NCBI RefSeq assembly: GCF_003428695.1
Contig: NZ_QURH01000316.1
Location: forward strand, 1-64,000
Direction: 5' to 3'
Source of the DNA: Actinomadura logoneensis
GTDB lineage: Bacteria > Actinomycetota > Actinomycetes > Streptosporangiales > Streptosporangiaceae
DNA length: 64,000 nt
Positions 1 through 64,000 of this stretch are shown piece by piece. Positions within the stretch are counted from its first letter, which is position 1. The number at the start of each line of letters is the position of its first letter. The notes beneath the pieces are model-generated. The model was not told the DNA's origin. It did no database searches and saw only the letters and a list, made by a program, of their open reading frames with translations. Made by a program: the position numbers and the translations under genes.

Positions 1-753
1 CCGGTCGGCGGCGGCGAGCGCGGCGAGCACCGGGCGCGGCCCGCACGCGATGACCGCCACGTCCCGGCCCCGCCGCAGCCACTGGGCCCGGCCGATCTCG
101 AACGCGCCGCCGCCGACGTCCGGGGTGGCCTTGCGGCCGAGCCGGACGTACACGGGCCCGGGCAGCGCCGCGCTCTGCCGGACGGCCGCCTCGGCCTGGT
201 CGGCGTCGGCCGGGACGACCACGGTGAGACCGGGCAGGGCCCGCATGACGGCGAGGTCCTCCAGCGCGTGGTGGGTCGGCCCGAGGTGCCCGGCGGCCAG
301 CCCGCCGTGCGTCGCGACGATCCGGACGGGCAGCGCGTTGTAGACGATGTCGATCTTGATGGCCTCCAGGGCGCGCGTCGCGGCGAAGGTGGCCATGGTC
401 GTGACGAACGGGACCTTGCCGCTCGCCGCGAGCCCCGCCGCCGTGCCCATCAGGCTCTGCTCGGCGATGCCGAGGTTGAGGTAGCGGCCGGGGACGGCGG
501 CGAAGGCGTCCGGGTCGAACAGCCCGGTGTCGCTGTCCAGGCAGTACAGCCGCTCGTCGGCGAGCATCAGCTCCGGGAGCACGGCGCTGTACGCCTCGCG
601 CGCCGATCGCGGCCTCGGCTCGGCGCGTGGAGAAGCGCCCTGGCGCGAGGCGACCGGTGCGCCCGTTCCGGTGCCGGGTCGCGGCGCGTCCGCACGTTCT
701 TTCCCGCCCTCCTCTTGGACCGGGGTGGCGGGACGGCTCTCCTGCGCGGTCAT
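1..753 (-). CDS. Transketolase C-terminal subunit (partial, runs off left edge)
   Basis: Second half of a split, thiamine-diphosphate (TPP) transketolase, which moves a two-carbon ketol unit between sugar-like or keto substrates. 251 residues are visible and the reading frame is still open at base 1. The pyrimidine-binding domain is recognisable by GRYLNLGIAEQS (residues 89-100); the Glu of AEQ (E98) is the family's TPP-activating glutamate. ATHGGLAAGHLGPTHHALED follows as in transketolase and DXS relatives. The ATG at 753 overlaps the stop of the N-half gene in an ATGA, so the two halves are translationally coupled. Residues 1 to about 50 are an unusual Pro/Ala/Gly/Glu/Arg-rich stretch before the domain begins (REAYSAVLPELM). 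Split transketolases occur in secondary metabolism; the substrate here is unknown. Confidence 0.88.
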   Translation of the reverse strand, partial: MTAQESRPATPVQEEGGKERADAPRPGTGTGAPVASRQGASPRAEPRPRSAREAYSAVLPELMLADERLYCLDSDTGLFDPDAFAAVPGRYLNLGIAEQSLMGTAAGLAASGKVPFVTTMATFAATRALEAIKIDIVYNALPVRIVATHGGLAAGHLGPTHHALEDLAVMRALPGLTVVVPADADQAEAAVRQSAALPGPVYVRLGRKATPDVGGGAFEIGRAQWLRRGRDVAVIACGPRPVLAALAAADR

Positions 754-1556
754 GCGGTCGCCCTCCTGCGCCGGGCGCGCAGGACCGCCAGGGCGCGCTC
801 CGCCTGGCGTTCCTTCAACGTCGCGTAGTGGGAGTTCGGACGGCCCTCGATCGCCGGCAGCCCGCGCCCCTTGACCGTGTGCGCGATCACGACCGTCGGA
901 CGGCCCGGCTCGCCGGGCGCGAACGCCGTCCGGAGCGCGTCGGCGTCGTGGCCGTCGGCCTCGCGAACCGTCCAGCCGAAGCTGCGCCACCGGTCCGCGA
1001 GCGGTTCGAGGGCGACGGTGTCCTCGGTGGGGCCGGTGAGCTGCAGCCGGTTGCGGTCGATGACGGCCGTCAGGTTGCCCAGCCCGAGGGACGCCGACGT
1101 CATGGCCGCCTCCCACACCGAGCCCTCCTGCAACTCGCCGTCGCCCATGACCGCGAAGCACCGCCGGTCCGGGTCCGCGAGCGCGAAGCCGTTGGCGAGC
1201 GCGAGCCCGTGGCCGAGCGAGCCCGTCGGCATCTCCACTCCCGGCACCGCGCGCACCGGGTGCCCCATCAGGCGGCTGCCCGGCCGGGCGTACTCGGCGA
1301 GTTCGGCGACCGGGAAGAAGCCGCGCTCGGCGAGGACCGCGTACAGGCAGATCGCGCCGTGCCCCTTGCTGAGGACGAGCACGTCGCGGTCCGGCGCGCC
1401 GGGACGCTCCGGATCGACCCGCAGCACCTCGAAGTACAGGACGGTGAGGATCTCCACCAGCGACATCGACCCGCCCAGGTGGCCGCCCTCCGGCCCGGCG
1501 CACATGCCGACGATGTGCTCGCGCACCCGGTGCGCCGTCGCCGCGGGGTCCGTCAT
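750..1556 (-). CDS. Transketolase N-terminal subunit
   Basis: TPP-binding half of the split transketolase, 268 aa. It carries GGHLGGSMSLVEIL (24-37), SKGHGAICLYAVLAERGF (63-80), PTGSLGHGLALANG and the TPP/metal motif MGDGELQEGSVWEAA (137-151) closed by DRN (167-169). The chosen ATG (1556-1554) overlaps the stop of the shell-protein gene in an ATGA. A longer in-frame reading upstream exists but lies over that gene and is not credible. The protein should pair with the C-half just downstream to make the active site. Its place directly after the encapsulin-like gene makes it a first-choice candidate for shell-associated enzyme, which is inference only. Confidence 0.92.
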   Translation of the reverse strand: MTDPAATAHRVREHIVGMCAGPEGGHLGGSMSLVEILTVLYFEVLRVDPERPGAPDRDVLVLSKGHGAICLYAVLAERGFFPVAELAEYARPGSRLMGHPVRAVPGVEMPTGSLGHGLALANGFALADPDRRCFAVMGDGELQEGSVWEAAMTSASLGLGNLTAVIDRNRLQLTGPTEDTVALEPLADRWRSFGWTVREADGHDADALRTAFAPGEPGRPTVVIAHTVKGRGLPAIEGRPNSHYATLKERQAERALAVLRARRRRATA

Positions 1557-2389
1557 CGCCGGCCCGGCAGGGTGGTGAGGACGAAGTGGCCCGGCAGGTG
1601 GACGGCGAGCCCCTCGTGGATCTCGGCGACCAGCTCGTCCCCGGCCAGCCGGATCGTGGACGAGCGGCGGTCCAGCAGCGTCGCGGCGGCGGTGAAGTCG
1701 CCGACCAGCGCGGTGCCCGGCGGCACCATGCGGGTGCGGCTCACCTTGACGCCCTGCGCGGCCAGCCGCTCCAGGAACGCGCCGTCCTCCACCAGCGGCC
1801 ACCAGTCGTCGGGGTGCATGACGATCCCGTCGGCCGACCCGCCGTACCACTCGCACAGCGCGGCCGTCGCCAGCAGCGCCGAGGCGGCCGACCGGTCCGC
1901 GCCGTCCGGCTCGCGCCGCCGCACGCCCGGCGTCCGCAGCAGCCCGCGGATGTCCCCGGAGCCGTTGAGCAGCGCGTCGTTCTCGGCGGTGCCGAGCCGC
2001 ACGAGCAGCCGGTAGTCGACGAACGCGGCGAGCGCGGCCGGGTCGGCGAGGACCTCCGCCGGGACGGGCACCGCCGCCTGGACGGTCTGCGTCCGGACGG
2101 TCCGCGCGCCGACCTCGAACTCCCACTCGGGCGCGGCGTCGTCGGGGGCGACGTTCTCGGCGCGCTCGGTGAAGACGGTGACCTCGTCGGCGTCCACGAC
2201 CGCCTTGCGCAGCAGGTGCCGGACGGTCAGCCGGGGCCGCCGCTTGGCCGGCGGGAACAGGTCGCTGATGGACGCCCGCAGCCTGACCGCCGCCTTCGGC
2301 CCGTACCGGGCGTGGGCGAGCGCGAACTCCTCGCCGGGGCTGCGGTGGGTCAGTTCGGGATCGTCCAGCATCATGCGCACTTCGGACAA
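1553..2389 (-). CDS. Encapsulin-like HK97-fold shell protein (family 3 / natural-product type)
   Basis: 278 aa, the size of a one-domain encapsulin (about 260-285 aa) and shorter than cNMP-domain family 2 shells. HK97-capsid/encapsulin signs are ENDALLNGSGDIRGLL (136-151), DGIVMHPDDWWPLVEDGAFLE (188-208) and PPGTALVGDFTAAATLLDRR (224-242), then the strand-rich end AVHLPGHFVLTTLP; residues 65-105 fit an E-loop. No portal, protease, terminase or tail gene is nearby, so it is not a prophage piece. It sits in a metabolic operon with 3-nt spacing upstream and an ATGA overlap downstream. The TTG at 2389 is taken as start; ATG at 2374 or 2371 is possible. Family 3 encapsulins are known from surveys to lie inside biosynthetic clusters; assignment here rests on motifs, length and context, not on an alignment. 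Confidence 0.8.
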   Translation of the reverse strand: MSEVRMMLDDPELTHRSPGEEFALAHARYGPKAAVRLRASISDLFPPAKRRPRLTVRHLLRKAVVDADEVTVFTERAENVAPDDAAPEWEFEVGARTVRTQTVQAAVPVPAEVLADPAALAAFVDYRLLVRLGTAENDALLNGSGDIRGLLRTPGVRRREPDGADRSAASALLATAALCEWYGGSADGIVMHPDDWWPLVEDGAFLERLAAQGVKVSRTRMVPPGTALVGDFTAAATLLDRRSSTIRLAGDELVAEIHEGLAVHLPGHFVLTTLPGRR

Positions 2390-2392
2390 GGT

Positions 2393-3166
2393 TCACATCC
2401 CCAGGGAGCGGCCGCCGTCGACGACCTGGACGGTTCCGGTGACGAAGCTCGCGCGGGCGCTCAGCAGGAACGTTCCGACCGCGGCGACCTCCTCGGGACG
2501 GGCCACGCGGCCGAGCGGGATGCCCGCCTCCGCGGCGACCCGGGCGGTCTCCGCCCCGAGGTCGCCGGTGAGGCCGCCCAGCAGCGCGTCCGTGGCGGTG
2601 TAGCCGGGCGCCAGGACGTTGACGGTGACGTCCCCGGGCCCGAGTTCGTGGACGAGCGTCTTGGCGTACGCGGCCAGGCCCGACCGGGCGATCGCCGACA
2701 GCGCGAACTGCGGGATGATGTCGCGGATCGTCTCGCTGGCCACCATCAGGACCCGTCCCCACCCGGCCCGCCGCAGGTGCGGCAGCGCCGCCTGGACCAG
2801 CCCGATGTGGGCGATCATCCCCAGCTCGACCGCGTCGCGGAACCCGTCCGGGCCGAACGCGCCGGTCGGGCCGGCGGGCGGTCCGCCCGCGTTGCTGACC
2901 ACGATGTGCGCCGCGCCGTGCTCGGCGGCGGTGTCCTCCACCCAGGCTCGGGCGCCGTCGGTGTCGCGCAGGTCCAGGACGCGGGTGCCGACCACCGCGC
3001 CGAGGTCGGCGGCGATCTCGTCGCGGGCCTTGGCCAGCCGTCCGGCGTCGCGGCCCGCGATCGACACCGTGGCGCCCTCGCGGACCAGGTCCCGGGCGAT
3101 CGCGAGCCCGATGCCCGCCGAGCCGCCCGCGACCAGGGCCACCTTCCCGTCCAGTCCCAGATCCAT
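2393..3166 (-). CDS. Short-chain dehydrogenase/reductase with altered catalytic triad
   Basis: 257-aa classical SDR fold. The nucleotide site is AGGSAGIG (13-20) and NAGG (92-95) is present. The catalytic Ser is S144 (VASET), but the expected Tyr-x3-Lys reads S157-x3-R161 (FALSAIARSGLAAYAKTL). This pattern is known in a branch of SDRs related to 3-oxoacyl-ACP reductases (xLSNxxR types), so the gene is not obviously dead, but its chemistry may differ. One base separates it from the sulfotransferase upstream and 3 bases from the shell gene downstream. Likely substrate is an intermediate of this cluster, such as the hydroxyketone made by the transketolase (inference). Confidence 0.88.
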   Translation of the reverse strand: MDLGLDGKVALVAGGSAGIGLAIARDLVREGATVSIAGRDAGRLAKARDEIAADLGAVVGTRVLDLRDTDGARAWVEDTAAEHGAAHIVVSNAGGPPAGPTGAFGPDGFRDAVELGMIAHIGLVQAALPHLRRAGWGRVLMVASETIRDIIPQFALSAIARSGLAAYAKTLVHELGPGDVTVNVLAPGYTATDALLGGLTGDLGAETARVAAEAGIPLGRVARPEEVAAVGTFLLSARASFVTGTVQVVDGGRSLGM

Positions 3167-3167
3167 G

Positions 3168-4097
3168 TCAGACCCTCGTCTCGTAGCCGTACCGGCGCAG
3201 GAGCGGGAGCGCCAGGAGGGTGGTCGCGGCCCGCTGCGGACGCGGCAGGCCGGTGTGCCAGCGGCGGTCCTCCCGGATCACGGTGCGGCCCCGGCCGAAC
3301 CGGTTGGGGTTGCCGGTGACCGTGTGGTTGCCGCCGAGCTCGACCGTCCCGTCGGCGGCGACGGGGTTGGGGCCGGGGTGCCCGATCAGCCGGAGGATGT
3401 CGCCGACCGCGGCGCGCGGGCTGCGCACCAGGTCCTCGTAGCGCAGGTGCAGCGCGTCCGCCCGGTGGGCGCGTCCGACGGCCTCGGCCGCCAGGTTGAA
3501 CCCGGCCCAGTTCAGCGTGCTGTCGAGCGCGGAGCGGCGTCCGGTGTAGTCCTTGGGTTGCAGCCACGACCACGCCACCGCGCGCGGGTCGCGGATCAGG
3601 TGGACGTAGGACGCGTCGATCCCGGGCATCGCCGACAGCAGCGCCGCGTCGGAGGCGTACTTGGAGCTGTCCACGACGGTGTGCGCATCGCAGACCTCGG
3701 CGATCGCGCGGTAGGTCGCGGCGAGCGTGGCCGGCCAGCCGTCGCGCTGCCCACCGCGCTGCCCGTCTCGCGCGGCGTCGCGGGCCGAGGTGCGCAGCGT
3801 CCGCCAGGTGTGCCGGGTGCGGTTGGTGTCCTGCCAGGCGACGACCTGGGCGGCGTGCCGTTCGAGCGACACCCCGTCCGGCCGGACGGCCTCCAGGACC
3901 CGGGACCAGACCGGGCACTCGCGATGGTTCAGGCCGCATCCGCAGCGGGCGTTGCTGCCGGTGCCGAGCACCCCGTTGCGCCACAGGAAACGCAGCTCGC
4001 CGACATGGACCACGCCGGGCGCCTCGGCGAGGACGTTGCCCAGCACCGTGCTTCCGCTACGGCACCACCCGGTGATGTAGAGAACCTTCATCGGCAA
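3168..4097 (-). CDS. PAPS-dependent sulfotransferase
   Basis: About 309 aa, a cytosolic sulfotransferase-fold protein that would move a sulfuryl group from PAPS to a hydroxyl or amine. The 5'-phosphosulfate loop is YITGWCRSGSTVLG (7-20) and the 3'-phosphate motif is VHLIRDPRAVAWS (165-177). CGCG...RECPVW (52-64) is a Cys pattern common in bacterial relatives. The TTG at 4097 is preferred because GAGGGG lies 6 nt upstream; ATG at 4091 is the alternative. It is the first gene of the operon sulfotransferase-SDR-shell-transketolase. Surveys of family 3 encapsulin loci list sulfotransferases among partners (from memory). A sulfated product or a PAPS-activated leaving step are both possible. Confidence 0.9.
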   Translation of the reverse strand: MPMKVLYITGWCRSGSTVLGNVLAEAPGVVHVGELRFLWRNGVLGTGSNARCGCGLNHRECPVWSRVLEAVRPDGVSLERHAAQVVAWQDTNRTRHTWRTLRTSARDAARDGQRGGQRDGWPATLAATYRAIAEVCDAHTVVDSSKYASDAALLSAMPGIDASYVHLIRDPRAVAWSWLQPKDYTGRRSALDSTLNWAGFNLAAEAVGRAHRADALHLRYEDLVRSPRAAVGDILRLIGHPGPNPVAADGTVELGGNHTVTGNPNRFGRGRTVIREDRRWHTGLPRPQRAATTLLALPLLRRYGYETRV

Positions 4098-4414
4098 CCA
4101 CGACCCCTCTTTGGAGGACCGGCGCGAGTTGGTCAGTCAGCATGAAAACATGATCTTCTGGAGAAAGGAACCGTCCGGCTCGACCGGTTGCCGATCCGCT
4201 GGTAGGGGACGCCGAACTCGCGGCAGACGGAGCCCCCCGGGCCGCGCGGGCGCGGTCTCGCGTCCCGGGGACGGCGTCCGGCGACGCCACCGGGAGAACG
4301 CGGGGCGACCGGTTGATCACCGTCCGGCGCGACGGGAAGCCCTCCGGCCGCGGGCGTCGCGAGGCCGTGCGCGGACGCCGGGGCAGGCGGCTCCCCGGCG
4401 GTCAGCGCCGTCGG
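4098..4414. other. Intergenic gap before the sulfotransferase operon
   Basis: 317 bp between two minus-strand genes, so a promoter for the sulfotransferase-shell-transketolase operon should lie here. The most A/T-rich patch is around 4130-4165 (GCATGAAAACATGATC). I could not identify a convincing -35/-10 pair. Small open frames across it lack good ribosome sites and are not called as genes. Confidence 0.4.
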
Positions 4415-5461
4415 TCAGGCGTCCCAGCCCGGGTTCTCGGTGATCTCGACGGCGGCGCACACCCAGGCGAACCCGGCGCCGATCCCGACCAGCAGCACCC
4501 GGTCGCCCGGCCCGACCAGGCCGCTCTCGACCAGGTGCGTCAGCCCGGTGAGCTGGTCGGCCGCCCCGACGTGACCGGTGCGGCGGCCCCACTCCCAGGT
4601 GGTCCGCGACAGGTCCAGGCCGAACGGCTCGGCGTAGCGCGTCCGCAGCACGCGCAGGCCCACGTTCGGAAAGACGAACCGGGCGATGTCGTCCAGCTTC
4701 AGTCCGGCCTCGTCCAGCGTCCGCGCGACGGCCTCGGTGAGGCCCGAGGTGGTCCGGTCGGCGACGCTCCCCACCAGCGCGCGGGCGCGGGCGGCGAACG
4801 CGGCGCGGCGTGCCCGGACGTCCACCGGCCGTCCGGGGTGGACCGCGAACGGCTCGTCGCCCCGGTAGAGGCCCTCCAGCGCGGTGTCCACGACCGTCGA
4901 GACCGACAGCAGGCGGGCGAACCCCTCCTGGCCGAGCACCGCCGCCGCCGCGCCGTCCCCGTAGACCAGGCCGGGCAGGTCGGCGCGCCACCGGTCGAAG
5001 CCGGGCCCGCCGAACCGGTCGGCGGTGGTGACCAGCGCGCAGCGGCGGGACGGGTCGGCGGTCAGGTACGAGGCGGCCAGCTCCAGCGCGCCGAGCGCCC
5101 CCGCGCACATCTGCTGGACGTCGAGCGCGGGCGCGTGCCGTCCGTCCTCGCCGAGCACCTCGCGGTGGACGTACGAGGCCGCGGGCCAGTAGTCGATGCC
5201 CTGGAACCACGCCGACGCGTGCAGCAGCAACGCGACCTCGGACGGGGACCGCCCCGCTCGGCGCAGAGCCGCGCGGCCCGCGGCGACGGCCATCTCGGGT
5301 GGTGCCTCGCCGGTGCCGGCGGGGACGGCGGTGATGGCGGCGTACTCGTCGGAGGCCAGGTCGGACGGGTCGTAGCGGCCGTCCGCGACCGCCTCCGCCA
5401 CGTCCACGGCGGGCGGGAGGCGGTGGGCCAGACCGGCGAGGAACAGACCGTCGCAGCGCAT
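4415..5461 (-). CDS. KAS III-like acyltransferase
   Basis: 348 aa, thiolase fold of the ketoacyl-ACP synthase III family. The nucleophile is Cys119 in QQMCAGALGALE. The normal HQAN motif is replaced by FVFPNV (about 262-267), and the GNTSAAS position reads TGHVGAADQLTG, putting His297 there. The end has VLLVGIGAGFAWVCAAVEI. Such substitutions mark the DpsC/CerJ/CloN2-type KAS III relatives, several of which transfer acyl groups rather than condense with malonyl-ACP. ATG 5461 is chosen because GGAGG lies 5 nt upstream; GTG 5467 is possible. In clorobiocin-type pathways CloN2 of this family helps move pyrrole-2-carboxyl from carrier to acceptor, which fits the proline-to-pyrrole genes in this cluster (inference). 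Confidence 0.85.
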   Translation of the reverse strand: MRCDGLFLAGLAHRLPPAVDVAEAVADGRYDPSDLASDEYAAITAVPAGTGEAPPEMAVAAGRAALRRAGRSPSEVALLLHASAWFQGIDYWPAASYVHREVLGEDGRHAPALDVQQMCAGALGALELAASYLTADPSRRCALVTTADRFGGPGFDRWRADLPGLVYGDGAAAAVLGQEGFARLLSVSTVVDTALEGLYRGDEPFAVHPGRPVDVRARRAAFAARARALVGSVADRTTSGLTEAVARTLDEAGLKLDDIARFVFPNVGLRVLRTRYAEPFGLDLSRTTWEWGRRTGHVGAADQLTGLTHLVESGLVGPGDRVLLVGIGAGFAWVCAAVEITENPGWDA

Positions 5462-5470
5462 GAGCACCTC

Positions 5471-5515
5471 CGGAGACGGTGACGGCGGACGTTGATCAGA
5501 TTATGGTGATCTCCG
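5471..5515. promoter_or_regulatory. Palindromic element between divergent cluster genes
   Basis: The 99-bp gap between the KAS III-like gene (leftward) and the LanB-like gene (rightward) holds nested inverted repeats: CGGAGA at 5471-5476 against TCTCCG at 5510-5515, and GATCA at 5494-5498 against TGATC at 5507-5511. The position suits an operator serving both promoters. No regulator gene is seen inside the cluster portion in this window. Confidence 0.35.
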
Positions 5516-5560
5516 TCGGGGGACGAGTGACCGTTTTTCCGGCGTCGGCGGGAGGCCGCG

Positions 5561-7894
5561 GTGGGCGACAGGGCACGTACGGTACGGCTTCCCGGCACCG
5601 ACTGGGCGGTCTGGGAGGACGCGGTCCTCCGGAGCACGGGGTTCCCCGCGGACGGGCTCGGCCTGTTCGCCGCCCCGGAATGCGCGTCCGCCGCCGACGC
5701 GTTCCTGGCCGGCCGCGGGAGCGAGGACGAGTTCGCACGGGCCCTCGACAGGGCCCTCGCCGACGCTTCGCGCGCCGCCCGGGAGATCGCCGCCGACCCC
5801 CTGTTCCGCGAGGCCCTGACCTGGCAGAACCCGGCCGCGGCCCGCCTGCTGGCGCGGCTCGCCGAGCCGGAACCGGGCGGCGGGATGACCGGAAAGGAAC
5901 TGCGCCGGGCGCGCCACAAGCGCCGCGCCCGGGAGAGCGCGGTCGTCCGCTACTGGCAGCGGTACTGCGGCAAGAACGACACCATCGGCTTCTTCGGGCC
6001 CGTGACCTGGACCAGGATCGTCCCCGAGACGGCCCCGGCGGTCGTCGCCCGGCCCGGCGCCGGACTCGTGCGGTCCCGCCGGATCGCCTACGAGTTCTGG
6101 GCGCTGGAGGCGTACGTCGAGGCGCTGCTCGCCGACCCGGTCGTCGCGCCGTGGCTGCCCGCGGGAATCCACCCGCACCTGGCCGTCCGGGACGGGCACG
6201 TCCTGCAGCCCGGCAAGGAGCCCGCACCCCTGGACGAGGCGGAGGCGGAGGTGCTGGCACGGTGCGACGGCGTCCGGCCGGTGGCCGAGATCGCCCCCGA
6301 CCCGCGGAGCCTCGCCGCGCTGGACCGGCTGGTGGACGACGGGATCGTCTGGCGCGGCGTGAACATGCCCTACAACGCGCGGGCCGAGAGCGTCCTGCGC
6401 GAGCACCTGGCCGCGATCCCCGATCCGGACGCCCGGGACCGGGCGCGGGCCGGACTCGACCGGCTCGACCGGGCGCGTGACACCGTCGGGGCCGCCGCCG
6501 GCGACCCCGACGCCCTGGCCGAGGCCCTGGACGGACTGGACGCCGAGTTCACGGCCGTGACGGGCGTCGAGCCCCGGCGGCGGGACGGGCAGATGTACGC
6601 GGGCCGCCGCGTCTGCTTCGAGGACACCGTCCGCGACCTGGACATCGAGTTCGGCCGCCCGGTCCTGGACGCCCTGGCGGGCCCCTTCGGGCACGTCCTG
6701 CTGCCCGCCGCGCGCTGGGTCTCGGCCGCCCTCGCCGACGCCTACGACGCCGCCTTCCGGGACCTGTACGCGCGGCTGCGGGAGCCGGGCGCGGACGGCG
6801 TGCCGATGCCGCGGTTCTGGGACGCCGTCCAGCCGCTGCTGACCGGCCCGGACCGTCCGGCGGACGCGGTGGCCGCCGAGTTCGCCCGCCGTTGGAACGA
6901 TCTCATCGGCCTCGCCCCCACTTCCGGTGACACCACCGGTGACACCGGCGGGCGCCGCCTGCACCTGCGCAGTGAGGACCTGCGGGAGCGGGCCGCCCAG
7001 TTGTTCCACACCGACCGTCCGGGCTGGGCCGCCGCCCGCATCCACAGCCCCGACCTGCACATCTGCGCCTCCAGCGTCGCCGCGCTGGAGGCGGGGGAGT
7101 TCACGCTGGTGCTCGGCGAGATGCACAACGCCTGGCCCACCCTCGACAGCGCCGTCTTCACCGACCGGCACCCCGACCCCGACAGCCTGCGCGAGGCCGC
7201 CGCCGACGACATCGGCCGCCAGTTCCGCCCCCTCTACCCGACCTGGTGGCCGCAGTACACCGCCCGCATCGCGCCCGTGCTCGGCGACACCGACCACCAG
7301 CTGGCGTTCACCGCCGCGCCCGGAGCCGACCCCGAGCGCGTCCTGCCGACCGTCACGCTCACCGTGACCGACCGCGGCGGAACCCTGGAGGCCACCGGCC
7401 CCGGCGGGCTCCGCCGCCCGCTGCGCGAGGTGTTCGCGCTGCTGTTCGGCTGGCTGGGGGCCGAGGCGTTCAAGCGCCTCGGCGCGGGCGCGCACCATCC
7501 CCGCGTCACCCTGGACCGCCTGGTCGTCGTCCGGGAGACCTGGCGCACGACCGTCGAAGGGACCGGGATCGCGCCGAAGACCGGCGCCGTCCCCGAGTAC
7601 ATTGCCGCCCGCCGCCTGCGCGCTTCCCTCGGGCTCCCGGAACGCGTCTTCGCCAAGGTCGGCACCGAGGTCAAGCCCGTCTACGTGGACTTCACCGGCC
7701 CCCGGTACGTGTCGTCGTTCGCGGCGATGGTCCGCGCCGCCCGCGACTCCTCCGGCGGCGACGTCCTGGTCACCTTCACCGAGTTGCTGCCGGGGCCCGA
7801 GGACGCGTGGCTGGAGGACGGCCGCGGACGGCGCTACTTCTCCGAGCTGCGCATGCAGATCCGCGACCCGCGCCGTCCCCGGCAAGCGACCTGA
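5561..7894 (+). CDS. LanB-type dehydratase N-terminal (glutamylation-domain) protein without elimination domain
   Basis: 777 aa resembling the tRNA-dependent glutamylation part of class I lanthipeptide dehydratases. Landmarks are YWQRYCGKNDTIGFFGPV (131-148), HSPDLHICASSVAALEAGEF, LVLGEMHNAWPTLDSAVF and, near the end, LGLPERVFAKVGTEVKPVY plus VDFTGPRYV. Full LanB enzymes are near 1,000 aa and add a C-terminal elimination domain, absent here. Stand-alone relatives include PEARLs, which use aminoacyl-tRNA to extend a carrier peptide. No precursor-peptide gene or cyclase is visible nearby, so the substrate might instead be a carrier-bound or small-molecule intermediate (inference). GTG start with GGAGG 5 nt upstream. 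It is followed by the adenylating ligase, probably co-transcribed. Confidence 0.82.
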   Translation: MGDRARTVRLPGTDWAVWEDAVLRSTGFPADGLGLFAAPECASAADAFLAGRGSEDEFARALDRALADASRAAREIAADPLFREALTWQNPAAARLLARLAEPEPGGGMTGKELRRARHKRRARESAVVRYWQRYCGKNDTIGFFGPVTWTRIVPETAPAVVARPGAGLVRSRRIAYEFWALEAYVEALLADPVVAPWLPAGIHPHLAVRDGHVLQPGKEPAPLDEAEAEVLARCDGVRPVAEIAPDPRSLAALDRLVDDGIVWRGVNMPYNARAESVLREHLAAIPDPDARDRARAGLDRLDRARDTVGAAAGDPDALAEALDGLDAEFTAVTGVEPRRRDGQMYAGRRVCFEDTVRDLDIEFGRPVLDALAGPFGHVLLPAARWVSAALADAYDAAFRDLYARLREPGADGVPMPRFWDAVQPLLTGPDRPADAVAAEFARRWNDLIGLAPTSGDTTGDTGGRRLHLRSEDLRERAAQLFHTDRPGWAAARIHSPDLHICASSVAALEAGEFTLVLGEMHNAWPTLDSAVFTDRHPDPDSLREAAADDIGRQFRPLYPTWWPQYTARIAPVLGDTDHQLAFTAAPGADPERVLPTVTLTVTDRGGTLEATGPGGLRRPLREVFALLFGWLGAEAFKRLGAGAHHPRVTLDRLVVVRETWRTTVEGTGIAPKTGAVPEYIAARRLRASLGLPERVFAKVGTEVKPVYVDFTGPRYVSSFAAMVRAARDSSGGDVLVTFTELLPGPEDAWLEDGRGRRYFSELRMQIRDPRRPRQAT

Positions 7895-7956
7895 CCCCCG
7901 TCCCCGCACGGCTCGACCCCACCGAGTTCTCACGAGCACAGAACGGGAGAGCAGAC

Positions 7957-9744
7957 ATGGCCGAGACCTCCGCGAGCCACCCCACCGTGAGCGACCCCAC
8001 CGTGAGCGACCCCACCGTGAGCGACCCCAACGTGAGCGACCCCAACGTGAGCGACCCCAACGTGAGCGACCCCAACGTGGGCGCCCCGTCCGCGGGCCAT
8101 CCCGCCGCGGGCTACCGCGCCGCCGGATGGTGGCGGGACGAGACCTTCCTCGACGACCTGCGCCGCCACGCCCGCGCCACGCCGCGCAAGACGGCCGTCG
8201 TCACCCGCCGCCAGGCGGACGGCACCACCCACCGCCTCGACTACGAGCAGCTGGCCGCCGCCACCGACCGCTGCGCCGCCGCCCTGGTGGAGCTCGGACT
8301 GCGGCCCGGGGACGTGCTGGCCGCGCAGCTCACCGACCGGTGGGAGCTCGCCGCGCTCACCCTCGCCTGTGTCCGCGCCGGGGTCGTGTACTGCCCGCTC
8401 ATGAAGACCTACCGGCGCCGCGAACTCGACATCATGCTGCGCGTCACCGAGGCCCGGGTGCTCATCACCATGGCGGAGGACAACGGCGACCGGCTGGGGG
8501 AGCTGGGCGCCGAGTTCGCCCGCGAGCTGGAGTCCCTGGAGCGCGTCTTCGTCGCCGACGGCCCCGGCCCGGACGGCACCGGCGAGTTCGAGTCGTTCTT
8601 CTTCGGGACGGCCTGGGAGGACCGGCACGGCCACCTGCTCGACGACCGCGAGCTCGGGCCCGACGACCCCTACCTCGTGCTGTTCACCTCGGGCACCACC
8701 AGCGAGCCCAAGGGCGTCCTGCACAGCCAGAACACGCTGTACGCGGCCGTCCGCGGCGAGGCCGACGCCTTCGGGCTGGACGACTCGCTCGTCATGTACA
8801 CCACCGCGCTCTACACCCACTACACCGGCGTGGTCCAGGGGATGCTGATGCCGCTGATGCTGGGCGGCACCATGGCGTTCCAGGACGCCAAGGACCCCGA
8901 CGACGCCCTGGACCTCATGGCGGCCCACGGCGTCACCTTCTTCTACTGCGCGCCGTTCTACCTGCTGAGCCTCATCCAGGCGCAGCGGAAGCGACCGCGC
9001 GAGCTGCCCGCGCTCACCTGGCTGGTCAGCGGGTCGGCGCCGATCCCGCCGTACTTCATCAGCGAGACCCGGGACGTCTTCGGCCTGCGCCTGTTCTCGC
9101 TGTGGGGGATGACCGAGAACGGCCCGGCCACGATCACCCGCCGCGACGATCCGGAGGACTGGGCGGCGCACAGCGACGGCAGCCCCATCGCGGACACCCG
9201 GCTGCGCATCGACCCGGTCTCGGACGACGCCGACGGCGCCGACGGCGAGGGCGTGCTGTGGATCAGCGGCCCGACCCAGTGCCTGGGCTACTACCGGCGG
9301 GACGACCTGTACGAGGCGGAGCTCGACGCGGACGGCTGGTTCAACACCGGCGACCTGGCCCGTCCCGACGGTCGCGGCGGCATCCGCATCACCGGACGCG
9401 CCAAGGACATGATCCTGCGCAACGCCAACATCGTGCCCGTCACCGACCTGGAGGCGATCGTCGGCAGGCACCCCGGGGTCGCCGAGGTCGCCGTCGTCGG
9501 CCTGCGCGACGAGCACGAGGACGAGACGATCTGCGCCGTCGTGCGCCCGGCCGTGCCCGGGCCGCCCGTCGTCCTGGAGGAGCTGCACCGGTCACTGGAC
9601 GCGGCCGGGATGACCAAGGCGTACTGGCCGCGCCGCCTGGAACTGGTCGACGACTTCCCGCGGACCGCCACCGGCAAGATCCGCAAGGCCGAGCTGCGGG
9701 AGCGCTACGCGCCGTCCGGCCCGCCGCGCCCCCACTCCGCCTGA
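7957..9744 (+). CDS. Adenylate-forming acyl/aryl-CoA ligase (ANL) with VSDP repeat N-terminus
   Basis: 595 aa. The ANL signatures are LFTSGTTSEPKGVLH (P-loop), SLWGMTENGPATI, NTGDLARPD, ITGRAKDMI and the C-terminal lysine motif PRTATGKIRKAEL. It should activate a carboxylate as an acyl-adenylate and pass it to CoA, a carrier thiol or an amine. The ATG at 7957 follows GGGAGA. Before the catalytic domain there are about 50 residues dominated by six VSDPT/VSDPN units (11-40), which look disordered and are not part of the ANL fold. Gene order suggests co-expression with the LanB-like gene 62 bp upstream. The substrate cannot be read from sequence by eye. Confidence 0.88.
   Translation: MAETSASHPTVSDPTVSDPTVSDPNVSDPNVSDPNVSDPNVGAPSAGHPAAGYRAAGWWRDETFLDDLRRHARATPRKTAVVTRRQADGTTHRLDYEQLAAATDRCAAALVELGLRPGDVLAAQLTDRWELAALTLACVRAGVVYCPLMKTYRRRELDIMLRVTEARVLITMAEDNGDRLGELGAEFARELESLERVFVADGPGPDGTGEFESFFFGTAWEDRHGHLLDDRELGPDDPYLVLFTSGTTSEPKGVLHSQNTLYAAVRGEADAFGLDDSLVMYTTALYTHYTGVVQGMLMPLMLGGTMAFQDAKDPDDALDLMAAHGVTFFYCAPFYLLSLIQAQRKRPRELPALTWLVSGSAPIPPYFISETRDVFGLRLFSLWGMTENGPATITRRDDPEDWAAHSDGSPIADTRLRIDPVSDDADGADGEGVLWISGPTQCLGYYRRDDLYEAELDADGWFNTGDLARPDGRGGIRITGRAKDMILRNANIVPVTDLEAIVGRHPGVAEVAVVGLRDEHEDETICAVVRPAVPGPPVVLEELHRSLDAAGMTKAYWPRRLELVDDFPRTATGKIRKAELRERYAPSGPPRPHSA
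7987..8076 (+). repeat. 15-bp tandem repeat encoding (VSDP[T/N])6
   Basis: Six in-register copies of GTGAGCGACCCCAMC, two ending ACC then four ending AAC, flanked by degenerate copies on each side (HPT before, VGAPS after). The near-perfect identity suggests recent slippage expansion. It lies in the N-terminal extension of the ANL ligase. Confidence 0.95.
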
Positions 9745-9760
9745 CCCGGAGGCGGCCACC

Positions 9761-9810
9761 GCCGGTGCCCCGCCGCCGGTGCCCCGCCGCCGGTGCCCCG
9801 CCGCCGGTGA
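9761..9810. repeat. 14-bp tandem repeat between convergent genes
   Basis: Three perfect copies of GCCGGTGCCCCGCC (9761-9802) plus a partial fourth. It fills the gap where the ligase gene (+) and the asparagine synthetase gene (-) converge. The copies are GC-rich and could form hairpins that end both transcripts, but no run of T follows. Confidence 0.8.
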
Positions 9811-9856
9811 CCACGCACCCCGGCGGCCAGGCACCCGACGGTCACGCGCCCGGCGG

Positions 9857-11680
9857 TCACGTCACCACACGGACCCCCGTGAGCCACTGGTTCAGTTCGA
9901 GGAGGTAGGACAGGCCGATCGCCGACGTCCGCGCGGTGATCGGCCCCGGCAGGGTGTCGAGGCCGGACGTGACCGCGGTCCGCACCTTCTCCCGGTCCAT
10001 GAGGTCGAACAGCGGCGCGCCCGGCTCCCCGACCAGGTCGAGGACGAGCCGCTGCAGGGACGCGACGTACCCCGGGTCCCGGCTGGCCGGGTAGGCGCTC
10101 TTGGGCCGGTTGACGACCTCCTCCGGCAGGAGGTCGGCGCACGCCCGCCGCAGCAGCGCCTTCTCCATCCCGCCCTCGGCCTTCAGCGCCGCCGGGACGT
10201 TGTACAGGTACTCGGCGAGGCGGTGGTCGGCGAACGGCACCCGCACCTCCAGGCCGACCGCCATGCTCATCCGGTCCTTGCGGTCGAGCAGCGCGCCCAG
10301 CCACCGGGTGAGGCCGAGGTGGAAGACCTCCCGCTCCCTGCGCCGGGCGGCGTCCTCGCCGTCCAGGTGCGGGACCTCGGCCAGCGCCTGCCGGTACCGC
10401 TCGGCCTCGTACTCCCGCGGCCGGACCTCCCGCCTGACCTCCTCTCGGAGCAGGCGTTCGGGCTGGTGCCTGCCGTACATCCACGGGAACGACGGATGCC
10501 GGACGAACCGCTCGTCGGTCTGCCACGCGTAGCCGCCGAACATCTCGTCGGCGGACTCGCCCGACAGGGCGACCGTGCACCGCTCCCGCACCCCGCGGAA
10601 CAGGTGGTACATCGAGGTGTCCAGGTCCCCCCAGCCGGGCAGGTCGCGCGCCCGCAGTCCGCGGTCGATCCCCTCGACGAGGCTGCCGGTGTCGACCTGC
10701 GTCACGAAGTGCTTGAGGCCGAGCCGTTCGGCGACGAGCTTCGCGTACGGCTCGTCCGGGCTGGGCCGCCAGGCGTCGCTCCCCGGACCGGCGGGCGCGG
10801 GGACGCTCACCGAGTGGCTGGTCAGCTCGCCCGCGAACTCCCGCGCGGCCATCGCCGTGATGGCGCTGGAGTCGATCCCGCCCGACAGCAGCGTCCCGAC
10901 CGGCACGTCCGCGACGAGCTGGCGGCGGACGATGTCGGTGAGCAGGGAGCGGACCCGGTCCGTCGTCGCGCCGAAGTCCTCGGTGTGGGGGCGGGCCTCC
11001 ACCTGCCAGTACCGCGTCTCCCGGAGGCCCGCGGCGTCGGCGACCACCAGGCAGCCCGGCCTCACCTCCCGCATCCCGCGGTAGACCGCGTGCCCGGGCG
11101 TCCGGGCGCGGGGGACGGCCATCAGCTCGGCGATCCCCTCGACGTCCACCTCGGCCGCCATCTCCGGATGCGCCAGGAGCGCCTTGGGCTCCGACCCGAA
11201 GACGACGCCGCCGCCCGGTTCCGCGTAGTAGAGGGGCTTGATGCCCAGCCGGTCCCGGACGAGCAGGAGCCGCTGCTCGTGCTCGTCCCAGAGGGCGAAG
11301 GCGAACATCCCGTTGAGCCGGTGGACGAAATCCCGCCCCCACTGCAGGTAGGCGACCAGCAGCACCTCGGTGTCGGAGCGGGTGGTGAACGACCAGCCCG
11401 CCGCCCCCAGCTCCGCCCGCAGCTCCCGGAAGTTGTAGATCTCCCCGCTGAAGGTGACGGCGACGGGCGCGCCGTGCCGTCCCGTCCGGGTCATGGGCTG
11501 CGCGCCGCCCTCGATGTCGATCACGGCGAGCCGCCGGTGCCCGAGCGCGGCGTGCTCGAAGAGCAGGACGCCCTCGGCGTCCGGGCCGCGCGGGCTCTGC
11601 GTCCGCGTCATGTCGGTGATGACGGGACGCTGCCGCCGCAGGTCCCGCGTCCAGTCGACCCATCCGGTGATGCCGCACAT
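9857..11680 (-). CDS. asnB: Asparagine synthase (glutamine-hydrolysing)
   Basis: 607 aa. It begins MCGITGWVDW, so Cys2 is the free N-terminal nucleophile of the class II glutaminase domain once Met is removed; RGPDAEG and FSGEIYNFRELR follow. The synthetase domain has the PP-loop LLSGGIDSSAI and ALSGESADEMFGGY. It makes an amide from a carboxylate using ATP and glutamine. The ATG at 11680 is set by the required MCG start and a GAGGA site. In a biosynthetic cluster AsnB homologues often amidate a pathway intermediate instead of, or as well as, aspartate. Its gene follows the esterase gene with an 86-bp gap in the minus-strand group with the proline-activation genes. Confidence 0.93.
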   Translation of the reverse strand: MCGITGWVDWTRDLRRQRPVITDMTRTQSPRGPDAEGVLLFEHAALGHRRLAVIDIEGGAQPMTRTGRHGAPVAVTFSGEIYNFRELRAELGAAGWSFTTRSDTEVLLVAYLQWGRDFVHRLNGMFAFALWDEHEQRLLLVRDRLGIKPLYYAEPGGGVVFGSEPKALLAHPEMAAEVDVEGIAELMAVPRARTPGHAVYRGMREVRPGCLVVADAAGLRETRYWQVEARPHTEDFGATTDRVRSLLTDIVRRQLVADVPVGTLLSGGIDSSAITAMAAREFAGELTSHSVSVPAPAGPGSDAWRPSPDEPYAKLVAERLGLKHFVTQVDTGSLVEGIDRGLRARDLPGWGDLDTSMYHLFRGVRERCTVALSGESADEMFGGYAWQTDERFVRHPSFPWMYGRHQPERLLREEVRREVRPREYEAERYRQALAEVPHLDGEDAARRREREVFHLGLTRWLGALLDRKDRMSMAVGLEVRVPFADHRLAEYLYNVPAALKAEGGMEKALLRRACADLLPEEVVNRPKSAYPASRDPGYVASLQRLVLDLVGEPGAPLFDLMDREKVRTAVTSGLDTLPGPITARTSAIGLSYLLELNQWLTGVRVVT

Positions 11681-11766
11681 GAGCAGTCCTCTGGTCGTCG
11701 TCCCGTGGTTCGTCGTCTGTCGTCTGTCGTCGTGTCGGGGGCCGCACCCCCTCCGGAAGGTGGTCG

Positions 11767-12564
11767 TCACCCGTTGCGCAGGTGGCTTCGGGCGAAGGCG
11801 AACATCTGGGGGAGGCCCGCGTCGACGAACTCCCAGTCGTGGCCGCCGGACCGTTCCAGGTACCGGTGGGGGACGGAGCCGGCCGCGAGCGCGTCCCTCG
11901 TCCTGCGGTTCATGGAGATCATCCGTGGATGGTCGTCCAGGCCGATGTCGAGGTGGACCTGGAGCGGGTACGCCGTGTCGCGTTCGCGGATGAGGCGGTA
12001 GGGGTCGTACGCGCGCCGGACCTCGCCGCCGACCGGGCCCCACACCCGCTCGTGGTCCCGGACGGTCGGCATCGCCAGGTTCGGGTCGCCGCGGTGCGCC
12101 GCGTACGGGTCGCCCTCCCTGAACGGCGCCTCGAAGGCGCCGCTGCTGCTGCACACGACCGAGAACAGGCCGCCGTGCCGCAACGCCTGGAAGAGGGCGG
12201 CGGCCCCGCCCATGGAGAACCCGCCGATACCCCGTCCGCCACGCTCCGCCACGGTGTTGAACCGGGCGTCGACGTGTCCGACGACCTCGCCGACCAGGTA
12301 GTCCTCGTAGCGCCGCCCGCGCGCGTCGTTGATGAACCAGGAGCGCCCCGACTCGGGGAGCACCAGGACCAGCCGACCGGAGTCGACCAGGGCCGGCAGG
12401 TTCCCGCACCGCAGCCAGGTGGTGCGGTTCCCGCCGAAGCCGTGCAGCAGGTACAGCACCGGGAACGGCCTGCCGGACGGCGAGTAGCCCGGCGGCAGGA
12501 CGACGGTCACCGACTTCTCCCTGCCGATGGACGGACTCCACCAGCGCTCCGTCAGAACCTCCAT
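11767..12564 (-). CDS. Esterase D-type alpha/beta hydrolase
   Basis: 265 aa, PF00756-type putative esterase. LYLLHGFGGNRTTWL holds the oxyanion region, GFSMGGAAALF the Ser nucleophile elbow, LDIGLDDHP the acid region and SGGHDWEF the catalytic His. No signal peptide, so cytosolic. Only 11 bp separate it from the adenylation gene. It may hydrolyse or transfer an acyl group late in the pathway; CloN7 of clorobiocin clusters is also an alpha/beta hydrolase tied to pyrrole transfer, though I cannot say this is its orthologue. Confidence 0.88.
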   Translation of the reverse strand: MEVLTERWWSPSIGREKSVTVVLPPGYSPSGRPFPVLYLLHGFGGNRTTWLRCGNLPALVDSGRLVLVLPESGRSWFINDARGRRYEDYLVGEVVGHVDARFNTVAERGGRGIGGFSMGGAAALFQALRHGGLFSVVCSSSGAFEAPFREGDPYAAHRGDPNLAMPTVRDHERVWGPVGGEVRRAYDPYRLIRERDTAYPLQVHLDIGLDDHPRMISMNRRTRDALAAGSVPHRYLERSGGHDWEFVDAGLPQMFAFARSHLRNG

Positions 12565-12575
12565 CGCCGGGCCGC

Positions 12576-14177
12576 CTACGACCCGGCCAGCGCGCGCCGG
12601 TCGATCTTCCCGGTCCCGGTGCGGGGGAGCGCGGCGACCACGTGGAAGCGCTCCGGGACCATGTAGCGGGGAAGTTCGGCCAGGCAGTGCCTGCGTACCG
12701 GGGCGAGGTCGAGCGGCTGCTCCGCCGGGACGACGAACGCCTCGACGTGCCGCTCGTCCGGGCCGTCGCCGACCGCGACGCAGGCGACCTCCCGGACGTT
12801 GTCCGCGGCCGACAGGACCGACTCGATCTCGCCGATCTCGACCCGGTGCCCGCGGATCTTCACCATGTCGTCCTCGCGGCCGAGGAAGACGTGGTTCAGG
12901 TCGTCGTCCAGCATGACCAGGTCACCCGTCCGGTACGCGAGCAGCGGCCCCGCGCCGTCCCGGGGGATCGGCACCGTCCGGGACGCGGTGAGCCCGTCGT
13001 CCCGCCAGTAGCCGAGCATCACCGAGTCCCCCGCGACGCACAGCTCCCCGGTCCGCCCCGGCTCGGGGTCGAGCACGCGGCCGTCCGATCCGAGCAGGAA
13101 CGTCGCGGCGTACGGGCAGGGACGGCCGATCGGTACGGGCCGCCTCGCCTCGGGCGCGACGTCCTGCGGGCGGACGGGATGGAACAGGCAGACGTTCGTC
13201 TCGGTCGGCCCGTACAGGTTGTAGAGCGCCGCTCCGGGAACCAGCGCGTGGAGCTGCCGCAGGTGGGCGATCGGGAACGGCTCGCCCGCGAACAGGACGG
13301 CGCGCAGCGGCGATCCGGTCAGCAGTCCGCTGTTCTTCGCGGCCACCATCCGTGTCAGGGCGCCCGGAACCGAGTACCACACGGTGATGCGCCGGTCGGT
13401 GACGAACCTGTTGAGCGCGCCGCCGAGCCCGACCTGGCTCTCCGGAACCGGTACCACGCAGCCGCCTGCGGCACAGGTCGCGAAGAGGTCGAGGATGGAA
13501 AGGTCGAAGTGCAGTGGCGCGTGGCCGGATACCCGGTCCTCGGGGCACAGCCCGAACTCCTCGACCGCCCAGTCCACGAACGCCAGGGCGTTGCGGTGCG
13601 AGAGCGCCACCCCCTTCGGGGTGCCCTTCGAACCGGACGTGTGCAGGATGTAGGCCAGGCTGTTCGGATCGACGTCCGGCAGGCGGACGTCGTCGCCGAC
13701 GGAGGCGGCCACGGCGTCCCGCCAGGCGATGACCGGCCCACCCGCCTTCTGCGGTTCTTCGGCCGTGGGCCCCTGCGCGTCGTCGGGCTCCGGTTCCCTC
13801 GTGCCGATCGACACGATCGGACAGGAGCAGTGGTCGCGCAGCCACCCCACCCGGTCGTCCTGGGCGATCACGTAGGACACGCCGCAGCGCTCGATGATGT
13901 GGGCCGCCCGTTTGAACGGCGCGCTCGGATCGATCGGGACGTAGGCCGCGCCCGCCTTGAGGATGCCGTGGATCGCCACGACCGCCTCCGCCGACTTGGC
14001 CGCCCAGAGCGCCACCCTGTCCCCAGGGGCGACGCCGCCCCGGAGCAATGTCGCGGCGAGGGCCGAACTGCGCGCGTCGAGCTCGGCGTAGGTCGTCGAC
14101 CGGCCCTGGAACTCCACCGCCGGCGCGTCCGGCCGCTTCTCGGCCCAGTGCCGCAGGGCGTCGTTGAGCGCACTCAC
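12576..14177 (-). CDS. Stand-alone amino acid adenylation domain (probable L-prolyl-carrier ligase)
   Basis: 533 aa NRPS-type A domain with no condensation or carrier domain attached. Motifs: YAELDARSSALA (A2 region), YILHTSGSKGTPKGVALSH (A3), LHFDLSILDLF (A4, with the amino-group-binding Asp), NLYGPTETNV (A5), GELCVAGD (A6), YRTGDL (A7), GREDDMVKIRGHRVEIGEIE (A8) and PRTGTGKIDRR (A10). The HAPLHFDLS... stretch resembles prolyl ligases such as RedM and PltF. With the flavoprotein and carrier protein next door, the likely job is loading L-proline on the carrier. The start is GTG 14177, overlapping the flavoprotein stop (GTGA). Specificity is inferred from motif resemblance and neighbours. Confidence 0.88.
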   Translation of the reverse strand: MSALNDALRHWAEKRPDAPAVEFQGRSTTYAELDARSSALAATLLRGGVAPGDRVALWAAKSAEAVVAIHGILKAGAAYVPIDPSAPFKRAAHIIERCGVSYVIAQDDRVGWLRDHCSCPIVSIGTREPEPDDAQGPTAEEPQKAGGPVIAWRDAVAASVGDDVRLPDVDPNSLAYILHTSGSKGTPKGVALSHRNALAFVDWAVEEFGLCPEDRVSGHAPLHFDLSILDLFATCAAGGCVVPVPESQVGLGGALNRFVTDRRITVWYSVPGALTRMVAAKNSGLLTGSPLRAVLFAGEPFPIAHLRQLHALVPGAALYNLYGPTETNVCLFHPVRPQDVAPEARRPVPIGRPCPYAATFLLGSDGRVLDPEPGRTGELCVAGDSVMLGYWRDDGLTASRTVPIPRDGAGPLLAYRTGDLVMLDDDLNHVFLGREDDMVKIRGHRVEIGEIESVLSAADNVREVACVAVGDGPDERHVEAFVVPAEQPLDLAPVRRHCLAELPRYMVPERFHVVAALPRTGTGKIDRRALAGS

Positions 14178-15439
14178 CGCGCGCCCCCACTCGTCTCGGT
14201 GCGGGTATCACCGGGATACCGGGCGCCAGAAGCGGTGTCAGCGTCGGTGGCGGTGTCGGTGTCGGTGGTCTCGGTGTCGGGCCAGGTGATGCCGAGCTTT
14301 CCGGCGATGACCACCCGCTGCATGTCGGACGTCCCGGACGAGATGGTCATCCCGACGGCGTCCCGCAGATGGCGCTCGGTGTCGCCCTCGGAGGAGTAGC
14401 CGAGGGCTCCGTAGAGCTGCGTCAGGCCGGTGAAGACCTCCACGGCGGTCTCGCTCACGTACAGCTTCCCGGCCTCGGGGAAGATGGTCGCGGTGGGCGC
14501 CCGCCCGTCGCGGTCCAGCTCGGCGGCGGCACGGTAGAGGAGCATCCGCGCCAGCTCCCACCGGACCCGCATGTCCACCAGCCGGTTGGAGACCGACTGG
14601 AAGTGCCCGATATGCCTGCCGAACTGCCGCCGCCTGCGGCAGTGCCGCACGCACGCCTCGATCTCGCGCTCCATCACGCCGAGCCAGGGAGCCAGGAGAA
14701 GGGAACGTTCCCACGCCATCGTCTGGGCGAACACGGCCCCGCCCTGGCGCTCGGCGCCGAGCCGCCGGGACGCGGGGATCCGGCACCCGTCCAGCTCGAT
14801 CTCTCCCCAGCGGGCGGTGCGCAGCCCCATCTTCCCGGCCTGCTCCTTCACCGAGACCCCGACGTCCGCGCGCTCGACCAGGAACGCCGTCACGCCGGTG
14901 AAGCCCAGATGCCGCCCGACGGTCGCGTACACGACGAACAGGTCCGCGACCGGCGCGTTGGTGACGTAGAGCTTGCGGCCGGTCAGCCGGTAGAAGCCGC
15001 CGTCCCGGTCCGCGGTGGTGGCGAGCGACGACGCGTCCGACCCGCTGCCCGGCTCGGTCATCGCGTTCGCGCCGATCAGCCGGCCGGCGGCGAGCCCCGG
15101 CAGGTACGCGCGGCGCTGCCGCTCGTCGCCGAACTTCCAGATCGGGACCTCGGCGGCGAGGACGTGCGCGCCGATCGCCATCATCAGCCCGTTGTCCCGG
15201 CAGCCGCGGCCGAGGCCCTCCATCGCGCGGACGTGGTCGACGGCGCCGCGCCCGGCCCCGCCGTACTCCGGCGGCAGCATCAGCCCGAACAGCCCGCGCT
15301 CGGCGCAGGCGAGCCAGTCCTCGCGGCTGAACACCCCGGCCCGGTCGCGCTCGGCGACGTCCTTGCCGAGGGTCTCCTCGCCGAGCCTGCGGAAATCGCG
15401 GCCCAGTCCGTCCCGGTCGTCGTCCCATTCGAATCGCAT
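14174..15439 (-). CDS. Acyl-CoA-dehydrogenase-type flavoprotein (probable prolyl-carrier dehydrogenase)
   Basis: 421 aa. ACAD features: GLFGLMLPPEYGGAG, AMTEPGSGSDASSLAT, RQFGRHIGHFQSVSNRLVDM, LYGALGYSSEGD and the C-terminal SSGTSDMQRVVIAGKLG. The SCAD-position Glu (normally EGT) is Ser here, while WERSLLLAP supplies a Glu where isovaleryl-CoA dehydrogenase and PltE/RedW/CloN3-type enzymes keep their base. This fits FAD-dependent oxidation of prolyl-S-carrier to pyrrolyl-2-carboxyl-S-carrier. The ATG at 15439 is preceded by GGAGA. A 33-residue Thr/Asp/Gly-rich tail (389-421) extends past the normal end and looks disordered. It is first gene of the group running to AsnB. Confidence 0.88.
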   Translation of the reverse strand: MRFEWDDDRDGLGRDFRRLGEETLGKDVAERDRAGVFSREDWLACAERGLFGLMLPPEYGGAGRGAVDHVRAMEGLGRGCRDNGLMMAIGAHVLAAEVPIWKFGDERQRRAYLPGLAAGRLIGANAMTEPGSGSDASSLATTADRDGGFYRLTGRKLYVTNAPVADLFVVYATVGRHLGFTGVTAFLVERADVGVSVKEQAGKMGLRTARWGEIELDGCRIPASRRLGAERQGGAVFAQTMAWERSLLLAPWLGVMEREIEACVRHCRRRRQFGRHIGHFQSVSNRLVDMRVRWELARMLLYRAAAELDRDGRAPTATIFPEAGKLYVSETAVEVFTGLTQLYGALGYSSEGDTERHLRDAVGMTISSGTSDMQRVVIAGKLGITWPDTETTDTDTATDADTASGARYPGDTRTETSGGAR

Positions 15440-16080
15440 GGCTCTCCGTTCGGCCGAGCATAATGTCATGCGACATCAGGAACCGCGCGGGTTCCCGCAC
15501 GCTCGAAGACAGCGGATACGTCGAAAGAAATCCCCCGTGAGGTGCGGTTTCACATTGTCTCGGGCGGACGGTCTCAGGGTGGGGGAGCGGGGGCGGGGAA
15601 CGGAGTCCGGGAACTTCTCAAGCGGCTCGAAGTGACCGTTCCATCACTGTGTGGAATCGTCATGCTCCACCCCTCGGTTCGCGGCGGCCGGGCTACGGGA
15701 AAACAGGCAAAACCCTGTCCCGGCGGAACCGGCCGCTGCCCATTGTCCATGAGACATCCGATCTTGGAAAGGGCGGATCTGGGGCCGGTGGCCGCGCGGC
15801 GGACGGGCCGGGACGATCTCTTGCACGGCGCAGATCGCTGTCGTACGGTACCGACCGTCAACCAACCGCAGTGGTGAACACCGCAGTCCGAGCGCGGGTC
15901 CCGGCCGGCCCGCCGGCGGATCCGGGCTCCCCGGACGGGCGAGCCCCGCCGTCCCGTCCGGCGGCCCGGCGAACACGGCCGCCGGCGAACGCGTCCGATG
16001 TCCCGGATATCGATTTCCGTCCAGCCTCCCACTTCGCAAGGAAATTTCCCGCGACGAAGCCCGCAGAAGAGGTGCATGCT
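15440..16080. promoter_or_regulatory. Long divergent regulatory gap with two related palindromes
   Basis: 641 bp between the flavoprotein gene (-) and the carrier-protein gene (+), with no credible gene. Two similar dyads sit near the two ends: ATGTC-ATGC-GACAT at 15463-15476, 24 bp from the flavoprotein start, and TGTC-CATGA-GACA at 15744-15756 (followed by T). Both share the core TGTC..ATG..GACAT and could bind one regulator that controls both transcripts. Promoter hexamers were not assigned. Confidence 0.4.
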
Positions 16081-16365
16081 GTGGATCGTGCCAAGAACCT
16101 GGATCCGGCGGCGGAGATCAAGGACATTATGATCGGCGTGCTCGAATTGGGCGTCGACCGTTCGCTGCTCGACGATTCGGTCTCGCTCTACTCCCCGGTC
16201 GTGGGACTCGACTCGCTCAGCCTGCTGCACATCCTCGTGCGGATCGAGAAGAGATTCGACATCGAGATCGACGACGAGGACGTGATGTCGGCGGAGTTGA
16301 GCGACGTCGGCAGCCTCGTGGAAATGATCCGGCGGGCCGTCGAGGCGAAGGGCGTTGACGAATAA
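16081..16365 (+). CDS. Stand-alone acyl/peptidyl carrier protein
   Basis: 94 aa acidic carrier protein. The phosphopantetheine attachment Ser is in VVGLDSLSLLHI, followed by VRIEKRFDIEIDDEDVMSAE and SVGSL-type helix III (ELSDVGSLVEMI). The GTG at 16081 is chosen because GAAGAGG (16066-16072) lies 8 nt upstream and the domain starts right after; a longer in-frame upstream reading has no sensible content. It probably holds the prolyl and then pyrrolyl group (RedO/PltL/CloN5 role). The TrpB-like gene begins 1 bp after its stop. Confidence 0.9.
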   Translation: MDRAKNLDPAAEIKDIMIGVLELGVDRSLLDDSVSLYSPVVGLDSLSLLHILVRIEKRFDIEIDDEDVMSAELSDVGSLVEMIRRAVEAKGVDE

Positions 16366-16366
16366 C

Positions 16367-17746
16367 ATGCGCCAGGTATTCCACCTGGAAACGGACCGGG
16401 TGCCCACGCACTGGTACAACGTCCTCGCGGACCTGCCCTTCGAGGTCCCGCCGCCCCGCCCGGCGCCGCCGCGGGAGGGGCGCCCCCGGACGCTGAACCC
16501 CCAGCTGCCCCTCTCGATGTACCGGCCGAGCATCGGCCGGAGCCGGTTCGTGGAGATCCCCGAGCCCGTCCGGGAGGAGTACCGGCGCTGGCGGCCGACG
16601 CCGCTGTACCGCGCGACCCGGCTGGAGCGGGAGCTCGACACCCCCGCGCACCTGTACTTCAAGTACGAGGGGACGAGCCCGTCCGGCAGCCACAAGATCA
16701 ACACCGCGCTGGCGCAGGCGTACTACTACGCCCGGTCCGGCGTGAAGGAGATGGTGACGGGGACCGGCGCCGGCCAGTGGGGCACCGCGCTGTCGATGGC
16801 GTGCCACCCGTACGGCATGGAGTGCACGGTGTTCATGGTGCGCTCGAGCCACCGCCAGAAGCCCTACCGCGGCACGCTGATGCGCCTGCACGGCGCCCGG
16901 GTCATCGAGAGCCCCAGCACCGAGACCGAGGTGGGGCGCGCCGCCCTGGCCGCCGACCCCGACTCGCCGGGCAGTCTCGGGATCGCCAACGCCGAGGCGA
17001 TCGAGTACGCGGCCCGCCGCGACCGGGCGCGGTTCTCGATCGGCAGCGGCGAGAACCACGTCCTGCTGCACCAGACGGTCATCGGTGAGGAAGCGCTCCT
17101 GCAGATGGAGACGGCCGGCGAGTTCCCCGACGTGGTGATCGGCGCGATGGGCGCGGGCAGCAACTTCGCCGGGATCTCCTTCCCCTTCTACCGCGCGGCG
17201 CGGGAGAGGAGCGCCTCCACGAGGTTCCTGGCCGTCGAGCCCGACGCCTGCCCCAAGATGACCAGGGGCCGGTACCTCATGGACCACACCGACTACTCCG
17301 GCGTGACGCCCATGGTCAGGATGTACACGCTGGGGCACACGTTCACGGCCTACCACATCCATGCCGGCGGGCTGCGGTACCACGGGGCCGCCCCGATCGT
17401 CAGCGCGATGTACGACAACGGGCTGGTGGAGGCGGCGTCCTACAGTCAGAGCCGGGTCTTCGAGTGCGGGGCCGCGTTCGCCAGGGCGGAGGGGGTCGTC
17501 CCCGCGCCCGAGTCGGCCCACGCGGTGGCCGCGGCGATCGACGAGGCGGTGAAGGCCCGCGAGGACGGCGCCGAACGGGTGGTCCTGTTCAGCCTCAGCG
17601 GGCACGGGCTCCTCGACCTGACGGCCTACGAGAGCCATCTCGCCGGGAACACCGTTGATGTCGTCCCGACGGACGAGCAGATCCAGGCGTCGCTGCGTCC
17701 GCTCGTCGAGTCCGACGAGACGGCCGGCGCGCACCCCCTGCCCTGA
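16367..17746 (+). CDS. TrpB-like PLP enzyme lacking the catalytic Glu
   Basis: 459 aa, fold type II, TrpB2-like in length and N-terminus (RPTPLYRATRLERELDT). The PLP lysine is K110 in SGSHKINTALAQAYYYA. In tryptophan synthase beta the loop reads ETGAGQ with a Glu that activates indole; here it is VTGTGAGQWG with Gly132 at that place. The phosphate loop GAMGAGSNFAG and the C-terminal LFSLSGHGLLDL are kept. It is therefore unlikely to make tryptophan and is better seen as a beta-replacement or beta-elimination enzyme making a nonstandard amino acid for this cluster (inference). ATG 16367 is used; TTG 16355 overlaps the carrier gene and is an alternative. It is the last cluster gene on this side. 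Confidence 0.87.
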   Translation: MRQVFHLETDRVPTHWYNVLADLPFEVPPPRPAPPREGRPRTLNPQLPLSMYRPSIGRSRFVEIPEPVREEYRRWRPTPLYRATRLERELDTPAHLYFKYEGTSPSGSHKINTALAQAYYYARSGVKEMVTGTGAGQWGTALSMACHPYGMECTVFMVRSSHRQKPYRGTLMRLHGARVIESPSTETEVGRAALAADPDSPGSLGIANAEAIEYAARRDRARFSIGSGENHVLLHQTVIGEEALLQMETAGEFPDVVIGAMGAGSNFAGISFPFYRAARERSASTRFLAVEPDACPKMTRGRYLMDHTDYSGVTPMVRMYTLGHTFTAYHIHAGGLRYHGAAPIVSAMYDNGLVEAASYSQSRVFECGAAFARAEGVVPAPESAHAVAAAIDEAVKAREDGAERVVLFSLSGHGLLDLTAYESHLAGNTVDVVPTDEQIQASLRPLVESDETAGAHPLP

Positions 17747-17839
17747 CCGCGAGACCAGGATCGGGCTCCGCCTCCCGGCGTCCGCCCGGCTCGAGCCGTG
17801 CCGGTCCACGCCCCGGCCCGGCCATGCCGGTGGGGCCCT

Positions 17840-18502
17840 TCACAGGCTGCGGGCGGTGATGTCGCCGCTGGACGTGGTGGCGTGGATCTCCAGCTCGGGG
17901 GCGCCGTCGTTCTTCAGGGCGTTGCTGACGCGGCCGTAGGAGGTTTCGGCGTCCAGGGAGGCGGAGACGCCCGCGGCGGCGGCGATCGTGATGTCGCCGC
18001 TCTGGGTGCTCAGCACGACCTTGCCGCCCTTCGCCTCGGCGACGGTGATGTCGCCCCGCGTCGTGCTGATCTCCGCCGCGCCGCCGAGCCGTCCGACCTC
18101 GACGTCCCCGTCGACCGCGGTGAGCCGGAGGGCGGCCGTCTCGTCCAGCTTGATCCGGCGATAGGCGCCCTCGAAGGCGACATCGCCGAGGCGTCCCACG
18201 CCTCGCAGCTCGGTGGCGGACGCCCTGGCCTCGACGCGGGATCCGGCGGGCAGCTTGACCGTGACCTCGACGGCACCGGACGGTCCGAAGTACTGGTTCT
18301 TCACCGGCGTCCCGATCCGCAGGACGCCGTCGGCGTACTCGACCGTGGTCTGCTCGGCGGCCTTCACGTCGCGTCCCTTCGACGCCTTGGCGGGCAGGAC
18401 CTCCACCACGGTGTCGGAGCGGTCCGCGGCGATGAGCTGCACGCGTCCCGCCGGGAGGTCGAGGACGGCGGAGATCGGGGCCGGAGTGTCGAACGTGTGC
18501 AT
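17840..18502 (-). CDS. DUF4097-family beta-repeat protein
   Basis: 220 aa made of short repeating strands such as STTRGDITVAEAKGGKVVL and STQSGDITIAAAAGVSASL, ending SSGDITARSL; this is the DUF4097 (putative adhesin) pattern of bactofilin-like or beta-helix strands. No signal peptide or membrane segment. ATG 18502 follows GGGAGGG. It is divergent from an HTH regulator and such pairs are common in actinomycetes. Function unknown. Confidence 0.85.
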   Translation of the reverse strand: MHTFDTPAPISAVLDLPAGRVQLIAADRSDTVVEVLPAKASKGRDVKAAEQTTVEYADGVLRIGTPVKNQYFGPSGAVEVTVKLPAGSRVEARASATELRGVGRLGDVAFEGAYRRIKLDETAALRLTAVDGDVEVGRLGGAAEISTTRGDITVAEAKGGKVVLSTQSGDITIAAAAGVSASLDAETSYGRVSNALKNDGAPELEIHATTSSGDITARSL

Positions 18503-18544
18503 CGTGCCCTCCCTTGCCGCGGCGCGGCCGGCTGTTTCTGGCAC

Positions 18545-18765
18545 CGGAAAGGCTACGTTGCTTTCAATATTTCAGCAAGCAATGCTCTCCGTGTGAGCAG
18601 CATTTTTGCAGGTGAAGGCCGAATAATCATTGCAACGGCCCGAGGTTTAACGCAACGCCGCCCCTCCCTCTCGTTGCAATCAAGGGAGCGTGGACGCTAT
18701 GCTCTGCGCGGTTCGGGCGACAGCGGGCGGGCCGTCGGGTCCGCGCGGGCAGGAGAGGGGTCGCG
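18545..18765. promoter_or_regulatory. Divergent promoter region with repeated TTGC/GCAA boxes
   Basis: A/T-richer stretch between the DUF4097 gene and the HTH gene. TTGC or GCAA elements recur: near 18558-18582 (TTGC...GCAAGCAATGC), TTGCAA at about 18630 and at about 18674, and GCAACG in between. GCAATGCTC pairs imperfectly with GAGCAGCATTTTTGC. This looks like a multi-site operator for the neighbouring regulator. Confidence 0.35.
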
Positions 18766-19497
18766 ATGCCGGGAGGCAGGCTCACCCAGCAGGAGCGGCA
18801 GCAGATCGCGATCGGTCTGGCCGACGGTCTGGCCTACGCCGAGATCGCCCGCCGCCTCGACCGGCCGACCTCCACGATCACGCGCGAGGTCTCCCGGAAC
18901 GGCGGCCCCACCGGCTACCGCGCCGACCTGGCCCACCGCGCCACCCAGCAGCGCACGCACCGGCGCGGGCAGAGCGCGCCCCGCGGAGCCCAGGTCACCC
19001 AGCAGCCGTACGGACGCGACGCCGAGGCCGTGCGCGACTACCAGGAGGCCCTGACCACCACCTTCATGGTCTCGGGCCTGCCCAAGATGATGGCCCGGGT
19101 GCTGGGCTGCCTCTACACCACCGACTCCGGCAGCCTCACCGCCGCCGACCTCGCCCAGCGGCTGCAGGTCAGCCCGGCGTCCATCTCCAAGGCCATCACC
19201 TTCCTGGAGGGCCTGGACCTGGTCCGGCGGGAGCGCGACGACCGCCGCCGCGAACGGTACGTCGTGGACGACGACCTCTGGTACCAGTCCATGGTCCGCA
19301 GCGCCCGCACCAACGACCAGTTCATCGAGACCGCGAAGCAGGGCGTCCAGATCCTCGGCCCGGGCACCCCGGCGGCCAACCGCCTGGAGAACGCCGCCCG
19401 CTTCCTCGACTTCGTCAGCGAGGCGCTCCTCCGCGCCGCCGACCAGGGACGCGAGGTCCTGTACACCCGGACCGAGGAGACCTCGGACGAGGACTAG
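18766..19497 (+). CDS. HTH regulator (IS30-like N-terminal HTH plus GbsR/MarR winged helix)
   Basis: 243 aa. The N-terminus LTQQERQQIAIGLADGLAYA and EIARRLDRPTSTITREVSRN is the HTH_38-type helix-turn-helix. A second winged helix (LTAADLAQRLQVSPASISKA, then FLEGLDLVRRERDDRRRERYV) is MarR/GbsR-like. ATG 18766 with GGAGAGGGG upstream. It is probably the regulator of the divergent DUF4097 gene and of itself through the intervening TTGC boxes. Confidence 0.88.
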   Translation: MPGGRLTQQERQQIAIGLADGLAYAEIARRLDRPTSTITREVSRNGGPTGYRADLAHRATQQRTHRRGQSAPRGAQVTQQPYGRDAEAVRDYQEALTTTFMVSGLPKMMARVLGCLYTTDSGSLTAADLAQRLQVSPASISKAITFLEGLDLVRRERDDRRRERYVVDDDLWYQSMVRSARTNDQFIETAKQGVQILGPGTPAANRLENAARFLDFVSEALLRAADQGREVLYTRTEETSDED

Positions 19498-19522
19498 CGC
19501 CGCCGGACGGACCCGGCGGCGC
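19497..19522 (+). terminator. Hairpin terminator after the HTH gene
   Basis: GCGCCGCCGG (19497-19506), 6-nt loop, CCGGCGGCGC (19513-19522): a perfect 10-bp stem starting at the last base of the stop codon. No U-tract, as is usual in this kind of genome. Confidence 0.6.
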
Positions 19523-19563
19523 GCCGCCACCGCCGGGCGCGCGAGGTCGGCGGCACGGCACGG

Positions 19564-20076
19564 TCATCGCGCCGCGGACCTGCGGCGGGCGCGGTAGGCG
19601 GCGACGGTCGTCCGGCTGGCGCACGTGTTGGAGCAGAACCGTCGGCTGCGGTTGCGCGAGTCGTCCACGTAGAAGCGCTCGCAGCCGTCCGCCTGGCAGC
19701 GGCCCACCGCGACGTCGGGATCGCCGCAGATCACGTGCGCGAGCGCGGCGGCGCAGCTGCGGCCGAGCCAGGCCGTGGGCTCCTCCCCGTCGCGGGCGAA
19801 GTGCAGGTGCGGCCCCCCGGCGTCGTCGTGCGTGCTGACCGTCATCACCGGCGGGAACCTCTCCAGAAGCAGGTTGACGGGATCGATGGACCCCGCGTCC
19901 GCCACGGCCGCGACCGCGTCACGCAGCAGCGGGACGAGTTCCGCGAGCGCGTCGTCGCCGGGTTCCGCCACGCGGTGCTGCTCGAAGAACTCCCGTCGCA
20001 GGTCACTGGGGTCGTCGCCGTTGACCAGTTCGACGGCCAGCCTGGCCATGTTGCCAATGTAGGCGACATAACGCAC
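19564..20076 (-). CDS. CGNR zinc-finger / ABATE-domain regulator
   Basis: 170 aa. The C-terminal zinc finger reads GRCQADGCERFYVDDSRNRS and RRFCSNTCASRTTVAAYRAR, the CGNR pattern; the N-terminal part (NMARLAVELVNGDDP) fits the ABATE stress-response domain. GTG 20076 is taken as start with an AGGTGG site; ATG 20049 is a shorter option. Putative transcription factor of unknown target. Confidence 0.85.
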   Translation of the reverse strand: MRYVAYIGNMARLAVELVNGDDPSDLRREFFEQHRVAEPGDDALAELVPLLRDAVAAVADAGSIDPVNLLLERFPPVMTVSTHDDAGGPHLHFARDGEEPTAWLGRSCAAALAHVICGDPDVAVGRCQADGCERFYVDDSRNRSRRFCSNTCASRTTVAAYRARRRSAAR

Positions 20077-20196
20077 TTGACCACCTACCTCTCTGCCCGC
20101 ATAGTAGGCCGCGTGAGTGTGAACGCCAACTACAGTGCCAGGTCCGCGCCGTCTCCGGGACGCGCCGGGCTCGGCGACCGGACGAAGGAGCCCTCG

Positions 20197-20766
20197 ATGC
20201 GGTCCCTGGACCAGAGGCTGGGAGACGGGGACCTGCGGCTCCGCACGCTGGACGCGGCCGACGCCGCCCTGGTGGTCGAAGCCACGAGCGGCGAGCCGGG
20301 ACGGTCGTTGTGGGGCCCTCACCTGGGGCCCTACTCCGCCGACGACGCGCGCGCGGCCATGGCCGACTGGGATCCCGCAGCCGGAGGCCAGTTCAGCCTC
20401 GGCATCGTCCACGGCGGACGGCTGCTCGGCGCGGTCGGGCTGATCCCGGAGAACCCAGGGAGCATGGAGCTCGCGTACTGGCTCCGCCCCGGGGAGCGCG
20501 GCAAGGGCATCGCCTCGCAGGCCGTCCTCGCCGCGAGCGCGTGGACGTACGAAGAACTCGGCGTCCCCCGGGTCTGGCTGGAGATCTACCCCGACAACGA
20601 GCCCTCGCTCCGGCTCGCCGAACGCATCGGCTACCGGTTCGAGGCGCACGTCCCCCGGCACTGCCGCGACTGGGCGCACGAGGACCCCGCACGCGACACC
20701 TGGCACGACTGCGTCATCTGGGTCTACCCGGGCACGCCCGCCCCACGGACGCCGCTCAGCGTCTAG
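20197..20766 (+). CDS. GNAT N-acetyltransferase (RimJ/RimL-like)
   Basis: 189 aa. LRLRTLDAADAALV at the start, then YWLRPGERGKGIASQAVLAA, the acetyl-CoA-binding R/Q-x-x-G-x-A motif, and NEPSLRLAERIGYRFEA typical of ribosomal-protein-type acetyltransferases. AAGGAG sits 6 nt upstream of the ATG. Substrate unknown. Confidence 0.88.
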   Translation: MRSLDQRLGDGDLRLRTLDAADAALVVEATSGEPGRSLWGPHLGPYSADDARAAMADWDPAAGGQFSLGIVHGGRLLGAVGLIPENPGSMELAYWLRPGERGKGIASQAVLAASAWTYEELGVPRVWLEIYPDNEPSLRLAERIGYRFEAHVPRHCRDWAHEDPARDTWHDCVIWVYPGTPAPRTPLSV

Positions 20767-20807
20767 CGGGATGTTGCGCGCGGCCGTCGCGGCGGTAGAC
20801 ATGCCTT

Positions 20808-21683
20808 ATGGCCATTGAGGTGCGGCACTCCAACGTCCCGATCGGCGATCTCGTTCTGCACGTCGCGGAGTCCGGCGCGTCCGACGGGCCGCCGTTCCTG
20901 TTCCTGCACGGCTGGCCCGAGTCGTGGCGGACCTGGCTGGGCGTGATGACCGCCGCGGACGCCGACCGTCCCGACGCCCGCGTCATCGCGATCGACCTGC
21001 CCGGTATCGGCGCGTCCGGGGGAGCGGTCGAGGCCGGGTCGAAGCTGCGCCTGGCCGAGACCGTCCACGCCCTGGTGGAGCGGCTGGGCCTCACCGGCAC
21101 CACGCTGGTCGGCCACGACGCCGGAGGCATGGCCGCCTACGCCTATCTGCGCCGCTTCGAGGACGTCGACCGCGTCGTCGTCATGAACACGGTCATCCCC
21201 GGCGTCGATCCGTGGGACGAGGTACTGCGCAACCCCTACATCTGGCACTTCGGCCTGCACGGCGTCCCGGACCTTCCCGAGACCCTGGTCCACGGACGCC
21301 AGGCCGAGTACTTCGACTACTTCTACAACGTGCTGTCCGCGGACCCGTCCCGCGTCTCCGCCGAGAACCGTGCGGCCCACGCGGCGGCCTACGGCAGCCG
21401 CGAAGCGCTCACGGCAGGCTTCGACCTGTACCGGGCCTTCCCCCAGGACGCCCGGGACAACGCCGCGTCCGCCAAGGCGGGCGACACCGGCACCCCGCTC
21501 CTCTACCTTCGCGGCGACCACGAAGGCGGCGACATCGACGCCTACGCCCGCGGCTTCCGCGACGCCGGAGTGCGGAACCTGGCCACCGCGACGGTGCGCG
21601 ATGCCGGACACTTCTCCCAGGAGGAACAACCCGCCACGGTCTGGCGGCTCATCTCCGACTTCGCCGAGAGCACGGCCCCCTGA
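20808..21683 (+). CDS. Alpha/beta hydrolase, epoxide hydrolase/haloalkane dehalogenase-like
   Basis: 291 aa. LFLHGWPESWRTWLGV is the oxyanion HGxP motif, VGHDAGGMAAYAYL carries an Asp nucleophile instead of Ser, and DAGHFSQEEQP the catalytic His. The Asp nucleophile points to epoxide hydrolase or dehalogenase chemistry. Cytosolic, monocistronic by spacing. Confidence 0.88.
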   Translation: MAIEVRHSNVPIGDLVLHVAESGASDGPPFLFLHGWPESWRTWLGVMTAADADRPDARVIAIDLPGIGASGGAVEAGSKLRLAETVHALVERLGLTGTTLVGHDAGGMAAYAYLRRFEDVDRVVVMNTVIPGVDPWDEVLRNPYIWHFGLHGVPDLPETLVHGRQAEYFDYFYNVLSADPSRVSAENRAAHAAAYGSREALTAGFDLYRAFPQDARDNAASAKAGDTGTPLLYLRGDHEGGDIDAYARGFRDAGVRNLATATVRDAGHFSQEEQPATVWRLISDFAESTAP

Positions 21684-21788
21684 CCTGGCCTGTCGCATAC
21701 CTGACGCCCGCCGCGAGCGCCGCCCTGGTCGCCGTCCGCCACGCACAGGAAGGCGGCGGCGGAGCCTGGGCTTGTAGGGTTTGGCGGC

Positions 21789-22526
21789 ATGGCGTTGCGA
21801 CCTGTTCAGGTGAATATCAAAGCTCGTGATGACGCGGCTGTGGGCCGGTTCTGGGCGGACGCGCTCGGTTGGGGCGTTTCCAGCGAAGGCCCTGGCGTGA
21901 CGAACATCGAACCCATCGGCTTCGACTGGCCGGACCCTAGTGCCGTCTGCATCGACGTCGTCTCCGTTCCCGACCCCGAGACGGTGAAGTACCGCGTCCA
22001 CCTTCATCTCGCGACCACCTCCGCGGCCCATCACGCGGAGTTCGTGGCCCGTTTGCAGGAACTCGGCGCGACGCCCGCGGACATCGGCCAGGGTGACGTC
22101 CCGTGGACGGTCCTCGCCGATCCCGAAGGCAACGTCTTCTGCGTCCTGGAGCCCCGGGACATCTACGGGGACACCGGCCCGATCGCCGCGGTGGTGGTCG
22201 AGTGCGCCGATCCCCGCGCCATGGCCGCGTTCTGGGACCAGGCGATCGACTGGACGCTGCACGAGGTGACCGACGACCGCGCGGTGATGCGTTCGTCCAA
22301 GGGAGTCGGGCCCTATCTGGAGTTCGTCCGCACGCCCGCCGTGGAGGCGGTGAAGCACCGCGTCCACCTCGACCTGCTGCCCGACCCCGTGGACGACAAG
22401 CCCGCCGAGGTCGCCAGGCTGACGGCGCTCGGGGCCACCGGCGCCGACATCGGCCAGGGCGAGGTCCCGTGGACGGTCCTCTCCGACCTGGAGGGCAACG
22501 AGTTCTGCGTCCTCGGACGCGGTTGA
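21789..22526 (+). CDS. Two-domain VOC/glyoxalase-like protein
   Basis: 245 aa with two tandem VOC modules: the first ends DIGQGDVPWTVLADPEGNVF and the second DIGQGEVPWTVLSDLEGNEF, showing internal duplication. Each starts with an AVGRFWADAL- or AMAAFWDQAI-like helix. The family covers glyoxalases, dioxygenases and antibiotic-binding proteins; nothing here fixes the role. Confidence 0.87.
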   Translation: MALRPVQVNIKARDDAAVGRFWADALGWGVSSEGPGVTNIEPIGFDWPDPSAVCIDVVSVPDPETVKYRVHLHLATTSAAHHAEFVARLQELGATPADIGQGDVPWTVLADPEGNVFCVLEPRDIYGDTGPIAAVVVECADPRAMAAFWDQAIDWTLHEVTDDRAVMRSSKGVGPYLEFVRTPAVEAVKHRVHLDLLPDPVDDKPAEVARLTALGATGADIGQGEVPWTVLSDLEGNEFCVLGRG

Positions 22527-22596
22527 CCGTCCGCGTCGCGCTGCTCGCAGCCTTACGGAAACGCGCCGAGGGGCCGCGAGCAGCGCCGACGAAACG

Positions 22597-22629
22597 CCGC
22601 TCGGAAAACCCGTTGGGTTCTCCGAGCGG
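22597..22629 (+). terminator. Hairpin terminator after the VOC gene
   Basis: CCGCTCGGA (22597-22605) pairs with TCCGAGCGG (22621-22629), and inside it AACCC pairs with GGGTT around a GTT loop; 14 bp with one mismatch. Confidence 0.7.
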
Positions 22630-22694
22630 GTTGCCGTAGATTGCCCGCGGCCATCGCAGTCAGAACAGAGGACAGACCCGCGTGACCCCGCCTG

Positions 22695-22831
22695 CTCTTT
22701 AGACCTGACACCTTCTCCGCTCACCTGTAACCGGCGTCACCGCCGGTCCTGCCGGGCTGCCTTCTTCACGCGCGCCCGGTCGTTCAGCGTTCGAGGCCGC
22801 GCGTAATCGGCCTCGTGTCAGGTCTAGAGAG
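22695..22831 (+). ncRNA. Structured 137-bp inverted-repeat element before DUF1062 (RNA leader or MITE-like)
   Basis: The outer arms CTCTTTAGACCTGACAC (22695-22711) and GTGTCAGGTCTAGAGAG (22815-22831) pair over 17 bp with one mismatch. Between them are three smaller hairpins: ACCGGCG/CGCCGGT (22730-22747), CCGGGC/GCCCGG (22752-22779) and CGAGGCC/GGCCTCG (22792-22815, its last base shared with the outer arm). This gives a cloverleaf-like outline. The right arm ends 3 bp before the DUF1062 start codon and contains the only purine-rich site (GAGAG), so folding would hide the ribosome site. A small nonautonomous transposon (MITE) is the other reading; no clear target duplication was seen. Confidence 0.5.
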
Positions 22832-22834
22832 CTC

Positions 22835-23512
22835 ATGTCCTCACAACCTCATATCGTGCTGCCCTGGATCGTCCGCCGGACCAGACTGCCCCTGCTGTCG
22901 CTGCGGTGTGCGCACTGCCGGACCGGGTCGGCCACCACCGGCGACGGCAGGTTCCGCGTCAACGCCAATGGCAAGCTGCTGGACGTGTGGCTGCTGGTCC
23001 GCTGTGTCGCCTGCGACCGGACCGCCAAGCTCACCGTCCACGAACGCATGCCGGTCAGGTCCATCGATCCGGACGACCTCCACGGCTACCGCGTCAACGA
23101 TCCGGAGCTGGTCGCGGCCAGACTGCTGGATCCGCGCCTCGCCCACCGCAACCGCTTCACCCTCGACTGGACGGGCGCCTGGCGGCTGGACGTCCGGTCG
23201 GCCTGGACGGACGAGCCGTGGCCGGTCCAGGTGGACGTCCGCTTCGAGGACCCGGTACCGGTGCGCCCGGACCGCCTCATCGCGGACGGGCTCGGCCTCA
23301 GCCGGAACGAGGTGCTGCGCCGGACCAAGAGCGAGACCACGCTCAGCCGTCCGACGAGCACGGACTTCACCTTCACCGTGATGCCCGACCCCCGTCTCTC
23401 CCTCGGCCGGCCCGGCCCGGCCGCGGTGGGGCGGCCGGTTCCGGACAGGTCCGGTGAAGTTGATCTCCGTAAGATCATCCGCGACTCACACCCCTCCACA
23501 GGACGGACCTGA
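22835..23512 (+). CDS. DUF1062-family protein
   Basis: 225 aa. It has a zinc-ribbon-like start (CAHCRTGSATTG ... VRCVACDRTAKLTVHER) followed by NRFTLDWTGAWRLDV and the tail DLRKIIRDS, the arrangement of DUF1062 proteins. Function unknown. Its stop overlaps the ATG of the secreted beta-helix gene (TGATG), so the pair is probably co-translated. Confidence 0.82.
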   Translation: MSSQPHIVLPWIVRRTRLPLLSLRCAHCRTGSATTGDGRFRVNANGKLLDVWLLVRCVACDRTAKLTVHERMPVRSIDPDDLHGYRVNDPELVAARLLDPRLAHRNRFTLDWTGAWRLDVRSAWTDEPWPVQVDVRFEDPVPVRPDRLIADGLGLSRNEVLRRTKSETTLSRPTSTDFTFTVMPDPRLSLGRPGPAAVGRPVPDRSGEVDLRKIIRDSHPSTGRT

Positions 23513-24198
23513 TGCGTCGACTCCTCCTGCCCGTGACCGCCGCCCTCACCGGGGGCGCGCTCCTGGCCGTTCCCGGTGTCGCGGACGCCGCCGCCTACCA
23601 GTGCAAGGGCGCCCAGAGGGGCGTCTACAAGATCTGCCTCTACAACCAGAGCGGCAAGCAGATCAGCGGACGGACGTTCTCGAACGCCCAGAACGGCATC
23701 TTCATCAAGGGCTCCCGGAACATCACCATCACGGGGAACACCTTCAAGAACCTGCGGGGCCCCAAGGGGTACGCGGGCGTCCACATCCAGGACTCCACCG
23801 GCATCAGCATCAGCCGCAACGTGTTCACCAGGCTCAGCAACGCGGGGAACATGCACGGCGTCTACCTGGTCCGGACGTCCCACGTCCGCATCACCAAGAA
23901 CACGTTCTCCTACGTCACCGGCGACCCCGTCCGCCTCCGCGACGCCAGCAACTACAACACGGTGGACGGCAACACCATGACCCACTCGGGCAGGTACGCA
24001 CTGCTCAGCGAGTGGGCAGCTCTCCCGCCCTACGGACAGGAGAGGTGCGGCAGGGGCAACGTCTTCAAGGGCAACAAGTACCGCTTCAACGTGTCCAAGC
24101 AGGTGAAGGTCCTGTCCGGCGGCAAGGGCAGCCCGCCGAAGTTCGGCAACTGCCGCCCCGCGGGCATCAAGGACGCCGGGGGCAACCGCAAGATCTGA
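23512..24198 (+). CDS. Secreted right-handed parallel beta-helix protein
   Basis: 228 aa with a Sec signal peptide (MRRLLLPVTAALTGGALL then AVPGVADAAA, cleavage near ADA-A). The body has coils like NITITGNTFKNLRG, GISISRNVFTRLS, HVRITKNTFSYVT and YNTVDGNTMTHSG, the PbH1 pattern of polysaccharide lyases and NosD-like proteins. Four Cys (two near each end) could form disulfides. The substrate is probably a polysaccharide, but no catalytic set is assignable. Confidence 0.85.
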   Translation: MRRLLLPVTAALTGGALLAVPGVADAAAYQCKGAQRGVYKICLYNQSGKQISGRTFSNAQNGIFIKGSRNITITGNTFKNLRGPKGYAGVHIQDSTGISISRNVFTRLSNAGNMHGVYLVRTSHVRITKNTFSYVTGDPVRLRDASNYNTVDGNTMTHSGRYALLSEWAALPPYGQERCGRGNVFKGNKYRFNVSKQVKVLSGGKGSPPKFGNCRPAGIKDAGGNRKI

Positions 24199-24214
24199 CC
24201 AAGTCCATTCCGAC

Positions 24215-24241
24215 CGGGCCGCGCCTCCCCGGCGCGGCCCG
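24215..24241. terminator. Bidirectional hairpin terminator
   Basis: CGGGCCGCGCC (24215-24225), TCCCC loop, GGCGCGGCCCG (24231-24241): perfect 11-bp stem between the convergent beta-helix and aminotransferase genes. Confidence 0.75.
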
Positions 24242-24287
24242 TCCGGTTTCAGGACGCCGCGACACGGCGTCCCCTCCGGCAGGACGC

Positions 24288-25307
24288 CTAGAGCAGCGCC
24301 GCGATGGCGGTGTCCACGTCGGATTCGGTCGTGTAGAGGTGGAAGGCGAGCCGGACGGCGCCCTTGCGGACGGACGCGCGGATGCCGGCGGCCTCCAAGC
24401 GTTCCGCCGCGCCCGGACGCGCGACGGTCACGATCGCGCTGTCGCCCGGCGGCATGCCGAGCCCGGCGCGGAAGTGGTCGGCCATCCGGACGTCGTGCTC
24501 GTGGACCTGGCCGATGCCGATGTCCAGGAGCAGTTCCAGCGTGGGCGCCGCCGCGACGTAGGAGAACCACGGGACGGCGATGTCGAAGCGCCGGGAGTCC
24601 TTCGCCAGCCGCAGCGGCGGGCCGTAGGAGGCGTCGCCCTCACCGGCGTACCAGTTGGCGTTCACCGGCCGGACGCGGTCGCGCACGTCCGGGCTGAAGT
24701 AGCCGAAGGCGGTGCCGCGCGGGCACATCAGCCACTTGTACGCCGACACGACGAGGACGTCGAACGGCGCCGCGTCCACCGGGAGCCAGCCGACCGCCTG
24801 GGTGGCGTCGGCGACGACCAGCGCCCCGTGCGCCCTGGCCGCCGCGACGACCTCGTCCGCGGCGGCGACCTCGCCCGTCGCGGACTGCACCAGGCTGAAG
24901 GCGACCGCGTCCGTGTCCGCGTCGATCGCGCCGGGCAGGTCCGCCGGCGGGACGGTCCGCACGTCGAGGTCCTGGACGAGCCAGGGGAACAGGTTCGACG
25001 TCTGCTCGATGTCGGGGACCACGACGCGCGAGCCCTGCGGCAGCGAGGCGGCGACCGGGGCGAGCAGCTGCGAAGCGGAGGCGCCCACGGCGACGTCCTC
25101 GGCCGGGACGCCGACCAGGCGCGCGAACGCGGCGCGGGCGCGATCGGTGGAACGGTCCCACTTGGCCCAGCCGGTGACGCCGTGCCGCCACTCGGCCAGC
25201 GCGTCCTGCAACGCGTCGAACGCGGGCTTCGGCGGGATGCCGTGGCTCGCGCTGTTCAGCCACCCCGGTTCCGGCTCCCACAGCCGCACCGCTTCATCAA
25301 GATCCAT
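24288..25307 (-). CDS. Class V aminotransferase (PLP), Isc/kynureninase-like fold
   Basis: 339 aa. WLNSASHGIPPKP at the N-terminus, GASASQLLAPVAASLPQG as the phosphate loop, VVADATQAVGWLPVD with the PLP-ring Asp and VVSAYKWLMCPRGTAFGY with the Schiff-base Lys. These are the marks of the aminotransferase class V fold (cysteine desulfurases, serine-glyoxylate transaminases and relatives). ATG 25307 is in frame just before EAVRLWEPEPGWL. Substrate unknown; no neighbouring pathway genes. Confidence 0.88.
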   Translation of the reverse strand: MDLDEAVRLWEPEPGWLNSASHGIPPKPAFDALQDALAEWRHGVTGWAKWDRSTDRARAAFARLVGVPAEDVAVGASASQLLAPVAASLPQGSRVVVPDIEQTSNLFPWLVQDLDVRTVPPADLPGAIDADTDAVAFSLVQSATGEVAAADEVVAAARAHGALVVADATQAVGWLPVDAAPFDVLVVSAYKWLMCPRGTAFGYFSPDVRDRVRPVNANWYAGEGDASYGPPLRLAKDSRRFDIAVPWFSYVAAAPTLELLLDIGIGQVHEHDVRMADHFRAGLGMPPGDSAIVTVARPGAAERLEAAGIRASVRKGAVRLAFHLYTTESDVDTAIAALL

Positions 25308-25490
25308 TCCAGTGAGTGTAGGACGCGGCCCACGACCGCCCGCCGCCGCGTCCCCGCAGATCCGGCCTGGTCGGCCCCGCATCGGGCCCGCGGGACGACC
25401 GGCCGCTGACCCGGCAGCCGGACTACGAACGTCTCCTCCCGTCCCGCTGCGGATGTTAAGGCCGAAATCAGAAGAATCAAGCTGCACACA

Positions 25491-25519
25491 TTGACGGGTT
25501 AAGAAACCTAAGCTAGATC
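25491..25519 (+). promoter_or_regulatory. Candidate sigma70-type promoter for the DUF2089 gene group
   Basis: TTGACG (25491-25496), 17-bp spacer, TAGATC (25514-25519), in an A/T-rich patch 42 bp before the GTG start. Confidence 0.4.
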
Positions 25520-25560
25520 TGGACGGTCGGTGGCGCGCGCCGAGCGAGGGGGGCCGAGGG

Positions 25561-25920
25561 GTGGAGTGGCAGGAGCTGACGGACCTGACGCACGGACGGC
25601 CGTTCGTGGTGGAACGGGTCCGGCTGGCCGACAGCGGGGTGGTGGTCGAGGGGCGGTTCGAGCCGCCGCAGCTGGCCCAGCTCAGCGTCAACGACCAGGT
25701 GTTCGTCGCCGCGTTCGTCCGGGCGCACGGCTCGATCAAGGAGATGGAGCGCATCTTCGGGATCAGCTACCCGACGGTCAAGTCCCGGCTGAACCGGATC
25801 GCCGAGCAGCTCGACTTCGTCGACAGCGACCCCGCGCCCACCGGCGCCGACGTCATCGAGCGCCTGCGGCGCGGCGAGATCGACGTCGAGCAGGCGCTGG
25901 CCGAGCTGGAGAAGCGCTGA
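25561..25920 (+). CDS. DUF2089-family protein
   Basis: 119 aa. SVNDQVFVAAFVRAHGSIKE then MERIFGISYPTVKSRLNRIA is the conserved HTH-like core of DUF2089, and the end (VIERLRRGEIDVEQALAELE) is a short SHOCT-like helix pair. GTG start after a purine-rich tract. First gene of a three-gene group with two SHOCT/DUF1707-type proteins; probably a regulator in an envelope-related circuit. Confidence 0.8.
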   Translation: MEWQELTDLTHGRPFVVERVRLADSGVVVEGRFEPPQLAQLSVNDQVFVAAFVRAHGSIKEMERIFGISYPTVKSRLNRIAEQLDFVDSDPAPTGADVIERLRRGEIDVEQALAELEKR

Positions 25921-26011
25921 TGGCCCCGCGGCCGGCGGCGGACGGGCGGCGTCGCACGGACGGGCGGCGTCGGGCGAGTCGGCGTCGGACGAGTCGGAGA
26001 GAAGGGCAGCG

Positions 26012-26443
26012 ATGAACGAGCAGCGTCGCCAGATCCTGCGGATGCTGGCCGAGGGCACGATCACTCCGGACGAGGCGGAGCGGCTGATCGCGGCCCTGGA
26101 GCGGGAGCGGCCCGCGTCCCCGCCGGCGGACGGGCCGCAGCCGGCCCCCCGGCCGAAGTACCTGCGGGTGCTGGTGAACGCGACGGACGGCATGGGCGGC
26201 GACGAACCGGTCCGGATCAACATCCGGATCCCGCTGCAGTTGCTGCGCGCCGGCGTCCGGCTCGCGAGCCTCATCCCCACGCCGGCGCTCGTCAAGGCCA
26301 ACGCGGCCCTGGACAGGTCGGGCGTGCCGATCGACCTCACCGAGCTCAAGCCGCAGCATCTCGAAGACCTCATCGAGCAGCTGGGCGAGGTCGAGGTGGA
26401 CATCGACGACCCCGACGCCACGGTCCAGGTGTTCTGCGAATGA
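26012..26443 (+). CDS. SHOCT-like / YvlB-type bactofilin-linked protein
   Basis: 143 aa. It starts with the SHOCT-like helix pair QRRQILRMLAEGTITPDEAE, followed by KYLRVLVNATDG and VRINIRIPLQLLRAGVRLAS typical of YvlB_LiaX N-domain proteins. Overlaps the next gene by ATGA. Confidence 0.78.
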   Translation: MNEQRRQILRMLAEGTITPDEAERLIAALERERPASPPADGPQPAPRPKYLRVLVNATDGMGGDEPVRINIRIPLQLLRAGVRLASLIPTPALVKANAALDRSGVPIDLTELKPQHLEDLIEQLGEVEVDIDDPDATVQVFCE

Positions 26444-27012
26444 GCGCGCCGGAGAACCCGCCCTCCCTGCGCGCGTCCGACGCGGACCGCGACCGGACCA
26501 TCGATGTGCTGCGCGGCGCGGTGTCCGACGGCCGTCTCGACCCGGCGGAGTTCGACGAGCGGCTGACCGCCGCGCTGACGGCCCGCACGATGGAGGCGCT
26601 GTCCGCGCTCACCGCCGACCTGGGCGCATCTCCGGCGGTGTCGCCGCCGGCCGTCCCGGTCCCCGACCGGCTCACCATCCGTGAGCGGCACGGCTCGGTG
26701 CGCCGCGAGGGCCCGTGGACGCTGCCGCGCCGTTTGGAGGTGCGCACGGCCTGGTCGGGTGTCCTGCTGGACCTCACCAGCGCGGTGCGCGGCGCGTCCG
26801 AGCTGGTCATCGAGCTGAAGGTGAGCGGCGGCGCGATCGAGCTGCTGCTGGCGCCGGGCATGGAGGTGGACGCCAACGAGCTCTCGGCCCGGCACAGCGC
26901 CGTGTCGATCGACCGGGCCCCGGGGGACAACGTGCCGGAGACTCTGCGCGTTCGCGTGGTGGGCCGCATAAAACACGGCCATCTCGTGGCCCGCTGGCAG
27001 GGGAGAGACTGA
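26440..27012 (+). CDS. DUF1707 (SHOCT-like) protein
   Basis: 190 aa. SLRASDADRDRTIDVLRGAV followed by SDGRLDPAEFDERLTAALTA is the DUF1707 signature common in actinomycetes. The rest (LEVRTAWSGVLLDLTSAVRG) is a beta-rich domain like the cell-wall-active antibiotic response proteins. No membrane segment. ATGA overlap with the gene before. Confidence 0.85.
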   Translation: MSAPENPPSLRASDADRDRTIDVLRGAVSDGRLDPAEFDERLTAALTARTMEALSALTADLGASPAVSPPAVPVPDRLTIRERHGSVRREGPWTLPRRLEVRTAWSGVLLDLTSAVRGASELVIELKVSGGAIELLLAPGMEVDANELSARHSAVSIDRAPGDNVPETLRVRVVGRIKHGHLVARWQGRD

Positions 27013-27054
27013 GGCCCGTGCGGAGGGCCCGACCGCAACGGCGAGAATAGGGAC

Positions 27055-27450
27055 ATGCCCAAACGCCGATCCGAGCCGTGCCCCTGCGGGCTGCCCCTTC
27101 CGTACCGCGACTGCTGCGGTCGGCTGCACCGTGGGGAGGAGCGGGCCGAGACGGCCGAGCGGTTGATGCGGTCGCGGTTCAGCGCCTTCGCGGTGCTGGA
27201 TGCGGACTACCTCCTGCGCACCTGGCACCCGGCGACGCGTCCCGAGAGCCTGGACTTCGAGCCGGGGCTGCGGTGGGAGCGGCTGGAGATCGTCCGGACG
27301 GCGGACGGCACGGCCGGCGACACCCGGGGCGTCGTGGAGTTCCGGGCACACTACGTCCAGGACGGGCGGCGCGGCCGGCTCCACGAGGTGAGCCGCTTCG
27401 TCCGCCATGACGACGCCTGGGTCTATGTGAACGGCCGCATCCAGCCCTGA
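27055..27450 (+). CDS. YchJ/UPF0225-family SEC-C motif protein
   Basis: 131 aa. CPCGLPLPYRDCCGRLHRGE is the SEC-C-type zinc motif at residues 9-28, then TAERLMRSRFSAFAVLDADY and the cystatin-like fold end FVRHDDAWVYVNGRI. Function of the family is not established. Confidence 0.9.
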   Translation: MPKRRSEPCPCGLPLPYRDCCGRLHRGEERAETAERLMRSRFSAFAVLDADYLLRTWHPATRPESLDFEPGLRWERLEIVRTADGTAGDTRGVVEFRAHYVQDGRRGRLHEVSRFVRHDDAWVYVNGRIQP

Positions 27451-27591
27451 GACGGGAGGCGCGGCGCGCCTGCTCCGGCGTGCGGTGCGGCCGTCGGGCG
27501 TGCGGTGCGTCTGCTTCGGCGTGCCGAGGGAACGCACCGCACGTCCGGTGCCCGGCCGAGCGGTCGGCTTCGGACGGTCGGCTTCGGACGG

Positions 27592-28404
27592 TCAGCTTCG
27601 GGCGAAGACCTGCAGGCGGCTCAGGTCGCCGTTGAAGTAGTCCTGGTCGCCGGGGAAGACGCCGCTGTCGGACCACTGCCAGATGGTCTGGTACGTCCAG
27701 TTGTAGGGCATCGTCCCCGGCGTGCCGCTGTAGTTGGCGATCATCAGCGGGTTGGTGGAGGCGAACGCCCCGCGGTTGCCGGTGCACTGCGACCACCAGC
27801 TCGTCGAGGTGTAGATGGCCGGGTAGCGGCCGGTGCGCGCGTGGTAGCGGTCGCTGAACGACAGGATCCAGCTCACCATCGCGGTCTGCGAGAGGCCGTA
27901 GCACGCCGCGCCGTACGGGTTCCACTCCATGTCGAGCAGGCCCGGCAGGGTGCGGCCGTCGGCCGACCAGCCGCCTCCGTGGTTGACGAAGTAGTCCGCC
28001 TGCGTGGCGCCGGACGAGTTGTTGGGCACCGCGAAGTGGTACGCGCCCCGGATGAGGCCGACGTTGTAGGACCCGTTGTACTGCTGGGCGAAGTACGGGT
28101 TGGTGTAGCTGGTGGACTCGGTGGCCTTGACGTAGGCGAACTTCGCGCCGTTGGCGGCCACCGACGACCAGTTCACGTTGCCCTGCCAGCCGCTCACGTC
28201 GAGGCCGGGCGTCTGGGTGACGGTGAGCGCAGGCTGGACGGGCGCACGCCGGACGTGCTCGTGCTTGGCGATCTGCGAACCGAGCCAGTGGCGTTCGGGG
28301 CCGTCGGCGGGCGCGGCGGAGGCGGCCGGGGCGACGGCGGTCAGCGCCGCCGCCGCGAGGGCGGCGGAGACGACGGCCGAGGTGAGCGTGCGGAAAGAGC
28401 GCAT
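27592..28404 (-). CDS. Secreted GH25 muramidase (lysozyme M1 type)
   Basis: 270 aa. Sec signal peptide MRSFRTLTSAVVSAALAAAA ending ASA-A. GH25 motifs: PGLDVSGWQGNVNW (catalytic-face DxSxxQG), FAYVKATEST, LIRGAYHFAVP and LPGLLDMEWNPYG with the DxE acid pair. It would cleave the MurNAc-GlcNAc bond in peptidoglycan outside the cell. AGGAG lies upstream of the ATG. Confidence 0.92.
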   Translation of the reverse strand: MRSFRTLTSAVVSAALAAAALTAVAPAASAAPADGPERHWLGSQIAKHEHVRRAPVQPALTVTQTPGLDVSGWQGNVNWSSVAANGAKFAYVKATESTSYTNPYFAQQYNGSYNVGLIRGAYHFAVPNNSSGATQADYFVNHGGGWSADGRTLPGLLDMEWNPYGAACYGLSQTAMVSWILSFSDRYHARTGRYPAIYTSTSWWSQCTGNRGAFASTNPLMIANYSGTPGTMPYNWTYQTIWQWSDSGVFPGDQDYFNGDLSRLQVFARS

Positions 28405-28651
28405 GGCGGGGCTCCTGGGAGGCGGGGGACGAACGGGACGCTGCGGTGGTTATATCCCGGTTCCGAACCCGCTGCGAAGACCGGCCGCCCTGTTTGATTC
28501 GCTTCTTGGAACGGGCCGGCCGAACTTTGGCAACTTCCGTCCTCCCGCGCCGCCTCGCATTCGGCTATGGACGCAAAACCCTGCCAGTGAGCGGGCTGCC
28601 TCTCTCAGACACGTGGAATCTTATGAGAGCTAATGATCTCGCGACGCCCTC

Positions 28652-28694
28652 TTGACGCCGGGCTGAGACGGACTTACTTTCCAGATAAAGGAAG
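28652..28694 (+). promoter_or_regulatory. Promoter and overlapping operator of the ROK gene
   Basis: TTGACG (28652-28657), 17-bp spacer, TACTTT (28675-28680). The -10 runs into a dyad, CTTTCC-AGATAAA-GGAAG (28677-28694), which resembles sugar-responsive ROK operators and would block the promoter when bound. The layout suggests autoregulation. Confidence 0.55.
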
Positions 28695-28715
28695 CCTGAA
28701 CGTAAGGCTTGTGCG

Positions 28716-29921
28716 ATGCGTTCCACTGTTCCGCCGGGAGATCTGAGCCAGAGCGCCGTCCTGGCCCTGCTGGGGAAGTCGGGGCCGCTCGGGCGCGCCG
28801 AACTGGCGCGACGGCTCGGCGTGAGCGCGGCGACCGTGACCAAGGCGACCCGGGAGCTGATCGCCCGAGGGCTCGTCCGCGAGATGCAGTCGGTGCCGTC
28901 CGAGGGCGGCCGTCCCGCCCGCCTGCTCGGCCTGGCGTCCGACGGCGGCCAGGCCCTCGGGATCAAGGTGACCGCCGACCGCGTCACCGGAGTGCTCGTC
29001 GGACTGGACGGGGAGATCGCCGACTCGTTCGCCTTCCCCTACGAGGGCCGCGAGCCGGACGCCGTCCAGCGCCTGGTCGAGGGCCTCGCCCCGCACGCGC
29101 AGGGCGCTCGGCGGCGGCTGCTCGGAATCGGCGTCGGCCTGCCCGGCGGCGTCGACCTGGCGGACGGGGGCGCGGTCGACTCCCCGATGCTCGGCTGGTT
29201 CGGCGTCCGCCTGGGGACGGCCCTGGAACGGGCCTTCGGCCTGCCCGCCCTGGTCGACAACGACGTGAACACGGTCGCGGTCGCCGAACGCCTCTACGGA
29301 CGCGGCCAGGAGTTCTCCACGTTCCTGGTGGTGACCATCGGGCGCGGAATAGGCCTGGCGATGCTGCTCGACGGACGGCTCTACCGGGGGGCGCGGGGCG
29401 GCGCGGGCGAATTCGGCCACTGGCCGGTCCCGAACGGCGACCGCCTCTGCGAATGCGGCAATACCGGCTGCCTCGAAACGCTGATCGGAGAAGCCGGTCT
29501 GGTCGCGACCGCACGCGCCCGCAAAGTGCTTTCCCGTAACGCGGGATATGACGAACTCGCGGCCCAGGCCGACCAAGGCGGAACCGGCGCCCGCGAGATC
29601 TTCGCGGAAGCGGGAGAACTGCTGGGCAGGAATGTCGCCGGCCTCGTCAACGTCCTCAACCCCGGAGTTCTGCTGATCACGGGCGAGGGCGTCGCGTGCT
29701 GGCGGCACTGGCAGGCGGAGTTCCAGCGGGCCATGCGCGCCCACCTGTTCGGAATGATGCGCCGCACGCACATCATCGCCGAATCCCTGGACGACTTCGG
29801 ATGGGCGCGGGGCGCGGCGGCGCTGGTGCTCGCCGTCCCCCTGGCGGCGGTGCACGACTACGGCAGAGCCTCCGCCCATATCCGCGCCCGGCTGGCCGGG
29901 GCTGTCAACGCCGACGACTAA
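28716..29921 (+). CDS. ROK-family transcriptional regulator
   Basis: 401 aa. N-terminal winged helix (LGRAELARRLGVSAATVTKA). The ROK sugar-kinase-like part has LGIGVGLPGGVDLADGG, LVDNDVNTVAVAERLYG and the zinc motif CECGNTGCLE. Such proteins repress sugar genes and release DNA on sugar binding. Next downstream is a GH15 glucosidase gene, so alpha-glucosides such as isomaltose are the likely signal (inference). Confidence 0.9.
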   Translation: MRSTVPPGDLSQSAVLALLGKSGPLGRAELARRLGVSAATVTKATRELIARGLVREMQSVPSEGGRPARLLGLASDGGQALGIKVTADRVTGVLVGLDGEIADSFAFPYEGREPDAVQRLVEGLAPHAQGARRRLLGIGVGLPGGVDLADGGAVDSPMLGWFGVRLGTALERAFGLPALVDNDVNTVAVAERLYGRGQEFSTFLVVTIGRGIGLAMLLDGRLYRGARGGAGEFGHWPVPNGDRLCECGNTGCLETLIGEAGLVATARARKVLSRNAGYDELAAQADQGGTGAREIFAEAGELLGRNVAGLVNVLNPGVLLITGEGVACWRHWQAEFQRAMRAHLFGMMRRTHIIAESLDDFGWARGAAALVLAVPLAAVHDYGRASAHIRARLAGAVNADD

Positions 29922-29966
29922 GGCGGACCGGAATCCGCCGCCCGTGACCTCGACGAAAGGACCGCG

Positions 29967-31160
29967 ATGCGCGACCGTCCCTCCGACACCGGCGTCCTGG
30001 CCAAGGTCTACGCGCGCAGCCTGGAGGTGATCCTCGCGGGGCAGGCGGCGAGCGGGGCCTATCCCGCCTGCCCCGCCTATCCGGTGTACCGCTACTCCTG
30101 GCTCCGCGACGGATCCTTCATCGCCGAATCCATGAGCAGAGTGGGACAGGCCGACAGCGCCGCCGCCTTCCACGACTGGTGCGCGGCGGTCATCACCGCC
30201 CGCGAGGACCGGATCGGAAGCCTTCTCCGAGCGGCGGACGCCGGAGAAACGATCCCCAGGAGCGCGTTCCTTCCGACGCGCTACCGCCTGGACGGAACCG
30301 ACGCCGACACATCCGACGAGCAGTGGTGGGACTTCCAACTCGATGGCTACGGCATGTGGCTGTGGACGGTCGGTGAGCACGCCCGCCGTCACCAGAGCGA
30401 TCCCCGCCGCTGGCAGAAGGCCGTCGTTCTCACCGTTCGGTATCTCGCCCGGTTCTGGGACCGTCCCTGCTACGACTGGTGGGAAGAGCATCCGGAAGAG
30501 CGCCATACCTCCACGCTGGCGGCCATTCACGCCGGTCTCCGAAGCGCCTTGCGTCTCGGCCTGCTCGACACCGAACTCGCCCGCACCTGCTCGACGGTGT
30601 GCGACCAGATCCAGCAGGTCGTCCAGCGCGAGGGAATCGCCGAGGGGCACCTGACGAAATGGCTGGGCGGTCGCGCCGTGGACGCCAGCCTCATCGCCTG
30701 CCTCACCCCGTTCGCGCTCGTCCCCGCCGAGGGGGACATCGCGGAGAGCACGCTGCGAGCCGTCGAGGAGACCATCGCCCACGGGGGAGTGCACCGCTAC
30801 GCCGCCGACACCTTCTACGGCGGAGGCGAATGGCCCCTGCTGGCGGCCCTGCTCGGCTGGCACTACGCCCGCATCGGATCCCGCGAGAAGGCGTGGCGGC
30901 AACTCCACTGGGTCGCCGACCAGGCCGACGCCCGAGGCGACCTGCCGGAGCAGGTCCCGGACCACCTTCTGCACCCCGAATACCGCCTGCAGTGGATCCA
31001 GAAGTGGGGACCGGTCGCGTCCCCCTTGCTGTGGTCGCACGCGATGTTCCTCATCCTCGCCGACGAACTCGGGTTCACCGGCGAGGCCCCGGGCTCCTCA
31101 CCCGAGCCGACCCCGCACCCGTCCACCACCGACACACCGCTGAGAGGTGAATCCCAATGA
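29967..31160 (+). CDS. GH15-type glucohydrolase (isomaltose glucohydrolase-like)
   Basis: 397 aa, (alpha/alpha)6-barrel GH15 enzyme without the N-terminal beta-sandwich of glucoamylases. YRYSWLRDGSFIAESM binds the glycone, YDWWEEHPEERHTSTLAAIH holds the general-acid Glu region, and GGGEWPLLAALLGWHY the base region. Size and lack of a signal peptide match the cytosolic isomaltose glucohydrolase described from Kribbella. Follows the ROK regulator by 45 bp; stop overlaps the next start (ATGA). Confidence 0.85.
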   Translation: MRDRPSDTGVLAKVYARSLEVILAGQAASGAYPACPAYPVYRYSWLRDGSFIAESMSRVGQADSAAAFHDWCAAVITAREDRIGSLLRAADAGETIPRSAFLPTRYRLDGTDADTSDEQWWDFQLDGYGMWLWTVGEHARRHQSDPRRWQKAVVLTVRYLARFWDRPCYDWWEEHPEERHTSTLAAIHAGLRSALRLGLLDTELARTCSTVCDQIQQVVQREGIAEGHLTKWLGGRAVDASLIACLTPFALVPAEGDIAESTLRAVEETIAHGGVHRYAADTFYGGGEWPLLAALLGWHYARIGSREKAWRQLHWVADQADARGDLPEQVPDHLLHPEYRLQWIQKWGPVASPLLWSHAMFLILADELGFTGEAPGSSPEPTPHPSTTDTPLRGESQ

Positions 31161-31462
31161 GTGCGCGAGGAGACGCCCCACCGCCATCGACCCGTTTCGC
31201 GATCATCACCACGGTCGTCCTGCTGGGCTCCATGCTGGCCTTCGTCGCCGTGCTGGTCCTGGTCGGCGGCTACGCCCTGGGCGCGGCGCTCACCGCGGTG
31301 GGCGTCGTCACCGACCTGGCGCTGCAGCTCAGCGGCCACCTGCTCGAACGCGGCAACCCCGCCCGCGACCAGCAGGCACGGACGCCGGACGAAGCCCCGC
31401 CTCCCACGGCCCGGCACCTGCCCGACCACACCGCCGGACCCGACGCCGACGGCACGGAGTGA
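31157..31462 (+). CDS. Small membrane protein
   Basis: 101 aa with two adjacent hydrophobic segments (FAIITTVVLLGSMLAFVAVL and VGGYALGAALTAVGVVTDLA) and a hydrophilic Pro/Asp-rich tail. Translationally coupled to the GH15 gene. No family recognised. Confidence 0.65.
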   Translation: MSARGDAPPPSTRFAIITTVVLLGSMLAFVAVLVLVGGYALGAALTAVGVVTDLALQLSGHLLERGNPARDQQARTPDEAPPPTARHLPDHTAGPDADGTE

Positions 31463-31516
31463 CCCGCGCCGACTCAGGCGGTTGCACGGAGTGACCCGCG
31501 CCGACTCAGGCGGTTC
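31453..31516. repeat. 32-bp tandem duplication
   Basis: Two copies (31453-31484, 31485-31516) of a unit beginning CACGGAGTGACCC, identical except for the last base. The first copy includes the stop of the small membrane gene, the second overlaps the end of an oxidoreductase remnant. Confidence 0.9.
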
Positions 31517-31590
31517 GCCGCTCGTCCGCGTCAAGGAACTTCCGCAGTGAACGCGGTGGACGGCCCAGGATGTCGGCGACGGTCGTGGTC
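31506..31590 (-). pseudogene. C-terminal remnant of an NmrA-type NAD(P)-binding protein
   Basis: Minus-strand frame reads TTTTVADILGRPPRSLRKFL then DADERRTA and stop, the usual end of NmrA/azoreductase-like SDR proteins (xxVxxxTGRPPRTFxxF). A stop lies a few codons upstream and nothing else of the gene remains. Confidence 0.6.
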
Positions 31591-31644
31591 GTCCTCGACC
31601 CTGAAAACGATCAGCGGCGGGATTGAGGACGGCCTCTGAGCGGC

Positions 31645-32469
31645 TTACGGAGCGGACCGACCGGCCGTTGCCTGGCGGCCGACCATGCCCAGCAGCGTGC
31701 CGTGGGTCTCGTGGTCGGCCGCGACGATCAGCCCTCCCGCGCCGTCGTGCAGCGGCCCGCCCCCAAGGTCGGTGACCACGCAGCCGGCGGCGCGGCACAC
31801 CGCGATCCCGGCGGCGAAGTGCACGCTGTCCCGCAGATGGCCGTCGGTGACGTAGGCCGCCCGCCGTCCGGCGGCGACCCAGGCCACGGCGAGCGTGGTG
31901 GACAGGACGCGCGGACGGAACGCCTCCATGAACGCCGGGTCGGCGAGCAGCCGCGCCGCGAGGAACCGCGGCGCGTTCGGGAACGGTGGATCGAGGTTGA
32001 CGTCCACCAGCCCCGACGCGGACGACGGCACGAGCTTGGAGTCGACGCCGTCGTGGCGGACGTGGGCGTGCTCCCCGTCCGTCCAGAACACCTCGTCGTT
32101 GAACGGGTCGGCGGAGGCCGCCGCCGTGAGACCGTCGCGCGTGCGCAGGGCGACGTTGACCGCGACCAGCATGCTGCGGGCCGCGTAGTTCAGCGTCCCG
32201 CACAAGGGGTCGGTCAGCCATGTGCGCTCGGCGTCGGCGGCGCCCTCGCGTCCGCTCTCCTCGCCCAGCAGCGCGTCACCGGGCCTGGCCGCGCGGATCA
32301 TGTCCAGGATGGCCTTCTCCGCGGCCACGTCGGCGGCCGTCGCGAAGTCCCCGGCGCCCTTGTCGATCCGCTCCAGGGGCTTCCCGTACATCTCGCGGAC
32401 GACCGTGGCCCCCGCGAGCGCCGCCGCGACGGCCAGTTCCGCGTCTGCTACCTCTGTGGTGATCGCCAT
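31645..32469 (-). CDS. Inositol monophosphatase-family protein with altered metal site
   Basis: 274 aa. FIG-superfamily marks: LLGEESGREG (GExSG motif) and WLTDPLCGTLNYA. In active phosphatases the last reads DPxDGTxN; here the second Asp is Cys. The C-terminal PWDxAAG reads SVHFAAG, so its Asp is His. The same DPLCGTLNYA pattern is familiar in an actinobacterial branch, so this is a subfamily rather than decay. ATG 32469 chosen. Activity may be changed or lost. Confidence 0.8.
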   Translation of the reverse strand: MAITTEVADAELAVAAALAGATVVREMYGKPLERIDKGAGDFATAADVAAEKAILDMIRAARPGDALLGEESGREGAADAERTWLTDPLCGTLNYAARSMLVAVNVALRTRDGLTAAASADPFNDEVFWTDGEHAHVRHDGVDSKLVPSSASGLVDVNLDPPFPNAPRFLAARLLADPAFMEAFRPRVLSTTLAVAWVAAGRRAAYVTDGHLRDSVHFAAGIAVCRAAGCVVTDLGGGPLHDGAGGLIVAADHETHGTLLGMVGRQATAGRSAP

Positions 32470-32560
32470 CCGCGAAGAATAATCGGCGGCCCGGCCGCCG
32501 GGGCGGGAACGCGCTCCCCACGCGGTCGCCCCTCCACCACCGCCGGGCGACCTTCCCATG

Positions 32561-33463
32561 TCAGCCCGGCAGGGCCGAGTCGAGCCGGGCCAGCTCGTCC
32601 GCGCTCAGCCTGACCCGGACGGCCCGCGCCGAGTCCTGGATCGAGGCCGGACGGCTGGCTCCCGGCACCGGCACCACCACCGGGGAGCGGGCCAGCAGCC
32701 ACGCCAGGACGACCTGCTGCGGGCTGACACCGTGCTCGGCGGCCACCTGGTGGAAGGCGGTGTTCGCGGAGGTCGCGCCGGACGGGCCGTCGAGGGAACT
32801 GCGGGAGTCGAGGGAACTGCGGGAGATGCCGCCGAGCGGGCTCCACGGCAGGAACGCCAGCCCCAGCTCGGCGCTCAGCCGCAGCTCGGGCTCGCTGTCG
32901 CGGACGGCGGGGGAGTAGCGGTTCTGCACCGAGACGAGCCCGTGCCCGAGGATCGCCTGGGCTTCGCGGATCTGGTCGACCGACACGTTCGAGATCCCCG
33001 CGGCGCGGATCGTCCCGGCGTCGAGCAGCTCGCGCAGCGCCCCGACCGACTCCGCCCACGGGACGTCGGGGTCCGGCTTGTGCAGCTGGTACAGGCCGAT
33101 CGCCTCGACGCCCAGCCGCTCGGCGGACGCCTCGGCGGCGCGCTTCAGGTGGTCCGGGGCGCCGTTGACGGTCCAGCCGCCGTCGCCGGGACGGCCGCGA
33201 CCGCCCTTGGTCGCCACCAGGACGTCCGAGGTGTCGCCGCCGTGGCTCGCCAGCGCACGGGCGATGAGGAGTTCGTTGTGCCCCGTCTCACCGGCGTGCC
33301 AGTGGTAGCTGTCGGCGGTGTCGATCAGCGTGACGCCGGCGTCCAGAGCGGCGTGGAGGGTGGCGATGGCGCGCCGCTCGTCCGGACGGTTCTCGATGGA
33401 GAGCGGCATGGCGCCCAGGCCGATGGCGCTGACGGTGACGTTTCCGATGCGGCGGTACTGCAT
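32561..33463 (-). CDS. Aldo/keto reductase
   Basis: 300 aa TIM-barrel NADPH oxidoreductase. Catalytic set: Asp and Tyr in LIDTADSYHWHAG, Lys in VATKGG, His in YQLHKPDPD; cofactor end VPVPGASRPASIQDS. An 18-bp tandem duplication (32790-32825) gives a SSLDSRSSLDG repeat inside a loop. 13 bp after the epimerase-like gene, so likely one operon. Confidence 0.92.
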   Translation of the reverse strand: MQYRRIGNVTVSAIGLGAMPLSIENRPDERRAIATLHAALDAGVTLIDTADSYHWHAGETGHNELLIARALASHGGDTSDVLVATKGGRGRPGDGGWTVNGAPDHLKRAAEASAERLGVEAIGLYQLHKPDPDVPWAESVGALRELLDAGTIRAAGISNVSVDQIREAQAILGHGLVSVQNRYSPAVRDSEPELRLSAELGLAFLPWSPLGGISRSSLDSRSSLDGPSGATSANTAFHQVAAEHGVSPQQVVLAWLLARSPVVVPVPGASRPASIQDSARAVRVRLSADELARLDSALPG

Positions 33464-33476
33464 GGTGGCCCTGTTC

Positions 33477-34415
33477 TCAGACGGTGGTGACGGCGGCAGC
33501 GGTTTCGGCGACGGCGGCAGGCAACCAGTCGGTTGTCCGGGAGAAGGAGAAGCCGAGGGCCTTGGCACGCGCGTTGCCCATGGCGTAGTGGCGGTCGAAG
33601 GAGAACGGCGAAGCGGCCTCTCCCGGCGCGACGGTCCGGAACACGGGCTGCCGTCCGACCTGGGCGGCGACGATCGCGCTCAGCTCGCGCACGTCGAGCG
33701 CGCCGTCGGAGCAGGCGTTGAGCGGGCCGGTGAAGTCGGTCGCCGTCGCCGCCCACAGCAGCAGGTCCGCCATTTCCTCGTGGTGGACGAAGACCGAGGG
33801 CAGGGCCCCGGCGTGCACGGCGATCTCCTCGCCCAGGATGATGCGCCGGACATAGTGCGCGAGTCGTCCGGTGAACTCCTGCGCGCCGCCACCGAGCACG
33901 TGGGCGGTGCGCACGGAGGCGAACGCGAACGGGGCGGTCCGGGTGAAGACGGCCTCGGCCTGGCGCTTGCCCTCGGCGTACTGCGCCTCCCGGTACGCGG
34001 CGTCGTGCCACGGCAGGTCCGTCGAGACCGGCCAGGCGGCGAGGTCCACCGCGTCCTCGGGCACCGGGGTGCCCACCGGGACGTCCGCGAGAGCGGCGGT
34101 CGCCGGGTTGTAGACCTCGATCGTGGAGGTCATGACGTAGCGGCGGGTGCGGCCCGTGAACGCGCGGACGGCGATGGCCGCCTGCACCGGCGTGTAGCAG
34201 ACCTGGTCCACGACCACGTCGAACGTGCGGGTGCCGAGCGCGGCGGTCAGAGCCGCCTCGTCGTCGCGGTCGGCGACGAGGTGCTCGACCCCGGCGGGCG
34301 GCCGGACGGAGCCCCGGTTGACCACGGTGACCCGGTGGCCGGCGTCGCGCAGGCGCGTGACCAGCAGCTTGCCGAAGTAGCGGCTTCCGCCGATGACGCA
34401 GATCGTTCGTTGCAT
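33477..34415 (-). CDS. NAD-dependent epimerase/reductase-type (extended SDR) protein
   Basis: 312 aa. CVIGGSRYFGKLLVTRLRDA is the Rossmann motif; GGSRYFG and the later SVRTAHVLGG resemble CSP41/isoflavone-reductase-like extended SDRs, and STIEVYNP... with YAEGKRQAE gives the Y-x3-K motif. Divergent from the LysR regulator and upstream of the aldo/keto reductase; both are likely LysR targets. Confidence 0.87.
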   Translation of the reverse strand: MQRTICVIGGSRYFGKLLVTRLRDAGHRVTVVNRGSVRPPAGVEHLVADRDDEAALTAALGTRTFDVVVDQVCYTPVQAAIAVRAFTGRTRRYVMTSTIEVYNPATAALADVPVGTPVPEDAVDLAAWPVSTDLPWHDAAYREAQYAEGKRQAEAVFTRTAPFAFASVRTAHVLGGGAQEFTGRLAHYVRRIILGEEIAVHAGALPSVFVHHEEMADLLLWAATATDFTGPLNACSDGALDVRELSAIVAAQVGRQPVFRTVAPGEAASPFSFDRHYAMGNARAKALGFSFSRTTDWLPAAVAETAAAVTTV

Positions 34416-34485
34416 GCCCCTATCCTGGAGGCCTAGAGTCGCCAGCAGAAGTGATGATCTGCTGGACGGGTGTTAAGGAAAACCG

Positions 34486-35391
34486 TTGATCGATGTGCAG
34501 CGGCTCCGCGTCCTGCGGGCGGTGGCGGAACACGGGAGCTTCAACCGGGCGGCCACCGCCCTTCGCCTCACGCCCTCGGCCGTGTCCCAGCACGTGGCGG
34601 CCCTCGAACGCAGCCTCGGCACCCAGGTCGTCACCCGCAGCACGCGCGGGGTCGTCCTCACCCCGGCCGGGCAGATCATGTTCAACGCGGCCGAGTCGGT
34701 CACCGCCGAGCTGGAACACGCGAGGCGGCGGGTCGACCGCCTCGGCACCGGACGGACCCAGCTCACCATCGCCACCTTCACCAGCGGCGGCAGGCTGCTC
34801 CTCCCGGGCGCGCTGCAGCGGCTCACGGCGGCCCATCCCGACACCGTCCTGCACGTCAAGGAGCACGAGCCCGAGACCGGGCTGCCCCTGGTCCGCCAGG
34901 GCGCCGTGGACCTCGCCCTCGCCTACTCCTTCGACGGCCCCGTGCCCGGCCGGCACGGCCGGACCCTCCGGTGGACGCCGCTCCTGGACGACCCCCTCCA
35001 CGTCGTCCTGCGCGAGGACCACCTCCTCGCCGACCGCGACGACCTCGACCTCGCCGAGCTCGCGGACGAGCCCTGGGTGCTGGGCTGCCTCAAGACCGAG
35101 GCGTTCCTCCGCCGCTACGCCGAGGGCGCCGGCTTCGACCCGCAGGTGCGCGGCACCACCACCGACTACTTCTTCGCCCGCTCCCTGGTCGGGGCGGGGA
35201 TGGGCATATCCCTGATCCCCGCCATCGCGCTGGCGCCGCGGGTGCCGGGCCTGCGCACCGTCCCGATCAGGCCGCCGGCTCCCACGCGCCACATCGGCGT
35301 GGCCACGATCGACCGCCGCCGCGACCACCCGCACGTCGCCACGCTCATCCAGGCCCTCCAGGCCGAAGCGGCAGCCAAGCGATCCGGCTGA
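34486..35391 (+). CDS. LysR-family transcriptional regulator
   Basis: 301 aa. N-terminal HTH (FNRAATALRLTPSAVSQHVA, ALERSLGTQVVTR) and a periplasmic-binding-like effector domain. The TTG at 34486 is supported by AAGGA 6 nt upstream. Divergent from the epimerase-aldo/keto reductase pair across 70 bp, the classic LysR layout. Confidence 0.92.
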   Translation: MIDVQRLRVLRAVAEHGSFNRAATALRLTPSAVSQHVAALERSLGTQVVTRSTRGVVLTPAGQIMFNAAESVTAELEHARRRVDRLGTGRTQLTIATFTSGGRLLLPGALQRLTAAHPDTVLHVKEHEPETGLPLVRQGAVDLALAYSFDGPVPGRHGRTLRWTPLLDDPLHVVLREDHLLADRDDLDLAELADEPWVLGCLKTEAFLRRYAEGAGFDPQVRGTTTDYFFARSLVGAGMGISLIPAIALAPRVPGLRTVPIRPPAPTRHIGVATIDRRRDHPHVATLIQALQAEAAAKRSG

Positions 35392-35479
35392 GGTCCACAG
35401 CGCCGGCACGCCCGCAGGCCGATGGCGGGCAGTCCGCGTACGGCGGGACGAGGTAAACGGCCCGTCGCCACGCGGAGGA

Positions 35480-35513
35480 GCCGGGCGGACGCGGGAGTAC
35501 GCGTCCGCCCGGC
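35480..35513. terminator. Strong bidirectional hairpin terminator
   Basis: GCCGGGCGGACGCG (35480-35493), 6-nt loop, CGCGTCCGCCCGGC (35500-35513): perfect 14-bp stem between the convergent LysR and NmrA genes. Confidence 0.8.
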
Positions 35514-35527
35514 CCTGTCACCTCCGG

Positions 35528-36436
35528 TCAGCTCGCGGACGTGGTCGCGCGGACGAAGTCGGCCAGCGACTGGGGCGTGACCTCCGGGTACCGCGCGTTG
35601 TCCAGGGTGTCGAACTTGGCCTTCCCGCTCACCATGCACCACTGGTACTGCAGCGCCACGTAGTCGAACGGGTTGGACGTGAGCGACGCCTGGCGGGCGA
35701 TCTCCGCGCGCAGGTCGTCGGCGCTGCCCAGGTGGCGCAGGCGCAGGGTGCGGCCGGAACCGCGCTGCACGTCCTCGTGGAACCGGCGCATCGAGGTGAC
35801 CTCACCGGCGAACCGCAGCGTCCCGGTGGCGTCCGGGTCGAGGACGGCGGCGGCGGTGTAGGCGGCGGTGTCGGCCACCGAGGTGATGTCGATCGGCTGG
35901 TCGGGGTCCCCCCAGTGGGACAGGGTGCCCTGCTCCCAGTCGACGAGCCCCATGAACCCGGTCATCACCTCGTAGAAGGCGCCGTTGAGCACCGAGACCA
36001 CTTCGAGCGGGGAGTCCGCGTACGCGGCGGCGGCCCGGCGGCGCCAGTCCATCATGAAGTTGTCGCCGTCATCGATCTTGGTCACGTCCACCGCGAAGTC
36101 GGACGGGACGAACCGCCGCGCCCCCGCCTTCTCCGCGGCGCGCACCAGGTTGACCTGGCCGTCCACGATCACCTCGGGACCGCCCTGGACGGCCGAGACC
36201 ACGGCCGCGGCATCGCCGACGGCCTCGGCCAGCCGCTCGGCCGGGTCGCTGATGTCGCCCTCGACCACCTCCAGGCCGTCGGCCCGCAGAGCGGTCAGGG
36301 CGTTCCTCTTCTCCTCGTCGGTTCCTGGCCGCACGAGGGCCCGGACGGGGGCTCCCCGGTCGAGAAGCGCCCGGACGATCCGGCCGCCGAGCAGCCCGGT
36401 GGCACCGGCGACGAAGACCTTGGGGACAGAAGACAT
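35528..36436 (-). CDS. NmrA-like NAD(P)-binding protein
   Basis: 302 aa. [20 protein letters not shown] is the nucleotide motif, [16 protein letters not shown] follows, and [17 protein letters not shown] matches isoflavone-reductase/NmrA proteins. May be an oxidoreductase or a redox sensor. 76 bp downstream of the quinone oxidoreductase gene on the same strand. Confidence 0.88.
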
Positions 36437-36512
36437 GGTGTGCTCCTTGATAGTGACCGATGTGAACGTCCACCCGCCGGACCCCGGTGTGTGCCGGGAC
36501 CGGGGGATGCCA

Positions 36513-37493
36513 TCAGGGGATGAGCAGGGTCTTGCCGACGGTGTCGCGCGCCTCGATGGCGGCGTGGGCGTCGGCCGCCCGCTCCAGGGGGAAGCGCTGT
36601 CCGATGACCGGCGTGAGGCGCCCGGACGAGCCCAGGGCCAGCACCTCGTCCACCAGTTCGCGGGCGAGGACGGGCCTGCTCCAGATGTGTCCCGCGCTGA
36701 ATCCGGTCAGGGTCAGGCCTCGCCCGACCAGTTCCTCGGGTCGCGCCTCCAGGGGCGCGCCGCTGGAGAAGCCGTACACGATCTGGCGTCCGGTGCCGGG
36801 CGTGAGCAGCGCGAACGCCTCGCGTCCGAGCACGCCGCCGACATGGTCGAACACCACGTCCACCGATCCGCCCGCCGCTTGGCGGACCCGGCCCGTCCAG
36901 TCGCGGTGCGCGTAGTCGACCACGTGGTCGGCCCCCAGCCCGCCGACGAGGTCGAGCTTGCGTTCGCCGCGCGCCGCCGCGACGACCACCGCGCCGGACC
37001 GCTCGAGGAGCTGCACCAGAAGCGTGCCGACGGCACCCGCCGCCGCGAGCACCAGGACGCGGTCGCCCGCCGTCACGCGGGCCGCCCTGATCAGGCCCTG
37101 GGCCGTGACGCCGTACCGGTAGAGCGCGACGGCCTCGGGCAGTTCGATGCCGTCGCCGACCGGGACGAGCGCATCGACGGGCACGACGGCGGTCTCGGCA
37201 TATCCGCCCAAGCCGTCGGTGCTGCCCAGAACCCGCGCGCCGAGCAGGGCGCTGTCACCGCCCGGGCCGACCTCGGAGACCACTCCGGCGACCTCCTTGC
37301 CGAGGACGACCGGCAGAGGCGCGCCGCCGAGCACGCCCCGCATCGTCCCGGCGCGGACCTGCGTCTCCAGGAACTGGACACCGGCCGCGGCCACCTGAAC
37401 CGCGACCTCGCCGGCCGCGGGCGCCGGCGTCGGCACGTCGGCGACGCGGAGCCGGTCGGGCGGCCCGAACTCGTGCAGCAGGACAGCACGCAT
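36513..37493 (-). CDS. Zinc-independent quinone oxidoreductase (MDR family)
   Basis: 326 aa. GroES-like N-domain ([20 protein letters not shown]) and Rossmann motif [19 protein letters not shown]. Typical NADPH:quinone reductase length and no structural Zn Cys cluster. ATG 37493 selected as the standard MRAV start. Confidence 0.9.
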
Positions 37494-37685
37494 GGCGATC
37501 ACTTCCTTGGTCGGAAAAGTGGGAAACGGCGTTGAGGCCGTCCGTGGACGCACCCCGAACAGGGCGTGCGAGGACTGCGGCGACGCGCAGGCCGGGGAGG
37601 CGGATCAGGCGTCCGGGCACCCGCGCCCGAGACGGCGCGGCGAGAAATCGGGAAAGAACGAGCAGCACAGGAAGGCTGCCGCTCA

Positions 37686-37705
37686 CCGGGCCAGTGCTGG
37701 CCCGG
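37686..37705 (-). terminator. Palindromic hairpin after the MarR gene
   Basis: CCGGGCCAG-TG-CTGGCCCGG: 9-bp arms with a 2-nt centre, in the 274-bp gap between the MarR gene and the quinone oxidoreductase gene, both on the minus strand. As RNA the loop would take one or two pairs from the arms. Apart from this the gap shows no gene. Confidence 0.45.
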
Positions 37706-37767
37706 ACTTCTACGTGAGAGACCTACCAGGCCCTATGAGGGAAACGGCGTCACAGGTTCGCCGGGGT

Positions 37768-38253
37768 TCATCGTCCCTTCTTGATCGCTTCGCTGAGCGC
37801 GCCGAGGCTCGAGGCCAGTCGCTCGACATCGGCCGCCTCCCAGTCCGCCAGCAGGGCGGCGACTGCGTCCGCACGCGCCTTCCACAGCCGGCGGATCGCG
37901 AGCCTGCCCTCCCGGGTGACGCTCACGAGCTGGGCGCGGGCGTCGGCCGGGTCGGGCCGCCGCTCGATGTAGCCGCGCGCCTCCAGGCGTTTGGCCGGCG
38001 GTGACAGCGTGGACTTGTCCACCTCCATCAGCTCCGCCAGGACCGACAGCCGCACCGGCGCGTGCAGCGACACCTGGGCGAGCACGGTGTAGTCACCGAG
38101 GGACAGTTCCAGCCCGGAGGACGCGAGGATCCGGCGCCGCGTGGTCGGGGAGAACATCCAGTTGCCGACCGTGGCCAGCGCCGCCGCCACCCCGTCCACG
38201 GCCTCGCCCTTCGGACGGGACCGGCCGTCGTCACCGACCGCGTCGTGTTCCAT
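37768..38253 (-). CDS. MarR-family transcriptional regulator
   Basis: 161 aa winged helix. RLSVLAELMEVDKSTLSPPA is the recognition region and RPDPADARAQLVSVTREGR the wing. ATG 38253 follows GGGGAGGG; the longer upstream reading passes through the operator and is not used. Probably autoregulated and controlling the divergent DHFR-like gene. Confidence 0.9.
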   Translation of the reverse strand: MEHDAVGDDGRSRPKGEAVDGVAAALATVGNWMFSPTTRRRILASSGLELSLGDYTVLAQVSLHAPVRLSVLAELMEVDKSTLSPPAKRLEARGYIERRPDPADARAQLVSVTREGRLAIRRLWKARADAVAALLADWEAADVERLASSLGALSEAIKKGR

Positions 38254-38270
38254 CCGCGCACCCTCCCCGG

Positions 38271-38296
38271 ATAGTTGGTTGAACAAAACCAACTAT
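38271..38296. promoter_or_regulatory. MarR operator
   Basis: Perfect 10-bp inverted repeat ATAGTTGGTT-GAACAA-AACCAACTAT, 17 bp upstream of the MarR start. The size and A/T character fit MarR dimers that bind between divergent genes. Confidence 0.75.
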
Positions 38297-38437
38297 TGCG
38301 CATGCGGAGACTCGATGCAAGTGCATCTACTCTTCTCCGCTCCCTCGAGATCCCTCACGGCCGGGGGCACGGCCCCTACGATCGCTCGGGAGGCGCGGCA
38401 CCGCCATGAGGAGTCCCCTGCCGAAGGACGTGAAGCA

Positions 38438-39001
38438 GTGCTGATCTATTCGATGAACATCTCCGTGGACGGCTACGTCACCGACCGACAGGGCGGGTTG
38501 GACTGGACGTCCCCGATCGACGAGGTGTTCCGTGTCCACCTCGCTCAGGTGGAGGGGCTCGGCCTCTACCTGTGCGGCCGGAGGCTCTACGAGACCATGC
38601 TTCCCTGGGAGACCGACCCGTCGATGCGCGTGGACGACCTCAGGTCGGCCTTCGCCGACGCCTGGTCCGCGCTCCCGAAGATCGTCTTCAGCCGCAGCCT
38701 CGACAGCGTCCAGGGCAACGCCCGTCTCGCCAAGGCGTCGCTGGCGGACGAGGCCGCCGGGGCGCTCGACGCGACGGACAGGAACGTCTCGATCGGAGGC
38801 GCGACCCTGGCGGCGGAGGCGATCGAACTCGGCCTCGTCGACGAACTGCACATGTTCCGCTATCCGGTCCTCGTCGGCGGGGGCACGCCCTACCTGCCGC
38901 CGGTCACCGAGAACGTCCAGCTGGACCTGCTCGAAACCAGGACGTTCGCCTCGCGGGTGGTCTACGAGCGGTACCGACGCGTCCGCGACGAGTCCGCCTG
39001 A
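38438..39001 (+). CDS. RibD/dihydrofolate reductase-like protein
   Basis: 187 aa. MLIYSMNISVDGYVTDRQGG, YLCGRRLYETMLPWE and SIGGATLAAEAIELGLVDEL are the DHFR/RibD C-domain pattern seen in many small stand-alone actinobacterial reductases. GTG 38438 with GAAGGA upstream. True DHFR activity is doubtful; a general NADPH reductase is likely. Confidence 0.88.
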   Translation: MLIYSMNISVDGYVTDRQGGLDWTSPIDEVFRVHLAQVEGLGLYLCGRRLYETMLPWETDPSMRVDDLRSAFADAWSALPKIVFSRSLDSVQGNARLAKASLADEAAGALDATDRNVSIGGATLAAEAIELGLVDELHMFRYPVLVGGGTPYLPPVTENVQLDLLETRTFASRVVYERYRRVRDESA

Positions 39002-39142
39002 CACCCGCAGCCGCGGCGCTGCGGCTGCGGGCCACGAGGCTATTGCGCCGACCTGACGGAAGACGTCCGCACACTAGGGGGATTCCGCGACGCCTTGGCC
39101 GTCAGCGCGAACGCTCGTGCGCTGGGTCGACGGCGTGCGCTG

Positions 39143-40165
39143 TCACCGGCAGTCTTTGGTCGGGTGGTCGTGGGTGATGGCGCAGGCCATCCGGGCGCCC
39201 TTGCCGCCGGGGTAGCGCTGCTCCAGCGCGTGCACCAGGTCCCGCCACTGGCGGCGCGTGTCGGCGATGGCGAGGGTGACGGCGGCGGAGAAGTTGGTGC
39301 CGATCCGGCCCCGATCGGTGCGCGGGTCGGACGTGTGCCCGGTCGCCGGGTCGATCAGCCCCAGGTCCTTGTTGAGCGCGTGGTGCCTGATGCGCTTTCC
39401 GTGCGAGCAGCCGCGCTTCTCACCCGACCCGGCGGCCTCCTCGTCGAAGCAGCCGGTGGTGAGATCCTGAGGGACGTCGCCGGGCGTCGGCCGGGAGCCG
39501 GAGAAGAGGCGGAACAAGGGGAAGAGGTCGGTGCGCCGGCGGCCGGGCGGGTTGGTCACGCTGATCGGACCGGACCCCGCCTGGTCGGCCCAGTTGCTGT
39601 GCGAGTAGAAGTCCTGGACGGCGTGCAGGCCCCGGCCGAACTGCTCGATCGCGTCGCACTTGGCGCGTCCCCGGCTCTGGTTGAACACGCAGCGGACGGA
39701 AAGGCCGACCTGCTTGGAGTCGACCGCGCCCTTGCCGTTCAGCAGGCGGGCGGCCTCGGTCGCCGCGTTCTCCATGCGCTCGCGCGCATGATCGACGCAG
39801 CCCAGCAGGTGTTTGCTGGCGTCCGCGCGGCTCTGCGGATACCCGCTCTGCGCGAGGTAGTCCGCGTTGTCGCAGTGCGCCTCCTGCCTGAACACCTCCC
39901 TGCCGAGGTCGGGCGCGCCGATGGCGCCGCCCTTGCCGCGCGCCCCGGCCAGCTCGCTCAGCGAGTCGGGCTCGAAGCAGTAGTTGTCGCTCGCCTTCCC
40001 GTGCGGACAGGCCAGGGCGGCGCGGGTGATGCGCTCGTGCTCGGCGCGCTGCCCGAACTTGTCGGTGAGCGTCCCGAACGAGTACGCCGAGGGGGCGGAC
40101 GCGGCCAGCGCCGCGCACGCGACGGCACCGGCGACCATGGTCGTCACGGTCGAGGACCTGTTCAT
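39143..40165 (-). CDS. Secreted HET-C/CinY-like putative Zn-dependent hydrolase
   Basis: 340 aa. Signal peptide MNRSSTVTTMVAGAVACAAL ending near SAYSF. GLHAVQDFYSHSNWADQAG is the HxxxDxxSHSxW motif shared by HET-C proteins, CinY and zinc-dependent phospholipase C relatives; HERITRAALACPHG near the N-terminus adds another His. Six or more Cys suggest disulfides outside the cell. ATG 40165 with GGAGG upstream. Confidence 0.75.
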   Translation of the reverse strand: MNRSSTVTTMVAGAVACAALAASAPSAYSFGTLTDKFGQRAEHERITRAALACPHGKASDNYCFEPDSLSELAGARGKGGAIGAPDLGREVFRQEAHCDNADYLAQSGYPQSRADASKHLLGCVDHARERMENAATEAARLLNGKGAVDSKQVGLSVRCVFNQSRGRAKCDAIEQFGRGLHAVQDFYSHSNWADQAGSGPISVTNPPGRRRTDLFPLFRLFSGSRPTPGDVPQDLTTGCFDEEAAGSGEKRGCSHGKRIRHHALNKDLGLIDPATGHTSDPRTDRGRIGTNFSAAVTLAIADTRRQWRDLVHALEQRYPGGKGARMACAITHDHPTKDCR

Positions 40166-40257
40166 AAGACCTCCATCGGGCATCGAGGGTGTGTCCAACG
40201 CATCGGTGAAGACGGAACCCGACCGGCCCCTGACTCTCCGTAGCCGACTGCCGCTGA

Positions 40258-40713
40258 GTGTCATCCCACCCCACCGGCACCTCGAACCTCCCCAACCCCA
40301 GAAGCCACTCTGACCTCACCCTCACGACGCCCCCGCGTGGCTGCCCGTCCTCGCCCGCGCCTTCCGGGCCGGGGGACGTTTGGCGGGTCGCCTACTTCGG
40401 TGCTCAGACCCATCGGCTGCCGTGGCTGACCGGCGGCAAGCGGCTCGAGTCCGCACTCGTGGAGCGGTACGGGCCGTTCCGTCCCCGACGGGACTTCGAT
40501 GACCTGCGCGCCGCCGTGCAGGTTCGCGGCTTCGCGCTGGAGGCATGCCCGTCCGCCAACGCGGACTGTGCCGAGTACTGGGAGCCCACCACGCGAATGG
40601 GCGTCGTCGTGGGCTCCGAGCCGAACGAAGCCGGATGGGGACCGCCCGGCACCGTCCTCAAGATGCTCGGCCCACGCGACCGCGCCCCCTCCTCTGCGTC
40701 ACGCTCTCGATGA
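40258..40713 (+). CDS. Hypothetical protein
   Basis: 151 aa reading with protein-like composition only from about residue 40 on (DVWRVAYFGAQTHRLPWLTG, then ACPSANADCAEYWEPTTRMG). The first 40 residues look like untranslated leader, so the real start may be a later GTG near 40378. No family recognised, no signal peptide. Confidence 0.35.
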   Translation: MSSHPTGTSNLPNPRSHSDLTLTTPPRGCPSSPAPSGPGDVWRVAYFGAQTHRLPWLTGGKRLESALVERYGPFRPRRDFDDLRAAVQVRGFALEACPSANADCAEYWEPTTRMGVVVGSEPNEAGWGPPGTVLKMLGPRDRAPSSASRSR

Positions 40714-41010
40714 GCCGGGACCACCAACCCGCTTTCTGAAGGGATCTGTCCTCATTCGGCGGAGTCGTCCCAGGTGTCCGGTGGCCGATCATTTCGATGT
40801 GGGTTGCCGACCGGTGCCGGATCGGTCACCTTTTCCATGAGCCACTGGACCCGGTAACCACAGAAAAGGGAACTACCGGCGCGCCCATATCGTGAATATT
40901 CGTCCGAAATGGCGATGAATGATCCGCCCCACTCGGCATTGGGTTCGATGTTAACGTTTTGACGATCCGAAGGGAGTCGTCAGACTCCAGTCGAGTGCGG
41001 AAAGGAAGAA
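40714..41010 (+). other. A/T-richer upstream region of the EF-hand gene
   Basis: 297 bp without a gene. From about 40860 the composition becomes A/T-richer (GTGAATATTCGTCC..., GTTAACGTTTTGACG at about 40950-40965), as expected for a promoter. GAAAGGAAG just before 41011 is the ribosome site. Confidence 0.45.
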
Positions 41011-41568
41011 ATGGTGTCGACCCCCGTGAAGCACCAGAAGTTCGATATGCTGTTCGACTGGTTCGACCAGGGAGGTGACGGCCTCCTCACACACGACGAC
41101 TTCCAGGCGATGGGCGATCTTTTCGCCGCCCTGGACACGAGCGACGACCAGGCGAACGCCGCCGCGATGCGCGGCGCGTTCGAGAAGTGGTGGCGGGTGC
41201 TGCTGGCGCACGGCGACACCGACGGCGACGGCCGGGTCACCCGCCCCGAGTTCCTGACCGTCATGCAGGCCAACGTCACCAGTCGGGAGCACTTCGGGGA
41301 CGCGGTGCTGGCCATCGCCGACGCCCTGATGCGGGCGCTCGACACCAACGCCGACGGCATGCTGAGCCGCGACGAGTACGTCCGCATGTACAACGAGCTC
41401 GGCGTTCCGCCGAAGCACTCCAAGGACGCCTTCCGGCGACTCGACCGGGACGGCAGCGGGGCGATCAGCCACGAGGAATTCCGGACGGCGATCACCGAAT
41501 TCTACCTGAGCGACGATATGGACGCTCCGGGTAACTGGCTCATCGGCCCGATCAACGTGGGCTCCTGA
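41011..41568 (+). CDS. EF-hand calcium-binding protein (calerythrin-like)
   Basis: 185 aa with four EF-hand loops: DQGGDGLLTHDD (19-30), DTDGDGRVTRPE (69-80), DTNADGMLSRDE (111-122) and DRDGSGAISHEE (145-156). Loop 1 has Asp at position 12 and is probably weak; the others look competent. The spacing matches sarcoplasmic-type calerythrin/CabA proteins of actinomycetes. Cytosolic Ca2+ buffer or sensor. A perfect hairpin ends the unit before the methyltransferase gene. Confidence 0.93.
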   Translation: MVSTPVKHQKFDMLFDWFDQGGDGLLTHDDFQAMGDLFAALDTSDDQANAAAMRGAFEKWWRVLLAHGDTDGDGRVTRPEFLTVMQANVTSREHFGDAVLAIADALMRALDTNADGMLSRDEYVRMYNELGVPPKHSKDAFRRLDRDGSGAISHEEFRTAITEFYLSDDMDAPGNWLIGPINVGS

Positions 41569-41595
41569 GCACCCGAACAGAACCACGAGTAGAAG

Positions 41596-41635
41596 CGCCG
41601 CCGGAGTCCGTGAATTCCCCCTGACTCCGGCGGCG
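41596..41635 (+). terminator. Strong hairpin terminator after the EF-hand gene
   Basis: CGCCGCCGGAGTC (41596-41608), 14-nt loop, GACTCCGGCGGCG (41623-41635): perfect 13-bp stem ending 19 bp before the methyltransferase ATG. It could also attenuate the downstream operon. Confidence 0.75.
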
Positions 41636-41654
41636 TGGAGCGGCGGTCCGCCGG

Positions 41655-42410
41655 ATGGCCAATCAGTTCGACACGCTCCCCGACACCTACGACGACTTCA
41701 CCACCACCCCTTTCCGCGTCTTCCTGGAGACACCCAGCGTCCTCGGCGTCCTCGGCGACGTCCGCGGCGCGGCGGTGCTCGACCTGGGCTGCGGATCGGG
41801 CGCCTACACCCGGCTGGTCCGACAGCGCGGAGCCGCCCGCGTGAGCGGCCTGGACGTCTCCGAGGGCATGATCGCCCACGCCCGTGCCCGGGAGGCCGCT
41901 CACCCACTGGGTGTCGAGTACTTCCTCGGCGACCTCCCCGACCGCCTCGCGGGTGCCTTCGACCTGGTGCTGGGGGTGTACGTGCTGCCGTACGCGGCGA
42001 CCCGTGCCGAACTCGGTGGCCTGTGCGCGACCGCCGCGCGGGCGCTGCGTCCGGGCGGACGCTTCGTGACGCTGCCGATCCATCCCTGTTTCCGGTCCGG
42101 TGCCGTCTCCTACGCGCCCTACGGCTTCCGGATGACCGCCGTGGAGCCGCTCGCGGACGGCTCGCCGGTCTCCCTGAACCTGCGGTTCAACGGCCGCGAC
42201 CACGACATCACCGCCCGCTACTGGAGCAGGGCCGCCCTGGAGGACGCCCTGCGAGAAGCCGGCTTCACCTCCCCGCGGTTCAGTGATCCCGTGGTGAGCG
42301 AGGAGGGCATCGCCGAACACGGCGCCGCGTTCTGGAACGACTACCTCGCCCATCCGCACACCGTGATCATCGACTGCCGAAAGCGATCGGTGCGCGCAGA
42401 TGAACGCTGA
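41655..42410 (+). CDS. Class I SAM-dependent methyltransferase
   Basis: 251 aa. VLDLGCGSGAYTRLV is motif I, followed by ARVSGLDVSEGMIAHARARE, then FDLVLGVYVLPYA. C-terminal part (ARYWSRAALEDALREAGFTS) is typical of small-molecule methyltransferases. Starts 19 bp after the hairpin; its stop overlaps the next gene by 11 bp. Confidence 0.92.
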   Translation: MANQFDTLPDTYDDFTTTPFRVFLETPSVLGVLGDVRGAAVLDLGCGSGAYTRLVRQRGAARVSGLDVSEGMIAHARAREAAHPLGVEYFLGDLPDRLAGAFDLVLGVYVLPYAATRAELGGLCATAARALRPGGRFVTLPIHPCFRSGAVSYAPYGFRMTAVEPLADGSPVSLNLRFNGRDHDITARYWSRAALEDALREAGFTSPRFSDPVVSEEGIAEHGAAFWNDYLAHPHTVIIDCRKRSVRADER

Positions 42411-43668
42411 GCCCCGCGACACCATCAGCAGTGCCGCGGACCGCTACCGACGCGACTCGGCATCCGCCTCGGCCGACGTTCCGCGTAGGCGGTGCTCACC
42501 GCCCGGGCGTGTCCGCGTGCAGACCAGCGCCGGTGTCGGCGCCATCCCGCGTGAGGACTGGGACGCGCTGGTGGGGCCCGACAACTTCTACAACAGCCAC
42601 CGCTGGCTGCACGCCCTCGAACTCGCCCACGGCAGCGAGGCCGTCGTGTCCGCGACGACCGGCGACGGCATTCTGCTGGGAGCCATGCCCACATGGCCCG
42701 GCGACACCGGCGCACCAGGCCTGTTCTGCCCGCCGGACCTGTTCCCAGGCCTGGCCGCCGCCTGGCCCGACGACTGGCTGTGGCTGGGCGCAAGGCGCTC
42801 GGTGTACAACGAACTCCTGTGCCCTCGCGGTCCGTGGCGCGACCGCGCGCTCGCCGCGCTCCTTCACGGCGCGCAGACGGTGGCCACGTCCAAAGGCGCG
42901 GCCGGGCTGATCATGCCCTACCTGGCCGCAGCGGACGCGAGAGATCTGGCCCGGGCCCATCCCCGCGCCACCGTCCTGCTGCACGACGCGGACGCCGCCA
43001 TGGACCTGCCCGCGGGCGGGTTCGCGGAACACCTCGCGGGCATGCCGCAGGCCGACCGCACCCGGCGCCGCGCGGAACTGCGCGCTTGCGAGCGGGCCGG
43101 GACGAGTGTCGAGTGGCTGGCGCTGACCGGAGAAACCTCCCGGTGGGCGGCGGACCTGATCACCCAGAACCGGGCCCGCCACGGCGGTACCGCGGACCCC
43201 GGCTGGATGCGCCGCTCCTTCGCGGCCCAGCGTCGCAGCGGTGTCCTCGGCCAGGCCGTCGGCTTCTTCGGGATCCGCGACGGGCGGCCGGTGGCCGTGA
43301 CCGTCTGCTACACCCACCATGACCGCCTCTACGCGCGCTACTACGGCTTCGACTACCGCAATGCCAAGCCGGCCTGCGAGTACTTCGTCCTGACCTACTG
43401 CGTCCCCCTGGACTACGCCGCCGTCCACGACCTGCGCCGCTACCGGCTGGCGGTGTCGGCCTGGGACGTCAAGGCCCGTCGGGGCGCGGTACTTTCCCCG
43501 CTCGCCGCCGTCGTCATCGCCCTGGGCCGCGAGGTGTGCAGCCCCCAGCGCGCCGCCGCCTTCAACCACGAAACGGCCCGGCAGTGGCGGGACCGGCTCG
43601 CCGGCCGACCCCACGTCCTCAGCCGCGGCTGGGACGACTGGGTCGCTCAACCTCCTTCCGCATCCTGA
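42400..43668 (+). CDS. FemX/peptidogalycan-like GNAT-fold protein
   Basis: 422 aa. FYNSHRWLHALELAHG, TRRRAELRACERAG and AVGFFGIRDGRPVAVTVCYT, then LYARYYGFDYRNAKPACEYF fit the peptidogalycan biosynthesis/FemAB-like family, which transfers amino acids from aminoacyl-tRNA or acyl groups. Overlaps the methyltransferase gene. Role unknown; with its partners it probably modifies a small molecule or a cell-wall piece. Confidence 0.72.
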   Translation: MNAEPRDTISSAADRYRRDSASASADVPRRRCSPPGRVRVQTSAGVGAIPREDWDALVGPDNFYNSHRWLHALELAHGSEAVVSATTGDGILLGAMPTWPGDTGAPGLFCPPDLFPGLAAAWPDDWLWLGARRSVYNELLCPRGPWRDRALAALLHGAQTVATSKGAAGLIMPYLAAADARDLARAHPRATVLLHDADAAMDLPAGGFAEHLAGMPQADRTRRRAELRACERAGTSVEWLALTGETSRWAADLITQNRARHGGTADPGWMRRSFAAQRRSGVLGQAVGFFGIRDGRPVAVTVCYTHHDRLYARYYGFDYRNAKPACEYFVLTYCVPLDYAAVHDLRRYRLAVSAWDVKARRGAVLSPLAAVVIALGREVCSPQRAAAFNHETARQWRDRLAGRPHVLSRGWDDWVAQPPSAS

Positions 43669-43682
43669 ACAGGAGGATCCCT

Positions 43683-44039
43683 GTGCTTTACCTCGTCTAC
43701 CGCCTCAAGCTCACTCCTGCCGCCGAGGCCGACCCGCGCGCGTTCTGGAACTGGGCACAGGAACGCGAGAAGTGGTTCTACGAGGGCCTCGACACCGTCC
43801 TTGCCACGAGGTGGACGGTGCGCACCGTCGGATCGGACGTCCACACGCTCGAGCACACCGTCACCTTCGCCGACGAAGCGGCCTGGGGCCGCTACCGCCG
43901 CCGGCTGGCGGAGCGAAGCCACGACCCCGCCTGGGAGGAACGCCGCACGGAACAGGGAACCTGGTGGCAGATCCTCGATGCCGCCCTGCACAGCGACCCG
44001 CCGGTCGCCCTCGGCTTCGACCGTCCCCGCGGGGAGTGA
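43683..44039 (+). CDS. Small ABM/NIPSNAP-like protein
   Basis: 118 aa ferredoxin-like alpha/beta barrel character: MLYLVYRLKLTPAAEADPRA, WFYEGLDTVLATRWTVRTV, FADEAAWGRYRRRLAERSHD. GTG start with AGGAGG 6 nt upstream. Sits tightly between the FemX-like and PPOX genes, so part of the same operon. Function not recognised. Confidence 0.7.
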   Translation: MLYLVYRLKLTPAAEADPRAFWNWAQEREKWFYEGLDTVLATRWTVRTVGSDVHTLEHTVTFADEAAWGRYRRRLAERSHDPAWEERRTEQGTWWQILDAALHSDPPVALGFDRPRGE

Positions 44040-44041
44040 GC

Positions 44042-44599
44042 ATGGCCGACAGCGACGAACTCGTCCAGCGCAGCCACCACCTGCTGGCCAACGCCCGCTT
44101 CATGACCCTGGCCACCACCGACGGCGACGAACCATGGGCCTCGACCGTCAACTTCGTCGCCCTCTACCGGCCCCTCAGGCTCCTCTACTACTCCCTGCAC
44201 ACCGCCCGCCACTCCCGCAATGTGGCGAACAACCCCCTCGTGTCCGGCTCGATCTACATGACCGGACTTCCCGGATTCGGCCTGGACGGGGCCCAGTTCA
44301 CCGGACACTGCCTCGCCGTGGGGCCCGACCAATTGGCGCAGGTCCACCGCACCTACTACGAACTCAACTTCCCCGACGAGAACACTCGGCGTGAATGGCT
44401 CCTGCCGCAGTCCGAATTCCACGGCACGGGGCCACGAAGGTTCTACATGGTGCAGGTCCGCAACTGGTGGCTTCTGGACATCGACCGCTGGCTCGTCGAC
44501 AAACACGACCAGCGCGTGGAGGTACCCGTCCAGGACTTGCACCTGCTGACGGACCAGCCGGGTGGCGCCTCCGATGCGCTGTCCGGAGGGACGCTGTAG
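44042..44599 (+). CDS. Pyridoxamine 5'-phosphate oxidase-like flavin protein
   Basis: 185 aa. ARFMTLATTDGDEPWASTVN then LYYSLHTARHSRNVANNP, VSGSIYMTGL is the split-barrel FMN fold of PPOX-type proteins; later RFYMVQVRNWWLLDIDRW. Could be an FMN- or F420-dependent reductase. Two bases after the ABM-like stop. Confidence 0.82.
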   Translation: MADSDELVQRSHHLLANARFMTLATTDGDEPWASTVNFVALYRPLRLLYYSLHTARHSRNVANNPLVSGSIYMTGLPGFGLDGAQFTGHCLAVGPDQLAQVHRTYYELNFPDENTRREWLLPQSEFHGTGPRRFYMVQVRNWWLLDIDRWLVDKHDQRVEVPVQDLHLLTDQPGGASDALSGGTL

Positions 44600-44647
44600 C
44601 GCGAGGCGGAATGTCGGCCGGGGTCGGCTTGCCGGTGTCGGGCGGCG

Positions 44648-45025
44648 CTATCGGGCCGCTTGGGCCTCGACCTTGGTGGTCTCGAACTCGACGTACTCGA
44701 TGACGGCGCCGCCTGGGTGGCTGACCGTGAGGTTGCGTCCGGTGGGGACGTCGTTGGGGCCGTCGAGGATGTCGCCTCCCACGCGCTCGACAAGCGCGAG
44801 GACGTCGTCCAGGTCGTCCACGATCGTGGTGGCCTGGACGTTGCGGTACGGGGCCAACGCCTCCGGGGGCCCCGCGACCAGCAGGTAGCCGCCGATGCTC
44901 GCCAGCTCCACGTCCCGGTAGGGGAAGCGGAGGTTCGGCCTGGTGGACGTGAGCGCCTCGAAGGTGGGCAGCGCGGTGTCCAGGCTGTCGACGTAGACGC
45001 GTGCGTAGGTGGTGCGGACCGCCAT
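44648..45025 (-). CDS. VOC-family protein
   Basis: 125 aa single VOC module (YARVYVDSLDTALPTFEALT ... VSHPGGAVIEYVEFE). Divergent from an ArsR regulator and separated by a clear dyad, so probably its target. Confidence 0.87.
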   Translation of the reverse strand: MAVRTTYARVYVDSLDTALPTFEALTSTRPNLRFPYRDVELASIGGYLLVAGPPEALAPYRNVQATTIVDDLDDVLALVERVGGDILDGPNDVPTGRNLTVSHPGGAVIEYVEFETTKVEAQAAR

Positions 45026-45035
45026 GGTGCCTCCA

Positions 45036-45071
45036 TGATCATTTCGTTATTTCCGAAACGAGAAAATGATC
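45036..45071. promoter_or_regulatory. ArsR-type operator between VOC and ArsR genes
   Basis: GATCATTT (45037-45044) pairs with AAATGATC (45064-45071), and within it TTTCGTT faces AAACGAG. A/T-rich dyad in an otherwise GC-rich area, between divergent genes. Confidence 0.6.
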
Positions 45072-45124
45072 GTATGCTGTGCCGAGCGGACCCTGTCAAC
45101 CCGGTGAGAAGCGAGGAGAGCGGG

Positions 45125-45448
45125 ATGCGGACGCCGGCCCGGCCCACGACGACGAACCTGGAACTGGTCGCCGTGCTGCACGCGCTCGCCGACCCCGTCC
45201 GGCTGGAACTCGTGCGGCGGCTGGCGGCCGGCGGCGAGGTCGCCTGCAGCCCGGACGACCTGGACGTCCCCCGTTCCACGCTCTCCAACCACTGGCGCGT
45301 CCTGCGGGAGGCGGGCCTCACCGTGACCCGCGCGGAAGGAAAAGCCCGCTACATGACGCTCCGACGCGATGAGCTCGAAGCGCGCTTCCCCGGCGTCCTG
45401 GACACCATCCTCGCCTCCGCCACTGCCTCCGCCACCGCGACAGCCTGA
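45125..45448 (+). CDS. ArsR-family HTH regulator
   Basis: 107 aa. HALADPVRLELVRRLAAGGE, DVPRSTLSNHWRVLREAGLT and RAEGKARYMTLRRDELEARF are the ArsR winged helix. No Cys metal pair like CxCxxC, so a non-metal signal is likely. ATG 45125 after GAGGAGAG. Confidence 0.92.
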   Translation: MRTPARPTTTNLELVAVLHALADPVRLELVRRLAAGGEVACSPDDLDVPRSTLSNHWRVLREAGLTVTRAEGKARYMTLRRDELEARFPGVLDTILASATASATATA

Positions 45449-45537
45449 GCGGTCCGCGTTCACGAGCGCCCCGCAAACCGTAAGGTGATCTGCCCGCCCA
45501 ACGGTCGCGGCGGCGGTGCGGAAGGGGCGTGGCGGGA

Positions 45538-46494
45538 ATGTCAGGGGAGGAAGGCTTCGATCGCCGGATCGAGCCGTTCCGGACGGAGCTGTTCGCGTAC
45601 TGCTACCGGATGCTCGGGTCGGTCCACGACGCCGAGGACCTCGTTCAGGAGACGTGGCTGCGGGCGTGGCGGGCCCGGGAACAGTACGACGAGACGCGCG
45701 GCTCGCTCCGGACCTGGCTGTACCGGATCGCGACGAACGCCTGCCTGACCGCGCTGAAGTCTCGCGGCGGCAGGCCGCTGCCGTCCGGACTGGTGGCCGA
45801 GTCGGATCCGCTCGCTCCGCTCGTCCCAGGGGAGCACGCCTGGCTCCAGCCCCTGCCGGACTCGCTGCTCGGGGCGGACGACCCGGCCGTGACCGTGATC
45901 GACCGCAGCAGCCTGCGACTGGCCTTCGCGTCCGCGCTGCAGCACCTGTCGGCGCGGCAGCGCGGCACGCTGATCCTGCGCGACGTGCTCAGCTTCTCGG
46001 CGTCCGAGACGGCGGAGATCCTGGACACCACCGTCGCGTCGGTGAACAGCTCCCTGCAGCGGGCGCGTGCCCGCCTGCGCGAAACCGGCATCCGGCAGGA
46101 ACTGGTCGGCGAGCCGTCCGCGGCCGAGCAGCGCACCTGGGTCGAGCGCTACATGAAGGCGTTCGAGGCCGCCGACGTCGAGGCCATCAAGCGGCTGGTC
46201 ACCGAGGACGTCCTCATGGAGATGCCGCCGATGCTCAACTGGTTCACCGGACGCGCGAACTACGGCCTGTTCATGAACTGGGTGTTCGACGCCGCCGGGA
46301 CGGAATGGCTTCTCAGGGAGGTCACCGCCAACGGCGGCCAGCCCGGGTTCGCCGCCTACCGGCGCGTCGGCGACGTGCACCAGGCGCACACACTCCAGGT
46401 CTTCACCGTCACGGCCGAGGGCATCGACCGCAACTCGGTGTTCCAAGGGGCCGAGATCTTCGCGGCCTTCGGCCTGCCCGCCGAAATTCCCTGA
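45538..46494 (+). CDS. ECF sigma factor with C-terminal SnoaL-like domain
   Basis: 318 aa. Sigma region 2 (ELFAYCYRMLGSVHDAEDLV, QETWLRAWRARE) and region 4 (LSARQRGTLILRDVLSFSAS) are followed by a SnoaL_2 domain from about residue 200 (WVERYMKAFEAADVEAIKRL). This matches the SigG/ECF41-type sigma factors whose tail controls activity. No anti-sigma gene is adjacent. ATG 45538; GTG 45529 is possible. Confidence 0.9.
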   Translation: MSGEEGFDRRIEPFRTELFAYCYRMLGSVHDAEDLVQETWLRAWRAREQYDETRGSLRTWLYRIATNACLTALKSRGGRPLPSGLVAESDPLAPLVPGEHAWLQPLPDSLLGADDPAVTVIDRSSLRLAFASALQHLSARQRGTLILRDVLSFSASETAEILDTTVASVNSSLQRARARLRETGIRQELVGEPSAAEQRTWVERYMKAFEAADVEAIKRLVTEDVLMEMPPMLNWFTGRANYGLFMNWVFDAAGTEWLLREVTANGGQPGFAAYRRVGDVHQAHTLQVFTVTAEGIDRNSVFQGAEIFAAFGLPAEIP

Positions 46495-46585
46495 CGACGG
46501 CGCGATGAGTTCGGCCCGGTCCCTCGGTATGTATCGGCGAGCTCACCGGAACACCCCGGCCGAGCCGATCACGAGGGAGAACCCG

Positions 46586-47002
46586 ATGTCGAACACCCGT
46601 GTCGAGGACGAGGCCGCGATCCAGGCCGTGCTCGCCGACTCCTACAGGGCGTGGGCGGCCGGCGACGCCGACGGCATGGTCGCCGACTACACCACCGACG
46701 CGACCGCCATCCTGCCCGGCTCGCTCCGCGACGGCCGGGAGGCGATCCGCCAGAGCATGGCCCAGGGCTTCGCTGGCTCCCTCAAGGGCAGCTCCACCCA
46801 GAACAAGCAGCTCAGCATCCGCTTCCTCGGCCAGGACGCCGCGATCGTCGTCAGCGAATCCGCCATCCTCTTCCCCGGCGAATCCGAGATCACCGATGAC
46901 CGCCGCAAGGTGAACGCCACCTGGGTCTTCGAGAAGCGCGACGCCCGATGGCTGATCGCCGCCTACCACAACAGCCCGGTCCTGGCCTCCTCCGAGCGGT
47001 AG
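46586..47002 (+). CDS. SgcJ/EcaC-family (SnoaL/NTF2-like) protein
   Basis: 138 aa. DEAAIQAVLADSYRAWAAGD and MVADYTTDATAILPGSLRDG, ending ATWVFEKRDARWLIAAYHNS, the NTF2-like cone fold of SgcJ/EcaC proteins. GAGGGAGA precedes ATG 46586. Function of this branch is unclear. Confidence 0.87.
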   Translation: MSNTRVEDEAAIQAVLADSYRAWAAGDADGMVADYTTDATAILPGSLRDGREAIRQSMAQGFAGSLKGSSTQNKQLSIRFLGQDAAIVVSESAILFPGESEITDDRRKVNATWVFEKRDARWLIAAYHNSPVLASSER

Positions 47003-47012
47003 CCCCGTCCAG

Positions 47013-47070
47013 ACGCCGCCGGTCTGCCCTCGTCGCGGGAACGCGCCGACGAACGACAGGCCGGCGGCGT
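47013..47070. terminator. Bidirectional terminator-like structure
   Basis: ACGCCGCCGGTCTG (47013-47026) pairs with CAGGCCGGCGGCGT (47057-47070), 13 of 14 bp, with a smaller hairpin (CGTCG.../CGACG) in the loop. It lies between convergent genes. Confidence 0.5.
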
Positions 47071-47736
47071 TCATTCGCGGATTCCCTCCCACATGGCGCG
47101 AGTCATCTCGTACTCGACCTCGCCCAGATGCGTGCCCGGCAGCGGATCGTCGAACTGCGGGTGGTACGTGCGGACGTACCTCATGCCGATGGCCCGCATC
47201 ACCCCTCTGGATCCGGCGTTGACGGCCATGGTCTGCGCGATCACGCGGCTCTGCCCGACCGTGTCGAAGGCATGCCGCAGAAGAGCGCGGGACGCCTCGC
47301 TGGCGAACCCTCGCCGCCAGTGCCTTCGGACGAGGCGATACCCCAGATCCGAGACGGACGGGTCGTCGGGCTGATCGGGTCCGTGCGCGGGCGGCAGCAT
47401 CATGAGTCCGACGAACTCGCCGTCCTCCTCCCGGTCCGGCGGCGCGGCGCCTCGTTCGCCCGTCACGGCGGCATCGACGTCGGCATCGGTGTCGGCGTCG
47501 GAGGAGGCGAAGGCCATCCAGAAGCCCAGGCCGTCCACCTTGTCCGCCATGGCCATCCGCCGATGATGGGAGGCGACCACCTCGTCCCTGGTCGGCAGGC
47601 GCGCATCGAGATAGCGCAGCACCTCCGGGTCCGAGTCGAGCCGAACCTCCAGATCGAGGTGCCGGTCGGCGAGCGGGACCAGCAGCAGGCGGTCGGTGCG
47701 CAAGGTCGGTTGGGGCACGCAGCAACCGTCGCACAT
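47071..47736 (-). CDS. GNAT N-acetyltransferase
   Basis: 221 aa. LRTDRLLLVPLADRHLDLEV, GYRLVRRHWRRGFASEASRA (acetyl-CoA loop) and MRAIGMRYVRTYHPQFDDPL are RimJ/RimL-type. A SSDADTDADVDAAV insert comes from an expanded GTCGGC/GACGTC-type repeat. ATG 47736 used, start not certain. Confidence 0.87.
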   Translation of the reverse strand: MCDGCCVPQPTLRTDRLLLVPLADRHLDLEVRLDSDPEVLRYLDARLPTRDEVVASHHRRMAMADKVDGLGFWMAFASSDADTDADVDAAVTGERGAAPPDREEDGEFVGLMMLPPAHGPDQPDDPSVSDLGYRLVRRHWRRGFASEASRALLRHAFDTVGQSRVIAQTMAVNAGSRGVMRAIGMRYVRTYHPQFDDPLPGTHLGEVEYEMTRAMWEGIRE

Positions 47737-47953
47737 GGGTCGCGGCGAAGCGATCCGGTTTCCCGGCGCCAGTCCGGACGGCCCGCCAGTTCTTTCCCGC
47801 TCACTGGCCTCCGGCTTGGGCTCCGGGGCTTCGATGTATCGCGGGCATATCAGAAGTCGCGTACGCCACGGCAACAGCGTTCCGTCTTCACTGGGCCATG
47901 GACCGCAGCAGTTTCGCAACGGTCGGTTCGTTGACCAGGAGAGGACCGTGATC

Positions 47954-49222
47954 ATGGACTCGGATTCCGTCCGCCGCGTCAATCGGCGGCGGCTGCTCGG
48001 GTGGGGCGGCTTGGCGGCGGGCGGCGTGGTGGCCGCCGGCGCCGTCCCGCTCATGGGCTTTCGATCCGAAGACGCCGTGGCCGCGGGGCAGGCCCGTCCG
48101 GCTCCCACCGGCCCCGAGATCCCGCCGGACGCCCGTCCCGGCGGAGCCTACGACCGGTACGTGGCGAAGCTCGCCGCCGAAGGCAGGTTCTCCGGCGTGG
48201 TGCTGTTGTCGCACCACGGCCGGACGGTGCTGTCCCGCAGCTACGGCATGGCCGACAAAGAGAAGGGGATCCGCAATCACGAGGGCATCGCGTTCAGCCT
48301 CAGCTCGGCGGGCAAGCCGTTCCACGCGGTGGCCCTCCTGCAACTGGCGCAGCAGGGCAGGGTGAAGCTGGCGGACACGCTGGGCACCCACCTGAAGGGC
48401 TTCGCCGCGAACGTCGCCGACCGCGTGACCGTCCATCACCTGCTCTCCGGCACTTCCGGCCTGGACAGCCCGGGAGAGAACGTGCGACACGTCTTCCAGA
48501 GCCGGAAGGAGGTGCACGCCGACTACACCCGACGCGCTCGGCAGGCGCGACCGGTGGGCGTCCCGGGCGTTCCCGACACCGCCCACGCGCAGGCGGAGGT
48601 CACCATCGCGGCGCTGATCGTGGAGGCCGTGTCCGGCACGACGTACTGGGACTACGTCCAGGAGAACATCTTCAAGCCCGCCCGCATGACCGGCTCGGCC
48701 TTCTACACCCGGCCGCAGTGGCTCACCGACAAGCACCTCGCGCACCCGTACATGACGATGCAGGACGGCACCCGGCTCGACGCCCTCCGCAACCTCGACA
48801 AGAGCAGTCCGGGCGCGAACGTCCTCGGCAAGAACCCCGGGCGCGCCTTCATCGACGCCCCGGGGGACGGCGGCTTCGCGACGGCGCCGGATCTGGTCCG
48901 GTTCGCACGCGCGCTGCAGGACGGCACGCTCTTGGACCGTCCGTGGGCCGACGTGCTCACCGGAGCCAAGATCCCGCACGGCCCCGTGTCGTTCGGCGCG
49001 TACGGGATCACGGCCACCATCACCAAGGGCCAGTGGAGGTACCAGCGCGCCGGAGCCAATCCCGGTGTCGCCGCCAACTGGACCATCTACCCGAACACCG
49101 GCTGGGTCGGTGTCGTCCTCGGCAACTGCGACGACGTCCCACTCCAGGAGATGCTCGACCGGGAGACGCAGGCCATCACCGGGGCCGCGCCAGGCGGTGG
49201 GGGTGGAGGCGGAGGCGGCTGA
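47954..49222 (+). CDS. TAT-exported serine hydrolase, class C beta-lactamase/DD-peptidase-like
   Basis: 422 aa. Twin-arginine signal NRRRLLGWGGLAAGGVVAAG. The SxxK motif is SSAGK within FSLSSAGKPFHAVALLQLA, followed by VHHLLSGTSGLDSPG. The usual YxN motif position reads HAQAEVTIAALIVEAVSG, with His for Tyr, so chemistry may differ. It ends in a run of nine glycines. ATG 47954 or GTG 47948 can both serve; AGGAG fits GTG slightly better. Confidence 0.85.
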   Translation: MDSDSVRRVNRRRLLGWGGLAAGGVVAAGAVPLMGFRSEDAVAAGQARPAPTGPEIPPDARPGGAYDRYVAKLAAEGRFSGVVLLSHHGRTVLSRSYGMADKEKGIRNHEGIAFSLSSAGKPFHAVALLQLAQQGRVKLADTLGTHLKGFAANVADRVTVHHLLSGTSGLDSPGENVRHVFQSRKEVHADYTRRARQARPVGVPGVPDTAHAQAEVTIAALIVEAVSGTTYWDYVQENIFKPARMTGSAFYTRPQWLTDKHLAHPYMTMQDGTRLDALRNLDKSSPGANVLGKNPGRAFIDAPGDGGFATAPDLVRFARALQDGTLLDRPWADVLTGAKIPHGPVSFGAYGITATITKGQWRYQRAGANPGVAANWTIYPNTGWVGVVLGNCDDVPLQEMLDRETQAITGAAPGGGGGGGGG

Positions 49223-49248
49223 GGCCGTCCGGCGGCCGTTCCGAAGGC

Positions 49249-49506
49249 CGCCTCCCAAATTTCCTGGGCCACGGAGAAATCGGGACAGGGCGGATTCGCG
49301 GATATCGTCCTGCAGCCCAAGTCGGTCGAGGTGTGCTGGAAGGGCAAGCTCCCCGCCGCCGTGAACAAGGCCGTCGGGCGCTCGCGGCTCAGGCCAAGAC
49401 CATCTCCGGTGTGCCTGCGAGTTATATCGAGGGCGACCTCCCCGAGCTCGACGGCCGGTACAACGACACACCGGCCTACTTGGGAGATGGTGCCATCGTC
49501 AACGAC
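49249..49506 (+). pseudogene. Frameshifted remnant of a secreted protease-like protein
   Basis: One frame gives ASQISWATEKSGQGGFADIV and VEVCWKGKLPAAVNKAV, the N-terminal pattern of streptogrisin-like secreted proteins. The frame then shifts near 49385 to KTISGVPASYIEGDLPELDG and RYNDTPAYLGDGAIVND. No start, no full domain. Confidence 0.5.
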
Positions 49507-49572
49507 TCGTCTGAGCAGGGGCGACGCCGCACGCACCCGTTCGGTGCAGCAAGGGTGCCGGGGAAGGGGGAA

Positions 49573-50022
49573 CTACTCGGCTTGCCAGGTCCGCTCGGGC
49601 ACGGGGGCCCAGAGGCGGTCGGCGTCGCCGGCCTCCAGGCGGCCTCGGTAGACGCCGATCTTGTGGTCGATGAGTTCGAGGCTGGTCTGGATCTCGGCGA
49701 GCCTGGCGCGGACGTCGGCCCGGTGGGCCTCCAGGAGGGCCAGCCGTTCCTTCTCGTTGCCCGGACCCGCGGCGACGAGCTCGGCGTAGCGGCGGATGCC
49801 GCTGATGGGCATGCCGGTGGCGCGCAGCCGGGTGCACACCGTGATCCACTCAAGGTCGAGCCGATGGTAGCGGCGGCGGCCGGTGGCGGTGCGGTCGATG
49901 GCGGTGACGACCAGGCCGGCGCGCTCGTAGTAGCGGAGGGTGTGGACGCTGACCCCGGTGCGCGCGGCGGCCTCGGCGATGCTCAGGCCCGCGGCGGGGA
50001 TGGCGGTGTTGACTTCGAGCAC
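49573..50022 (-). CDS. MerR-family transcriptional regulator
   Basis: 149 aa. LSIAEAAARTGVSVHTLRYY then ERAGLVVTAIDRTATGRRRY is the MerR HTH-wing; a long coiled coil (ERLALLEAHRADVRARLAEI) follows. GTG start. It is 24 bp from the divergent MFS gene and probably controls it; drug-type inducers are likely. Confidence 0.92.
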   Translation of the reverse strand: MLEVNTAIPAAGLSIAEAAARTGVSVHTLRYYERAGLVVTAIDRTATGRRRYHRLDLEWITVCTRLRATGMPISGIRRYAELVAAGPGNEKERLALLEAHRADVRARLAEIQTSLELIDHKIGVYRGRLEAGDADRLWAPVPERTWQAE

Positions 50023-50046
50023 GCTCTAAATTCTAACGTCACGGAC

Positions 50047-51501
50047 ATGATCTCTTCAGAGCTCAGCCGGCGTGGCCGGCTTCTGGTGCTCGCGATCTGC
50101 TGCGCCAGCGTCGTCGTGGTGGTGATGGACATCTCCATCGTCAACGTGGCGCTGCCGGCGATACGTCACGACCTGCACGCCTCGGTGTCGCGCCTGCAGT
50201 GGACGGTCGACGCCTACACCCTGGTGCTGTCGGGCTTCCTGGTGATGGCCGGGTCGACGGCCGACCGGATCGGGCGCCGGCGCGTCTTCCAGGCCGGGCT
50301 GGCCACGTTCGGGATCGGGTCGCTGCTGTGCGGCCTGGCGCCCGGCATCGAGTGGTTGATCGCGGCGCGTGTGCTGCAGGCCGTGGGCGGCACCATGCTC
50401 AATCCGGTGGCGATGGCGATCGTCGTCGCGGCGTTCCCCGACAGAGCCGAGCGGGCCAGGGCCATCGGCGTCTTCGGCTCGATGTCGGGACTGGCGCTGG
50501 CGCTGGGACCGATCCTGGGGGGCGCCCTGGTGGACGGCTTCGGCTGGCGCTCGGTCTTCTGGGTGAACGTTCCGGTCGTGGCCGCCGCGGTGGTCGGGGT
50601 GGCGCTGTACGTGCCCGAGTCGCGAGCCGCCAGGGCACGCCGCTTCGACCCGATCGGGCAGGTCCTGGTCGTCGCGACGCTGGGCAGCGTGGTGTACGCG
50701 ATCATCGAGGCACGTGAGGCGGGCTGGACGTCGCCGCTCATCCTCGGCCTGCTCGCCGTGGCCGCGGCCGGCCTGGCCGCCATCATCGGGTACGAGTCGC
50801 GGCGCGAAGACCCGCTGCTGGAGCTGCGACTGTTCCGCAGTGTGCCGTTCAGCGCGGCGATCCTGATGGCGCTGTGGGCCCTGTGCGGGTTCGGCGCGTT
50901 CCTGTTCGTGACCACCCAGTACCTCCAGGACGTCCGGGGCATGCCGGCACTGGCGGCGGGCCTGTGCATGCTCCCGGTCGGGCTTCTGGTCGTGGTCCTG
51001 TCCCCGCGCGTCGGGCGGCTGATCGCCACCCGCGGACCTCGCCTGCCGCTGGTGGTCGCCGGGACCGCGCTGGCGCTGGGCGGCGGCGCGTCGCTCCTGC
51101 TCGTACCGTCCAGCCCGATCCCGGTCGTGCTCGGGGCCTACCTGCTGTTCGGTGTCTTCCTGGGCACCGTCAACCCGCCCATCACCAACACCGCGGTCTC
51201 CGGAATGCCCGCCTCGATGGCCGGGGTTGCCGCCTCGCTGGCCTCCTCCGGACGGCAGGCCGGTACCACCCTGGGCGTCGCGATCTCCGGAACGATCGTG
51301 GGCTCGACGACCGGCCGCGAGTTCACCGACGCGGCGCACGGCGTGTGGTGGATGGTGGCCGGGCTGGGCGCGGGCGTGGTGGGCCTGGGACTGCTCAGCA
51401 CCGGCCGCTGGGCCCTCGCCACCGCCGAACGCGCTGCCGCGCTGTTCGAGGACGTCGACCGTGGCACGCGGGTACCGGACGCTCCGCTCCTCCGCCGATG
51501 A
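50047..51501 (+). CDS. MFS drug exporter, 14-TM EmrB/QacA type
   Basis: 484 aa. VVMDISIVNVALPAIRHDL (motif D1) and AGSTADRIGRRRVFQAG (motif A), GRQAGTTLGVAISGTIV near the C-terminal half; about 14 hydrophobic segments. Drug:H+ antiporter family 2. A much longer in-frame upstream reading belongs to other genes' shadows. ATG 50047 has no strong ribosome site. Confidence 0.92.
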   Translation: MISSELSRRGRLLVLAICCASVVVVVMDISIVNVALPAIRHDLHASVSRLQWTVDAYTLVLSGFLVMAGSTADRIGRRRVFQAGLATFGIGSLLCGLAPGIEWLIAARVLQAVGGTMLNPVAMAIVVAAFPDRAERARAIGVFGSMSGLALALGPILGGALVDGFGWRSVFWVNVPVVAAAVVGVALYVPESRAARARRFDPIGQVLVVATLGSVVYAIIEAREAGWTSPLILGLLAVAAAGLAAIIGYESRREDPLLELRLFRSVPFSAAILMALWALCGFGAFLFVTTQYLQDVRGMPALAAGLCMLPVGLLVVVLSPRVGRLIATRGPRLPLVVAGTALALGGGASLLLVPSSPIPVVLGAYLLFGVFLGTVNPPITNTAVSGMPASMAGVAASLASSGRQAGTTLGVAISGTIVGSTTGREFTDAAHGVWWMVAGLGAGVVGLGLLSTGRWALATAERAAALFEDVDRGTRVPDAPLLRR

Positions 51502-51786
51502 CTCACCTCGCCAGGCAGCGGCGGCGCCGGGCCTCGGCATGCTCGCCGCGGCGACGTCCCCGGCCTGCGGCGCGACCGGCCGCTGATCGACTCCGGCGCC
51601 TCCGTCCGGGCCGGCCGAACGCAAGGCGTACCGGGGGTACGCCACTCGCATCACGGCTGCTCAACAGCAGAGGACGCCCGGCAACCAGCCACGCGGCCCC
51701 GCCGGGCTCACCAGCTCTGGCCGCACTGATCCGCCGCCTCGGGCTTGTTGCGGGCTCCTGACACGGTTCTTACCGGCACGCCTTTC
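51502..51786. other. Intergenic gap between convergent genes
   Basis: 285 bp between the MFS and kinase genes. Open frames on both strands but none with protein-like character; I see no further feature. Confidence 0.4.
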
Positions 51787-53238
51787 TCAGGGCCGCTGGG
51801 CCTGGATACCGGACTTGGCGGCGGCGGCGAGTTCCTCGGCGCAGCCTCGTGGGTCGGAGATCCGTCCGCCGCCGCCCTGGCATCGAACGGTCACCCGAAT
51901 GTTGTCGACCCTGATGTCCTTTTGTCCGTCTGCAATCTTCGGTAGGGCGCCCATCGACTTCTGCGCCGCGCGAGACGAGTCGTACCGGTCGACGGTGATC
52001 ACGACCGGGGAGAGAAACGAGGGCCCGCTGTCGCCGTTGCTCCAGACGCAGCTGTAGCCGTCCTTCCAGCCGACCTTCTTGGAGAACATGTTCTGCTTGA
52101 GGTCCTCGCGGGTGAAGGCAGACGAGGTGCCTGCGAGGTCTCTGGCCTTCTCGTTCACGTCGACGCAGACGTTGGGCGGGGTGGTGGCGAACGCGGAGTG
52201 GTCGAAGATTTCGAAGGCGCGGTCGCGGACGCCGCCGGGGTTCAGGACCAGGAGCCAGAGACCGATCCCCGCCACGGGCCCCACGACCTTGCCGGCCCGT
52301 GTGGACGCGACCTTCATCACTCCGGCGTTCTTTCCGGCGGCGCTTGCGGTGTTGGGGACAGTGCCGGTCCCGGTGTCGGGGACCGTGGTCGGGTTCTGGT
52401 CCCGGGCGGGGACCTTCGGCAGCGTCGTGTGCCCGTCGGCGATCGCTTTGAGGTTCTTTTCGGCGGTGGCGGCGTCGCAGCGGTCGCTGATGTCGCGCTG
52501 GAGGAGCCCCTCGATCACCGGCGCCAGCGGACCCGACCTCTCGAACTCGGGGATGTGCCCGCTGAACAGCCGGCCGATCAGGTGCTGCATGCTGTCCGCC
52601 GGGTACGCCCGCTTACCTTCCGCCGCGTAGTACAGGGTGGCGCCCAGCGACCACAGGTCGGACTCGGGTCTGTTGATGCCCCGGTCGTAGCGTTCCGGCG
52701 CGACGTACCCGGCGGATCCGATGACCACCCCCGAGGCCGTCAGCGTGCTGGTGGCGTCGGCGACCGCGGCGATCCCGAAGTCGGTGAGGACGGTACGGCC
52801 GTTCTCTGCGATCAGCACGTTCGCTGGCTTGACGTCCCGGTGCATGATGCCCGCCCGGTGCGCGGTGGCGAGCGCGCCGAGCAGCGCCACCCCGATCCGG
52901 GCGACCTGCGCGACCGGCAGCCCCTGACCTGCCGCCGCGTCCTGCAGCGACCGTCCCCGGATGAATTCCATGATCATCCAGATGTCGCCGCCGGGCTCCT
53001 CCACGACGTCGTGGACACCGATGATCGCCGGATGCTCCAGGCCGGCCGTCGCGCGGGCCTCCCGCAGGAACCGGCTCCGCATGGCCGCCACGTCGAGGGC
53101 CGGGGCCCCCGCCGGAATGATCAGCCGCTTGACCGCGACGTGCCGGTGCAGGCGCTCGTCCCGGGCCTTCCAGACCACGCCCATGCCGCCCTGGCCGAGC
53201 TTCTCGACGAGCCGGTAGCGTCCGGCGATCTCCCGCAT
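51787..53238 (-). CDS. Membrane-anchored Ser/Thr protein kinase (PknB-like)
   Basis: 483 aa. Kinase domain: GQGGMGVVWKARD (P-loop), HVAVKRLI (Lys), HRDVKPANVLI (catalytic loop), LTDFGIAAV (DFG) and GYVAPERYD (activation end). A Thr/Pro linker, one TM helix (VVGPVAGIGLWLLVLN) and an extracellular domain of about 150 residues with three or four Cys follow. The outer domain likely senses an unknown ligand. ATG 53238 chosen; GTG 53253 possible. The 263 bp upstream hold no clear gene. Confidence 0.9.
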   Translation of the reverse strand: MREIAGRYRLVEKLGQGGMGVVWKARDERLHRHVAVKRLIIPAGAPALDVAAMRSRFLREARATAGLEHPAIIGVHDVVEEPGGDIWMIMEFIRGRSLQDAAAGQGLPVAQVARIGVALLGALATAHRAGIMHRDVKPANVLIAENGRTVLTDFGIAAVADATSTLTASGVVIGSAGYVAPERYDRGINRPESDLWSLGATLYYAAEGKRAYPADSMQHLIGRLFSGHIPEFERSGPLAPVIEGLLQRDISDRCDAATAEKNLKAIADGHTTLPKVPARDQNPTTVPDTGTGTVPNTASAAGKNAGVMKVASTRAGKVVGPVAGIGLWLLVLNPGGVRDRAFEIFDHSAFATTPPNVCVDVNEKARDLAGTSSAFTREDLKQNMFSKKVGWKDGYSCVWSNGDSGPSFLSPVVITVDRYDSSRAAQKSMGALPKIADGQKDIRVDNIRVTVRCQGGGGRISDPRGCAEELAAAAKSGIQAQRP

Positions 53239-53501
53239 CACAACCCCACCCACGAGACGCCAAAAGAACAGCTACGTTCATACCAGCACCCCGCACACCG
53301 GGCACTGTTTCCCCGCGATCAACCGGGCCCGAACCGCTGCCGGATGAGCGCCACAGGCAAGCGGTTCACCAACCTCGACGCCGATCAGGTGGACGCGCTC
53401 ATCGGATCGCCGGCCCAGCGCCACGACGAGCTCACCGAGTTGCCCGGCACCTGGACCGAGGGCCCTTGTCGGTGTGGACGAAGGCGCCGCTCAGGCATGG
53501 T

Positions 53502-54440
53502 TCAGCTGAAGGTGCGTCGGTAGGTCTGCGGGCTGACGCCGGTGGTGCGTTTGAAGCGGTCGCGGAACGCGGTGGGCGAGCCGAAGCCGACCTGGCTGCC
53601 GATGCGTTCGACGGAGTGCTCCGTGGTTTCGAGGAGGTGTTGTGCCTGGCGGATGCGGGCTCGGTGGAGCCACTGGAGCGGGGTGGTGCCGGTCTGGTCG
53701 CGGAAGCGCCGGATCAGGGTCCGGACGCTGGTCCCGGACTGCGCGGCGATGTCGGCCAGGGTGAGGTCCCGGGCCAGGTTCTCCCGCAGCCAGGCGAGCA
53801 ACGCCTCCAGTTCGGACCCCTGCGGCACCGGGATGTGGTCATGGACGATGAACTGCGCCTGGCCGCCCTCGCGTTCGAGGGGCATCACCGACAGGCGGGC
53901 GGCGTCGGCGGCGACCGCCGATCCGTAGTCCCGGCGGATCATGTTCAGGCAGAGGTCCAGGCCCGCGGCCGCGCCGGCCGAGGTGAGGAACTGGCCGTTG
54001 TCGACGTAGAGGACGTCCGGGTCGACGTCGAGGTCCGGGTGAAGGGCGGCCAGGAGCCCGGCCGCCCGCCAGTGGGTCGTGACGCGCAGCCCGTCGAGGA
54101 GCCCGGTGGCGGCCAGGGGGAAGGCGCCCACGCAGATGGAGGCGATCCGGGTGCCCTCGGCGGCGGCCGACCGCAGCGCTTCGCCCACGGTGGTGGGGAG
54201 CGGGGCCATCGGATCGGTGACGCCCGGCACGATGATCGTGTCGGCGTCCCGGAGGCCGTCCAGGCCCCAGGGTGCACGCAGGGCGAAGGCGCCGGCGTCG
54301 ACCTCGTCGCGCTCGGCGCACACCCGGACCTGGTAACCGGGCCGCCCATCGGGCAGGCGCGTCCGGGAGAAGACCTCCATGGGGGTGGACAGGTCGAACG
54401 CGATCACCTGGTCGAGCGCGAGAACGGCAACGGTGTGCAT
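53502..54440 (-). CDS. GlxA-type AraC regulator (DJ-1/PfpI domain plus AraC HTH)
   Basis: 312 aa. N-terminal DJ-1/PfpI-like domain (VAVLALDQVIAFDLSTPMEV, IASICVGAFPLAATGLLDGL with the nucleophile-elbow Cys) and C-terminal AraC HTH pair (LTLADIAAQSGTSVRTLIRR, IGSQVGFGSPTAFRDRF). Divergent from a DJ-1/PfpI gene operon, which it probably controls. Confidence 0.92.
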   Translation of the reverse strand: MHTVAVLALDQVIAFDLSTPMEVFSRTRLPDGRPGYQVRVCAERDEVDAGAFALRAPWGLDGLRDADTIIVPGVTDPMAPLPTTVGEALRSAAAEGTRIASICVGAFPLAATGLLDGLRVTTHWRAAGLLAALHPDLDVDPDVLYVDNGQFLTSAGAAAGLDLCLNMIRRDYGSAVAADAARLSVMPLEREGGQAQFIVHDHIPVPQGSELEALLAWLRENLARDLTLADIAAQSGTSVRTLIRRFRDQTGTTPLQWLHRARIRQAQHLLETTEHSVERIGSQVGFGSPTAFRDRFKRTTGVSPQTYRRTFS

Positions 54441-54636
54441 GGCCAGAACGTATCTCCCCACCGACTCGACGGCTCCGGGCCGACATCCGGGCAGCTCCAT
54501 GTCAGCGCGGTTCTGAGCCTTCGGGGAGTGGTTGGCGTTATCCCGTTGAAAGCTGTCACTAGTGCCACTGGGCGAGCTCAGTGACAGCCGGTTGACTTCG
54601 GAACGTCCGATGGAGACCGACCCCGAAGGAACATCC

Positions 54637-55326
54637 GTGCACGTTCAGGTGGTCCTGTTCGATGGCTTCGACCCGCTCGACGTCGTCGCCCCCTACGAGG
54701 TGCTGCACGCCGGCGGCTCGGCGTCGGGCGGCGCGGTGACCGTCGAGCTGGTCTCCGCGGAGGGCCCTCGTGAGGTGATCAGCGGCACCGGGGGATTGGC
54801 ACTGCGCGCCACCGGCGCCCTCGACCTGGAGCGGGCGGACCTGCTCGTGGTCCCCGGCGCATCCGGCCGCGTGGGCGAGCCCGGCGAAATTCCAGAGGAA
54901 GAGGTGGGCGCCGGCGAATGGAAGCAGGACCAGCTCATCCCGGTTCTGCTGGGCCGCGCTCTGACCACCGAGCTCCCCGAGCTCCTCAAGCAGGCGATGG
55001 ACGACCCGGGCATCACGGTCGCCACCGTCTGCGGCGGCTCGCTGGTCCTGGCGATGGCGGGCCTGCTCGAGGGGCGTCACGCCACCACCCATCACCTGGG
55101 CCTGGACATGCTGGACGCCACCGGCGCCCACGCGGTCCGCGCCCGCATCGTGGACGACGGCGACCTGATCAGCGGCGGCGCCGTCACCTCCGGGATCGAC
55201 CTGGGGCTGTACCTGCTGGAGCGCGAGTTGGGTCCCCGCATCGCCCACGCCGTCGAGGAACTCTTCGCTCACGAGCGGCGCGGCACCGTCTGGAGCGCCC
55301 GGGCCCCGGCGCCCACCACCTTTTGA
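54637..55326 (+). CDS. DJ-1/PfpI-family protein
   Basis: 229 aa. VVLFDGFDPLDVVAPYEVLH at the start, ITVATVCGGSLVLAMAGLLE with the elbow Cys, HATTHHLGLDML and ISGGAVTSGIDLGLYLLERE. GTG 54637 is preferred over ATG 54610 because AAGGA stands 7 nt upstream and the family begins here. May be an isocyanide-hydratase-like enzyme (same family), role unproved. Confidence 0.87.
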   Translation: MHVQVVLFDGFDPLDVVAPYEVLHAGGSASGGAVTVELVSAEGPREVISGTGGLALRATGALDLERADLLVVPGASGRVGEPGEIPEEEVGAGEWKQDQLIPVLLGRALTTELPELLKQAMDDPGITVATVCGGSLVLAMAGLLEGRHATTHHLGLDMLDATGAHAVRARIVDDGDLISGGAVTSGIDLGLYLLERELGPRIAHAVEELFAHERRGTVWSARAPAPTTF

Positions 55327-55391
55327 ACACCCGGCCCTTCGCGGGGCGGTCGCGCTCCATCCCCTCTCGCACAGTCAGGAACAACATCAGC

Positions 55392-55709
55392 ATGTCCGTC
55401 GAAGGCACCTGGAACCTGTCCATCTCCACCCCCATAGGCAAGATCAGGCCCGTGGTCGAACTCCGTGAACAGGACGGCATCCTGACCGGTGCCGCCCACG
55501 GAACCGGAGAGGAGGTACCACTCGGCGACATCACCCTCGATGGCGACCGGCTCACCTGGAAGCAGGCCATCACCAAGCCCATGCGGCTGAACCTGGCGTT
55601 CGACGTGACGATCGACGGCGACACCCTCCGGGGCACCTCCAAGGCCGGCCGCCTTCCAGCCTCGACGGTCACCGGCGAGCGCCGGCACGCCCCGGAGCGC
55701 CAGGCGTGA
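55392..55709 (+). CDS. Small beta-rich conserved protein
   Basis: 105 aa: GTWNLSISTPIGKIRPVVEL, ILTGAAHGTGEEVPLGDITL and LAFDVTIDGDTLRGTSKAG suggest a lipocalin-like or beta-barrel module repeated in actinomycete genomes. GTGA overlap with the next gene. Function unknown. Confidence 0.75.
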   Translation: MSVEGTWNLSISTPIGKIRPVVELREQDGILTGAAHGTGEEVPLGDITLDGDRLTWKQAITKPMRLNLAFDVTIDGDTLRGTSKAGRLPASTVTGERRHAPERQA

Positions 55710-56182
55710 CCAAGCTCCTCCTGTCACTGCACGTCCTGGCCGCCATCATCACCGTCGGCCCGGTCGCCGTCGCCGCGAGCATGTTCCCAGCGACGTCGCG
55801 CCGCGCCCTCGGCGACTCCGGCGACGGCGCCGCCCGGACGATCCTGCGGACACTGCACCGCATCTGCCGCGTCTACGCCGGGATCGGCATCGCCGTCCCC
55901 CTCTTCGGCTTCGCTACGGCCAGCAGTCTCGGCGTCCTCCGCAGCCCGTGGCTGGTCGTCTCGATCCTGTTGACCGCGGCGGCCGTCGGCGTCCTGGCCC
56001 TGCTGATCCTGCCCGCTCAGGCCCGTGCTCTGGCCGAGACGGCGAGTTCCGCCGCGCCGTCGCCGACGGCGACCTCCTTGACACCGGGTCGTCTCGCCAT
56101 GCTCACCGGCATCTTCAACCTGCTGTGGGCCACGGTCACCGTACTGATGATCATCCGTCCCGGCTCCACCACGGGGGTGTGA
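55706..56182 (+). CDS. DUF2269-like integral membrane protein
   Basis: 158 aa with four hydrophobic segments (LLLSLHVLAAIITVGPVAVA, VYAGIGIAVPLFGFATA, PWLVVSILLTAAAVGVLALL, LAMLTGIFNLLWATVTVLMI). GTG start coupled to the gene before. Membrane role unknown. Confidence 0.75.
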   Translation: MTKLLLSLHVLAAIITVGPVAVAASMFPATSRRALGDSGDGAARTILRTLHRICRVYAGIGIAVPLFGFATASSLGVLRSPWLVVSILLTAAAVGVLALLILPAQARALAETASSAAPSPTATSLTPGRLAMLTGIFNLLWATVTVLMIIRPGSTTGV

Positions 56183-56184
56183 CC

Positions 56185-56481
56185 ATGCGCCCGCGGTCTC
56201 CGCGCCATCTGCGCATCGCGGCTCACACCGAGCTGATCTCGCTGATCGTGATGCTGGCCAACGTGTTCACCGTCCACCTCAAGCCCGTCTCATCCCTGAT
56301 GGGCCCTACCCACGGCTGCGCCTACCTGTTCGTCGTGATCGCGACCTGGCGGCTGGAGGACGCACCGACCGTCGCCAAGGTCCTGGCCGTCGTCCCGGGA
56401 GCCGGCGGGCTGCTCGCACTGCGGCGGCTCGCCCCTGCCGATCCGGACCCGGCCCAGCCGAAAGAGGTCATTCAGTCATGA
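56185..56481 (+). CDS. DUF3817-like small membrane protein
   Basis: 98 aa. HLRIAAHTELISLIVMLANV and MGPTHGCAYLFVVIATWRLE, with the conserved GPxHG motif seen in DUF3817 proteins. Two bases after the preceding stop; overlaps the next gene by ATGA. Confidence 0.72.
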   Translation: MRPRSPRHLRIAAHTELISLIVMLANVFTVHLKPVSSLMGPTHGCAYLFVVIATWRLEDAPTVAKVLAVVPGAGGLLALRRLAPADPDPAQPKEVIQS

Positions 56482-56918
56482 TCTACGTATCGCCGATCAT
56501 CGTCGGCGTCGTCTACTGCCTGCTGATGTCCCTGATCAAGGAACCGCACCGGCGCCGCTTCAACGCGATCATGGTGGCGGGGGCGGGCGCCGCCTATCTG
56601 AGCGGGGGCGGCTTCGGCCCGTGGGAGCTCCCGTTCGTCGCGCTGATGGCCTACGTCGGCTACCGAGGACTGGAGTCCTGGACCTTCATCGGCATCGGCT
56701 GGCTGCTGCACACCGCATGGGACGTGGCCCACTGGCTCAAGGGCAACCCGATCCTGCCGTTCGCGCACCATACCTCCATGGCCTGCGCCATCTGCGACCC
56801 TGTCATCGCCCTGTGGTGCTTCCGCGGAGGACCATCGCTGATCACGCTCGTCCGCCGCTGGTCCAGACCCGGCCGGACGGCAGATCACACGCACGATCAC
56901 GCCTCTGCCTCCTCCTGA
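56478..56918 (+). CDS. DUF6010-like membrane protein
   Basis: 146 aa, four membrane segments, with YRGLESWTFIGIGWLLHTAW and HHTSMACAICDPVIALWCFR as conserved-looking cores, His-rich cytoplasmic tail. Last gene of the DJ-1/PfpI operon. Confidence 0.72.
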   Translation: MIYVSPIIVGVVYCLLMSLIKEPHRRRFNAIMVAGAGAAYLSGGGFGPWELPFVALMAYVGYRGLESWTFIGIGWLLHTAWDVAHWLKGNPILPFAHHTSMACAICDPVIALWCFRGGPSLITLVRRWSRPGRTADHTHDHASASS

Positions 56919-57443
56919 CCGACCGCACCAGCACCTGCGGGCCTTATGAACCGAGCCGAAGGCCAACCTGCGCCCACCTTGCACACCGACTCCGCACGCG
57001 ACGGCACCCGGCCGCACGCATGGGTTCTATCGGTCCCCGCGACACCCTGGAGCTCAGGGAGTCGTGGGATCGTGCATCTCAACTCGCCCGAGCGTTGAAT
57101 CGTCCCTCAGGAGGACACCCACGGTCGCAGCTGGGCGGGGTACCTCGGGGAACCGGCGGCAGTTGAGTCAAGCTCTCCGTCGGCGTCGTTCGCAAGCCCC
57201 CCACAGCCGCCCGGACGGAGAGCCAGACCGCCGCGTCCGACGAGAACAACCCCCGCCGACCAGCACCTCGTCGGTTGGCTGCGGCTCTACCAGCCATCTC
57301 ACGACCACTCGCCTCAGGACGGCCAGTCACGACAAGAGGCGTCCACCGCGCTCCCTTAACGTGACTGGCCGTTCGGTCGCTGCTCAGCCTCGAATCGTGC
57401 GCAGCGCCTCCGGTTCCGCCACGCTCACGCTCCTGCTCCCGGC
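56919..57443. other. Gene-poor gap
   Basis: 525 bp. No open frame has protein-like composition and I recognise no RNA or repeat. Confidence 0.45.
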
Positions 57444-58064
57444 TCACTGATCATGAGGCAGATCGACAGATCCGGACCGGCGGCGGCGTGGGGACCAGGC
57501 GAGAAGCTCGTCGACGTGGCGGCGCCTGACGCCCTCGTGCGGGTTGACGTGGATGAGCTTGATGCCTCGGTAGGGCAACGCCTGGCGCTTGATCCGCATC
57601 GGGATGACGTCATCGATCCAGGCGAAGGGGCGTCCGTCGGCGTGGCGGAGGATGGGCGCCCACTTGCGCATCTCAAGGAGCTGGATGATCCGGAAGCGGG
57701 GGTCGCCCGGTTGACGCCGATAGGTGGAGAACTCCACGACGGGGAGCTCTGGCAGCCCGAGCAGTGGCCCGATGTGCTCGTTGGCGTGGTGCTCCCAGGT
57801 GGTGGCCCAGACCAGTTCGTAGCACTCGGCCAGTTCCTTCAGCCAGCCGCGATGTTCGGACGAGATGCTGACGGTAAGCCCCTCGATCGAGTGCTGGGTG
57901 AACTGGTCCGGATCAGGCGAGACCGGGTTCAGGACTCCGTCGATGTCCAGATACAGCAAAGGCCGGGCTGTCGGCCTGCTACCGGGCCGCGGAACACCGC
58001 CGATGCCCCACGCCAACCGACTCACCCCCACCAGATGCCTCAACGAAAGCTGATCCTGGCACAC
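57444..58064 (-). CDS. HAD-domain protein of unknown function
   Basis: 206 aa. PLLYLDIDGVLNPV holds the DxDG HAD motif I (nucleophile region), WATTWEHHANEHIGPLLGLP motif II, AWIDDVIPM the metal-binding Asp pair (motif IV). This actinobacterial branch has no known substrate. GTG 58064 is uncertain; the domain itself begins near residue 35. Confidence 0.8.
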   Translation of the reverse strand: MCQDQLSLRHLVGVSRLAWGIGGVPRPGSRPTARPLLYLDIDGVLNPVSPDPDQFTQHSIEGLTVSISSEHRGWLKELAECYELVWATTWEHHANEHIGPLLGLPELPVVEFSTYRRQPGDPRFRIIQLLEMRKWAPILRHADGRPFAWIDDVIPMRIKRQALPYRGIKLIHVNPHEGVRRRHVDELLAWSPRRRRSGSVDLPHDQ

Positions 58065-58763
58065 GCCAGGCCACGTCTCTCCTCACTCGCACTGAGCCGG
58101 TCATCAGCCGCACCGCGCCGCCATCAGGTGCGCTGAGCCAGGACACCCCCGCGCCACCCCTCGATCAAGCCCGCAACGAGCCACTGGTTGATAACGGTGA
58201 TTCTCATTCACTCAGCCAGCCAGGCTTGATTTGGTTGGCATGCATGCGCAACTAGTTTTGAATTTCACGAAACGCATGCCTGTAGCGGGCAGGGCTCGTA
58301 CGGGCACCATGGGCGGCTGAGGGGACGTGCATGAGAGCCGCGCTGCCAACGCGCACGTTGGACGAGGGGAGCCGGTCGAGAACCGGGCACGCGTTGAGGG
58401 CGAGGCGGCGGCGTGGGAGTAGAAGTTCGGGTCAGGGCGAGGTCGATCCGCCGGAGTGCCGGGTGTGTGCTCAGCGGCGGCAGAACCGACACGGGGCGAG
58501 GAACCTGCGGTCAGCCGTTGAACCAGGGGCGTCGGGTCCCGGCGGAGGACCAAGTGCGCCGAGGACGAGCACCTCAACGCCCACCACAACCCGAGACACG
58601 CCTTCAAGCGCCGTGCCCGCCGGGCCCCCTACCGGCCGAAGGAACCCCGGCGAGCCCCGGCACTGAAGGATCGCTTCGCCGAGCCGTCACGTCCAATGCC
58701 GCAGGACACCTCACCTGCGCCGAGGAGACTTCCACCGGCCGACGCCGGAACCCCTCCTTTTTA
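58065..58763. other. Gene-poor tract with an A/T-rich patch beside an integrase remnant
   Basis: About 700 bp without a credible gene. 58180-58280 is clearly richer in A/T and contains GGCATGC (58237-58243) facing GCATGCC (58274-58280). 58751-58766 has a CCTCCT-TTTT-AGGAGG hairpin. Such features fit the edge of a decayed insertion. Confidence 0.4.
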
Positions 58764-59731
58764 GGAGGAGGGAGCGTTCTGGGCATTCGCCGCCGTCGAG
58801 GTCCTGCGTCTGACGGGCATCCGCGACGAGGAGCTCCTGGAGCTGACCCACCGCAGCATCACCCAATACCGAATCCCGTCCACCGGCGAGATCGTTCCGT
58901 TGCTCCAGATCGCTCCGTCCAAGACCGACACAGAGCGTCTCCTGCTGGTCAGTCCGGAACTGGCGGACGTCCTGTCGGTCCGTCGGCTACGCGGCCCGGC
59001 TGGAGCGATCCCGCTGGCGCCGTTCTACGACGTCCGTGAGAAGGTCTGGGACCCACCGATGCCGCTGCTGTTTCAGTGGCAAATCGGAACCGAGCACTGG
59101 GCCTTCACCCCACGTGCCTGCGCACGCTGTTGATCGGTGCGATCGCGGCCACCGGGCTCGCCGATGCCGCTGGCGCACCGCTCACGATCTCCCCGCACGA
59201 CTTCAGGAGGATCTTTGTCACCGACGCCATCATGAACGGCCTTCCACCGCACATCGCCCAGGTGATCTGCGGGCTAGAACATTGATACAACGATGGGTTA
59301 CATGGCCGTCTACCCGGCCGAGACAATCGAGGCGCACAGGGCGTTTATCGCCCGCCGCTGGACCACTCGGCCCAGCGAGGAATACCGGACTTCCACCGAG
59401 GAGGAGTGGGACTCCTTCCTCGCGCACTTCGAGAAACGCAAGGTATCCATCGGAACCTGCGGCTGCGCCTTTTCCACCCCCGTGTTCATGAACACGCTTG
59501 TGTCGGATGTGCACTCCTCAGGCCGGACCCGGCCCAATGGGACCGCCTCGAGGAGATCCGCGACAACCTCATCGCCCGCATCGCCGAAGCCGAACGCGAA
59601 GGCTGGCTCGGTGAGGTTGAAGGGTCCGCGTCAGCCTGGCCGGAGCGGAAGACGAGCTCGCGCAGGTCACCAGACGCCCAGCCAGTGCATCGGTCGCCCT
59701 CCCGGTGCCGACTCCCCGAAGGGAGCCGTGA
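58764..59731 (+). pseudogene. Frameshifted tyrosine site-specific integrase
   Basis: At least three frames must be joined. Frame 1: AFAAVEVLRLTGIRDEELLE (catalytic Arg) and LQIAPSKTDTERLLLVSPEL (Lys). Frame 2 from about 59110: LRTLLIGAIAATGLADAAG and SPHDFRRIFVTDAIMNGLPP (HxxR). Frame 3 from about 59285: TMGYMAVYPAETIEAHRAF (Tyr region). A last shift near 59470 gives VHEHACVGCALLRPDPAQWD, NLIARIAEAEREGWLGEVEG and stop at 59729. These together match long actinobacterial integrases. The N-terminal half is missing. Confidence 0.78.
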
Positions 59732-59784
59732 GCATGACCGGGATGACGGAGTCTGCGCCAAGGGGACGAAGCGTCGGTGTTTCA

Positions 59785-60348
59785 CTATGCGCCGGAGGAC
59801 AGTCGGCTTGCGGCCTGGTCCCATGGCTGAGGCTCGACCAGGTCGTCGTCGTCCCTGTCGAAGGCATCCTCCTCGAACCAGCCCGTCCCCGCGAGCCATG
59901 TCTCCAGCCACGCTGCGAGGCCGGCGGAGTCGACGAACCAACACTGGTCCCACGATCCGCCGCTATACGGGTTCGGCTCGAAGAGCAGGACCTGACCGTC
60001 CTCACCGAGACAATCAACGCCTGCGTACATGGCACAGCCCCAGGTCAGGATCGGTACGGCGCCTTCGGGCCACGCCGGGTGCTCCACGCCAACGGACGCC
60101 TTACGTCGCGTCAGGTATTCGCTGACGACGCTGGAGCCCGGACCAAGCAGCGGCAGCAGTCGGTAGTCAGGGCCGAAGCCGCCGTCAGCGACCTCGCGAT
60201 ACAGGCGCGCAAGTAGGGGATGCAGCGCGAAGCCCAGTTGCCCCTCGGCCTCCGCAATCTGGGCATCGCCGACAGGCGCGGGAAGGTCCTCGTTGTCCGA
60301 TGCGGCCCGGCTGGCGACGCGTTGCACGAGGTCATCAATGTCGGTCAT
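59785..60348 (-). CDS. SUKH/SMI1-KNR4-type protein
   Basis: 187 aa. IAEAEGQLGFALHPLLARLY and EVADGGFGPDYRLLPLLGPG are the SUKH opening (xxE..LG..LP..hR.h...NGG.GP); LFEPNPYSGGSWDQCWFVDS and AAWLETWLAGTGWFEEDAFD complete it. Many SUKH proteins are immunity proteins for polymorphic toxins; no toxin is next to it, so it may be an orphan. ATG 60348 selected. Confidence 0.8.
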   Translation of the reverse strand: MTDIDDLVQRVASRAASDNEDLPAPVGDAQIAEAEGQLGFALHPLLARLYREVADGGFGPDYRLLPLLGPGSSVVSEYLTRRKASVGVEHPAWPEGAVPILTWGCAMYAGVDCLGEDGQVLLFEPNPYSGGSWDQCWFVDSAGLAAWLETWLAGTGWFEEDAFDRDDDDLVEPQPWDQAASRLSSGA

Positions 60349-60653
60349 GACCGTGATGCTGTCAGAGCCCGCCGACATGCCGACGGCCAAGGCCGCGGGG
60401 CGGACTGCCCGGTTTCGGCAGGTCGGGCGCGGGGCTCTCATTGGATCGGCGGTGGGGGCGGAGTCGACCGATTCCGCCCCTACGGTTGATCGGCCGCCGG
60501 ACCCAGGACATGTCGATTTCCGGAGTGGGCTGCACGGATGATCGAGGTCCTCTACACGGATTCCTGTAGGTGGGCGGATATGGTCACGTTCGGCAAGGCG
60601 CGATCAGCGGCCTGAGCGGGTGTCTGCGGGTGGCGGGCATGAGCGGGGCCTGT
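60349..60653. other. Gene-poor gap
   Basis: 305 bp between two minus-strand genes. I see no coding signal or structured element. Confidence 0.4.
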
Positions 60654-61754
60654 TCACTGCCGATCGCTTTTCTCGCCGGTCATCGCGTCGTCGTGGCCGG
60701 CGCCGGGCGCGGCGAACTCCAGCATCCGGGCGCCTTCGGTCTCGACCTCGGCGCGTTCGGTGGCGGTCAGCGGCCGGAACGGGTCGATCTCCAAAGTCGC
60801 TGACGTTCTGCCCCGGTGGAGTTTCCAGGCGCCCGTCACCTGTCCGTCCACCAGGAATGTGGCGCGCATCCCGTTGCGGGTCATGACTTGTTTGCGGGCC
60901 TCCTGCGAGATCACGCGGGTGCGGTCGGCGTGGGAGGCCAGCAGGTTGTCGTACTCGGGCAAGAAGCGAACCGGCGCGGGGGCGTCGGCGCCGGGGCGTG
61001 GTGCGTCCGGCAGGTCGAACAGCTCCACCCCGCGCTCGTCGCGGAAGACCGCCAGTTGCGGTCGTAGTCTGTCCAGGACGGGACGCAGCCGAGTCCGGCC
61101 GGCCCATGTCTGCACATCGGCGACCGAGGCCGGGCCGAACGCGGCGAGGTAGCGCAGCACTATGTGTTCGCAGTCGGCGGCGGGGGCCGGTTCGGCTCCG
61201 GTCCAGCCGTCGGCCGTCGCGTACCGGGTGGTGCCGCCGATGCCCCAGACGGCGCGTGGCGGCACCTGAACCAGCGGCACAAGGTTGCGCACCACGGTGG
61301 CGAGCGCGTGGGGCTGGTGATCGGGCCACCGCTCGTGCAGCGCCGCCCTCAGCTCCTTGGGGGTGAGGTGCCGTGCGTCCAGCAGCGCCCGGCCCGACGC
61401 GGCCACGGCCACACGGTCCAGACCGGTCAGGACCGCTCCGAACGCGGTGTCCAGTTCGCGGTCGAGCGCGGGCTGCGCCCACGGCCGCAATGAGCGGTAG
61501 TCTGCCGCGGTGACCAGGTGGACGGTGCTGCGCATCAGCGCGATCCGCACCAGGCGGCGCTGGGTCAGCGCGTCGGCCAGGTCGGCGGTACCGAAGCTCC
61601 GCAACCTGCTCCAGAGCCCGAAGTAGGGCGCATACGGCGCCTGCGCTTGCATGCCGACCAGCCAGGTGACCGCCTCCTCTGCGGTCGCGTCGGCCCGTTC
61701 CAGCAGCCACTGACGGGCCAGCAGGGCTCTCCCCAACTCCCGTTGCCCCAGCAT
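60654..61754 (-). CDS. Winged helix DNA-binding domain protein (HTH_42, YcaQ/AlkX-like)
   Basis: 366 aa. RLVRIALMRSTVHLVTAADY, TPKELRAALHERWPDHQPHA, YLAAFGPASVADVQTWAGRT and RFLPEYDNLLASHADRTRV are the PF06224 landmarks. Relatives include DNA glycosylases that act on crosslinks (AlkX/YcaQ), but most actinobacterial members are uncharacterised. ATG 61754 with AAGGTGG upstream. Confidence 0.87.
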   Translation of the reverse strand: MLGQRELGRALLARQWLLERADATAEEAVTWLVGMQAQAPYAPYFGLWSRLRSFGTADLADALTQRRLVRIALMRSTVHLVTAADYRSLRPWAQPALDRELDTAFGAVLTGLDRVAVAASGRALLDARHLTPKELRAALHERWPDHQPHALATVVRNLVPLVQVPPRAVWGIGGTTRYATADGWTGAEPAPAADCEHIVLRYLAAFGPASVADVQTWAGRTRLRPVLDRLRPQLAVFRDERGVELFDLPDAPRPGADAPAPVRFLPEYDNLLASHADRTRVISQEARKQVMTRNGMRATFLVDGQVTGAWKLHRGRTSATLEIDPFRPLTATERAEVETEGARMLEFAAPGAGHDDAMTGEKSDRQ

Positions 61755-61821
61755 CTGTGCCACCTTGCCCCCCTCTCCGTCCACATCGCTGGGGCGGCCA
61801 ATGCCGCCCCAGCATCGTTGA

Positions 61822-62664
61822 TCAGCCGCCGAAGTCGGCCCGGTGATCCGCGGCCCACCGGGCGTAGGTCCGCGCGGGGTGCCCGGTGATCTGTTCGATG
61901 ACGTCGTTGACCGGCGCGGGCTTGCCGACCGCCTGCGCCATGAGAGCGAACAGCGCGGCCAGGAACTCGGGGTCCATGAACTGGCTCATCTGCTCCAGGA
62001 CGGGCTCCGGGTCGAGGTCCTCGACGGTGAGCGGGCGCCCCAGCGTCTCCCCGAGGATGCGGACCTGCTGTGTCTGGGTCAGCGACTCGGGGCCGGTCAA
62101 GTCGTAGGCCCGCCCCGCGTGCCCGCCGCCGATCAGGATCCGCGCGGCCACCTCGGCGACGTCCCGCTCGTGCACGGCACTGAAGGCCGCTTCGGTGTAA
62201 GGCGCGCGAATGACGTCACCGCCCTGGAGCTGCATCGCGAACGTCAACGAGTTGATCGCTGGGAAGAGCAGCCGCAGGAACGTCCACTCGATTCCGGACG
62301 CCTCGACGGCCCGCTCGACGTCGCGGTGGTACTGGGCGATCACGTCAGGCTGCCGCTCGGCGCCCGGGACGACCGCCCCCGAGGACAGGAACACCAGCCG
62401 ACGCACCCCGGCCCGGCCCGCACCCGCCAGCAGCGGAGCGACATCCATCCCGTACTGCAGAACCAGGAAGGCGGCCTCGACGCCGGCCAACGCCGCCGGC
62501 AGCGTCTCGGGCTTGGTCAGATCGGCCCGGACGACGTCGACTTCCTGCGGGAGCCCGGCCCGCTCCGGAGTCCGGGTCAGCGCCCGCACCGGGGCACCCG
62601 CGGCGACCAACTCCTCAACCGCCTGACGTCCGAAGTGAGCCGTGGCGCCGATGACGAGGTACAT
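61822..62664 (-). CDS. NmrA-family NAD(P)-binding protein
   Basis: 280 aa. MYLVIGATAHFGRQAVEELV is the Rossmann motif, then VRRLVFLSSGAVVPGAERQP, and the end ITGHPARTYARWAADHRADF is the family's usual C-terminus. Oxidoreductase or redox sensor. 63 bp downstream of the truncated hydrolase on the same strand. Confidence 0.9.
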   Translation of the reverse strand: MYLVIGATAHFGRQAVEELVAAGAPVRALTRTPERAGLPQEVDVVRADLTKPETLPAALAGVEAAFLVLQYGMDVAPLLAGAGRAGVRRLVFLSSGAVVPGAERQPDVIAQYHRDVERAVEASGIEWTFLRLLFPAINSLTFAMQLQGGDVIRAPYTEAAFSAVHERDVAEVAARILIGGGHAGRAYDLTGPESLTQTQQVRILGETLGRPLTVEDLDPEPVLEQMSQFMDPEFLAALFALMAQAVGKPAPVNDVIEQITGHPARTYARWAADHRADFGG

Positions 62665-62726
62665 GGGGGTTCCTTTTCGTGTGAATTTATGGGGTCTGAA
62701 GGGGGCTGCCGACAACCGGTGGCGGA

Positions 62727-63014
62727 TCAGCGAACCTTGCCGAAGAACTGCCAGATGTCTCCGACGAGCAGATCGGGGGCGTCGTGCGCGGGGAAGTGGC
62801 TGCCCCGGTCATAGACCTTCAAGGAGAGGATGTTGGTGTGGTCGCGTTCGGCGAGCGTCCGGATGGACGGGAGGTCCCACGCGACCTCGGCCAGGCCGAG
62901 GGGCACTGTGGTCGGCCCGGACACGCAGGTGCCCCGGCCGTTCGACTTCTGTTGTACGGCGGCCGCCGCCGCGTCCTCATAGTCGTTCGTCATGGTCATC
63001 AACGTAGGATCCAT
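62727..63014 (-). pseudogene. Truncated epoxide hydrolase-type C-terminus
   Basis: 95 aa open frame. PTTVPLGLAEVAWDLPSIRT and NILSLKVYDRGSHFPAHDAP then DLLVGDIWQFFGKVR are the last third of EH-type alpha/beta hydrolases, with the catalytic His in GSHF. The nucleophile domain is missing, so the piece cannot be an active enzyme. Confidence 0.65.
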
Positions 63015-63154
63015 TTAGGCAGGGTTCGTTCCTAATGAAGCGGCGGACTCCGAAGAACGTTGGAGACCTCGGCGCGGCTGCTGCGCCTCGGCGACGGCGC
63101 CGCGCTGCCGCCCCTGCGGCTCGACGGCCGGAGGCGTCTGTAGTCCACACGACT

Positions 63155-63430
63155 TCAGGACACCCCGTCAGCCCACAGTCCCCTGCGCACCCGACAACCA
63201 CCCAGCTCACCCGTGCACGCGCCTTCGGACATGCACAGCCGCCAGGAGTAGCGCCGCTCGTCCCGGCGCGCGGACACCACCAGCTCCCGAGTGACCAGCT
63301 CCAGTTCGGACGCGAGCCAACGGGCGGCGTCGAGCTCGGCCAGGACCGGATCATCAGGGAGGGCGCGAGACAGGGCGGTCCGCGCGCGTACGAAACGGCG
63401 CAGGGCCGTCCGAAGGCGACCCGCGGTCAT
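63155..63430 (-). CDS. Small hypothetical protein
   Basis: 91 aa: RLRTALRRFVRARTALSRAL, DAARWLASELELVTRELVVS, then a Cys-bearing end CMSEGACTGELGGCRVRRGL. Helical N-terminal half reads protein-like. A 7-codon open frame with a GGAGG site ends in a TGA overlapping this ATG (CGATGA), a possible coupling leader. No family recognised. Confidence 0.45.
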   Translation of the reverse strand: MTAGRLRTALRRFVRARTALSRALPDDPVLAELDAARWLASELELVTRELVVSARRDERRYSWRLCMSEGACTGELGGCRVRRGLWADGVS

Positions 63431-63540
63431 CGGGGCGGTGAAGAGGCCATGCCTCCACTGAAACCTAGTTTCAACACTTAAGACACCGTTCCCGGGGCAA
63501 GCGTCCAGCCCTCGCGGTGTCTTGCCGGCGTATTCCGGTC

Positions 63541-63720
63541 GTCCCCCTACCTGGACGCCGCCGTCAAACAGATCCGCAAGGGCGGCTTCCCCGCCACCGA
63601 CGCCATGTGCGCCCGGCTCTCACCCATCGCCTACGAGCACATCAACTTCCTGGGCCGCTGCGCCTTCACCGCGCCGACCCCAAGGCGGGCCTGCGCCCCT
63701 TCCACGACTCCACCACCGAG
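63541..63720 (+). mobile_element. Tn3-family transposase C-terminal remnant
   Basis: SPYLDAAVKQIRKGGFPATD followed by ARLSPIAYEHINFLGRCAFT is the usual end of Tn3-type transposases (YLDAAV...DvARLSPL...HINmLGRYsF). The frame then shifts and ends DPKAGLRPFHDSTTEA stop. Only about 60 codons remain and no terminal repeats are seen. Confidence 0.7.
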
Positions 63721-63998
63721 GCGTAGCCACCCGCCGAACACCGGCCAGGCCCGACACGCACTCCCACGTGCGCCTGTCGGGCCGGCCTAGGCGTAGGACG
63801 GGAGGTAGGGAGCGTACGCAGGCGCGCACGACCGTGCAGAGCGCTCGCACGACCGCTGAGCAACAGGCCCAGCAGATCCGTAGGGAAGCTGCCGAGCAGG
63901 TCCGCGCGGCCCCGGCCACTGGTACAGATCGGCACCCGCGTGTCCGGATGCAGCACGTGATACACCCCGTACTCATCGAACCCGGTCATGGTGAACAC
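63666..63998 (-). CDS. Hypothetical fragment at right edge
   Basis: 110-aa frame whose first part (MTGFDEYGVYHVLHPDTRVP, ICTSGRGRADLLGSF) has protein-like character, while the tail overlaps the transposase remnant on the other strand and looks like read-through. It may continue beyond the window. Low support. Confidence 0.3.
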   Translation of the reverse strand: MFTMTGFDEYGVYHVLHPDTRVPICTSGRGRADLLGSFPTDLLGLLLSGRASALHGRARLRTLPTSRPTPRPARQAHVGVRVGPGRCSAGGYASVVESWKGRRPALGSAR

Positions 63999-64000
63999 CG

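Follow-up and report, generated by a model that had tools for sequence, protein, structure and literature searches.

A family 3 encapsulin gene accompanied by a sulfotransferase and an atypical reductase in a biosynthetic cluster of Actinomadura logoneensis

The window analysed here, a stretch of 64,000 nucleotides of DNA from Actinomadura logoneensis (contig NZ_QURH01000316.1), harbors a family 3 encapsulin shell gene (ENC) within a biosynthetic operon, directly preceded by the genes of a sulfotransferase and an SDR. Comparison of related loci showed that these two enzyme functions are the constant partners of the shell gene. We see about an even chance that ENC is a putative shell around a reductase/sulfotransferase step making a reactive sulfate-activated amino acid, with the SDR and/or the sulfotransferase as the likeliest cargo. 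The features of the cluster, by position in the window, are as follows.

1..753, minus strand: transketolase C-terminal half (TKc), truncated where the contig ends (PF02779; ATG at 753-751)
750..1556, minus strand: transketolase N-terminal half (TKn; PF00456, E 2e-42)
1553..2389, minus strand: family 3 encapsulin shell protein (ENC), 278 aa, TTG start (NF041188, PF05065, HK97 gp5, AF2 model)
2393..3166, minus strand: SDR with Ser/Arg for the Tyr/Lys of YxxxK (PF13561)
3168..4097, minus strand: PAPS-type sulfotransferase (Sulfotransfer_3; PF13469)
4415..5467, minus strand: KAS III-like acyltransferase of the CerJ/DpsC/ChlB3 kind (PDB matches, E 1e-64 to 3e-79)
5561..7894, plus strand: stand-alone lantibiotic-dehydratase N-domain (LanB-N-like) protein (PF04738, E 6e-27)
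7957..9744, plus strand: acyl/aryl-AMP ligase (PF00501, E 4e-69)
9857..11680, minus strand: AsnB-type glutamine amidotransferase (PF00733, TIGR01536)
11767..12564, minus strand: esterase (PF00756)
12576..14177, minus strand: adenylation enzyme, probably an L-prolyl-carrier-protein ligase (PDB L-proline--[L-prolyl-carrier protein] ligase, E 7e-93)
14174..15469, minus strand: prolyl-carrier-protein dehydrogenase, pyrrole former (PDB prolyl-ACP dehydrogenase, E 1e-91; the PigA model NF053553 matches below its cut-off)
16081..16365, plus strand: acyl/peptidyl carrier protein (PF00550)
16355..17746, plus strand: TrpB-like PLP enzyme, probable right cluster edge (PF00291)

The profile NF041188 (family 3 encapsulin shell protein) matched ENC end to end with 300.3 bits (E 9.9e-90), the curated cut-off being 180 bits. 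PF05065 (Phage_capsid) was the sole Pfam match (E 8.6e-12), with none to PF04454 (Linocin_M18), and among PDB sequences HK97 gp5 was matched at E ~1e-9. The codon used as TTG start in the window is ATG in L003, L004, L008 and L012. An AF2 model built with 15 close homologues was weak (pLDDT 64, pTM 0.51), the E-loop and the N-terminal end being poorly modelled. Foldseek with this low-confidence model returned HK97 prohead chains as top matches (E 9e-10) and family 1 encapsulins below them, and VIA-align gave Z 9.1 for HK97 (218 residues, 7.4 Å rmsd) and Z 8.8 for the Pyrococcus shell. AziU2/AziU3, discussed below, were not among the matches listed in this fold search, which excludes nothing. 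When model and sequence evidence are taken together, the predicted HK97 fold of ENC can be considered safe. This is in agreement with an earlier note on this DNA, which had proposed a 278-aa HK97-fold protein at this position, without a strand, and had suggested a Foldseek search; the best matches, NF041188 and HK97, were not to the non-capsid fold that it had named as the refuting outcome.

ENC is single-copy in the A. logoneensis genome. Its reading frame is open and strongly constrained in 14 related loci (thirteen Actinomadura and one Streptosporangiales MAG; 73-92% identity). Mean amino-acid identity over 16 loci was 85%, exceeded among 12 cluster genes only by that of LysW, and purifying selection was strong over the whole length. 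Searches of the neighbourhood with Pfam, NCBIfam and PHROGs found no phage structural genes beside ENC, as the earlier note had held; among nine neighbourhood genes, a PHROGs capsid match was restricted to ENC, and the locus differs from phages, which have packaging genes. A scan of viral contigs with the family alignment confirmed no ENC relative, and a plasmid search gave one weak match only. Of 300 genomes sampled from the family, 54 encoded a family 3 encapsulin above the cut-off, compared with 9 of 395 sampled across the class; within Actinomadura the distribution was patchy.

Judged by its sequence, ENC is a real family 3 encapsulin, i.e., a protein of an already known kind. It belongs with the "natural product" encapsulins of the main text of Andreas and Giessen (2021, PMC8346489; NF041188), annotated Phage_capsid, and is a further case of that kind because both the family and its occurrence within biosynthetic clusters had already been described in 2021; the earlier note's placing of a family 3 encapsulin inside a biosynthetic operon is borne out on both counts. 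Family 1 encapsulins have the same fold in the structure search but fall into a different Pfam family (PF04454) and take up peroxidase/ferritin-like cargo via C-terminal tags.

On the minus strand, the genes follow the order KAS III-like, sulfotransferase, SDR, ENC, TKn, and TKc. A gap of 3 nt separates the SDR stop from the ENC start, and ATGA overlaps join the ENC stop to the TKn start and the TKn stop to the TKc start, consistent with the coupled operon, with ENC between SDR and split transketolase, that had been described from the letters. The operon is incomplete in the window because the contig begins at window base 1. In relatives, TKc is followed by LysW, LysX, LysY, LysZ, and a LysK-like M20 peptidase, positions that lie beyond the contig end here; their LysW is 55 aa long (PF21344) and ends in EDWGE. 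The KAS III-like gene, AMP ligase, sulfotransferase, SDR, ENC, transketolase, and Lys genes are near-constant in loci of the window type, many of which, though not all, also have the pyrrole module. The pyrrole, LanB-like, and TrpB-like genes noticed earlier were recovered through matches to the prolyl-carrier ligase, prolyl-ACP dehydrogenase, LanB-N, and PALP; the TrpB-like gene also forms the cluster edge in L047 and L050. The pairing of LanB-N-like and AMP ligase genes (5561-9744) is found again in another encapsulin class (L087, L090, L091), pointing to an amide-forming step, perhaps tRNA-dependent, in which both take part. The N-terminus of the AMP ligase (about 7960-8060) contains a run of short repeats (TVSDPTVSDPTVSDPNVSDPN...) missing in the relatives inspected. 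Just outside the cluster, 18766-19497 encodes a transposase-like helix-turn-helix joined to a MarR-type domain.

To count the partners of the shell gene, profiles were run against 67 encapsulin loci translated in all six frames; L054 and L093, cut right at the encapsulin, were excluded. A sulfotransferase was found in all 67 and a reductase in 66, the exception being L075, which has a sulfotransferase and no SDR; as the loci share ancestry, locus counts and Fisher values are descriptive only. The median distance from encapsulin to sulfotransferase was 1.7 kb. The association also held in the other direction: the best 52 matches of the window sulfotransferase in 300 genomes (at least 233 bits) lay within ~6 kb of an encapsulin, except for L127, in whose genome an orphan encapsulin stands where a contig begins. 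L127 is the remainder of the L054 cluster, on another contig, and carries its sulfotransferase. Below these 52, the next match scored 193 bits and the remainder at most 162. The sulfotransferase (3168-4097) had been missed in the earlier note's list of cluster genes; the transketolase of that list is present but not specific to encapsulin clusters. CysD/CysN-like sulfate-activation genes are added in L068 and its relatives. In L126 (G118), a distant sulfotransferase (39%) adjoins a distant split transketolase with no encapsulin, and it is a possible outgroup of the encapsulin sulfotransferases.

The two enzyme functions are met by different genes. An SDR with a Sulfotransfer_3 enzyme was present in 58 of the 67 loci and an aldo-keto reductase (AKR) with a Sulfotransfer_5 enzyme in eight (class C: L055, L072, L078, L079, L082, L084, L131, and L138). 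Since the enzymes exchanged are unrelated and serve the same function, the swap indicates that the function is kept and not the gene; it was not found in the main text of PMC8346489. The class C encapsulins are monophyletic, and their neighbours include a carboxylic-acid-reductase-like A-T-Red protein (Pfam on L055) and an FAD oxidoreductase. An N-terminal S-P-G-x-x-F helix of ENC is kept in nearly all classes and may be structural and not cargo-specific, because it also occurs in class C with its different enzymes. The encapsulin clusters of one Actinomadura class (L061, L064, L065, L075) additionally encode a complete glycyl-tRNA synthetase (alpha+beta fusion, 993-994 aa) and a LanM-like protein, perhaps for self-resistance or tRNA-dependent chemistry.

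Motif alignment showed that SxxxR replaces the catalytic YxxxK in every encapsulin-linked SDR. The same change occurs in the PDB relatives 1o5i, 2z1n, 5idx, and 5va8, which are annotated only generically. With the catalytic Tyr and Lys missing, the encapsulin-linked SDR is perhaps no ordinary carbonyl reductase, and the simple scheme in which the SDR makes a hydroxyl and the sulfotransferase sulfates it is therefore tentative.

Distance correlations separated two groups of genes. In the 18 loci carrying all genes, ENC and SDR were correlated with r = 0.98 (range 0.95-0.98), and both ENC-sulfotransferase and SDR-sulfotransferase with r = 0.97. TKn, TKc, LysX, and LysY were mutually correlated with r 0.98-0.99, whereas the values across the two groups were 0.73-0.78 for ENC and SDR and 0.79-0.83 for the sulfotransferase. 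Loci bearing a transketolase were not monophyletic in the ENC tree, nor were those bearing DegT, while those with AKR and Sulfotransfer_5 were. By the correlations and the tree, ENC, SDR, and sulfotransferase co-evolve as a single unit, which has been joined to different precursor modules.

The split transketolase is part of a LysW (amino-group carrier protein) module that is joined to the encapsulin in some clusters only. The LysW/transketolase cassette was present in 28 of the 67 encapsulin loci and missing from the region read in the other 39; conversely, 17 transketolase loci had no encapsulin (16 without L118, one of the four that also lack AziU3, which is the other half of a contig-split encapsulin cluster). 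AziU3 was found in none of the 28 loci with encapsulin and transketolase vs 13 of the 17 without encapsulin, and a DegT aminotransferase in none vs 16; all 13 AziU3 loci have DegT. Two loci were matched to AziU2/AziU3 in the PDB directly (AziU3, E 7e-71 and 1e-82; AziU2, E 6e-52) and the others by profile. LysW/transketolase loci thus carry either the encapsulin or AziU2/AziU3 with DegT, never both. Six of 16 AziU3 genomes also have an encapsulin at a different place, so the exclusion holds between gene clusters and not between genomes. The window, read over its first 40 kb, held neither AziU2/AziU3 nor DegT, and the best seven AziU3 candidates scored in its genome gave no match. The exclusion between encapsulin and AziU2/AziU3 was not found in the main text of PMC8346489. 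The cassettes of L116 and L123 have LysW, transketolase, and DegT with neither encapsulin nor AziU2/AziU3, carry three further genes (~823, 325, and 360 aa), and represent a third kind of AmCP cluster.

Among known systems, the azinomycin and vazabitide A clusters share the LysW/transketolase cassette and a sulfotransferase with the window type, but have AziU2/AziU3 and DegT without an encapsulin, the reverse of the window type. The transketolase and Lys genes that mark such AmCP clusters were found, the transketolase halves in the window and the Lys genes in relatives. The family 3 clusters of the main text of PMC8346489 resemble the window in having an SDR and a sulfotransferase, with the LysW-type carrier protein occurring in relatives of the window; that text does not name the transketolase or describe the pyrrole/CerJ-like/LanB-N combination. 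The suggestion that the cluster type may be new therefore stands at most for the pyrrole/transketolase combination, the AmCP and sulfotransferase/SDR types in PMC8346489 having been known since 2021. The only studied family 3 cluster, that of chloromyxamide from Myxococcus sp. MCy10608, likewise has a family 3 encapsulin, and chloromyxamide is, in the main text of that survey, the one product known from such a cluster; it contains 6-chloromethyl-5-methoxypipecolic acid (PMC8346489). Set against this product, the window cluster shows no evident halogen or O-methyl step.

A mechanism can be proposed on this basis. ENC would have been domesticated from a phage capsid and would form a functional unit with the two upstream genes, for the sulfotransferase and the atypical SDR. 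LysW would hold glutamate by its amino group, the glutamate would be reduced to the semialdehyde, the split transketolase would extend the LysW-bound semialdehyde by two carbons, and LysK would free a C7 amino-hydroxy-ketone. Without DegT, the C6 ketone would stay and the freed alpha-amine would close to a cyclic imine, leading to a 5-hydroxy-6-hydroxymethyl-pipecolate skeleton; by analogy, the pipecolic acid of chloromyxamide fits such a skeleton of glutamate plus C2 formed without DegT. Reductase and sulfotransferase would yield an O-sulfonated product, perhaps 5-hydroxy-6-sulfooxymethyl-pipecolate, with sulfate as the leaving group, and the shell would separate the electrophile and the displacement chemistry from the cytoplasm. 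The pyrrole-2-carboxyl module, the CerJ-like acyltransferase, and the AMP ligase would then acylate this product. Kurosawa et al. are said to have found in 2022 that AziU2/AziU3 perform aziridine closure. In the azinomycin pathway, a split transketolase also extends glutamate semialdehyde, an aminotransferase leads to DADH, and this is sulfated and the sulfate displaced to give the aziridine (PMC9570651). It is conceivable, and offered tentatively, that family 3 encapsulins in general are sulfation nanoreactors in which a sulfotransferase and a reductase produce a sulfate-activated electrophile, confinement dealing with the handling problem for which azinomycin-type pathways have AziU2/AziU3, the cage being kept when the enzymes were swapped for AKR and Sulfotransfer_5.

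Alternatively, the shell may house the reductase and sulfotransferase and sequester an aldehyde or ketone intermediate only, the sulfate staying on for self-protection, solubility, or export, which we consider rather unlikely. This is how Andreas and Giessen read the sulfotransferase/SDR pairs in the main text of their 2021 survey, where sulfate is part of the final product, against a leaving-group role (PMC8346489). The frequent MFS exporters in encapsulin clusters point the same way, and the constant sulfotransferase/reductase association fits equally well, but in the closest pathway studied that has the same LysW/transketolase cassette, sulfate serves as a leaving group (PMC9570651).

A search for a cargo-loading peptide found nothing common to the ends of the SDR, sulfotransferase, transketolase, KAS III-like, DegT, LanB-N, DAO, and methyltransferase proteins, and the SDR and sulfotransferase of the window type have no terminal extension. 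Two candidate tags were rejected: the TKc C-terminus ..DDPDLSRV, conserved because it overlaps the start of LysW, and the SDR start MDLGL, conserved as well, which is common to unrelated PDB SDRs, e.g., 2z1n and 5idx. SDRs of the DegT/methyltransferase class (L066-L095, e.g., L066 7670-8497) have a conserved C-terminal tail of ~20 aa ending ..KDTYT, missing elsewhere, which by its sequence is a possible cargo tag. The lack of a tag found in this search, and of a family 3 shell structure in the literature searched, would fit an ENC that no longer forms a closed shell and instead serves the sulfotransferase and SDR as a scaffold, a chaperone, or an open oligomer. This is unlikely, as the sequence matches a full-length HK97 fold nearly end to end, the whole of ENC is under strong purifying selection, and encapsulins of families 1 and 2 assemble.

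It is quite improbable that the downstream transketolase or LysW enzymes are the cargo: the ATGA coupling of ENC to TKn and the 28 loci with the cassette would agree with it, but the 39 encapsulin loci without cassette in the region read, the 17 cassette loci without encapsulin, and a distance correlation with ENC clearly below that of SDR and sulfotransferase argue against it. A leftover prophage capsid gene, to which a distant likeness to phage capsids (26-34% identity) might point, was rejected as having practically no chance, given the family 3 score above the curated cut-off, the lack of other phage genes found nearby, the same operon in 14 related contigs, and purifying selection.

The main text of the 2021 survey did not settle what family 3 encapsulins enclose and what they are for (PMC8346489), and a later answer was not found in the literature searched. 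If the shell always accompanies a sulfotransferase and a reductase, replacing AziU2/AziU3 and the aminotransferase in pathways that are otherwise shared, its purpose would become readily testable, with the AziU2/AziU3 clusters as a natural contrast set for the encapsulin clusters. The putative shell around the reductase/sulfotransferase step would then be, if true, an example of a virus capsid that has become a compartment in which a reactive natural product is made.

Follow-up and report, generated by a model that had tools for sequence, protein, structure and literature searches.

A predicted proline-to-pyrrole module co-inherited with a family 3 encapsulin gene cluster in Actinomadura

We analysed a stretch of 64,000 nucleotides from Actinomadura logoneensis (contig NZ_QURH01000316.1), hereafter called the window. 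As judged from the sequence, this DNA is very likely to encode a thiotemplated proline-to-pyrrole module that is a working part of a family 3 encapsulin cluster. That is, a stand-alone adenylation (A) domain would activate L-proline with ATP and load it onto a stand-alone carrier protein. Glu244 of an ACAD-fold flavoprotein would then take the C2 proton, and the prolyl thioester would be oxidised twice to give pyrrole-2-carboxyl-S-carrier. The pyrrolyl group would probably be joined to a C7 amino acid, either directly or through an attached amino acid.

The gene of the A domain lies at 12576..14177 on the minus strand and encodes a protein of 533 aa. Its TIGR01733 score was 365.6 bits (cut-off, 317.4), and the best single-domain match in the PDB was PltF (6o6e, 315 bits). 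The specificity code taken from the alignment was DLLYLALVCK. This code is identical to that of PltF at all nine positions covered by the alignment and is invariant in 11 loci; for comparison, the code of PigI (7thn) is DLFYIAWVC. By its code, the protein is a stand-alone A domain with specificity for L-proline, that is, a predicted L-proline:carrier ligase of the PltF/RedM type.

The carrier that would be loaded by this enzyme is encoded on the opposite strand (16081..16365, plus strand, 94 aa). The protein matched the PP-binding family PF00550 with 36.3 bits against a cut-off of 20.8, and its phosphopantetheine site is Ser45 in GLDSLSL. It is conserved in 11 linked copies of the module and also in the module outside shell clusters. 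Similarity to the solved carriers PltL or PigG was not detected among the 60 matches listed, the sequences being short.

The open reading frame of the flavoprotein extends over 14174-15469 on the minus strand. We set the start at 15439 (MRFEWDD) because the relatives start there, so that the gene occupies 14174..15439 and overlaps the A-domain gene by 4 bp. The product possesses all three ACAD domains and is a predicted prolyl-carrier oxidase. Its base Glu244 is located in MAWERS, and the position of the EGT motif of ordinary acyl-CoA dehydrogenases is occupied by SSGT. Both the WER base and the loss of the EGT Glu are found throughout the flavoprotein clade. The WER Glu is essential in AnaB and Bmp3, and the combined logic of A domain, ACAD and carrier with the same catalytic Glu has been described (PMC10849742).

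When solved structures were ranked by sequence, AnaB (4irn, 310 bits), Bmp3 (6cxt, 287) and PigA (5zw0, 266) came before the next protein, a generic ACAD (231). A structural model with a pLDDT of 86 was built from a 38-sequence alignment; a six-sequence alignment gave a pLDDT of 38 and was discarded. The best folds for the model were AnaB (Z 53.5), PigA (52.7) and 6cxt (51.6), with a narrow lead over the others, and rows within 1 were counted as tied. The flavoprotein stayed below two NCBIfam equivalog cut-offs, that of PigA (NF053553, 374.9 against 500) and that of RedW (NF045652, 340.9 against 650), and therefore it is related to these enzymes but an orthologue of neither. Its C-terminal tail of 30 residues led us to consider it as encapsulin cargo. 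We rejected this idea, because the tail is missing or dissimilar in relatives; no conserved tail hinting at a cargo tag was found among the relatives compared.

A preliminary description of this DNA, made from the letters alone, had claimed a RedM/PltF-like A domain, an ACAD-type flavoprotein with its base Glu in WERSL instead of the EGT position, and a stand-alone carrier, and had proposed the ten-residue code as a check. All three proteins were found as described, and the code was that of proline. The interpretation drawn from them, oxidation of proline to pyrrole, largely holds in view of this code, the nearest relatives AnaB, Bmp3 and PigA, and the WER Glu.

The extent of the oxidation requires consideration, since AnaB halts at pyrroline after the removal of two electrons. 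If the flavoprotein behaved like AnaB, the product would be 1-pyrroline-5-carboxyl-S-carrier, used as an imine. AnaB indeed tops both the sequence and the fold matches, the latter within the range counted as a tie, and the identities of the flavoprotein with AnaB (40%) and Bmp3 (41%) show no real difference. In the phylogenetic tree, on the other hand, the clade of the window flavoprotein groups with Bmp3 and PigA and not with AnaB (support 95/92), and 19 positions are held in common with both of these pyrrole-formers, compared with 7 for AnaB. The tree and the position count are modest evidence because of long branches and few characterised references. We consider arrest at pyrroline unlikely, and the formation of a pyrrole remains our preferred reading.

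The same combination of a proline-code A domain, a stand-alone carrier and an ACAD-type flavoprotein with the WER Glu is known in PltF/PltL/PltE, RedM/RedO/RedW, PigI/PigG/PigA and Bmp4/Bmp1/Bmp3. The present module differs from these in that its flavoprotein is under the PigA and RedW cut-offs, its carrier is not detectably close to PltL or PigG, and its genes are tied to those of a TrpB2-like enzyme and an esterase. In the anatoxin system AnaC/AnaD/AnaB, AnaB is the closest solved flavoprotein and carries its catalytic Glu at the place of Glu244, although it falls apart from the window protein in the tree. The N-hydroxypyrrole modules ChmG-J and HrmK-N also contain an ACP, a proline A domain and an ACAD with the catalytic Glu (PMC10849742), whereas the Actinomadura cluster has no second, ChmG-like N-oxygenase.

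Encapsulins are nanocompartments that derive from virus shells. The shell protein of 273 aa is encoded at 1553..2374 on the minus strand. Its score with NF041188, 300.4 bits against a cut-off of 180, places it among the family 3 (natural product) encapsulins, and its gene stands in a biosynthetic cluster with an SDR and a sulfotransferase. The shell core on the minus strand includes this SDR (2393..3166; PF13561, 143 bits), the sulfotransferase (3168..4046; PF13469), of a kind found beside encapsulins of many classes, and a KAS III-like acyltransferase of the DpsC/CerJ/ChlB3 type (4415..5467), whose best PDB matches were DpsC (4xs7, 270 bits), CerJ (3s3l, 263) and ChlB3 (7eqi, 222). We considered the last protein as a pyrrole-specific acyltransferase, but this role was unsupported, the protein being just as conserved where the core occurs without the module. 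A protein with the LanB N-terminal domain (5561..7894, plus strand; PF04738, 94.6 bits) has no elimination domain (PF14028) and is possibly an aminoacyl-tRNA ligase; the presence of its gene varies, and it is missing from some full clusters.

At the contig end, a transketolase is encoded in two halves on the minus strand, the N-terminal half at 750..1556 (PF00456) and the C-terminal half at 1..627, truncated there, with its last third on contig G000:C554. Residues 20-228 of the homologue in the relative G267 correspond to 627-1 of the window, and residues 232-344 to 6466-6128 of L157. The LysW-LysX-ArgC-LysZ-LysK genes of the same genome are on G000:C554 together with this last third, and are thus continuous with the window via the split gene. 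The amino-group-carrier (AmCP) set of LysW, LysX, kinase, reductase and hydrolase is complete, its families having been assigned on G267.

Part of the core is a LysW/transketolase pathway that is predicted to lead to a C7 amino acid. Together with the SDR, the sulfotransferase, the encapsulin and the KAS III-like acyltransferase, this pathway would convert glutamate and a C2 ketol unit into a C7 amino acid that is sulfated. It resembles the pathway to the C7 amino acid (DADH) of azinomycin and vazabitide, in which a kinase, a reductase and a two-part transketolase act on N-protected glutamate; vazabitide uses the AmCP version (PMC9570651), as the shell core would here. In contrast to these pathways, no aminotransferase was seen in the conserved part of the core. 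The prediction of a C7 amino acid that can cyclise might suggest that the A domain and the flavoprotein use some other cyclic amino acid, such as a pipecolate-like product of this pathway, and not proline, but we regard this as very unlikely because the code is that of the proline enzyme PltF and the module occurs in Streptomyces and Saccharopolyspora with no LysW/transketolase core nearby.

In 11 genomes, namely our own and ten further Actinomadura (67-89% protein identity), a seven-gene module shows synteny with the shell core, and this synteny is far beyond chance. The flavoprotein is borne by 14 of the 341 genomes in the family, and the same shell class is present in all 14. The module is linked to the core in the same gene order in 11 of them and lies megabases away from it in the remaining 3. 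Seven species had at first been taken as core-only, but a genome-wide search found the module elsewhere in three of them. Four genomes have the core without any module, which means that the shell needs no pyrrole. In family 3 clusters of other classes, only A-domain matches of at most 35% identity were found.

These distributions bear on whether the module is an independent cluster that is a mere neighbour of the shell cluster. The four module-less genomes, the separate site in three species, and the shell-free module of S. atratus, S. huasconensis and S. spinosa (Streptomyces and Saccharopolyspora) would fit such independence. Against it, the shell class accompanies the module in every case even when the two units are megabases apart, the core and module trees agree, and the hypergeometric probability of the co-occurrence is about 2e-12 within the genus, a value overstated by shared ancestry. 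We think that independence is quite unlikely, and that the module, as part of the shell-bearing cluster, gives a hint at part of the cluster product because it is co-inherited with the encapsulin cluster. The preliminary description was right about the shell gene and about this association; it was imprecise in placing the module beside the shell gene, since the encapsulin and the three-gene set are 10.2 kb apart with seven other genes in between.

An esterase gene (11767..12564, minus strand; PF00756, 93 bits) is in the same operon as the A domain, is present in every module copy and is kept with the module across three genera. By synteny, an AsnB-like glutamine-dependent amidotransferase (9857..11680, minus strand; PF00733/PF13537; TIGR01536, 492.7 bits) belongs to the module in Actinomadura and Saccharopolyspora. 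An acyl-CoA ligase (7957..9744, plus strand; PF00501; TIGR03208, 392 bits, under the cut-off) is a member in Actinomadura and accompanies the module to its separate locus; the VSDPN-type repeat at its N-terminus is not conserved.

Adjoining the carrier gene is that of a TrpB2-like PLP enzyme (16367..17746, plus strand; PRK12391, 625 bits), in which TETGAGQWG is changed to TGTGAGQWG. The catalytic position is Gly in 16 of 16 module copies and Glu in 29 of 29 other homologues, and the solved TrpB2 structures 6hul and 4qys have Glu there. The module enzyme thus lacks the nucleophile-activating Glu of ETGAGQWG that marks TrpB2. A literature search on this Glu-to-Gly change in TrpB found nothing useful. 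We speculate, as a tentative possibility, that a portable module for a previously undescribed pyrrole-containing amino acid unites the carrier and the A domain for proline with the prolyl oxidase, the TrpB2-like enzyme and the esterase. The TrpB2-like enzyme, without the indole-activating glutamate, might couple a serine-derived aminoacrylate to the carrier-bound pyrrole, and in Actinomadura this building block might then be joined to the LysW/transketolase C7 amino acid inside the encapsulin shell or beside it. With its replaced catalytic glutamate, the TrpB2-like enzyme is a candidate for a new catalyst of C-C or C-N bond formation.

The natural product encapsulin clusters of family 3 likewise combine an encapsulin with an SDR, a sulfotransferase and a LysW-type AmCP, as described by Andreas and Giessen (2021, PMC8346489). 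Among these clusters, one (chloromyxamide) has been the subject of study, and the role of the shell is an open question, according to the text of the same paper, in which pyrrole and Actinomadura do not appear. A literature search on a pyrrole product of Actinomadura gave nothing useful. A pyrrole, with its diagnostic UV and mass signature and with proline labelling, would offer a handle on what this shell class produces. The three species whose units occupy separate chromosomal sites and the four genomes with the core alone may serve as natural experiments on the shell versus the pyrrole chemistry.

The A domain (12576-14177, minus strand), the ACAD flavoprotein (14174-15439, minus strand) and the carrier (16081-16365, plus strand) were all found as the preliminary description had them. 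The A-domain and ACAD genes overlap by 4 bp; the ACAD start was set by the MRFEWDD of its relatives, and the open reading frame extends to 15469. The carrier gene lies directly 5' of the TrpB2-like gene, and the 641-bp gap in the window sequence between the ACAD and carrier genes would hold divergent promoters. The shell gene is also real, being a family 3 encapsulin at 1553-2374, but it lies 10 kb from the A domain and not beside it as described.

The A domain scored above the TIGR01733 cut-off in the profile search, and its top single-domain solved relative was PltF, the L-proline:carrier ligase. The specificity code, taken from the alignment at positions that we take to be those of GrsA PheA through conserved motifs, was DLLYLALVCK: D-L-L from HFDLSILDL, Y from VWYSVP, L-A from VLFAG, L from YNLYG, V-C from TETNVC and K from GTGK. 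PltF was identical at 9 of the 9 aligned positions (the tenth is outside the alignment), and PigI reads DLFYIAWVC. The code residues were unchanged across 11 loci. Reading the code was the check that had been proposed, and the outcome supports proline as the substrate.

The solved sequences closest to the ACAD were AnaB (310 bits), Bmp3 (6cxt; PMC10849742; 287 bits) and PigA (266 and 264 bits, two forms), followed by a butyryl-type ACAD (231 bits). The ranking of folds by an AlphaFold2 model (pLDDT 86; Z of 53.5 for AnaB, 52.7 for PigA, 51.6 for 6cxt and 50.8 for a short-chain ACAD) agrees but discriminates little. As had been proposed, the base Glu is in WERSL and not at the EGT position: Glu-244, in MAWERS, aligns to MEWER of AnaB, and the EGT position reads SSGT. 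In AnaB and Bmp3, Glu at the WER site is described as an essential residue that acts as the conserved catalytic base (PMC10849742). Although PigA and RedW were the top NCBIfam models, the ACAD scored under both equivalog cut-offs and is therefore predicted to be a prolyl-carrier oxidase of a distinct subfamily. In a 47-row tree, its clade (Actinomadura, Saccharopolyspora and Streptomyces) was sister to Bmp3 and PigA (95/92), and AnaB stood apart. At the positions separating AnaB from both pyrrole formers, the ACAD matched the pyrrole formers at 19 and AnaB at 7. Because the Bmp3 and PigA branches are long, the tree placement is a lean toward the pyrrole formers, not proof.

The stand-alone carrier scored above the PP-binding cut-off, with Ser-45 in GLDSLSL; no similarity to solved PltL or PigG was detected among the 60 hits listed. 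Its assignment to the module rests on gene linkage: all linked copies of the module carry it, also where no shell cluster surrounds them.

In 11 genomes, the acyl-CoA ligase-AsnB-esterase-A-ACAD-carrier-TrpB2 genes adjoin the shell core in the same order, and the contig scan showed the linked relatives to be Actinomadura species. The acyl-CoA ligase N-terminus (7957-8080) has a VSDP(T/N) repeat not kept in relatives. When all 341 genomes of the family were searched with the ACAD alignment, a module-type ACAD turned up in 14 (scores of 642-853 bits; next 399), and this shell class was present in 14 of 14; the core occurred without the module in four (G276, G277, G340 and G012). The hypergeometric odds of co-occurrence were 1e-21 in the family and 2e-12 in the genus, values that overstate independence. 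The main groups of the core and module trees were the same. In three Actinomadura genomes (G233, G234 and G249; loci L269-L274), the entire seven-gene module lies 1.8-6 Mb from the core, amid unrelated genes. Such separation with co-occurrence kept is hard to explain unless module and core serve one pathway.

The contig scan also found carrier-TrpB2-ACAD-A-esterase outside shell clusters in Streptomyces atratus, where it adjoins an NRPS gene, and S. huasconensis, and the module, AsnB included, in Saccharopolyspora spinosa; none of these genomes had a family 3 encapsulin above the cut-off. Since these copies keep TrpB2 and the esterase, both belong to the module. The active-site Glu of TrpB2, in TETGAGQWG of solved 6hul and 4qys, promotes indole attack on aminoacrylate. 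It was Gly in 13 of the 13 module copies first examined and in the three loci where the module lies far from the core, and was kept in all 29 other class-wide homologues. The TrpB2-like enzyme (16367-17746, plus strand) is thus probably not a standard tryptophan synthase. The Glu-to-Gly change is a module signature in three genera.

A family 3 encapsulin above the cut-off was present in 70 of the 341 genomes, and 58 neighbourhoods were compared. The order transketolase (two halves)-encapsulin-SDR-sulfotransferase-KAS III was common to encapsulins 73-92% identical to that of the window; upstream are homologues of LysW, LysX, ArgC, LysZ and LysK, a set assigned by homology to the amino-group carrier pathway. 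The window starts at a contig end (G000:C943), and the transketolase gene, the C-half, is broken there: residues 20-228 are in the window (1-627), and residues 232-344 are on a second contig of the same genome (G000:C554, locus L157), which also bears LysW-LysX-ArgC-LysZ-LysK, so the core is complete in this genome. By analogy with azinomycin/vazabitide (PMC9570651), the core is expected to add a C2 ketol unit to glutamate and so form a C7 amino acid. The single product connected with a family 3 shell is chloromyxamide (PMC8346489), and the C7 skeleton of its pipecolate would fit this logic. Transketolase halves with 63-69% identity also accompany other family 3 encapsulin classes (contigs G043:C24, L120-L121; G326:C47, L096-L097; G258:C20, L104-L105), so several shell classes may share the C7 amino acid chemistry. 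The KAS III-like acyltransferase (4415-5467), of the DpsC/CerJ/ChlB3 type, is part of the core and not pyrrole-specific; it keeps Cys (QQMCAG) and has PNVG versus PHMG in DpsC. The LanB N-domain protein (5561-7894) lacks the elimination domain and is possibly a peptide aminoacyl-tRNA ligase-like enzyme; its gene is in all core loci without a linked module, and absent or moved in several full clusters.

The earlier reading of a pyrrole module was correct, and the sequences show the enzyme families, the specificity code, the catalytic residues and the co-inheritance with the core. The A domain would load proline on this carrier with ATP, the ACAD would carry out the four-electron oxidation of prolyl-carrier, and the pyrrolyl group would then be joined to an acceptor; within the module, the candidate enzymes for this joining are the AsnB-like enzyme, the acyl-CoA ligase and the TrpB2-like enzyme. 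The module is of an ordinary kind in an unusual location. Its added interest lies in the demonstrated co-inheritance with a single shell-core class and in the TrpB2-like partner whose catalytic Glu is replaced.

Follow-up and report, generated by a model that had tools for sequence, protein, structure and literature searches.

The conserved leader of an actinobacterial DUF1062 gene is probably a uORF translation attenuator under WblC-type control

In the attenuators of the cat and cml genes, a masked Shine-Dalgarno sequence is freed by a leader peptide that has been stalled by the drug. The leader of ermC is described in similar terms, with a drug-stalled leader peptide releasing a masked Shine-Dalgarno sequence (PMC10219788). 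With toiL-topAI of Escherichia coli, a short upstream open reading frame (uORF) pairs with the Shine-Dalgarno sequence of the next gene, and antibiotic-stalled ribosomes on the uORF are reported to unmask the topAI site (PMC12121999). Within the actinobacteria, the leaders of the WblC/WhiB7 regulon, including those of wblC, are5sc and tiaA, belong to the response to ribosome-targeting antibiotics and contain a uORF within a long 5' untranslated region; the parts of the two sources drawn on here give terminator/anti-terminator models for them, and for tiaA a transcriptional reporter that was constitutive and a translational one that is discussed (PMC12421871, PMC7157823).

The locus described here lies in the window, which is the whole 64,000-nucleotide stretch of DNA that was analysed, and appears to share features with each of these systems. 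As with toiL-topAI, a short uORF would pair with the Shine-Dalgarno sequence of the following gene, but the stem here closes a multi-hairpin junction, the uORF is mostly six or eight codons long, the promoter is of the WblC type and the downstream gene encodes a DUF1062 protein. The likeness to erm and cat/cml would lie in the release of a masked site, whereas both the peptide and the gene are different, and DUF1062 is no known resistance gene. The regulon leaders of WblC/WhiB7 have uORF peptides such as MLV and MVGDDDISG (PMC12421871, PMC7157823) in place of MTPPAL, and unlike the models put forward for them, a masked Shine-Dalgarno sequence would point to control of translation. The element is best read as a device of a familiar kind that serves a little-studied gene, and we consider it probable that it is the 5' leader of the DUF1062 mRNA and attenuates translation through its uORF, with WblC-type control of transcription. 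The uORF, its conservation at the codon level, the outer stem P1 with its position and the promoter motif were all computed here (Table 1). Full-text searches covering the main texts of openly accessible papers listed no description of the leader and no mention of MTPPAL.

Table 1. Coordinates of the DUF1062 leader and its gene in the window
Feature	Position	Strand	Remarks
Candidate WblC/WhiB7-type promoter	22604-22642	+	GAAAAC (22604-22609), 3 nt, TTGGGT, 18 nt, TAGATT
-35-like element TTGGGT	22613-22618	+	One mismatch to the WblC consensus
-10 element TAGATT	22637-22642	+	Consensus TANNNT
uORF Shine-Dalgarno sequence CAGAGGACA	22666-22674	+	Conserved in alignments; GTG follows after 7 nt
uORF, peptide MTPPAL	22682-22702	+	GTG ACC CCG CCT GCT CTT TAG; conserved reading frame
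Outer stem P1, 5' arm	22694-22711	+	Includes the last two uORF codons, Leu and stop; from the fold
4-bp stem	22718-22721/22786-22789	+	Groups the hairpins 22730-22747 and 22751-22780; from the fold
Hairpins 1 and 2	22730-22747, 22751-22780	+	From the fold
Third hairpin, GAGGCCG/CGGCCTC	22793-22814	+	99.3% of cells paired
Outer stem P1, 3' arm	22815-22832	+	Carries the DUF1062 Shine-Dalgarno sequence AGAGAG (22826-22831)
DUF1062 gene (PF06353)	22835-23512	+	225 aa; Pfam 6.6e-36; two C-x2-C pairs

The original prediction had described a cloverleaf-like element in which a 17-bp outer stem encloses three hairpins and carries, on its 3' arm, the purine-rich stretch before the start codon. The outer stem exists, although it comprises 18 bp including one G-U pair, and the three hairpins are found within it. 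The purine tract forms the end of the 3' arm, 3 nt 5' of the DUF1062 ATG. The predicted fold of 22685-22850 has an energy of -76.4 kcal/mol; 200 dinucleotide-shuffled sequences give -49.9 +/- 3.4 (z -7.7), and none of them reaches the native value. The coordinates given for the element were correct, and the description lacked the 4-bp stem; the functional unit, however, starts some 90 nt further upstream, with the promoter box at 22604 and the uORF, and the conserved block in the alignment extends to about 22600. At its other end the first DUF1062 codons (22835-22900) display strong conservation at the DNA level across the genus, so the leader function may extend into the coding region. The idea of an RNA that masks the ribosome site is supported, whilst the mini-ORF, its Shine-Dalgarno sequence and the promoter motif had been overlooked; with these in view, an attenuator that senses ribosomes replaces a riboswitch-like RNA as the explanation.

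Further leaders were retrieved through the DUF1062 protein. For the uORF counts, 131 protein-retrieved loci were used (80 loci, L152-L231, together with 51 from L075-L130, L143, L144 and L146), which reduce to 116 distinct coding sequences, namely the 80 of L152-L231 and 36 others. Left out beforehand were L082, L108 and L109, where a leader could not be seen, L129, which has a GTA at the uORF start and a short DUF1062 match, the DUF1062 fragments in G111, G115 and G128, and the genus loci L002-L042, which had been retrieved by way of the leader itself. The genera represented in L152-L231 include Microbispora, Nonomuraea, Streptosporangium, Micromonospora, Dactylosporangium, Nocardiopsis, Amycolatopsis and Trebonia, and two Streptomyces loci are also present.

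The uORF pattern, defined as an NTG, nine nucleotides, GCN and a subsequent stop after a Shine-Dalgarno sequence, is found in 112 of the 116 distinct loci. This pattern fixes the NTG and Ala5 and leaves codons 2-4 free, and within these three codons the changes inferred on a coding-sequence tree number 2, 3 and 17 at the first, second and third positions, respectively. The bias towards third positions (17/22, p = 3.1e-5 against one third) indicates that the changes are mostly synonymous and that conservation acts at the codon level. Among the 112 uORFs the start codon is GTG in 91, ATG in 19 and TTG in 2, with five inferred start-codon change events; the stop is TAG in 71, TGA in 40 and TAA in one, and the length is six codons in 76 and eight in 36. 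The stop falls inside the 5' arm of P1, at TAG 22700 in the window and at TGA 22706 in read-on variants. The four loci outside the pattern comprise L175 and L226, which keep MPAL*, L144, where the in-frame loss of a single Pro codon leaves MTPAF*, and the ambiguous L094. Ala5 is kept, although it is demanded by the search pattern; Pro-Ala is nevertheless also found in three of these four loci.

In the mechanism proposed here, transcription would begin near 22650 from the WblC/WhiB7-type promoter. In the resting state, P1 would join the last part of the uORF to the DUF1062 Shine-Dalgarno sequence and the uORF Shine-Dalgarno sequence could pair with the DUF1062 start region, such that little DUF1062 is translated. 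When MTPPAL* is read rapidly, the ribosome would terminate within the 5' arm and leave, allowing P1 to re-form. If a ribosome instead stalled on this frame, most probably with Leu6 in the P site and Ala5 in the penultimate position, it would cover about 22682-22712 and hence the whole of the 5' arm, leaving the 3' arm and AGAGAG free and DUF1062 to be translated. We infer that the uORF is translated, that ribosomes stall on it, that this releases the start site, what the inducer would be and that DUF1062 protects translation. The likely trigger would be a drug that blocks peptide-bond formation where Ala or Thr is penultimate, as with the phenicols. Arrest by chloramphenicol and linezolid is reported to be best with a penultimate Ala and less so with Ser or Thr (PMC8987054). 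Ala5, and Thr3 in the MYTx* leader described below, would fit stalls of the phenicol type by analogy, a comparison that spans two leader types and a predicted stall site.

A serious possibility is that the uORF attenuator responds to another signal, such as pausing at Pro-Pro or loss of EF-P, a shortage of prolyl- or alanyl-tRNA, or ribosome inhibitors in general. Pro-Pro occupies codons 3-4 in 107 of the 112 uORFs, and WblC is reported to respond to several kinds of translation inhibitor (PMC7157823). Against this, Pro-Pro has been lost in several loci that retain Pro-Ala (MNTPAxSL*, MTQPAL*, MTTPAL*, MTPAF* and MPAL*), which makes Pro-Pro pausing alone an unlikely signal, and MYTx* has no Pro at all.

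That the element is a cis-acting RNA hiding the DUF1062 ribosome site, as originally suggested, is supported by its conserved position, by conserved pairing and by a modest amount of compensatory change. Across the 80 sequences of L152-L231, drawn from many actinobacterial genera, pairing is conserved in 95.7% of cells, so that the structure is no product of chance. Changes on both sides of a pair affect 9 of 41 pairs and 23 cells, where shuffles give 6.0 and slid controls no more than 14. As the shuffles take no account of how the sequences are related, the compensatory change is supportive and not decisive. One pair of the first hairpin has changed from A-U to G-C in 11 of the 80 sequences, and within the genus 3 of 37 pairs vary on both sides (39 sequences). 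P1 is mostly invariant, with one outer pair broken in 33 of the 80 sequences. Minimum-energy folds contain P1 with at least six pairs in 112/112 MTPPA-type leaders and 39/39 Streptomyces-type leaders, and in 112/112 folds the uORF region forms at least six pairs with the DUF1062 Shine-Dalgarno region. The uORF Shine-Dalgarno sequence can in addition pair with the first DUF1062 codons at 22836-22842 (GAGGACA/UGUCCUC), and at least five pairs between the former and the DUF1062 start region are found in 106/112 minimum-energy folds. This pairing would couple the two start sites, and it would lock the uORF too unless the latter is read before the 3' part has been made.

Masking was assessed using partition-function folds with a 31-nt ribosome block, where Leu6 in the P site corresponds to coverage of 22682-22712. 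In the window, the probability of AGAGA being unpaired rises from 0.001 when the leader is free to 0.61 with the ribosome-sized block on the uORF. Over 113 leaders, the corresponding median for the Shine-Dalgarno sequence goes from 0.067 to 0.647, and remains at 0.067 when the same block is placed on the hairpins as a control; release above 0.5 is observed in 70/113 leaders with the uORF block and in 3/113 with the control block. The site is clearly masked in the free state, with an unpaired probability below 0.2, in only 63/113 leaders. These values refer to the Shine-Dalgarno sequence defined as the purine tract adjoining the ATG, and when it is defined instead as the best duplex with the anti-Shine-Dalgarno sequence, the rise is just from 0.015 to 0.244. 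In the occluded state of the window, a second helix (CACCUG/CAGGU plus GCUC/GAGC) partly re-masks the site; judged by eye, this feature is not general, and it was left out of the counts. In ten loci of Micromonospora and Plantactinospora (L157, L159, L178, L179, L186, L193, L198, L204, L222 and L223) the 3' arm with its Shine-Dalgarno sequence, TCAGGTCTAGAGA with variations, is tandemly duplicated before the ATG, and two masked sites would thus compete for one 5' arm.

WblC-activated promoters of Streptomyces coelicolor are described by the motif GAAAWY-3-TKGMNN-16..19-TANNNT, and in most of them transcription begins 7-8 bp beyond the -10 element (PMC7157823); in the window the start is predicted at about 22649-22650. 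The window promoter itself fails the strict motif by one position of the -35 element. In the 120 nt that precede the uORF, 69 of the 116 loci have the strict motif, the other 47 being without it, as do 30 of the 39 Streptomyces-type leaders, whilst in the remaining flanks, taken on both strands, it occurs neither in the 580,636 nt of the 116 loci nor in the 241,574 nt of the Streptomyces type. The leaders as a group carry the WblC/WhiB7 promoter motif, and the window taken alone has it in a form with one -35 mismatch. With a relaxed motif, the window promoter is the sole match in the 64-kb window, and there are nine matches in the genome compared to one for the reversed control. Downstream of seven of the other eight relaxed matches, the frames scanned encode an ABC ATPase (C541/L272, cut by the contig end), an ABC-2 permease (C705/L273), a DUF6243 protein (C957/L276), a GNAT acetyltransferase (C965/L277), an ECF sigma factor (C950/L275, about 0.47 kb away), a Methyltransf_19 protein and one product that no Pfam family matches. 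A WblC-type regulon might well include some of these. The promoter box of the window, inspected by eye, also lies inside an inverted repeat at 22599-22630 (CGCTCGGAAAACCC...TTCTCCGAGCG), which may serve as the terminator for the glyoxalase-like gene further upstream.

A second type of leader precedes DUF1062 in genomes that are assigned to Streptomyces because the L132 protein has matches of up to 93% in Streptomyces replicons (26 of the 57 plasmid records with a match). It is found at loci within L131-L141, L147, L149, L232-L260 and L281, with L142, where the leader is absent, kept out of the set. In 39 of 42 such DUF1062 loci there is a uORF of the form TTG TAY ACC NNN TGA (MYTx*), the exceptions (L134, L233 and L239) being a variant without it. 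The purine tract upstream is AAGGAC in most, and the fourth codon is variable, specifying V, L, K, T or A. The sequence and hairpins are unlike those of the window but the plan is alike: GUACACC can pair with GGUGUAC, in which GGUG is likely to be the Shine-Dalgarno sequence of a GTG start. Under the ribosome block, the unpaired probability of the site increases only from 0.007 to 0.082 and exceeds 0.5 in 1/39 leaders, and so the simple block model, as computed, does not explain the Streptomyces type. The entire leader, with MYTL* and a GAAAAC box, is present in Streptomyces sp. NBC_00826 (L281), and Streptomyces NBC_00316 (L280) has kept only its 3' end.

The DUF1062 protein family has a homologue consensus of about 186 aa. 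An AlphaFold model of residues 1-188, built with a 48-sequence alignment, gave a pLDDT of 93 and a pTM of 0.78 and was used in place of a 16-sequence model that was too poor (pLDDT 64). Comparison of this model with known structures produced nothing clear, with a best Foldseek E value of 0.46 and a best VIA Z score of 4.1. An S4 RNA-binding domain, which had been a first impression from the sequence, found no support, as the structure matches are weak and S4 is absent from the 24 Pfam families matched by 48 DUF1062 members at E values up to 10. The mentions of DUF1062 returned by a full-text name search of the literature stand in table rows alone, in the text so retrieved.

It could be argued that DUF1062, or another protein, binds the leader and represses its own translation, with the uORF having a secondary role. 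The loop and stem sequences are conserved beyond the needs of pairing, and the two C-x2-C pairs of DUF1062, together with weak structural rows (Z of at most 4.1) that include ribosomal zinc-ribbon proteins and IF3, would be in keeping with such a role, though nothing is concluded from these rows. The fold of DUF1062 is nonetheless without a clear match, the uORF is conserved at the codon level, and the hairpins are replaced in the short leaders (L078-L081 and L119-L126), which keep the uORF and P1, and differ again in the Streptomyces type; this explanation is consequently considered unlikely. Less likely still is a small-molecule riboswitch, with the junction as aptamer and P1 as the expression platform. 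A compact conserved junction and a helix such as P1 that could switch would suit a riboswitch, but the junction is missing in the short leaders that retain the uORF and P1, a riboswitch would need no translated uORF, and a covariance search of the window returned no Rfam family above the gathering score, only sub-threshold rows.

The distribution of the element links it to DUF1062. In the genus, apparently Actinomadura, a near-full-length copy is found in 39 of 65 genomes at 41 places, of which the 40 outside the window are 76-89% identical to the window element, and in a manual comparison of the lists a PF06353 match was found just downstream on the same contig in 39/39 of these genomes. In G020 both the leader and the DUF1062 gene are truncated. 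DUF1062 was matched in 47/65 genomes of the genus, 44/120 of the family and 73/199 of the Streptomyces-type genus. Eight genomes of the genus have DUF1062 without a DNA-level match to the leader, and in seven of these a shorter or altered leader keeps the uORF and stem (L075-L081), with no leader seen upstream of DUF1062 at L082. Across 120 genomes of the family there are 40 places with the uORF/stem signature. By manual comparison of the lists, 37 of them lie just upstream of a PF06353 match; of the rest, two come before a diverged or contig-cut DUF1062 frame and one is a broken relic. Conversely, the family genomes contain 47 PF06353 places, 37 with the signature; the other ten consist of four variant uORFs (L088, L097, L115 and L128), the ambiguous L094, two without a leader (L108 and L109) and three fragments. 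DUF1062 genes without the leader are thus found at L082, L108, L109 and L142. In the genomes examined the leader is, from its sequence and position, real, conserved and dedicated to DUF1062. Second or relic copies (L086, L087, L269, L084, L085 and L270) are also seen, as leaders before truncated or diverged DUF1062 genes and as half or broken leaders, as if the leader and the gene decay together.

The other option in the original prediction, a MITE or another mobile element that has landed in the leader, had the long arms resembling inverted repeats in its favour, but can be set aside with near certainty as the element is single-copy in its own 8.09-Mb genome, the copies of relatives lie beside DUF1062 and the two second copies in the genus (L040 and L042) precede truncated DUF1062 paralogues. 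Among the matches listed from plasmid and phage collections, related DNA amounted to pieces of at most 37% of the query with E values of 0.1 or worse.

The uORF attenuator suggests that DUF1062 is part of the bacterium's response to ribosome-blocking antibiotics. More tentatively, DUF1062 could be a previously undescribed actinobacterial factor in the response to peptidyl-transferase inhibitors, held under a double lock made up of a WblC/WhiB7 promoter and a uORF sensing phenicol-type stalls with Ala or Thr in the penultimate position, with the dissimilar MTPPAL* leaders of the Streptosporangiales and related groups and MYTx* leaders of Streptomyces having arisen or diverged around the same logic. 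If the leader is what it appears to be, the few natural stall sensors would be joined by a leader peptide of six codons in which an Ala is conserved. The leader would moreover reveal when DUF1062 is needed, namely when ribosomes are blocked, and would make the function of the protein directly testable.
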